Shown here: positions 1 through 24,763 of the stretch, piece after piece
Layout: each line of letters opens with the position of its first letter
How positions within the stretch are numbered: the stretch's first letter is position 1
Virus record (IMG/VR): IMGVR_UViG_3300026097_000099
Coordinates: 1-24,763 of that record
Reading direction: 5' to 3' (one strand)
From: a virus
Length of the DNA: 24,763 nt
Position numbers and translations under genes: made by a program
The notes under the pieces: generated by a model
What the model was told of the DNA's origin: nothing
Seen by the model: the letters and a program-made list of their open reading frames with translations, nothing else
Database searches by the model: none

Positions 1-655
1 CTTGGCGTAAATTAGGAATTTGTCTATACATTTCTTCCCAGAAAGTATCCTTTTCGTGCCATTTGTTATTAAATTCTTTGCGGTCCCATTGCATTTGCTG
101 TTTTACATTTTCATCTTGCAAAACCGGAATTAACTTTTTATGGTCAGCAACCCATTTACTTGAATCGTGAGGACTGCACATTACGCACTTAATATTGCAA
201 GTATGTCCTAAACGTAAATCTAAGTATTTTAAATTTTCTGGTACGGTTCCGTCTTCTTTTGTCTGACGTACTAGTTCGGGAATGTCTACGCCATCTTCCA
301 TCCAGGTATAGCTTTCCCAAACACGCTTACTAGCAACGCCTTTGGATTCTTCTTCGAAACATTTGCGACAACTAGCAGGAATTTTTCCATCTAACATTGT
401 TGTACGTACACTTCGCATGTATTCATTATTCCAGGCTTCCATTGGTGTCTCTCGACCAAAATTTGCCGGTTTGCCGTTTTCCATTTTAACTAGGCCAACT
501 TCGTGATCACTGCCTGCACCACTAGCATTGGCACTACAGCACAGGCGCATATCTCCGTTTGGTCTTGTAGCAAAGTGTATCCAAGGTAGGACACAAAATG
601 TCTTGCTGCCACTTTCTTGTGCAATTGCGTCTTGGTATTTTTTAAGATTAGACAT
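1..655 (-). CDS. Radical SAM protein with N-terminal twitch domain (3' end missing)
   Basis: Only the first 218 codons are inside the window; the gene runs off the left edge. The protein should bind a [4Fe-4S] cluster and cleave S-adenosylmethionine to start a radical reaction; the substrate is unknown. An N-terminal auxiliary-cluster region is seen first: FCVLPW at residues 20-25, CC at 39-40 and CRKC at 96-99. The core motif CNIKCVMC (CxxxCxxC) follows at 153-160. This order, with the accessory cysteines before the core, is typical of the N-twitch radical SAM family and opposite to classical SPASM proteins. The start is ATG at 655 with CGGGA about 8 bases upstream, and it overlaps the stop of the preceding gene by 8 bases (ATGTCTAA). 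It resembles the 7468-8565 protein in layout. The GGEP region and C terminus are not visible. Confidence 0.88.
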   Translation of the reverse strand, partial: MSNLKKYQDAIAQESGSKTFCVLPWIHFATRPNGDMRLCCSANASGAGSDHEVGLVKMENGKPANFGRETPMEAWNNEYMRSVRTTMLDGKIPASCRKCFEEESKGVASKRVWESYTWMEDGVDIPELVRQTKEDGTVPENLKYLDLRLGHTCNIKCVMCSPHDSSKWVADHKKLIPVLQDENVKQQMQWDRKEFNNKWHEKDTFWEEMYRQIPNLRQ

Positions 656-1727
656 TTTTGAATCCCGTAACTTTTATAAATTGATCTTTAGGTTTAGCAA
701 TTTTTTTATTTTTTCCGCAAGTTTTAGCACAAGTAATCAAACGATTTTGTGCCCAATATGCGTCCCAAACATTTTGCCACCCTTTTGAATTAATAATGTC
801 TTTTATGCTTTTTTCTAGCGCATAATTATTACCTATTTCTTGCATAAGATCATTATATTGTTCTAACATTTTCTTTCTAACAGGTGCGGTTATATCATTA
901 GGTTCACTATAATTGTATGGTGTACTAGCTAAGAAACAGCAAGGAAAAACTTGTTTATACGCATCGATATAAATTTCCTTGGTATGCCTTACATAACAAT
1001 CTATTTCTACGTCTTTAAGAACATCTTTATAATTTTTCACCATATCGCTTGAGATATAAGACAATCTACTATCTGTTGGAGGTTCTAAAAAGTACTCAGT
1101 TTCACCTGATTTGCCATACACTGCAAACTGTGGCTGTCCTATAAAACGACTACTATTTTTTTCAGTAAATAACGAAAATCCTAAAGCTTCTGCACGGGAT
1201 CTTGCTTCGTCAACTTGATGTTCGTTATGCTTAAATTTTAAAAAACACCATTCGGCTCTTCCGCCGGCTTCTATAAAAGATTTAGCATTTTGTATAACTG
1301 TTTCATATTTTGTACCTATTCTATACAAATGATGAGTATCTTCTAGACCGTCTATAGCAAAGATTACATTATGCGTTGGAGGCAATGCTTTCGCAAGATC
1401 TTCCCACCACTGCTTACTTCTTGCGCCACCATTAGTATGTATTCTAATATTTAATTTAGGATTTATAGATGTGCTATAACTACACATGTCAATTAGATCA
1501 TTATTAATAATAGGATCACCAAAATTTCCGCAGAAATAAAATCCTTTTAACTGTTGTAATACTTCTTCATTTAGTATACTTTTAAAGTCGTTTACAGTCC
1601 AATCTTTATTCTTAATAAATGGATTTTCTAAGCCGCCGTGTACATTACGACTGCACATAGGACAGCTCGCTTGACAGCGATTTGTAATTTCTAAATGAAT
1701 ATTTTCTAATTGCTGAAATGTGAACAT
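648..1727 (-). CDS. Radical SAM protein with C-terminal SPASM-like cysteines
   Basis: A 359-residue radical SAM enzyme. The core CxxxCxxC motif is CQASCPMC at residues 18-25, followed by a GNFGDP segment in the place of the usual GGEP SAM-binding motif and an HTNGG strand. The C-terminal part has CYVRHT, a PCC pair and CAKTCGK, consistent with one auxiliary iron-sulfur cluster of the SPASM/twitch type. Substrate unknown. It is transcribed leftwards and overlaps the next radical SAM gene by 8 bases. Upstream it is separated from the minus-strand operon by the opposite-strand 2OG oxygenase gene, so it may depend on read-through or on a local promoter in 1728-1795. No good Shine-Dalgarno sequence precedes the ATG at 1727, but the first codons lead directly into the conserved core. 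Confidence 0.87.
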   Translation of the reverse strand: MFTFQQLENIHLEITNRCQASCPMCSRNVHGGLENPFIKNKDWTVNDFKSILNEEVLQQLKGFYFCGNFGDPIINNDLIDMCSYSTSINPKLNIRIHTNGGARSKQWWEDLAKALPPTHNVIFAIDGLEDTHHLYRIGTKYETVIQNAKSFIEAGGRAEWCFLKFKHNEHQVDEARSRAEALGFSLFTEKNSSRFIGQPQFAVYGKSGETEYFLEPPTDSRLSYISSDMVKNYKDVLKDVEIDCYVRHTKEIYIDAYKQVFPCCFLASTPYNYSEPNDITAPVRKKMLEQYNDLMQEIGNNYALEKSIKDIINSKGWQNVWDAYWAQNRLITCAKTCGKNKKIAKPKDQFIKVTGFKNV

Positions 1728-1795
1728 ATACTATATTTATTGAGCACTAGTCAGCCTATGGAGTTATCTGGTAGTTTAACTACTAAATACACACA
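1728..1795. promoter_or_regulatory. Divergent intergenic region with possible promoters and a small palindrome
   Basis: This 68-base gap separates the divergent 648-1727 and 1796-2302 genes. On the minus strand AATAAATA at 1734-1741 is one mismatch from the T4 late-promoter octamer, but it lies only 7 bases from the ATG. On the plus strand ACTAAATA (1782-1789) is a poorer match. GTAGTT-T-AACTAC at 1771-1783 is a perfect 6-base dyad that could be an operator. Neither flanking gene has a clear ribosome binding site. The assignment is tentative. Confidence 0.35.
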
Positions 1796-2302
1796 ATGAA
1801 GTATATAGGCAACATAAAAAATAATACATGGACAGATCAAGTTGTATCCAAAGTGCTTTCAACTAAAGGAATACTACGGCCTAAACAAGGCGGAATACCC
1901 GAAGGCGACGAAGGACGCAGAGAATGGCAAAGAGCAATAGACGCAGGGTACGATGTTAATGCTGTCTACTTTCAAATGTTTACTCAGGACAACTTGGATA
2001 TAACTGTTCCAAATATTTCAACGTGCGGAAGATCACAACATTGGTGGATTACTAAAATGATGCCTGGACAGTTCATGCCGATGCACGTTGATCCGCACAC
2101 GCTACAACAAGAAAATGCAGATAGATTCTGGATACCATTACAGGACTGGCAACCAGGACATATTTTCATGTATGAGAATTATGTTACAACTGATTATACA
2201 AAAGGCGACATATTTCAGTACGAAAATAGTGCTGCATTACACGGAGCAGCTAATATTGGATCTGTACCTAGGGTAGTATTGCAGGTTACTTTACATGATT
2301 AA
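1796..2302 (+). CDS. 2OG-Fe(II) oxygenase-like protein
   Basis: The only plus-strand gene in the window, 168 residues. It has the jelly-roll iron-binding pattern HxD...H plus a 2-oxoglutarate-binding arginine: HVD at residues 97-99, H149 within AALHGAANIG, and R159. That fits an Fe(II)/2-oxoglutarate-dependent hydroxylase of the kind repeatedly seen in oceanic T4-like phages. The neighbouring RFWIPLQDW and KGDIFQYEN segments fit the beta strands around the active site. The substrate is unknown; protein, peptide or glycan hydroxylation are all possible. It ends tail to tail with the methyltransferase gene, the two TAA stops sharing the palindrome TTAA at 2299-2302. No Shine-Dalgarno sequence is seen before the ATG. 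Confidence 0.78.
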   Translation: MKYIGNIKNNTWTDQVVSKVLSTKGILRPKQGGIPEGDEGRREWQRAIDAGYDVNAVYFQMFTQDNLDITVPNISTCGRSQHWWITKMMPGQFMPMHVDPHTLQQENADRFWIPLQDWQPGHIFMYENYVTTDYTKGDIFQYENSAALHGAANIGSVPRVVLQVTLHD

Positions 2303-2904
2303 GTGTTCTTTTTCTTTCCTATAATCATAAAGCGAGTATACTTAGGTGTATCAAAAGTTCCACGCCAGTAAGGTTTAATTTTACTCATGCGCATAAAATC
2401 ATCTAAGTCGGTAGAACATCTTACATGCTCATCTAACTCAAAATAATTATTACTCTGTATTACAAACAATGCATCGTCTGGCTGATTGCTTAGCCATTGA
2501 TCATATTGTTCTTGTGTAACATGTTCGCAGCTTGTGTTAATTACAATATCTGCAGGTTCTGTGTATGTACACATATCTGCTGTTACTGCTTCGAAACGTC
2601 CTGACATTTCATAATTCTTGTTAACTGTATTTGCAGTTTCCTCACATGCAGGATCAATGTCTACACTTGTAATATGTTCTATACTCATCTTGCTATTGAA
2701 TAGAATACTAGCAAGAACACCATTCCATCCACCATATATTGCAATGCGAGCATTGTCATTTATATAATGTAAATGCAAGGTGTCGGCCAACCAAATCTTT
2801 GAATTAACTTGCCCTTTCCAAAAACTTTCAAGTGTGCGGTATCGATCGTCGCTGTTACGTATTGCATCCATCCAAAATAATACGTCTTGTATATCTACTT
2901 TCAT
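2299..2904 (-). CDS. Class I SAM-dependent methyltransferase
   Basis: A 201-residue protein with a Rossmann-type methyltransferase layout. IAIYGGWNG at residues 54-62 is the glycine-rich SAM-binding motif I, VDIDP at 81-85 carries the acidic residue expected to bind the ribose, VTAD at 107-110 is the adenine-contacting segment, and VINTSCEH at 121-128 sits where the catalytic motif IV would be. The target is unknown. The NTSCEH motif is not the DPPY/NPPY signature of DNA amino-methylases, so a small-molecule, glycan or protein target is more likely. Its ATG overlaps the stop of the upstream radical SAM gene by ATGA (2901-2904), which suggests translational coupling. It is the last gene of the uninterrupted minus-strand run before the inverted oxygenase gene. 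Confidence 0.8.
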   Translation of the reverse strand: MKVDIQDVLFWMDAIRNSDDRYRTLESFWKGQVNSKIWLADTLHLHYINDNARIAIYGGWNGVLASILFNSKMSIEHITSVDIDPACEETANTVNKNYEMSGRFEAVTADMCTYTEPADIVINTSCEHVTQEQYDQWLSNQPDDALFVIQSNNYFELDEHVRCSTDLDDFMRMSKIKPYWRGTFDTPKYTRFMIIGKKKNT

Positions 2905-3884
2905 AGTTTCCTCTTTGGTAGTTTACTATCTGCACTGCTAACACAGCTAGGAGTAATGCACTTTGCTGGTGCTTTAAACAGCTCAAATCCGCCGTCTAAC
3001 GTGCCTAAAGGCTGGTCGTGACAACTGTAGCTACGTTTTACTTCATTACCTCTTATGACGCATCCTTGATAGCCTGCATTACAAGTCCATCCTTCAAATT
3101 TATTAAATCCGAATGCGTTAAATCGTTCTGCTTGGTCTAATTCGTATTCGTTTCCAACTTTATCATAAAGAGAAATTTGTGCAATCTGTTCTCCTTTCCA
3201 TTGTTGTGAAAAACCTTGTTGCATTTTCAAGATTTGATCTTGTGTATATCCGTTAACTACAAAAGATGCTGTTGGGTCAGATTGTGGTTTTAGAGTAACA
3301 TTTATGCCTCGAGCAGCAAATCTTTCTAATCTTCCGTAAAGCTCTTCAAATATCTCCGGAACCATTACTTGATTAATTGTAACATAAACACCCGATTTCA
3401 TTAGCTGAAGGCATTTGTCTCCAAACTCTTTTTCATTTGCAAATTCTGCATGGTAGCTGGCCGTAATGCTTCTACGTTGCAATTTACTTGTCGAATCCAA
3501 CCACCGATTCCACCATTTACTACCCGGGCTTAGATTAGTAGTCATGTGTATGCTTTGATATTCGGGTGCTGTATCACTACAGTAATGATCTATGATCTCC
3601 CCAAAGTACTTATATGCTGTTGGCTCACCTCCACTAAAACTAAAGTGAAAGTCAGTGAAGTTATTTGCTCGAGCCTGTGCCTTGATACTATCAAGTGTGT
3701 TTAAGTACAATTCTAAATCTTGGTGGTCAGGGGTACTAGATCTTGCGTATGGCCAGCAATATGAGCAGTTATAATTACAAAATCTAGCCAGGATCCACGA
3801 AACCGTAAAAAGATGGCTCTTTAGGAGGGTCTTTTGGCCAAACTCGGTAATGTTATCCCAGGGTATGTTTTGAAAATTGTTCAT
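2901..3884 (-). CDS. Radical SAM protein (C-terminal extra cysteines)
   Basis: A 327-residue radical SAM enzyme with the core motif CNYNCSYC at residues 36-43 and FSGGEPTA at 83-90 for SAM binding. The C-terminal third has CNAGYQGC, YSC and CITPSC, resembling the organisation of SPASM-type auxiliary clusters, and a basic tail. It starts at ATG 3884, overlapping the end of the glycosyltransferase-like gene by 32 bases, and ends in an ATGA overlap with the methyltransferase. Together the three genes (3853-4530, 2901-3884, 2299-2904) form one tightly coupled unit behind the strong promoter at 4537-4565. Substrate unknown; the context suggests radical modification coupled to a glycosyl-transfer and methylation step (inference). 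Confidence 0.87.
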   Translation of the reverse strand: MNNFQNIPWDNITEFGQKTLLKSHLFTVSWILARFCNYNCSYCWPYARSSTPDHQDLELYLNTLDSIKAQARANNFTDFHFSFSGGEPTAYKYFGEIIDHYCSDTAPEYQSIHMTTNLSPGSKWWNRWLDSTSKLQRRSITASYHAEFANEKEFGDKCLQLMKSGVYVTINQVMVPEIFEELYGRLERFAARGINVTLKPQSDPTASFVVNGYTQDQILKMQQGFSQQWKGEQIAQISLYDKVGNEYELDQAERFNAFGFNKFEGWTCNAGYQGCVIRGNEVKRSYSCHDQPLGTLDGGFELFKAPAKCITPSCVSSADSKLPKRKL

Positions 3885-4530
3885 GCAACCATTCGAAGTC
3901 GTTTATTAAGAAAATATCATTGCTGCTAGAAAGGCCAAACTCACGACCAGTCCTAGCGCCGGCCAACGCAAATTTACCAAAGTCTCTATCCAATCCCACG
4001 GTTGTCCAAGTTTTGAGTCTTTCATTTGTTTCGTCCTCGTTTTGTCTATCAATTGTTTTACTTGCTAGTTTAGCACATTCTCTAAATGCACTTTTCCATG
4101 TATTAAATGGATCAGTGTTAAATGCAGTTATGTTTGCAACTTCTGGTACTGCTTTAAAATACTTGGATATGCTAGTTGTCATGTCGGGCTTACTAGTATC
4201 CATGTTTAAAGTTAAATTCTTTGGGAGTAATTTCACACCACCATAGCCATACACTAGATCATTGATAGGATTCTTGCTGCGCCAAACATGAACTGTTTCT
4301 AAATCGTATTCGTCAACTTTATAACCAAAGTCAAAACTATCCAATATTTCAGCATCTGCATCAACTACCCAAAACATTTTAGTAAAACATTTTTTAGCGG
4401 CTGCTATGTGTGCTTGGTGTATTCCTTTTACGCCATCTACACGCTTTGCTCTTGGAAATCTATCTTTTAGAGCTTGCCAGTTAGATTCTGCATTAGGTTC
4501 ATTATAAGAAATAAAGACGATATCATACAT
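3853..4530 (-). CDS. GT-A-like glycosyltransferase family protein
   Basis: A 225-residue protein beginning with a strand typical of a nucleotide-sugar binding fold (YDIVFISYNEPNAE), followed by FWVVDADAEI, whose DAD at residues 57-59 matches the DxD metal-binding motif of GT-A enzymes. It is clearly paralogous to the 12696-13604 protein: both have the FxSYxEPNAExN opening, AKRVxGVKG, the DAD motif, a GYGGxKL or GNGGLKM segment and a final DFEWL motif. Donor and acceptor are unknown. Its ATG at 4530 sits 6 bases after the TATAAT of an exact-consensus promoter and lacks a Shine-Dalgarno sequence, so its mRNA may be leaderless. It overlaps the following radical SAM gene by 32 bases. Confidence 0.65.
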   Translation of the reverse strand: MYDIVFISYNEPNAESNWQALKDRFPRAKRVDGVKGIHQAHIAAAKKCFTKMFWVVDADAEILDSFDFGYKVDEYDLETVHVWRSKNPINDLVYGYGGVKLLPKNLTLNMDTSKPDMTTSISKYFKAVPEVANITAFNTDPFNTWKSAFRECAKLASKTIDRQNEDETNERLKTWTTVGLDRDFGKFALAGARTGREFGLSSSNDIFLINDFEWLHEQFSKHTLG

Positions 4531-4536
4531 TGTTAT

Positions 4537-4565
4537 ATTATAACTTGTTTTAGGTTATTTGTCAA
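4537..4565 (-). promoter_or_regulatory. Exact-consensus sigma-70 promoter
   Basis: Reading on the minus strand, TTGACA (4565-4560), a spacer of exactly 17 bases and TATAAT (4542-4537) form a perfect bacterial housekeeping promoter. The -35 box lies inside the last codons of the 4555-5532 radical SAM gene. The expected transcription start, 6 to 8 bases after the -10 box, falls on or next to the ATG at 4530 of the glycosyltransferase-like gene. It should be read by unmodified host RNA polymerase, early in infection. Confidence 0.85.
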
Positions 4566-5532
4566 TCATGTAATCCTTGAGGGTAAAGTTTGTTCCTAGC
4601 ATATAGTCTGTGCTAGCTTTAGAGTCGTTACTCCAAACTAATACTTCAGGATCCTCGTATAGAAAATCACAGTTCTTACAATAGTCTATGCTGTCAAAGT
4701 CTTCCATTTCGTGTGCTTTACGTAATTCATTATACTTGTCACCATACCAAATATCTTCAATAGTTTGATTTTGCACATGACCTAGTACACTTTTACTTTC
4801 GTTAGGAGGACCCATTGTTTGACAACACGGTGTTACTGCTCCTTTTAGTCCATTAACGCCGCCGCTTCTAATTGTTATTTCAGGTGCAAATGGTCGACCA
4901 CATGTTCTACGCTTTTTAGGATCTCTTACATACAATGGCTGATAGTTTCCACTCCAATTATGCATTTTCCAAATGTATCCTATGCTACCTGTAGGACCTA
5001 TGAAGTTATTAATATATTGATCTACTTCATATTCTATTTGATTGTTGTCTAAAATAAGGTGATAACTAGAGATTGCACAATCGCTGTTAGACTGCTTGAT
5101 GTATTCTTTAGCCTTTATTACATTTGTTTTTAACAAATCAAAGTTGTCTACAGCCATCCATTCTTTATACGTTTCTTTATTGTATCCAATGCAACTAAAG
5201 CGAGCAAAGCTTAATCCAGCATCGATACAGTCTTGCATAAAGTGGCCACTAAAGAAACTGCCGTTGCTATACATGAAACTAGGCAACCCTCGTTTTGTGC
5301 ATTCTTGGATGTACAGTGGTAAGTCCTTTGCCATTGTGGGTTCCCCGCTGCCTTCTAGGTTAATAACAGGTTTGCCAGGCAGCTGGTCTAGAATATTAAT
5401 AAACATATCTAGAGGCATTTTGCGAGTCCATTCAGAACCCCTGCCTATAGTCTGCGGACACATTTGACATTTGTAATTACAACCGCCAAATACTTCTACA
5501 ACTGCTCTTTCTAGTTCAGGTACTTTGCTCAT
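4555..5532 (-). CDS. Radical SAM/SPASM domain protein
   Basis: A radical SAM enzyme of 325 residues from the chosen start, with core motif CNYKCQMC at residues 18-25 and a GSGEPTM segment equivalent to GGEP. The C-terminal half carries CGRPF, then a PCCQ pair, then YCKNC, which is the SPASM arrangement with GxxxPC-type spacing and a terminal CxxC; this would hold one or two auxiliary [4Fe-4S] clusters. SPASM proteins often modify peptides, but sugar-modifying members exist, so the substrate is open. ATG at 5532 is preferred over a GTG at 5541 because it gives an ATGA overlap with the upstream gene and has GGGGA just upstream. The last codons contain the -35 box of the 4537-4565 promoter. Confidence 0.88.
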   Translation of the reverse strand: MSKVPELERAVVEVFGGCNYKCQMCPQTIGRGSEWTRKMPLDMFINILDQLPGKPVINLEGSGEPTMAKDLPLYIQECTKRGLPSFMYSNGSFFSGHFMQDCIDAGLSFARFSCIGYNKETYKEWMAVDNFDLLKTNVIKAKEYIKQSNSDCAISSYHLILDNNQIEYEVDQYINNFIGPTGSIGYIWKMHNWSGNYQPLYVRDPKKRRTCGRPFAPEITIRSGGVNGLKGAVTPCCQTMGPPNESKSVLGHVQNQTIEDIWYGDKYNELRKAHEMEDFDSIDYCKNCDFLYEDPEVLVWSNDSKASTDYMLGTNFTLKDYMIDK

Positions 5533-6494
5533 TGTCCCCACTTATTCCATATTTCAGTTAATAGCTTTATATATGCGGCATCCATATGTCTAAAATCATA
5601 TTCTATCTTGCGATTATTAAATTCTATGCTGTAAAAGTCAGTATACTCTTTAAAAAAATCCTGTGCTTCGTTATAAGGCAAATTTTGTATACGGCCTACT
5701 GGAGCATATCCTAGTGCAAGCTGTTCGTCGTTTGGGTCGACGCCTTTACTCTCTAGCCAAGATGTAAATTTTTCGTCTGTTGGTAAATCATATCCTGTTC
5801 CAAAGTAACAGTTAAATTCTCCGCTTATCACCCTGTGTTCTGATATTCCATCTTGTTCAACTACATCATCGTTATCAAGGTATGCTTCGTACCATGTCTT
5901 ACCAGTTTGTGCATAGTGCAAGTATACTAAACCGTCGTCAATTTCTTTTACAAATTCTTTTTTAAATTTAGGATCCAGTTCAATACGTTCTTGTATTCCT
6001 AAAAGATTATAATAAAAATATCCGTTAACGTAACCGTCATCCTTGATAGCATCAGTTTCGTACCAAGCTTCTAGTTCATGGCAACAATGATTAAGATAGC
6101 AAATAGCTAGTCGTGTAGCGCCGTTTGCATTTGCAAGTACACTGCCTGGATTCCAAAGTTGTCCTTGTGAAACTTCGAAATGGTGATGCAACACATTTAG
6201 TAAATCTTGATCGCAACTGTATCTTAATGGTCCGAAATTTTCTAGTATTTTATAGTCTGTATGGTAATTAATTGTTGCAATACTTCTATCTAAGTCATCA
6301 CAGATATGTTCTACAGTCCTATAATTGTTATGAAAACCTAAAAGACTAAAATTTTTCTGAAAGATCTTTTTATTATGTGTTTCTAACAAACGGTCAAACT
6401 GGTTTAACCAGACGCTGGCTAATTCTGTGTCATCTGGTTTTATGTAAACATATTTTACATCATTATTTGTGTTTCTAAATCCAAGCTCTATCAT
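5529..6494 (-). CDS. Conserved phage-type protein of unknown function, with paired HxxE motifs
   Basis: A 321-residue soluble, acidic protein that I do not recognise. No signal peptide or membrane segment is seen. Two His/Glu-rich stretches stand out: LLNVLHHHFE (H103-H105, E107) and LNHCCHELE (H136, H139, E140, E142), each with an HxxE spacing and predicted helical. They could bind metal, for example in a helical diiron or zinc site, but this is inference. It starts at ATG 6494, 8 bases after AGGGA, overlaps the SGNH hydrolase gene by 20 bases upstream and the radical SAM gene by 4 bases downstream, so it is translationally tied to both. Confidence 0.75.
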   Translation of the reverse strand: MIELGFRNTNNDVKYVYIKPDDTELASVWLNQFDRLLETHNKKIFQKNFSLLGFHNNYRTVEHICDDLDRSIATINYHTDYKILENFGPLRYSCDQDLLNVLHHHFEVSQGQLWNPGSVLANANGATRLAICYLNHCCHELEAWYETDAIKDDGYVNGYFYYNLLGIQERIELDPKFKKEFVKEIDDGLVYLHYAQTGKTWYEAYLDNDDVVEQDGISEHRVISGEFNCYFGTGYDLPTDEKFTSWLESKGVDPNDEQLALGYAPVGRIQNLPYNEAQDFFKEYTDFYSIEFNNRKIEYDFRHMDAAYIKLLTEIWNKWGQ

Positions 6495-7308
6495 TGAATC
6501 CCTTTATAATTTGCTCTGCATGTGCTCGTTGTGACTTAATACCGGGATGCATCTTATCTCTTGCACATTTATCATCGATATTGGGGAACGGTTTAATAGT
6601 ATTATCTGGTAACATTTCTTTGCAGAATGCATTTGTGGGATGATCCCAAGAGCTAAACAATATTTTAATACCTTTATACTTTGCAATATCATATATCCAA
6701 TTTATGTTAGACAACGCTCGTGTTATATAAAAGTCATCATCCATGGATGTTAAAACTTTACAAAGTTTTTTATAGCCCGAGTGAGGATAAGCAGGTATTA
6801 GATTAATCATATCCCCTAGTTCTCCGGTGTGTAATTGTCTATGCCAGGCAGGAAGTGTTATCATTGCATAGTCTAAATCAATTAACGAATTTACAGCACT
6901 AAATGTCCTTGCTACACGTTCTATGCCTGCGCCTCCTGAACCAAAATTCAATGGATTAAGGTCAAGACGTTTTGCAACAATATTCGTATGCAGATTTAAC
7001 GACTCAATACCTTCGCCTGCTGTAAAACTACAACCAAAGAATCCAATACGCTTTCGTGTATTGTCAAAGTTCCAAATATCTCTAAAATTATATTCATTAA
7101 TTGTGTAATACCAGGGATCTTTATCCCATGTTTTTTCTTCTCCGCCTTGCATTATTTTAACTCGATAAGGTCCAGAAGATGTTGACAGTCTTTTTTCAAA
7201 TAGATCAAATTGTAATGCACCAAACGGTCTTAGATCTTCCAGACATGTTACTTTACAAGGTGCAGATTTTGCATACTGTTTAAGAATCTGATGAGAGATA
7301 TTACTCAT
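6475..7308 (-). CDS. SGNH/GDSL-family hydrolase
   Basis: A 277-residue protein with the landmarks of SGNH hydrolases: block I IGFFGCSFTAGEG around residues 88-100, with the nucleophile at S94; the block II glycine in NFGSGGAG (121-128); and block V D251xxH254 in RDKMHPG near the C terminus. Such enzymes hydrolyse esters, often O-acetyl groups on polysaccharides or lipids. The substrate here is unknown; a role in trimming acyl groups from a surface glycan fits the glycosyltransferase-like neighbours but is inference. There is no signal peptide, so it should act in the cytoplasm. ATG 7308 has CGGAG upstream and sits inside the ATGAGTAA overlap with the shifted frame of the preceding radical SAM gene. 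Confidence 0.75.
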   Translation of the reverse strand: MSNISHQILKQYAKSAPCKVTCLEDLRPFGALQFDLFEKRLSTSSGPYRVKIMQGGEEKTWDKDPWYYTINEYNFRDIWNFDNTRKRIGFFGCSFTAGEGIESLNLHTNIVAKRLDLNPLNFGSGGAGIERVARTFSAVNSLIDLDYAMITLPAWHRQLHTGELGDMINLIPAYPHSGYKKLCKVLTSMDDDFYITRALSNINWIYDIAKYKGIKILFSSWDHPTNAFCKEMLPDNTIKPFPNIDDKCARDKMHPGIKSQRAHAEQIIKGFNDRAWI

Positions 7309-7467
7309 TGCGTAACTCCGGGTTTAGAGAGAACACATCAGTATTTCGAATATCGTCAATTTGCTTCGATTTCCACTTGAACTGTTTCCAAAGATGGCTG
7401 TTGTCTGCTTGATACATAAAATCTATCATGCCTTGCCAACCATGAAACGGTATTCCAGTATCTGCTT
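7301..7467 (-). pseudogene. Out-of-frame C-terminal extension of the 7468-8565 radical SAM gene
   Basis: Directly after the TAG of the 7468-8565 gene, the -1 frame stays open for 56 codons (first codon ATA at 7469-7471) and ends at TAA 7301-7303. The translation looks like real protein: FHGWQGMIDFMYQAD, then QIDDIRNTDVFSLNPEL. The last segment resembles the C-terminal DRRRGKDFSDVF of the 11317-12699 radical SAM paralogue. The stop falls in ATGAGTAA, an 8-base overlap with the next start codon like those at three other junctions. The shift maps to a run of six A (7471-7476, minus strand): seven A would give one continuous ORF of about 421 codons. Confidence 0.75.
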
Positions 7468-8565
7468 CTATTTTTTACCGTACTTGGTTATTTTTTCAGC
7501 TGCTTGTTCTTTGAGCAATGGTGGCAGAACTGTGATGCTATAGTAATCTGGAGTGAACAACGGATTAATATGGAATCGATCTACCCAATAGTTTTCCATA
7601 TAGAAGCCACGTCTAGGATGCACACTTTCTAGTGGCATTAGATCGTTTTTATGCAGTTCTTCGTGAAGCTCTGTGATTCTAAAAATGTTAAGAATGCTAA
7701 CTGTAGGATGGAACCAGTAGTCTACTGCACCGCTTTCTCTTATCTTTTTTAAGTTTTCAAGCGTGGATGCCCATTTACCTTTATACCTAATGTGTTCAAA
7801 TGCATCGCCTTCGCCGTCAATACTAAGACTTAGGTGTACATAATTAAATTTCTTCCAATATTCTAGTACATTTTGCTTTGCTGTACCTAGAGTAGTACCG
7901 TTAGTACTGTATCTAAGATCAACATCAAACTTTTCCTTTTCTACTAACATATCTAATATACGCCAATGCTCTGGCATAATCAAAGGTTCGCCACCTGCAA
8001 AGTGTATTTCGCTCATTGCATCTAGATTATATTCAATGTCACCCCAAAATTTGCTTGCTTCTTTAAGGTCGATAAGACGTGTTTCACTATATTTGTCAGC
8101 ACCAGGGTGCAACTTCTGAAAATCTTTACTCCACTGTGTACTAAACAATGGACTGCAAGTTGTACAAGCAAGATTACAATAATTACTAAAGCGAAAATCC
8201 CAATACTTTAGCTGTAGCTCTGGAATAGTTCCATCTTCTTCTGTACGAGCAATTAAATCTTTTGTATCGTCAAACCATTTACTGTTTAATCCAGTTCTCA
8301 TAGTGTTCATATTATGGCTTTGTTTTGAAACACAGCGTTCGCATGCACTAGGAAGTGGTTTTCCGTCCAGCATATCTTTACGCATTTTCTTTGCACGGTC
8401 GCTGTTAACAACTTCTATGAGATGTTGTTCTTTTACGTTACCAAAACTGTTTTCGTTGCGTAAAGGAGTCTGACAGCAAGCAAACGCTCTACCGTCATTG
8501 ATGACGTGTAAGTGCATCCAAGGAGCAACACAAAAGTTTTCAGAATTCTTTAAGTCATCATTCAT
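7468..8565 (-). CDS. Radical SAM protein with N-terminal twitch domain (reading frame interrupted near 3' end)
   Basis: A 365-residue product as read. Accessory cysteines come first: FCVAPW at residues 11-16, CC at 30-31 and CERC at 75-78. The core CNLACTTC at 130-137 and FAGGEPL at 189-195 follow, with a typical STNGT strand and SIDG segment. This is an N-twitch radical SAM enzyme of unknown substrate, most like the partial gene at 1-655. The ORF ends with KYGKK and TAG right after an A6 run, while about 56 further codons that look like the family's C terminus continue in the -1 frame. The start at 8565 has AGAGAG upstream and overlaps the preceding gene by 8 bases (ATGAATGA). Confidence 0.88.
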   Translation of the reverse strand: MNDDLKNSENFCVAPWMHLHVINDGRAFACCQTPLRNENSFGNVKEQHLIEVVNSDRAKKMRKDMLDGKPLPSACERCVSKQSHNMNTMRTGLNSKWFDDTKDLIARTEEDGTIPELQLKYWDFRFSNYCNLACTTCSPLFSTQWSKDFQKLHPGADKYSETRLIDLKEASKFWGDIEYNLDAMSEIHFAGGEPLIMPEHWRILDMLVEKEKFDVDLRYSTNGTTLGTAKQNVLEYWKKFNYVHLSLSIDGEGDAFEHIRYKGKWASTLENLKKIRESGAVDYWFHPTVSILNIFRITELHEELHKNDLMPLESVHPRRGFYMENYWVDRFHINPLFTPDYYSITVLPPLLKEQAAEKITKYGKK

Positions 8566-9910
8566 ACATCATCTCTCTAAATAGTTGTTGAAACTTACGC
8601 TCGTTCTTTTTCTCGTAAAATTTTTCTTTATTCTTTGCCATAAATGGTACAGTTTCGTTTATTCGATCTTGCAGTTCTTGTTTATCAAAATTAATTATTC
8701 GTTCTATATTGTCACAAATTGCTTCTGCTCGTTTAGTAGTGCTGGAGATCTTGTCATAATATTGATCAATAAGTAAAGTAGGAGCAAAATAACCTTCATT
8801 GCTTATGTGTCCCATAGTATTTACACAACCCATAACCATGAAAGGGTGTCCTTTGGCTATTTGTCTCCAGGTTCCCATTCTAGGAGCAATAACATTGGTC
8901 TCATCTAGATAATGCTTATCGAAGGGAGGAATAAACGGCTCACTTACAATGTTAATTAAGCTGTTTTCATAAACACTTTTATCGACAGCCAATGGCGTTT
9001 TTTTAATTTGTCGGATATCAAAGTCTATTTTACTAACTGTCTTTTCTAATAGCTTTAATATCCCAGTCTTTTCTTGAATATAAGCTTCGCCTTTTGATTT
9101 ATCTACAATTCTAAAATCATTAGGGTTTATATTAAATTGTTCTTCTGCTACGTTATAACTAAAAATACCGTAATTTTTTAATTTTCTGTAAATTATTTCG
9201 GCTATAAGTGTATGGTCATGCAGTCTAGTTGATCCACAAAACGCTGTAAACGTATATTTTGGGTTCCAATTGTTTATGTCAAAATTTTCTCTATCATACT
9301 GTTCTGCTGATACAGGACAAGAGTGTGTATCTTTAAATACCCAGTACCAATCTTCGAGACCGTATCGACTTTTATAAGCAATTTGGGTGTGTATTTGCCA
9401 CCAGTCTATTCCGAAAACATTATTGTTATCGAATAGTTTTTTATATGATTCGTTTAAATCTCCTAGTACTATAAAAATTTGTTGTCTTTTTACTCCATGT
9501 CCAGCAAGTTCATCTAATCGTACTCTTAGTTTCCAAAGATATTTGTATCCTAAAGTTAGCCAAGGAGCAAATATCAATAGTTTCATTTTGCCCTTAGCTA
9601 TTTTAGATATTGTTTTAGATGAAATAAACTCTGTGAATGATGTATCCCAGTTTAATCCATTATTAAGTTCTAGAGGATAAAATAAATTTTTTGCTGTTTC
9701 TTTTCCAGAAAATAAATTTATGTCTAATTTTAATGCTTTCATTGCATTATAAAATGCAGTATGTCTTAAAACCGGAGTGTTTACTTTAGATGCATACGGA
9801 ATTCTTTTAAAGTCATTACTAAATGTGTAAGAAGAAACTCCATTAGGAATTGGAGTCTCATCAATTATACGATCATAATAGAGATTAATCGTAGGACGCA
9901 AGAGGATCAT
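8558..9910 (-). CDS. Putative GT-B-like glycosyltransferase or related phage protein
   Basis: A 450-residue soluble protein. The C-terminal third follows a pattern I associate with GT-B-like phage proteins: LINIVSEPF, then GTWRQIAKGHPFMVMG, a segment around NEGYFAP, IDQYYDKI and a helix with KRAEAICDNIERI. The same order in other phage proteins places a nucleotide-sugar site between the IVSE strand and the GHPF strand. The first half (KLLIFAPWLTLGYKYLW, FIVLGDLNE) has alternating strands and helices consistent with a Rossmann-like domain. The catalytic assignment is weak because the usual TEK motif is replaced by DETNV. It starts at ATG 9910 behind AAGGAAT, overlaps its upstream gene by 26 bases, and is sandwiched between N-twitch radical SAM genes. 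Confidence 0.5.
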   Translation of the reverse strand: MILLRPTINLYYDRIIDETPIPNGVSSYTFSNDFKRIPYASKVNTPVLRHTAFYNAMKALKLDINLFSGKETAKNLFYPLELNNGLNWDTSFTEFISSKTISKIAKGKMKLLIFAPWLTLGYKYLWKLRVRLDELAGHGVKRQQIFIVLGDLNESYKKLFDNNNVFGIDWWQIHTQIAYKSRYGLEDWYWVFKDTHSCPVSAEQYDRENFDINNWNPKYTFTAFCGSTRLHDHTLIAEIIYRKLKNYGIFSYNVAEEQFNINPNDFRIVDKSKGEAYIQEKTGILKLLEKTVSKIDFDIRQIKKTPLAVDKSVYENSLINIVSEPFIPPFDKHYLDETNVIAPRMGTWRQIAKGHPFMVMGCVNTMGHISNEGYFAPTLLIDQYYDKISSTTKRAEAICDNIERIINFDKQELQDRINETVPFMAKNKEKFYEKKNERKFQQLFREMMYE

Positions 9911-11333
9911 CGATATTCCTTGGGTCTGGTTTTAGTATCCAGCCTTCTTTTTCTGCAAGTTCCTCAATTTCTGTGTCTGTATCAGGAATACTATCCATCC
10001 AATCTGTTAAGATCTTAGGAAAAACGTAGATGCTTTTATTTCTACGAACATCGTACTGCTGATAAAATGTTTTAAAGTCTCTCCACAATGTAATCGGGTT
10101 GCTTGTTCTCCTATGAGGAGCATCAACTGTGACAAGATAATCAATCAAACGTTCAATGCTTGCACGTTCAAATTCGTGCCACCCTTCTTTGTGCTTATTT
10201 TCTTCCCACCATGTACTAAGATTTGCATGACAATGGTCTTTAATATGATTAGGAAGTGCTAGAGGGCTTTGAAAACTAGGAAAACGCAAAAGATTTACAC
10301 TAACAGTAGGTGTCCTACTGTTTGTCATTTCTTTCAGCTTATAAATTTCATCAAGAAAATCTGTAATTGTAAACAAGCATAGGCTATTAATTGTCATCAT
10401 AACATTAACGCCATTACAATTTCCCTCGTTTAACAATCTCTTGATATTTTTAAGCCACATATCGTAGTCAAGACCGTCACGGATATATTCTGCTTGTGTT
10501 CCTGTTGCTTCACAACTGGTATACAAATCAAAATGCTTCATTCCCTGTGTCTTTTCTATAAGCTTATCGATAATACTGTCTTTGGCAATTAGATTACTAT
10601 TGATTGCAAAACGCATATCTGTATCTTGCTCATTAAACCAATCGAACAGCTTCCAGGTATTTCCGCTCATCAACGGCTCTCCACCTGTTACTCTCAGTTC
10701 TTCTAGGCTATCAGACAGGCCATTATCCCACCATTTCCAAAACGCCCGAATGTAAGGATTATCTTCGTCGTTCTTGTAAGGCTGTGTCCACGAACCGTCT
10801 TGCTGAAATGCACCTGCTCCGTCACTTACAAGATTTTCATACGCACCGTTATTTTTAATATCTTTAGCCCAGGTTGTACTAAAGCTGGCATTACAGTAAG
10901 AACATGCTAAATTACAAGTTCTATCAAATGCAATTTCAAATGTTTTTAAACCTACATTAGCGTGTGAGTCTAGATCATATGCACGTTGCAGTTCCTCATC
11001 TGAATATATAATGCTTTTAAACGTCCTGTCACTTACAGCATCTTTGCTCATATCTTCCATTTTCCAGCAATATTCACACTCACGCGGACGCTCACCGTTC
11101 TGCATCATACGACGCATTTCTTTTTTATGCTTAGTATTATGAATAGCAGTGTAATCTGCTTCTACTTCAGCAATAGGAATTTTATGTGCAGGCGGGTGAT
11201 GACAACTAGCAGTAGTACCGCTTCCTAACCAGGTTGTAGCATTAAACCACTTTGCACCACAAAAGCTCTTACTTTTGCTGTCTAGAACTCTATCTCTATA
11301 CTGCTGTAGATTTTCTTCAGGCTTCTTTGGCAT
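9885..11333 (-). CDS. Radical SAM protein with modified N-terminal twitch (SCHHP type)
   Basis: A 482-residue radical SAM enzyme. Its N terminus has FCGAKWF (C25), SCHHPPAHKIP (C44) and CEYCW (C86, C89); the CC pair of ordinary N-twitch proteins is replaced by S-C-H-H. The core motif is CNLACSYC at 140-147 and RVTGGEPLM gives the SAM-binding GGEP. It is a close paralogue of the neighbouring 11317-12699 protein through its whole length: ALHN/AIHN, GERPxECxYCWKxED, SDRxxK, NPYxxAFWKW, and TxxEATGTQAEY against TSLESTGEQAEY. Substrate unknown. Start ATG 11333 lies behind AGAGGAATGG and overlaps the paralogue's end by 17 bases. Confidence 0.88.
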   Translation of the reverse strand: MPKKPEENLQQYRDRVLDSKSKSFCGAKWFNATTWLGSGTTASCHHPPAHKIPIAEVEADYTAIHNTKHKKEMRRMMQNGERPRECEYCWKMEDMSKDAVSDRTFKSIIYSDEELQRAYDLDSHANVGLKTFEIAFDRTCNLACSYCNASFSTTWAKDIKNNGAYENLVSDGAGAFQQDGSWTQPYKNDEDNPYIRAFWKWWDNGLSDSLEELRVTGGEPLMSGNTWKLFDWFNEQDTDMRFAINSNLIAKDSIIDKLIEKTQGMKHFDLYTSCEATGTQAEYIRDGLDYDMWLKNIKRLLNEGNCNGVNVMMTINSLCLFTITDFLDEIYKLKEMTNSRTPTVSVNLLRFPSFQSPLALPNHIKDHCHANLSTWWEENKHKEGWHEFERASIERLIDYLVTVDAPHRRTSNPITLWRDFKTFYQQYDVRRNKSIYVFPKILTDWMDSIPDTDTEIEELAEKEGWILKPDPRNIDDPLASYD

Positions 11334-12699
11334 TCCATTCCTCTAATAAATGTTCGTATCTTAAAAATACATCGGAGAAGTCTTTACCTCTCCGACGGTC
11401 ATATGCTTGTATGTATCTTACAAAGTCTTGTCTATGCTCTGTTGCGGTTTCTTCAGTACGCAAGTATTCACAAAACCTCTGTATCTGATCAAACTCTTCT
11501 AGATATATTCTTGCGTATTTCTCTTTAGAATAGTACTTTAACCAACTCTTGCACAGTTCTTCAATTGTTGTTGCAAACTTTTCTCTATCCTCTTTGTCTA
11601 ACAAAGAACACTGTAAGTGCGGTGGCCATCTCATAATGTTTATGCTTAATGGAATTCTGTTAACTTCAAAGCTCTTGTTAAATTCTACTCTAAACTCCAT
11701 AACAGTCATAATAAAATCAACAAATGTTGGTAGGCTTAGAATATTGATCGTAGTCATAATTGCTACATTGGCATTTGTTTCGTTGAGAATTTTACCTACT
11801 GTTTTAATCCAATATAGATAATTTAGACCATCTCTTGCATATTCAGCCTGCTCGCCTGTGCTTTCGAGACTTGTATAGACATCTACTTTAACACCTACTT
11901 TTTCCAGTGCATTGATCTTTTCAATCAGGCGATTAATTAACTTTTCTTCTACACATGCATTAGTATTAATTGCAACATCTAAACCTTTGCGTGGATTTTC
12001 AATTAGGTAATCTAGCAGCTTCCAGGTATCTTTTGACATTGTAGGTTCGCCGCCTGTGATACGTAGTACTTTTAGATGCGGCAATGCATCCGGAAACCAT
12101 TTCCAAAATGCGTCTACATAAGGATTATAATCTCTATTCTTGTAAGGCATTTTGCCTGTCTTTTCTAAATAGTCTAAATGATGAGCACCGTGCTTAGTAG
12201 GATAAGCACCGTGCATTTTAATATCTTCCATCCATTTACTACTAATTTCAGGTGAACAGTATGCACATGCAAAATTACATGCATTCGAGAAACTGACTTC
12301 TAAATAACTAGGATAAACATTATCGTTAGCATTGCTAGACGCTATTTCATTAAATCTATCCCATGCCCAGGTGTCCGAAGTCTTATAGTGTCTATCTGAA
12401 AAATATGTTTTATCTAAGTCTTCGATCTTCCAACAATAGTTACATTCACTAGGGCGTTCGCCCTTTAGCATTTTAGCACGTTGTTCTTTTTTAAACTTAC
12501 TGTTATGCAGTGCTGCTGGGTCTGCTTCTACTTCCTCAAGAGGAATCTTGTGGGGTGCAGGATGGTGACAACTATGATTGTATCCGTTCTGTAAATATAA
12601 TGTAGTTTGTAACCATTTAGCCGTACAGAAACTACAACTTACGTTGTTAATTTTTTCACGTTTATCTTCTAATATTTTTATGCGTTCTTCGTTACTCAT
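11317..12699 (-). CDS. Radical SAM protein with modified N-terminal twitch (SCHHP type), paralogue
   Basis: A 460-residue radical SAM enzyme, tandem paralogue of 9885-11333. N-terminal cysteines and histidines: C22 and C25 in SCSFCTAKW, C44 in NHSCHHPAPHKIP, C86 and C89 in CNYCWKIED. The core is CNFACAYC at 141-148, with RITGGEPTM for SAM binding. The C terminus ends with YDRRRGKDFSDVF, a motif shared with the out-of-frame tail at 7301-7467. The two paralogues may act on the same substrate or as a heteromer (inference). It begins in an ATGA overlap with the glycosyltransferase-like gene at 12696, mirroring the glycosyltransferase-then-radical-SAM order at 3853-2901. Confidence 0.88.
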   Translation of the reverse strand: MSNEERIKILEDKREKINNVSCSFCTAKWLQTTLYLQNGYNHSCHHPAPHKIPLEEVEADPAALHNSKFKKEQRAKMLKGERPSECNYCWKIEDLDKTYFSDRHYKTSDTWAWDRFNEIASSNANDNVYPSYLEVSFSNACNFACAYCSPEISSKWMEDIKMHGAYPTKHGAHHLDYLEKTGKMPYKNRDYNPYVDAFWKWFPDALPHLKVLRITGGEPTMSKDTWKLLDYLIENPRKGLDVAINTNACVEEKLINRLIEKINALEKVGVKVDVYTSLESTGEQAEYARDGLNYLYWIKTVGKILNETNANVAIMTTINILSLPTFVDFIMTVMEFRVEFNKSFEVNRIPLSINIMRWPPHLQCSLLDKEDREKFATTIEELCKSWLKYYSKEKYARIYLEEFDQIQRFCEYLRTEETATEHRQDFVRYIQAYDRRRGKDFSDVFLRYEHLLEEWNAKEA

Positions 12700-13604
12700 C
12701 GAGACCTAATAATCCTTGGTGTGTTTTGATATACAGTTTTGAAGAATTTGCTTTGTCCGGCACTTAACGGCGCAACATCAATATCAACTTGTGTTCCTTT
12801 GAGAATTTCTAGTCCAAGCCTTTCACACTCGTCGTATATTTCATGTTCGCTGTTTATGTTAGCACGAACTTCTTGCTCCCAAAATGTGTTCAACCATTCA
12901 AAGTCACGTACATTTGAATAGTCCCAGTCTGTGCAGTTTGTCATATAGCAGCCTTGACGAGCTCCTAAGATACTCCACATGCCATTATCTACATCAGCAC
13001 CAACTTGACTCCAGATAAGCAATCTATGATAGTTTTGCCACCATACTTTACTTAAATCATTTACTCGTGCCCCGCGATCTAGACTCATTTTAACGCCTTC
13101 ACGAAAACCGGCACGCCAGGCTTGCCAAGGTGTTGCATTAGTGTGCGATACGCTATAGTTCTCGTTAAACTGATAATATCTATCATCAAAGCAGAATTCA
13201 ACTTTTCCGCGTTCATCGCCTTCTTCACTGTTTTCATGCGTCTTCATGTTATGCACAAATTTACGTGTCCACATCTTAAGACCGCCGTTGCCGTACATTA
13301 GTCCGTTAACATGAATTTTACCGCACCAACTAAACACATGATCAGATGTTAATCCTAGCTCGTCAATATCCACTACAACATTTAAAAAATCTTGATCTAC
13401 AATGTTATCAGCATCAACAGTAATAAAATATTCTGTTTCCGAAATGTCTGCACAAGCTTTGTGCGCAGCATCGCTGCCTTTGACTCCGTGAACACGTTTA
13501 GCCCATGGTATCTTTTGTACTAGATCTGCATAGTTTTTTTCTGCGTTTGGTTCGTCGTAACTAAGGAAGACGATATCTTGGTCTACTACTGCAATTTTAC
13601 TCAT
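12696..13604 (-). CDS. GT-A-like glycosyltransferase family protein, paralogue of 3853-4530
   Basis: A 302-residue protein opening with DIVFLSYDEPNAEKN and AKRVHGVKG, then FITVDADNIVD with DAD at residues 64-66 as the probable metal and nucleotide-sugar binding DxD. It shares these blocks, NGLMYGNGGLKM, the WRAGFREG helix and the final DFEWL with the 225-residue 3853-4530 protein, but is about 75 residues longer, with an insertion around the ENSEEGDERGKVEF segment and a longer C-terminal tail. The acceptor is unknown. It is coupled by ATGA overlaps at both ends (13601-13604 and 12696-12699), so it is a middle member of the operon from the 16220-16248 promoter. Confidence 0.65.
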   Translation of the reverse strand: MSKIAVVDQDIVFLSYDEPNAEKNYADLVQKIPWAKRVHGVKGSDAAHKACADISETEYFITVDADNIVDQDFLNVVVDIDELGLTSDHVFSWCGKIHVNGLMYGNGGLKMWTRKFVHNMKTHENSEEGDERGKVEFCFDDRYYQFNENYSVSHTNATPWQAWRAGFREGVKMSLDRGARVNDLSKVWWQNYHRLLIWSQVGADVDNGMWSILGARQGCYMTNCTDWDYSNVRDFEWLNTFWEQEVRANINSEHEIYDECERLGLEILKGTQVDIDVAPLSAGQSKFFKTVYQNTPRIIRSR

Positions 13605-14179
13605 TCGGCCTCCTGAATATGAAAGTAGTTTTCGAATACTTTACCACAGTATAAACTCACATTGGGGTCAAGAGCAACCTTTTTATCTACATCTTCTAAT
13701 TCATACGAATCAGTATACAGTATTTTATAAAACGGTAAATTAATAAATTCTAATAGAACGTTTGGATTGTCTTTTTTACAAATATAAATTAGCTGATTTT
13801 TATCTTTATAATAAAGAGTGCTTGTTAAGATATCTCGCAATTCTTTAGACAATTCAATTGTCCATTTTCCTTGTTTTAAGTTTTGTCTTACAACAAATGC
13901 ACTGTCGGTATTAATTGTTTTTACTTTAGGAAATTGATGTATACTTTTATCTACATCAAATTCTGTAAGGTCTTTATGTTTAAATTTTATTTCATATTTT
14001 ACTTTAGAATCAGTAGACGGCACCACAATATAGTCATCCATCTTTTTACGTTCTTCAGCAAATTCGATCATTGTTTCTCTATCAATTTCGATATAAGGCG
14101 TAGAGGTATCTAACTCATTTGTTAGCTTCCAGATAACTCCAGTCTCTTCTCTAAAATTAAGATAAAAGTGTTTTTCCAT
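13601..14179 (-). CDS. Hypothetical protein
   Basis: A 192-residue protein that I do not recognise. It is rich in beta-strand-like alternating segments (KYEIKFKHKDL, GKWTIELSKEL, NQLIYICKK) and has no signal peptide, membrane helix or conserved cysteine pattern. It lies between the tandem GT-A-like pair and the DAD-motif protein and shares a 23-base overlap upstream and ATGA downstream, so it is expressed with them. A small binding or chaperone-like domain is possible, but nothing in the sequence specifies a function. Confidence 0.7.
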   Translation of the reverse strand: MEKHFYLNFREETGVIWKLTNELDTSTPYIEIDRETMIEFAEERKKMDDYIVVPSTDSKVKYEIKFKHKDLTEFDVDKSIHQFPKVKTINTDSAFVVRQNLKQGKWTIELSKELRDILTSTLYYKDKNQLIYICKKDNPNVLLEFINLPFYKILYTDSYELEDVDKKVALDPNVSLYCGKVFENYFHIQEAE

Positions 14180-14999
14180 TTTCTAATTTCTCAATAATTT
14201 CTTCAGTAAGGAATTCGTCTTCTACATAATGTAGTACTCTTGTCTGAGCGTAATTACCTAAAAACAGTATTCCTTCGTCTGTAAAATACTTTCCAATAAC
14301 CTTTGTCCATTTGTCTGGTACATTATACCAACCCTGTATTCTAGGTTTCATGTGCGTAAACGTAATAAAGCTATTAGGATCGGTGATGTCTTTTTCGTTC
14401 CCTAATATTTTGCTTGCAATAGCAGCACAAAGATCTATACTACACCAATTTTGATAATTTTCTTTTGCATACTTAGAATAAAATAGTGCCCAATTGTTTA
14501 CTATTACTTCTAATAGATTATAAAACTCTTTTGCAGTATCGCCTTTTTTAAAGTAGTGCATTGCGCTATATAGATTAGGCAAGTCGTTTGAAACAAATGT
14601 CTTTCTATAAAACGTCTTTGTAACTAATTCGTCTCTGTATGTTCTAACATTGCTTACAAAGAATAGTTCTCGCTTGCCAAGTTCTTCCCACCAATGTGTA
14701 ATGTCAGAAGTTATAAACATGTCAGCTTCTAGTACAACAGTTTCGTCATACGGACTAGCATGATATACTTTCCAACGATTTTCAATTTTCCAGTCGCTGT
14801 CTTCGGCACTGTCTGACCACGGAATAGGAATAATCTGATCGAATACTGATTGCCATTCTTCTGGGACTACATCATTAGTGATAATGCTGATCTTTTGATC
14901 TTTGTTAAACATGTGCAAACTGCATGCTAGAGCATATGCTTGTTTTATGTAATCTGTTTTGCCGTTATTCTGTGCAAGTAAACAAAATCCTTTATTCAT
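14157..14999 (-). CDS. GT-A-like protein, first of a tandem paralogous pair
   Basis: A protein of 280 residues from the chosen start. It opens with KGFCLLAQNNGKTDYIKQAY and has a TNDVVP segment and VVLEADMFI around residues 88-96, where EAD fills the position of a DxD motif. The 14992-15852 neighbour has the same opening (GILLFAQNNHSVDYIKQA), the LATDNPDY segment and IVMDTDF with a full DxD, so the two are tandem duplicates. The fold resembles GT8-like enzymes that use retained sugar nucleotides, but this is family-level inference. ATG 14999 is preferred to an upstream ATG at 15023 because both paralogues start two residues before the same motif and it gives the ATGAATAA overlap seen elsewhere. 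Confidence 0.6.
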   Translation of the reverse strand: MNKGFCLLAQNNGKTDYIKQAYALACSLHMFNKDQKISIITNDVVPEEWQSVFDQIIPIPWSDSAEDSDWKIENRWKVYHASPYDETVVLEADMFITSDITHWWEELGKRELFFVSNVRTYRDELVTKTFYRKTFVSNDLPNLYSAMHYFKKGDTAKEFYNLLEVIVNNWALFYSKYAKENYQNWCSIDLCAAIASKILGNEKDITDPNSFITFTHMKPRIQGWYNVPDKWTKVIGKYFTDEGILFLGNYAQTRVLHYVEDEFLTEEIIEKLENGKTLLS

Positions 15000-15852
15000 T
15001 AGCAAGCACCTCCGATATTGCACGATCTAGACTAAACTTGTTCATGACATGTATATTGACGTCTTTAGCAGTACCTATATGATAGTGTCCTTCCCAATTC
15101 TTTTTATCTAATAAGAATGTGTAATTTTCATCATCTATTTTTATTAATACATCAGAATCGCTAGTAAACCATAACCTACCAGGCAACACTTTAGGCCAGT
15201 TTGTTCTTTGGAATCCGTTTATAATATGAATAGCTATACTAAAAGCAAAATCGTTTCTAAATGTTCTTCTTGGTATTTGATATATGAGTCTGTAGTAACT
15301 CCAATTTTCCTTAATATGAGAAACTAGGTCAAAGAAAAACTTCATACCTTCTGTCTTTTTAAAATAAAAAACCGTTGCCCAATACATGTCAACACTACGA
15401 TCACTTATTTTATTAAATCTATATTCATCTGGTCTGTCCATATTAAGGTCAGTTATATGTCTATAGATTAGAAATTCTTGATCTGTATCAAACGCATTGA
15501 GTAAAATGTTATTACCTATAATAAAATCGGTATCCATTACAATAGTTTCTTCAAATGGCGTAATATCATATGCTGTGCTTCTATTATGGTTGCGCCATTC
15601 TAGATCTCTATTGCTCATTGTACCGTCACGATAGGTTCTCTTTTGAGCACAATCGTACCATTCTTGTGTGATAACGTGTTCGATATATTTTTTATAATAA
15701 GGATACTTTTGTTCTAGATAATCAGGATTATCCGTAGCAAGTGCTACAGGCAATCCTAAATGTTTTTTTATTTTTTTTGCACAGAAAATTGCTTGTTTAA
15801 TGTAATCGACAGAATGATTGTTTTGTGCAAATAGCAAGATGCCTTTGCTCAT
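14992..15852 (-). CDS. GT-A-like protein with DxD motif, second of a tandem paralogous pair
   Basis: A 286-residue soluble protein. KGILLFAQNN at residues 3-12 forms the first strand, DYIKQAIFCAKKIKKH the first helix, ALATDN the second strand, and TIVMDTDFI around 103-111 holds a clean DxD (D107, D109) as in GT-A glycosyltransferases. WATVFYFKK and the late HYHIG segment resemble the acceptor-side and metal-binding histidine region of GT8-type enzymes. Sugar donor and acceptor unknown. The start overlaps the stop of the 115-residue gene by ATGA, and its stop overlaps the paralogue's start by 8 bases. Confidence 0.62.
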   Translation of the reverse strand: MSKGILLFAQNNHSVDYIKQAIFCAKKIKKHLGLPVALATDNPDYLEQKYPYYKKYIEHVITQEWYDCAQKRTYRDGTMSNRDLEWRNHNRSTAYDITPFEETIVMDTDFIIGNNILLNAFDTDQEFLIYRHITDLNMDRPDEYRFNKISDRSVDMYWATVFYFKKTEGMKFFFDLVSHIKENWSYYRLIYQIPRRTFRNDFAFSIAIHIINGFQRTNWPKVLPGRLWFTSDSDVLIKIDDENYTFLLDKKNWEGHYHIGTAKDVNIHVMNKFSLDRAISEVLANE

Positions 15853-16196
15853 AAATCAACTAGACCTTTCACTGTTCTATTCTTTTTTATTTCGTTGTAC
15901 TTGTCAAGGTACTCATAGGAAGTAGTAAAGTAGATATTTAAGATGTCATCTAGGAACTTTTGCAAGTCTTCTACTTCAACAGGAGTATCGTTGTCGTCAA
16001 TCAATACTGCACCTGTTTGATCGCCTTGTAGTAATGTGTGACAGAATGTAATAAGATCTCTATTTACAGAAAATTTTCCGCCGTTAAGATAGTGTACACA
16101 GTTTTCTAAGAATTGCTCTCTAATAATTCTACGCTGATTGTTAAGTGTAACCATGTAGTTAGAAAAATCAAGAGCTCTTTCTAATCGTTCATCCAT
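15849..16196 (-). CDS. Small conserved phage protein of unknown function, first gene of the auxiliary operon
   Basis: A 115-residue, mainly helical acidic protein (MDERLERALDFSNYMVTLNN, then REQFLENCVHYLNGGKF, then VEDLQKFLDDILNIYF). I recall similar short proteins near structural genes in oceanic T4-like phages, but no function. It has no leader/core layout, so it is not an obvious radical SAM precursor peptide. It is the first gene after the promoter at 16220-16248, with CGGAG about 8 bases before ATG 16196, and overlaps the next gene by ATGA. Confidence 0.75.
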   Translation of the reverse strand: MDERLERALDFSNYMVTLNNQRRIIREQFLENCVHYLNGGKFSVNRDLITFCHTLLQGDQTGAVLIDDNDTPVEVEDLQKFLDDILNIYFTTSYEYLDKYNEIKKNRTVKGLVDL

Positions 16197-16219
16197 ATTA
16201 GTCTCCGAGTATTTTATAT

Positions 16220-16248
16220 AGTATATACTCGTTTTACTAAAATGTCAA
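16220..16248 (-). promoter_or_regulatory. Near-consensus sigma-70 promoter of the auxiliary operon
   Basis: On the minus strand TTGACA (16248-16243), a 17-base spacer and TATACT (16225-16220) differ from the bacterial consensus at one base. Transcription should start near 16213, giving a short leader with CGGAG before ATG 16196. The dyad GAGTAT (16207-16212) and ATACTC (16225-16230) brackets the -10 box and start site and could be an operator. The region separates late structural genes from the auxiliary operon. Confidence 0.8.
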
Positions 16249-16251
16249 TGG

Positions 16252-17346
16252 TTAACTGAATCTTAAATCTGTAATTACTGCTGGAATAGGTTGTAAAATA
16301 TTAACGTTAGCATTCGGACGTTTTAAGTCAAGACCAGCTGTCATACTACCGCCGCTATCTAGTACAGGCTCGTCTATAGCAGGGCCAATACCTGTCCGAT
16401 CGCCCGAATCATTATCTGCAAATTCTAAAAGGAATGTAACAGTATTAAACATTACGTTTCTTTTCGCATACACAGCCCAGTAGTTTTCGGCATATTCGGT
16501 TTGACTACCGTTCTTTTGGAAGATAATTTGATAACCAGTAGTTAACTGTCTTGAACCTAGAGCACTGTCAATACCTCCAGATTGGTCAACGTTTGTGTTT
16601 CCGTCTCTAGCGCGGCCAGTTCCTGTAACAGTAGTAGCGTTTTTTCCAAATACTACTTGTCCTGTGTTTCCTAGCATTGTTCCCCAGTCAGTATCTTTAG
16701 CTGTTGAACCACTAAGTTGTGCGCTAATTCTAATTTCGCCGCCAGCATTAAAAAAATGACGCATATGGTCTGCACCTGAAGCAGTTATTACGTTTCCGGC
16801 TGTGTCTGTTGTTTCGTATCCGCCCTGAAATGTTACAGCATATTCTGCTACAATTGCCTGAACTTGGCCGGCGCCGCCCCATTCTGTAAATCTCGGAGCG
16901 TTTGATAAAAATGATCTAGTAGTTGTTAGTTCAAAATTTCCTGTTCCTATTAGGTTAGCATTAGTTTCAATCGTATTGACTGCTGAAAACCAATCATTTA
17001 CGCCTTGTTGTGCATCTGGAGAGTTTATACTAAACGTATCTCCGCTTATTCGTGTGACGCTAGGACCGCTTGCTTCTGCTCCAATAATATTTCCAGCAGT
17101 TACAGTATCCGGAACAGCATTATTGTTAGATTGATGCTGTGAACAGGTGTTAACATCAGTGCGTAGCTGATTCCAATGATCGTTATCAATGTCGTTGGCA
17201 GTATTAACACCTTTTAGATTTTCAAATGAAGTTACACGTTGACCATAGCCAGTTGCTCCTGAACCGTTACCTAAAACAGCACCTACTCGTTCTAAGAGTC
17301 CAGTAAGGTCTTCATTTTGAACTATTGAACCGGTTGTAACGGCCAT
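16252..17346 (-). CDS. Virion structural protein, tail-associated (paralogue of 17350-18255)
   Basis: A 364-residue beta-rich protein. The N terminus (VGAVLGNGSGATGYGQ around residues 22-37), a LRTDVNTCSQHQ helix, the FFNAGGEIRISAQLSG segment and the YAENYWAVYAKR segment each match the 17350-18255 protein, so the two arose by duplication. Position next to the fibre genes and low-complexity Gly/Ser/Thr/Asn composition point to a virion component such as a tail fibre or decoration. It follows 17350-18255 by three bases, the GGAG of its ribosome binding site being in that gene's last codons, and it is the last gene of the late unit. Confidence 0.65.
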   Translation of the reverse strand: MAVTTGSIVQNEDLTGLLERVGAVLGNGSGATGYGQRVTSFENLKGVNTANDIDNDHWNQLRTDVNTCSQHQSNNNAVPDTVTAGNIIGAEASGPSVTRISGDTFSINSPDAQQGVNDWFSAVNTIETNANLIGTGNFELTTTRSFLSNAPRFTEWGGAGQVQAIVAEYAVTFQGGYETTDTAGNVITASGADHMRHFFNAGGEIRISAQLSGSTAKDTDWGTMLGNTGQVVFGKNATTVTGTGRARDGNTNVDQSGGIDSALGSRQLTTGYQIIFQKNGSQTEYAENYWAVYAKRNVMFNTVTFLLEFADNDSGDRTGIGPAIDEPVLDSGGSMTAGLDLKRPNANVNILQPIPAVITDLRFS

Positions 17347-17349
17347 AGA

Positions 17350-18255
17350 TTAGTCTCCTTCAGACAAGTTTGATTGTGTGCTATAGGAAGGAGATGGAAC
17401 TGATACATAGGATCCAGTTGGACGAAGCTGTTTCACAACACTAGTGATTGTACCTCTAACTAGTTCGTCGTCATTTGGATCGCCTTCGTCTAGGTCATAA
17501 AACTCAATGCTAAACTGAATTGCTCTATCACTAGTCTCTCTTGCATAGATAAAGTAACGATTTTCTGCATAGTAATCAGCTTGACCTCTACGTTCAAATA
17601 TTTCTTGATAGCTTGCAGAAAGGTCGTAATTTCCGATGGGTTGTAATGAACCTGCCGAACCTGTTTTTTCAGTAGTATTTGCTTTAAACTTAATAGTACC
17701 CATATTAGTTAAAATGGTGTTCCAGTCTTGACCTTTAGCAGTGTTATCGCCTTCGATTTGACCGCTCATTTGAATTTCGCCGCCAGCGTTGAAAAAAGCA
17801 CGTCTATGGTCTGCATTAGTAAATGTTACAGTAAAACTATGTATAATGGTGCCGTTCCAAGCAGCAAATCTAGTGCTTGTAGTTGCAGTTTCTAAAGTTA
17901 CTTGAGTGCCGTCTACTATACCTTTATTAGCTTCAAGTATATCAACTACAGATACGTACTGATTAAATCCTTTCTGCACGTCTCCTGCAATATTAGTTGC
18001 ACCGATTTTATCAGAAGTTTGTATTTCTGCAAGTGCAGATAACCCACCAGTTTGATGTACTTGGACTCTATTGATGTCTGTTCTCAATAATTCCATGTGT
18101 TCAGCAGTTACAGTATCTTCTGCACCTACAGGAGCACTTACAAGATCTTGGCCGTATCCGGTGTCGCTGAAACCGGTGCCCAATAATGTACCTACTCTAT
18201 TTTGTAAGGCATTATAGTTTGCCGCTGTGATCAATGATCCTGGATTTACCGCCAT
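17350..18255 (-). CDS. Virion structural protein, tail-associated (paralogue of 16252-17346)
   Basis: A 301-residue protein with VGTLLGTGFSDTGYGQ, LRTDINRVQVHQ, FFNAGGEIQMSGQIEG and YYAENRYFIYARE in the same order as its 16252-17346 paralogue. No enzymatic motif, signal or membrane segment is seen. The gene sits behind the T4-type late promoter TATAAATA at 18281-18288, with AGGAAT 10 bases before ATG 18255, so late expression as a virion part is expected. The exact role (fibre, adaptor or decoration) cannot be told from the sequence. Confidence 0.65.
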   Translation of the reverse strand: MAVNPGSLITAANYNALQNRVGTLLGTGFSDTGYGQDLVSAPVGAEDTVTAEHMELLRTDINRVQVHQTGGLSALAEIQTSDKIGATNIAGDVQKGFNQYVSVVDILEANKGIVDGTQVTLETATTSTRFAAWNGTIIHSFTVTFTNADHRRAFFNAGGEIQMSGQIEGDNTAKGQDWNTILTNMGTIKFKANTTEKTGSAGSLQPIGNYDLSASYQEIFERRGQADYYAENRYFIYARETSDRAIQFSIEFYDLDEGDPNDDELVRGTITSVVKQLRPTGSYVSVPSPSYSTQSNLSEGD

Positions 18256-18280
18256 CTCTATTCCTATTATATGCTACTAT

Positions 18281-18288
18281 TATTTATA
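18281..18288 (-). promoter_or_regulatory. T4-type late promoter
   Basis: TATAAATA on the minus strand is an exact match to the T4 late-promoter octamer recognised by the gp55-type sigma factor. It overlaps the TAA stop of the 18284-19804 gene and lies about 25 bases upstream of ATG 18255, a normal distance for a late leader. Confidence 0.75.
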
Positions 18289-19804
18289 CCTTGAGTACGC
18301 ACTCAACTAATTTTTCTTCCGGAGCGTTGTTTGTTTCTAGTGCTACACCCACTAAGTGAACACCGGTTGCGCTGCCGCAGCCTAAACCAGTAGCATATAC
18401 AGGGCCGCCCTTTTTAATAGGTCCTACTACACGCACAGGAACACGGCCTTTAAGACCTATTGCTTGTCCGTCACAATCTACATTCATCAAATATGCAGGT
18501 TCTAATGAAATTACACCGATCGGAATGCCTGTATCGCCACAGGCTTCTGCTTCATGCTCGTCGTGCTCACAAATCATCATTATAGTACCTACAGCATATT
18601 CTTTATCTGTAGTATATTTTTCTGCAAGGTCAGCATAAAGAGCTTCAGTTGCAACACCTCTAAAGAAGTTAGCAAATAGATCACCATTGGAATCCCTTAC
18701 TGCAATTGTATTAGCAGTTGCACTAGATGATGGATATCTTGCATTTGCTAAGGGATTATCAGGATCATATGATCCTACATTAATTGCACTTGCAATACTT
18801 GCTAGACCATTTACATTTTCTGCGTAAATTTCTGGCCATTTATAATCTTCTGTACCTAACGAAACCGGTGCTACTACTGGTGTAGTTGTTTCTGTTCCAA
18901 TAACAAACCCTGGAATAACCGCTGACGAAAGTATTCTTACAGGGTTGAGAATGGTACCTAGGTTATTTTTTGCACGAAACTCTATTTGTGTTCCGTTTTC
19001 GTTTGCAATAACTGCTTTATTATCTAGTTCTATTTTAAGTTTAAGGTCACCGTCGTCGCCAACTTGTAAACCTGTATCGCTAAATCTAGCAAGACCTGCA
19101 AAGTTTGCACTTGTATTTTTAACATAAGCACTTGCAGGCTCACCACCTAATTTTTCAGCGTTTGTAGCAGTACCTGTAAATCTCCAGTCACCTGAACTTA
19201 CGCCGCCGCCGCTGTTAAGGGTATTTTTTAATGTTACACCTTGTCTAATTCTGTCAAAACCCGGGATATTGGAATCAACATCTGCTGTATCAATTGTGAA
19301 ATCTTGGCCGCTAACTGCAAATACAACTTCGTCATTTACTACTGCCGTAATAATGCCGCGACTTGTTCCACTTGTATCACGAACAGAACGACTTACAATT
19401 TGTGTTTGGCCTGAACCTGCACCTTGCGGTCCGATAAGTACAAAATCGCCGCCATTGTATGTATAAAGTTGCTCGTTGTCGCTGTCCCACCAAAGATCGC
19501 CTATCTTAAGGCCGGTTGGAACCGAAGCACTTACTTCTGCACCGCCGGTAGTTCTCCACTGACTGCCGTCATAAAATTTAAGTTTACTGTTACCAGTATC
19601 GAACCAAAGCTGACCTCTGATCTTTCTCGGTGGTTCACTTTGCCCTGCAAAATTTTCTAATAAGAAAACAAAGTTTTCGTTTTGAATCTCACCGTACCCT
19701 GCGTAGTTTTTACCTACCAGTTTTAGATCAGTTGTCTGATCAATAGTACCGTCTTCAATTCTCCAACTTCTACTATTGCTATATGTATCTATTGTATAAG
19801 CCAT
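18284..19804 (-). CDS. Tail-fibre-like structural protein with shared N-terminal module
   Basis: A 506-residue protein. Residues 1-127 form a module shared with the next two genes: a short strand, LxGxNYxGYGE, ENFxxLLENFA, GQLWFD, and GDLWWDSDNEQLY to GPQ. It probably attaches the fibre to the virion (inference). The middle is beta-rich. A distinct C-terminal domain begins with ADLAEKYTTD at residue 391 and continues through GVISLEPAYLMN, LKGRVPVRVVGP and KGGPVYATG; a similar ADLAEKY-type ending occurs in other marine phage fibres. Within it lies ICEHDEHEAEACGD, an unusual Cys/His/Glu cluster (C412, H414, H417, C422). It has its own late promoter-like octamer upstream. Confidence 0.75.
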   Translation of the reverse strand: MAYTIDTYSNSRSWRIEDGTIDQTTDLKLVGKNYAGYGEIQNENFVFLLENFAGQSEPPRKIRGQLWFDTGNSKLKFYDGSQWRTTGGAEVSASVPTGLKIGDLWWDSDNEQLYTYNGGDFVLIGPQGAGSGQTQIVSRSVRDTSGTSRGIITAVVNDEVVFAVSGQDFTIDTADVDSNIPGFDRIRQGVTLKNTLNSGGGVSSGDWRFTGTATNAEKLGGEPASAYVKNTSANFAGLARFSDTGLQVGDDGDLKLKIELDNKAVIANENGTQIEFRAKNNLGTILNPVRILSSAVIPGFVIGTETTTPVVAPVSLGTEDYKWPEIYAENVNGLASIASAINVGSYDPDNPLANARYPSSSATANTIAVRDSNGDLFANFFRGVATEALYADLAEKYTTDKEYAVGTIMMICEHDEHEAEACGDTGIPIGVISLEPAYLMNVDCDGQAIGLKGRVPVRVVGPIKKGGPVYATGLGCGSATGVHLVGVALETNNAPEEKLVECVLKV

Positions 19805-19828
19805 TATTTAATCCCTGTTGCGACATAG

Positions 19829-19836
19829 TATTTATC
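19829..19836 (-). promoter_or_regulatory. T4-type late promoter-like octamer
   Basis: GATAAATA on the minus strand differs from the T4 late octamer only at its first base. It lies in the 40-base gap between the two fibre genes, about 25 bases before ATG 19804, with CAGGGAT as ribosome binding site in between. The same GATAAATAC is found before the 24431 start. Confidence 0.6.
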
Positions 19837-19844
19837 AGCTTTTA

Positions 19845-21731
19845 TTAAAGTTCTGTTGTTCGTACCCATTGCCAAGTTGCTCCGTTAACTATAAACTCCA
19901 TAAATGCCCTTGCAGGCACTAGGTTAGCTTCACCGTCTACTGGTGAAAATGCCACATCCTGTAAAACTGATTCAAGCTGCGGTGTTGTGCTATCATCAGG
20001 GTCAACATAAACGCTTACGAAACTTTTATCTACTCCTGTACTAACATCGATTCCTGTTACAGTTGTATTTGAGTACGAAATTGCAATAATATTAGCAACT
20101 GTGCCGTTAGTTTTAGATGCTGCCGGCACTACAGTATTTAATAATGCAATTACATCAGTGTAAGGGCCATCTAGTGCAAAATCTGAGTTAGGGTTGCTAA
20201 GACCAGTAGTGTCAAGAGTTAGTACAACCGGTTGTGAACTTATCTGTGTATCTACATAATTTTTATTTGCAACGTCTACATCTATTTGAGGATCTAGTAC
20301 TCCTGTAATTCTTTGACTGTTAACTGTGATAATACCGTCTGAACTAATAAACAAAGGGTCTGATGAACTAATTGTAGATCCGTCAAGGTTAATATTATCT
20401 ACTTGCAGAGCTTGTAAGGTGCCTATTCTTATAAGGCCTTCTGCATACAGCACTGAATCGTCAATCCTGTTAGACGATAGTTTAGTAACATTATCAATTT
20501 TATAACTTCTGCCGCTTACTAAATCAAAGTCTTCTGTCGAGGTCCAACATCCTGTTTCAAACTCCCATAGTAAACTTTTATCATTTCCTGTAGCTTTGAT
20601 TACTATACCAGCACCGTCTACTTCTGCGTCTGTTAACAGTGTGCTATCTGAAGTAAGTGCTAGTTCAATTGTTTTGTCTTGAACTCTCAACGATGTTACA
20701 TCTAAATAAGTTGTATCACCCGTTACAGTCAGACTACCTTCTACTTCTAGGTCTCCAGTAAATCTGCCATCGCCAGTAACATCTAGTGTTGTACTAGGCG
20801 CAGCATTGAACAAACCAATACGTTGTCTAGAGCTATCGATATAGATTGCATTATCGAACGTATTTCCTCGACGTGTTCTTATAGCAAAGTCTCTGTCAGA
20901 TCTTTGTGTTTCTAGTACTGTTATAAGCCCAGTATCAACTTTTACATTTAAGTAAACAGTGTCACTAACACCAACACTTAATCCGTTTGCATTTCTTATA
21001 GACAGCGTACCAGTTGTACTAGTATTTCTGTCTGTCTTCATAAAGTTTGCTTCAGTAAACTGTTCTTGTGAATCAGATATTAGTGCTCTAGAACTTTGTG
21101 CGGTTCCTCTCCACCAAAACTCTGGATTAACAGGATTAAATCCGATTTGTATTAATTGGCGCTTTGGTGTTCTATTATCATCTGGGTCTACAGGAAATCC
21201 TGTGATATTTAATCTTGGACGGAATTGTGTTCTAGAATAAATTCCTGTAAGTATTCCGTTAATATACAAATAAAGTACAGTTTGGTCTTGTCCGTTTTCG
21301 TCTAGAATAGTAAATGCTTCTGTACCAGTTTTACCTTGGGCAGCATTATATTGCGGTCCTACTAGTACTACATCGGCACCGTCGAAAAAGTAAAGTTTGT
21401 TATTTAAGCTATCAATCCAAAGATCGCCTGCAACCAAGTTAGGTCTTGTCTGACTAATTACAGCACCGGATGCAGAACGAAATGTTTCGCCTGTGTAGAT
21501 TTTTAAGCGTTCTTCAGCAGTGTCGTACCAAAGTTGTCCTACTAATGGAGAACCTGGAGCACTTGTTTTAGCAAAATTTTCTAACAGTTTGATAAAGTTT
21601 TCGTTTAATACTTCACCAAACCCTTTGTAATTTCTTCCGACTAATGTTATGTCTGTACTAGTAGTGTCTATTTGACCATCTACTAGTTCTACTAACAGCT
21701 CTCCGTTGGTTTTATTAATTTGATAGCTCAT
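19845..21731 (-). CDS. Tail-fibre-like structural protein with shared N-terminal module
   Basis: A 628-residue protein beginning with the same module as its neighbours (LVGRNYKGFGEVLNENF, LLENFA, GQLWYD, GDLWIDSLNNKLYFFDG, VGPQ). The centre carries strand repeats typical of trimeric phage fibres and baseplate-attached proteins: TTLDVTGDGRFTGDLEVEGS, then LRVQDKTIELAL, then a VDVANKNYVDTQI segment known from T4-like structural proteins. No collar domain or enzymatic motif is visible. Its ATG overlaps the stop of the upstream collar-bearing gene by one base (TAATG), so the two are translated together. Confidence 0.75.
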   Translation of the reverse strand: MSYQINKTNGELLVELVDGQIDTTSTDITLVGRNYKGFGEVLNENFIKLLENFAKTSAPGSPLVGQLWYDTAEERLKIYTGETFRSASGAVISQTRPNLVAGDLWIDSLNNKLYFFDGADVVLVGPQYNAAQGKTGTEAFTILDENGQDQTVLYLYINGILTGIYSRTQFRPRLNITGFPVDPDDNRTPKRQLIQIGFNPVNPEFWWRGTAQSSRALISDSQEQFTEANFMKTDRNTSTTGTLSIRNANGLSVGVSDTVYLNVKVDTGLITVLETQRSDRDFAIRTRRGNTFDNAIYIDSSRQRIGLFNAAPSTTLDVTGDGRFTGDLEVEGSLTVTGDTTYLDVTSLRVQDKTIELALTSDSTLLTDAEVDGAGIVIKATGNDKSLLWEFETGCWTSTEDFDLVSGRSYKIDNVTKLSSNRIDDSVLYAEGLIRIGTLQALQVDNINLDGSTISSSDPLFISSDGIITVNSQRITGVLDPQIDVDVANKNYVDTQISSQPVVLTLDTTGLSNPNSDFALDGPYTDVIALLNTVVPAASKTNGTVANIIAISYSNTTVTGIDVSTGVDKSFVSVYVDPDDSTTPQLESVLQDVAFSPVDGEANLVPARAFMEFIVNGATWQWVRTTEL

Positions 21732-23812
21732 TACTGTTCTCTTCCGGCATAAATTATATAATTTAGTGTTACAGTAGGCGGCATAATATTAAATGGTTGT
21801 CCTACTGGGTTGCTACTAAGAATATCACCACTGTTAGGCAATTGTTGCGCTAATCCTGTTGCTGTTGGTCCATCAGTAGAACTTACATTAGGATCTCCTG
21901 TCGGGTCGGATCTGTCTTGTACAGCATAAAATTGGTTATTATCGTCGTCTCTCAAATCGTGTTTGTGTTCAGGCAGATTAGTTATATCAATAATTTTTTC
22001 TTCGCTACCGTCTAATGCACCTATAATATCTGCAGAGCTTGCTGTTACTATGTTTGCACTTGTTCCACCAATATTATCTGCACCTAGTGGTAATCTACCT
22101 CTCATATCAGGGACAGCAAAGAATCCAGGGATAACTTGAGATTCAGGTTTAAATTTAAATCTAATAACAGCAAATAGTTCTTTGTAGTCTTCCCTATCTA
22201 ATTCTTGACCATTACACAGTACCCAACCAACAGGAGCACTATCTCCTGCATAGGGCATCATAACACCGGGTGGATTAATCGGTACTGTTTTGAGAAGATT
22301 TTCTCTTGTTACTTTTTTAATGCCTGGAGCAGAGCCTGCGATTTGGTTAACTAATACCTCGTCATCTGAAGCTACATCTGTAATTTCTGTCTTGTCGGCA
22401 ACAAAGCTGTTAGAAATTTCAGTTCTAAATTTTTTCTGTAGCGGTTGTTCACCTTGTGGTAATCCATCGCCATTATTAAAATTAGGATCCTGAAACTGTC
22501 CGTCAAACTCTACAGGAACAACTGTAGTAACATCACCTTCCATAATAAATGTTGTACGTGATGTGAGTTTATCTGATTCTGTGCTTCGACCTGTGATAGT
22601 TCCACTTACATTACCTACTACGTTACCTGTAAATGTCGTAGCATAAATGTTTCTATATTTGTTTGCAACTGTGCCAATGTCTCTAATGTTGTTGTCGTCA
22701 GGAACAACATTTGCAGTAGTAATAAGACCAGTAAAGTTCGAATCGCCACCTACATTTAAATTTTGTCTAATACCTGCGCCGCCACGAACTTGTAATGCGC
22801 CATTGTTAATAGTAGTACTCTGCGACGTACCATTTACTAAAACACTATCACTAGCCTGAATGTTTCCAACAACATCTAATGCTTGGTCAGGTGCTTCTGT
22901 GTTTACACCTACACGCAGATTTGAATCAACTCGTATAACTGTTCTAGTTATGTTATTATTTCTAACACGAAAATCGATGTTTGAACCGCCGATATTATGT
23001 TGGATAATACCAGCATTACCTTCTACACCAATTGTTAATTCGCCATTAATGCCGTAGTTAATACCTTGGTTGTTTTGAACATTGATCGGAAAACCTGTAG
23101 TACTAGTTACATCTCCTCTAAGGAAATTGCCTGCAGGAACATTTTGATTTGAAACAATTAAGTTTTCTGCCTTTTCAGCAGTACCAAAGAATTTAAAATT
23201 ACTCTGTCCGTCTGCATCGGTGTCTCTGTTAATAAGATTAAGACCTGGATTAATTTGTGCAAACCCTGCAATAGTAGACTTAGGAATAAAAGGAACATCA
23301 GCACCGGACATGATTGCAACAGTAGTGCCACCAACTTCTATTCTAAGCACATTATAAAGCTGATTGTCTTGACCAACAATTTGATCTGGATTGGCACCTG
23401 TTGAAAGTCCTTCACTAAACTGCGGACCTACTAGAATCCAACCACCACCTGTAAACAAATACAGTTGCTGATTGTCGGTGTCTACCCATAAATCGCCCGT
23501 TTGTGCAATTGCAGGTGTGTTAATGCTTTTATTAATACCGCTTGCTGGAACCCAATTTGTTCCATTATAAACTTTAAGTGTTTCTACACCCAGTGTACTA
23601 TCATACCAGATTTGTCCTTCAACCGGAGTAGACGGTTCGACAGTTGATGCAAAATTTTCTAAAAGATGCAGAAAGTTTTCTGCAATAACAGCACCATATG
23701 CAGTACTGTTTCTTCCAGGAATTCTAAGGCTAGTTTCCGTATTAATAGTACGGTCTTCTACTGTAATTGTGCCTTTGTTTGCAACATCTGTGTAACTAAT
23801 TGTATAACTCAT
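21731..23812 (-). CDS. Tail fibre protein with C-terminal tail-collar domain
   Basis: The largest protein here (693 residues). The shared N-terminal module is followed by beta-rich repeats (VNTEAPDQALDVVGNIQASD is typical of fibre shafts). From about residue 514 a tail-collar domain appears: PPGVMMPYAG, APVGWVLCNGQ, and FFAVPDMRGRLPLGAD. It then has LPEHKHDL, with HKH at 616-618, and a final MPPTVTLNYIIYAG strand. T4 short tail fibre (gp12) and related proteins use HxH motifs to bind metal along the trimer axis, so a trimeric receptor-binding fibre is likely. It starts 4 bases after the stop of the 23817 gene. Confidence 0.85.
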   Translation of the reverse strand: MSYTISYTDVANKGTITVEDRTINTETSLRIPGRNSTAYGAVIAENFLHLLENFASTVEPSTPVEGQIWYDSTLGVETLKVYNGTNWVPASGINKSINTPAIAQTGDLWVDTDNQQLYLFTGGGWILVGPQFSEGLSTGANPDQIVGQDNQLYNVLRIEVGGTTVAIMSGADVPFIPKSTIAGFAQINPGLNLINRDTDADGQSNFKFFGTAEKAENLIVSNQNVPAGNFLRGDVTSTTGFPINVQNNQGINYGINGELTIGVEGNAGIIQHNIGGSNIDFRVRNNNITRTVIRVDSNLRVGVNTEAPDQALDVVGNIQASDSVLVNGTSQSTTINNGALQVRGGAGIRQNLNVGGDSNFTGLITTANVVPDDNNIRDIGTVANKYRNIYATTFTGNVVGNVSGTITGRSTESDKLTSRTTFIMEGDVTTVVPVEFDGQFQDPNFNNGDGLPQGEQPLQKKFRTEISNSFVADKTEITDVASDDEVLVNQIAGSAPGIKKVTRENLLKTVPINPPGVMMPYAGDSAPVGWVLCNGQELDREDYKELFAVIRFKFKPESQVIPGFFAVPDMRGRLPLGADNIGGTSANIVTASSADIIGALDGSEEKIIDITNLPEHKHDLRDDDNNQFYAVQDRSDPTGDPNVSSTDGPTATGLAQQLPNSGDILSSNPVGQPFNIMPPTVTLNYIIYAGREQ

Positions 23813-23816
23813 TTAA

Positions 23817-24431
23817 TTACCCCTCGTTGAAGCCAGTTAAGCTTTGTATTCTTACAGTATAGTCGATTTGAATTAGTCTGTTTAAGCTCTTTTGAATCGG
23901 ATGAAAAATAACATGAGTAAGAAGTCTGCCGGTGCCTGCAGGATCATAGCTACGCAGCCCAAGTTCGTCAAATACATATAAGCTTTCAGTTCCAGATGCA
24001 GTGTCAAAGGCTTCTTGACCGTCTGGTTCACCGTAATCAAGCAAACATGTAACTACAATGTCTGTATAGTTAGTGCCACTTATGTGTCTAGTTTCTATCT
24101 TGTTACGTGCAGGATCAATGTTATTAACACTTCTGTCATCAACCACCTTGGTAAATGTCTGATTATACAAACTTGCATTTGTTCCTGTTGAGTTTGGTGT
24201 TAGGTAGGTAATAATACCTGTTGGGTCAACACTTGTACCCCCGTTACCAAAGCTCATTTCATGCACCCATCCTTCGCCTGCATTACTCAAGCTTTCAGCT
24301 AAAGCAATACTCATGTTTTCATAATGGATAGCATTTCTTTTATTAAGAAGAACTTCACCCGAACTAGGGTCATGTATTTTAACATGTCCTTCTAGTAAAA
24401 CTCCCTGTCTATCATGTAAATTTTCAGCCAT
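23817..24431 (-). CDS. Probable virion structural protein
   Basis: A 204-residue protein with an N-terminal segment (GVLLEGHVKIHDPSSGEVLL), a SFGNGGTSVDPTG stretch and a closing set of strands ending LIQIDYTVRIQSL. No enzymatic motif is seen. Its place between another structural gene and the collar-bearing fibre, and its late promoter-like octamer at 24450-24457 with ACAGGAAT before ATG 24431, argue for a baseplate or fibre-attachment part. I cannot assign it to a named T4 protein. Confidence 0.65.
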   Translation of the reverse strand: MAENLHDRQGVLLEGHVKIHDPSSGEVLLNKRNAIHYENMSIALAESLSNAGEGWVHEMSFGNGGTSVDPTGIITYLTPNSTGTNASLYNQTFTKVVDDRSVNNIDPARNKIETRHISGTNYTDIVVTCLLDYGEPDGQEAFDTASGTESLYVFDELGLRSYDPAGTGRLLTHVIFHPIQKSLNRLIQIDYTVRIQSLTGFNEG

Positions 24432-24449
24432 TTTTAATTCCTGTCAATG

Positions 24450-24457
24450 TATTTATC
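24450..24457 (-). promoter_or_regulatory. T4-type late promoter-like octamer
   Basis: GATAAATA on the minus strand, identical to the octamer at 19829-19836. It contains the TAA stop of the upstream gene and lies about 20 bases before ATG 24431, with an ACAGGAAT ribosome binding site between. Confidence 0.6.
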
Positions 24458-24763
24458 GCGGTAAATCAATTGTCTTTGCGCGAAGGAAAGTTGCTATTTC
24501 GGTTTGCGATTTTCCTAGTGGTTTTCCAACTTCGTTCCAGATTTCACCTTGTCTTCTAATTATAGTTAGCGTAGTATTAGGTTCGGGAGGATAAGTCAGG
24601 CGCACATACGCTCCAACATTTTTATTCACAGCAAATTCTGCCTGCAACCATTCGTCTCCATCTGGACTAAATTGTCCTAGTGACGGATTATAAACTTTTA
24701 TTGGATTCTTGCGCAACCTTGTTCCGTTAGCAAACACTTCAATATCTTGTGCTTCCCAATATT
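24453..24763 (-). CDS. Structural protein, C-terminal part (5' end missing)
   Basis: The frame is open to the right edge of the window, reading WEAQDIEVFANGTRLRK into the visible part, so the apparent GTG start at 24737 is an internal valine. About 103 residues are visible. The pattern VFANGTRLRK, then SPDGDEWLQAEF, then VGAYVRLTYPP, then TIIRRQGEIW is a small beta domain repeated in structural proteins of oceanic T4-like phages, where it usually closes a longer virion protein. The full length and role cannot be judged from here. Confidence 0.7.
   Translation of the reverse strand, partial: YWEAQDIEVFANGTRLRKNPIKVYNPSLGQFSPDGDEWLQAEFAVNKNVGAYVRLTYPPEPNTTLTIIRRQGEIWNEVGKPLGKSQTEIATFLRAKTIDLPR

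Follow-up and report, generated by a model that had tools for sequence, protein, structure and literature searches.

Why would a marine T4-like phage carry a dense run of radical SAM (rSAM) genes beside its tail-fibre genes, and on what would their products act? The question is raised by a 24,763-nt stretch of viral DNA (IMG/VR record IMGVR_UViG_3300026097_000099, positions 1 to 24,763; hereafter the window), in which an earlier note had read seven rSAM genes within positions 1-12699. All seven were found at the coordinates given for them (Table 1). The rSAM superfamily model PF04055 matched six of the frames with E values of 2e-8 to 7e-15. The weakest match, rS6tw, scored 28.3 bits alone and cleared the Pfam cut-off of 29.5 only when taken with neighbouring segments (30.9 bits). 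The seventh gene, rS1tw, is truncated at the contig end with its PF04055 domain incomplete; it was confirmed by the NCBIfam model NF033640 and by a complete copy on contig L188. That contig shares 4824 nt with the window (99.94% identity), and its copy of the gene encodes a protein of 460 residues with the core CNIKCVMC. L188 also runs past the window edge, adding four further ORFs with rSAM motifs. Together, the window and L188 thus hold at least eleven candidate radical enzymes of this phage.

The NF033640 model for N-twitch rSAM proteins (curated cut-off, 170 bits) was passed by the truncated rS1tw and by rS5tw, rS6tw and rS7tw, and not by rS2, rS3 and rS4 (36.2, 34.9 and 24.6 bits, respectively). 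The N-twitch proteins combine an N-terminal four-cysteine twitch with CxxxCxxC and GGE motifs, the cysteine and GGE columns being invariant (alignment A1), and in a PDB profile search their N-terminus aligned with the twitch region of BtrN. In rS5tw, the reading frame yields 365 residues versus 421 in relatives; past a run of A, the lost C-terminus is picked up in a different frame, owing either to a true frameshift or to an error in the sequence. The start of rS4 may be the GTG at 5541. For rS3, identity was at least 80% in the best 80 of the 191 contigs matched. A viperin-like or defence role for the rSAM proteins was rejected, as NCBIfam scores were 23.8-38.0 bits versus a cut-off of 180 and PADLOC pVip scores did not exceed 38.2 bits. 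Among the neighbours of cellular N-twitch relatives at about 30 bacterial loci, no shared theme emerged and glycosyltransferases were not adjacent.

Table 1. Features of the window, in order of position.
Feature	Position	Strand	Description	Evidence
rS1tw	1..655	-	N-twitch radical SAM, cut at contig end	NF033640 181.7 bits
rS2	648..1727	-	radical SAM, C-terminal SPASM-like Cys	PF04055 32.3 bits
Motif	1734-1740		ATAAATA upstream of rS2, unusually close to its start	
2OG-like	1796..2302	+	2OG-Fe(II) oxygenase-like, HxD...H motif	motif by eye, Pfam none
MT	2299..2904	-	class I SAM methyltransferase-like	Methyltransf_25 E=0.014, below cut-off
rS3	2901..3884	-	radical SAM	PF04055 45.6 bits
GTa	3853..4530	-	GT-A-like glycosyltransferase, DxD	homologous to GTb, DxD invariant
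rS4	4555..5532	-	radical SAM/SPASM	PF04055 41.2, SPASM 42.8 bits
X5529	5529..6494	-	conserved His-rich protein	alignment A5, AF2 pLDDT 74.7
SGNH	6475..7308	-	SGNH hydrolase/acyltransferase-like	GCSxT, N, DxxH invariant
rS5tw	7468..8565	-	N-twitch radical SAM, frame-interrupted near C-terminus	NF033640 338.5 bits
X8558	8558..9910	-	450 aa, glycosyltransferase-like by eye only	alignment A4
rS6tw	9885..11333	-	N-twitch radical SAM, partner of rS7tw	NF033640 293.4 bits
rS7tw	11317..12699	-	N-twitch radical SAM	NF033640 328.5, PF04055 36.6 bits
GTb	12696..13604	-	GT-A glycosyltransferase (putative)	AF2 pLDDT 90, Foldseek
X13601	13601..14179	-	conserved protein	in 46/53 linked loci
GTc	14157..15023	-	GT8-like glycosyltransferase	profile (alignment A6) vs glycogenin, E 5e-7
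GTd	14992..15852	-	GT8-like glycosyltransferase	profile (alignment A6) vs glycogenin
X15849	15849..16196	-	small protein	in 53/53 linked loci
S16252	16252..17346	-	putative fibre/structural protein, paralogue of S17350	alignment A8
S17350	17350..18255	-	putative fibre/structural protein, first gene after last fibre-side late motif	alignment A8
Motif	18281..18288	-	TATAAATA, late-promoter-like, before S17350	
S18284	18284..19804	-	tail fibre protein	PHROG tail fibre; homologue in Phosso/Atu_ph07
Motif	19829..19835	-	ATAAATA, late-promoter-like, before S18284	
S19845	19845..21731	-	virion structural/tail fibre protein	PHROGs
S21731	21731..23812	-	tail fibre with tail-collar domain	PHROGs
S23817	23817..24431	-	phrog_11259, beside fibres in jumbo T4-like phages	PHROG
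Motif	24450..24456	-	ATAAATA, late-promoter-like, before S23817	

The genes interleaved with and following the rSAM genes were evaluated using profiles, predicted structures and conserved motifs. The GT8 assignment of GTc and GTd comes solely from their profile match to glycogenin (E 5e-7), neither protein matching a Pfam family at E ≤ 0.05. The best Foldseek PDB matches to the GTb model were GT-A enzymes, namely SunS/ThuS, RmlT and polypeptide GalNAc-T, at low TM-scores of about 0.33, and GTa is the DxD-bearing homologue of GTb. For these four, the similarities agree with the earlier reading of glycosyltransferase-like (GT) genes, but the gene at 8558-9910 resembles a glycosyltransferase by eye only, with no match in Pfam, PHROG or the PDB; moreover, GTc and GTd lie at 14157-15852, outside the range 1-12699 in which the note had placed them. 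Its SGNH hydrolase was borne out by the conserved catalytic residues, S94 of block I, N121 of block III and D251/H254 of block V being invariant (alignment A7), with GCS rather than GDS as the first motif. The methyltransferase and oxygenase readings rest on motifs. The arrangement described by the note, on one strand and mostly overlapping, holds for the rSAM genes, which overlap by 4 to 32 nt at most junctions, but not for the oxygenase-like gene (1796-2302), which is on the opposite strand. The predicted structure of X5529 had no fold match in the PDB, and its suspected link to a protein of Sinorhizobium phage Phosso was unsupported (hhalign probability 4%). Rfam and tRNA scans gave no matches.

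Conservation of the gene order was evaluated from three independent baits. Using the S17350 fibre family, all 53 contigs with at least 6 kb downstream held X15849, GTd, GTc, GTb and at least one rSAM gene, in the order tail fibres-X15849-GT8-GT8-(X13601)-GT-A-rSAM; compact versions still retained fibre-X15849-GT-GT-GT-rSAM. With rS3 as bait, a GT gene lay within three genes upstream in 72/73 loci and the methyltransferase gene followed in 57/59, such that the order GTa-rS3-methyltransferase occurred in nearly all of these loci. Similarly, rS6tw was within three genes of rS7tw in 46 of 47 loci. The genes thus travel as one conserved module, as the note had supposed, rather than independently and scattered. 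Nevertheless, 10 of the 43 rS7tw-rS6tw pairs with upstream room had no GT genes nearby (e.g. L036, L039 and L049), indicating that this pair is not tied to the fibre context. Gene-distance correlations revealed no special fibre-GT co-evolution and were uninformative.

Between the constant blocks is a variable stretch of extra rSAM genes, SGNH, GT-like genes and nucleotide-sugar enzymes; in relatives, this stretch includes a GDP-sugar dehydratase, a sugar dehydrogenase and an aminotransferase, and the number of rSAM genes on related T4-like contigs ranges from 3 to 16. The nucleotide-sugar enzymes fit a glycan pathway, one of the alternatives that the note had named beside the virion and a peptide. 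That such a pathway is complete is not supported, because the middle consists of variable cassettes rather than a fixed pathway. Its high variability between relatives would also suit a loosely assembled set of auxiliary or moron genes that share no common product and are held together by recombination hot-spots, but the fixed flanking blocks, the near-universal linkage and the overlapping reading frames make this very unlikely.

The timing of expression was assessed from late-promoter-like motifs. ATAAATA occurs at four sites in the window versus 13 expected from shuffles, and all four are on the coding strand immediately upstream of ORFs. Across relatives, the motif preceded 96% of S23817, 96% of S18284 and 62% of S17350 genes, but only 0-2% of nearly all GT and rSAM genes (background 0.5%), the exceptions being X8558 (35%) and rS2 (5%). 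In a genome-wide test in the relative G003, 17 of 36 sites were 8-45 nt before an ORF versus 1.6% of positions by chance; ten genes downstream of such a site were tested there, and the four to which PHROG assigns a role encode a baseplate hub, a tail fibre, a head-tail adaptor and a tail tube. This test replaced gp23, which has no ATAAATA within 100 nt upstream and so failed as a positive control; support for the late-promoter reading accordingly comes from structural genes other than gp23. Gp23 apart, the motif pattern is compatible with a T4-type late unit, in which a TATAAATA-like motif would precede the first gene and none would lie inside. As the motifs precede the fibre genes and are mostly missing before the overlapping GT and rSAM genes, the module is probably transcribed late, together with the fibre genes.

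Late transcription would tilt the choice of acceptor towards the virion, favouring its decoration over early modification of the host surface or of DNA. Some phages glucosylate their DNA, base pathways that depend on rSAM enzymes exist, and two of the rSAM proteins are weakly similar to a QueE-like PHROG, as might be expected if the rSAM and GT genes made modified bases against host nucleases. Such DNA hypermodification is nonetheless most improbable given the late-type promoters, the adjacency to fibres, the lack of recognized base-biosynthesis genes in the window and the membership of the rSAM proteins in the N-twitch family rather than QueE.

The reading that we favour, at a probability of roughly 0.45, is a late module that builds and diversifies a glycan, is transcribed with the tail-fibre genes and most likely has the virion as its acceptor, above all the fibre proteins encoded just upstream. 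In this scheme, the constant left block (X15849, two GT8-like proteins and GT-A, usually rS7tw and often rS6tw) would attach and extend a core glycan. The variable middle (N-twitch and SPASM rSAM proteins, the SGNH acyl hydrolase/transferase and the GT-like protein) would oxidize, rearrange, methylate or acylate the sugars or the carrier protein, and the constant right block (GTa, rS3, the methyltransferase, rS2 and rS1tw) would do the same kind of work. Swapping of cassettes could then vary receptor binding or the surface chemistry of the particle. Points against this scheme are the rS7tw-rS6tw pairs that have no GT neighbours, the cellular N-twitch loci with no adjacent glycosyltransferases, the gene-distance correlations, the low TM-scores of the GTb matches and the missing motif at gp23. 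If fibres are the substrate, not only fibre sequence but also post-translational chemistry would determine the host range of these marine phages, and the islands would offer a wealth of rSAM and glycosyltransferase reactions still to be tapped.

It is also conceivable, if unlikely, that the module remodels a host surface glycan, either the LPS O-chain or capsule, thereby blocking superinfection or progeny adsorption, with the adjacency to fibres arising from receptor-fibre co-evolution. This is how the accessible text of PMC7029224 reads the GT8 genes in the host-recognition islands of pelagimyophages; the GT8-like and nucleotide-sugar enzymes agree with it, and the constant flanks and variable middle resemble surface polysaccharide loci. 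However, late-type motifs confined to the fibre genes, together with the gene overlaps, suggest an expression ill-timed for superinfection exclusion, and no transporter, flippase or polymerase was recognized among the window genes.

A parallel that favours virion decoration comes from two cultured jumbo phages, Sinorhizobium Phosso and Agrobacterium Atu_ph07, in which an rSAM cluster lies directly behind homologous S23817 and S18284 fibre genes. These clusters differ in having other rSAM subfamilies, no recognized GT genes and a neighbouring protein with a CHxS-repeat tail. Because both phages are cultured, the substrate question is testable by mass spectrometry. SPASM and twitch rSAM proteins mostly modify peptides, and in Phosso and Atu_ph07 the tailed protein, whose gene has rSAM genes on either side, carries a conserved CHxSCHxSCHxSRSRR at its C-terminus. 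Indeed, CHxS-tailed phage proteins (n=81) were near rSAM-motif genes in 66/74 cases, versus 73/292 for other genes. These data are consistent with a RiPP-like maturation, in which the rSAM proteins would act directly on a peptide or on the polypeptide of the fibre, introducing thioethers, C-C crosslinks or epimerizations, and the glycosyltransferases would be secondary. For the marine group, we consider this distinctly unlikely: a CHxS tail as substrate was rejected, there being none in the window or eleven relatives, and the structural proteins of the window are Cys-poor. The note had seen no precursor peptide; likewise, no small precursor ORF was recognized in the only sizeable same-strand gap (7308-7468), which holds the frame-shifted tail of rS5tw. 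S17350 and the CHxS-tailed Phosso protein were unrelated (hhalign probability 1%).

The density of rSAM genes, which the note had set against the single rSAM genes known from marine phages, is not unprecedented. The T4-like Campylobacter phages CP220 and CPt10 (Firehammervirus) encode 11 and 12 rSAM proteins, including an exchangeable five-rSAM module, for which a metabolic benefit was proposed (PMC2853527). The marine T4-like TARA_ERS488813_N000010 has 12 rSAM genes, discussed as Fe-S protein content in the accessible text of PMC5332604, which describes no tail-fibre/GT module. The host recognition cluster of marine T4-like pelagimyophages, located between VrlC and gp14 in phages of SAR11, contains GT8 and rSAM cassettes, and the host O-chain was named as the target; the accessible text gives no fixed fibre-GT8-GT8-GT-rSAM order or late-promoter logic (PMC7029224). 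An island of that content, with fibre, GT8 and rSAM genes together in a T4-like genome that carries gp23, was found in relatives of the window, itself a fragment. In mycobacteriophages, glycans are attached covalently to virion proteins and phage-encoded glycosyltransferases are implicated (Freeman et al. 2023, via PMC11256854); in the accessible text of PMC11256854, these are capsid proteins rather than T4-like fibres and rSAM proteins are not mentioned. Three elements are new: the constant order of fibre, GT and rSAM genes, their late-promoter logic and the parallel rSAM island in Phosso and Atu_ph07. No description of a fixed coupling of the rSAM/GT set to fibre genes was found in the searchable literature, phage database searches yielded no close relative of rS7tw, rS6tw, GTb or GTd, and no homologue of GTd or GTb was found in phage records.

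A broader and more doubtful proposal, offered tentatively, is that a dozen rSAM proteins and the glycosyltransferases act late on tail-fibre proteins, with exchangeable cassettes altering fibre chemistry and hence host recognition. This would be the first rSAM-dependent modification of a virus particle and would recur, in a glycan-type or a peptide-type (CHxS tail) form, in no fewer than three lineages of T4-like phages, namely marine, rhizobial jumbo and Campylobacter phages. In the Campylobacter phage CP21, an S18284-like fibre gene lies near rSAM genes, although the rSAM proteins of the Campylobacter phages are only remotely similar to those of the window (22% for rS3 in CP21).

The 24.8-kb viral fragment (IMG/VR) is transcribed from right to left in the order S23817 (fibre-side), three tail-fibre/structural genes, S17350/S16252, X15849, the GT8-like glycosyltransferase (GT) genes GTd and GTc, X13601, the GT-A-like GTb, rS7, rS6, X8558, rS5, an SGNH hydrolase-like gene, X5529, rS4, GTa, rS3, the methyltransferase-like MT, a 2OG-like gene on the opposite strand, rS2, and rS1. 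The three tail-fibre/structural genes match PHROG tail families, and S17350 and S16252 are paralogous putative fibre proteins. Seven radical SAM (rSAM) genes, rS1-rS7, had been claimed from the sequence: six frames were confirmed by PF04055 and the truncated rS1 by NF033640. Contig L188 shares the left 4824 nt of the window at 99.94% identity and extends 5.9 kb further, adding the complete rS1 and four more ORFs with CxxxCxxC cores. With this continuation, the phage has at least eleven candidate rSAM genes.

Alignment of the N-twitch enzymes revealed intact CxxxCxxC cores, an intact GGE motif, and all of the twitch cysteines near the N-terminus. In a PDB profile search, the N-terminal portion aligned with BtrN in its twitch region. 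In rS5tw, the frame is broken past residue 365, where a run of A lies, with the rest of the relatives' C-terminus readable in another frame; this may reflect sequence error, a pseudogene, or slippage. X5529 is conserved, His-rich, and often adjoins rS6/rS4 in these islands; a search for a fold or family match detected none. Among the 191 viral contigs that rS3 matched, the best 80 share at least 80% identity with it. It is apparently more conserved than its neighbours, which may indicate recent spread or strong constraint.

Linkage was evaluated using three baits, each run separately. Using rS7, 46/47 loci offering enough room had rS6 at most three genes away, and 33/43 had GTb/GTa upstream. 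Using the fibre-family alignment, X15849, GTd, GTc, and GTb, plus one or more rSAM genes, were present in all 53 loci whose downstream sequence reached 6 kb or more; an rSAM gene lay within two genes of GTb in 50 of them. Using rS3, a GTa/GTb-type gene was at most three genes upstream in 72/73 loci and MT downstream in 57/59. All of these counts represent consistency rather than independent events because the contigs were only partly dereplicated. Gene maps revealed constant left and right blocks and a variable middle. Each contig of the relatives carries 3 to 16 PF04055 genes, for the most part in clusters, and 9 of 10 relatives tested matched gp23. Thus, the independent, scattered occurrence among related phages that would have spoken against the earlier note was not observed. 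A Neomarinimicrobiota-binned contig (GTDB PBPT01000082.1) holds a fibres-GTd-GTc-GTb-rSAM phage island and is therefore probably a misbinned phage.

T4 late promoters are TATAAATA-like. The window contains four ATAAATA sites, fewer than the 13 that shuffles would give. All four are on the coding strand directly upstream of ORFs (S23817, S18284, S17350, and rS2); the last, only 6 nt from the start codon, is doubtful. Across all loci (background 0.5%), 96% of S23817 and S18284 genes have the motif upstream, compared with 62% of S17350 and 0-2% of X15849, GT, and most rSAM genes, the exceptions within the module being X8558 (35%) and rS2 (5%). In a 169-kb relative, an ORF begins 8-45 nt after 17/36 sites, versus 1.6% of positions by chance; ten of the genes behind such sites were tested, and four have a named PHROG role, namely baseplate hub, tail fibre, head-tail adaptor, and tail tube. 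No late motif occurred within 100 nt of gp23. At most junctions within the module, neighbouring genes share 4-32 nt. Judged from sequence, the simplest reading is that the GT/rSAM module would be read through from the late promoters of the fibre genes.

The rSAM density, noted earlier as unusual, is not in itself new, as passages in PMC7029224, PMC5332604, and PMC2853527 already record rSAM-rich T4-like phages. The papers searched contained neither the conserved fibre-GT-rSAM architecture nor the late-unit logic.

GTc and GTd resemble glycogenin-type GT8, the predicted structure of GTb resembles a GT-A enzyme, and GTa is homologous to GTb. The relatives' variable middle and surroundings encode GDP-mannose dehydratase/epimerase, UDP-sugar dehydrogenase, DegT aminotransferase, carbamoyltransferase, and 2OG oxygenases. 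The product would best be explained as a diversifiable glycan, with the virion the likelier acceptor based on the probable late timing and fixed linkage to fibres. Against a glycan on the virion, rS7-rS6 pairs also occur without GT genes nearby, GTs are not near bacterial N-twitch genes, and gene-distance correlations were uninformative. On a Bdellovibrionia MAG contig, about eight N-twitch and rS3-like rSAM genes cluster together and may be a cellular counterpart.

Phosso and Atu_ph07, two jumbo phages in culture, carry homologues of S23817 and S18284 that are followed directly by rSAM-motif genes, four in Phosso and three in Atu_ph07, with a ~300-residue protein ending DYCHTSCHASCHSSRSRR / DFCHSSCHASCHNSRSRR between these genes. 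A scan of viral contigs yielded at least 81 phage proteins, including these, with C-terminal CHxSCHxSCHxS-R-G/S-RR tails. Among the matches listed, an rSAM-motif gene lay within 3 kb of 66/74 tailed proteins versus 73/292 other genes on the same contigs; Pfam, run on five of these neighbours, matched radical SAM clearly in two and weakly in three. As the window and eleven relatives contain none, the tail is a parallel, not the mechanism in this phage. The string CHSSCHSS was not found in the literature searched, and the tails look like a RiPP-like core, so far undescribed, on phage proteins that may belong to the virion.

Locations of individual features in the window and of CHxS-tailed proteins
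Feature	Location	Accession
rS5tw	window 7301-7480 (interruption of the frame)	
X5529	window 5529-6494	
rS3	window 2901-3884	
CHxS-tailed protein XYS97446.1	L277:17679-18599	PV764938.1
CHxS-tailed protein AUZ94952.1	L346:18449-19339	MF403008.1
Other CHxS-tail loci	L347-L429, e.g. L362:1111-1491
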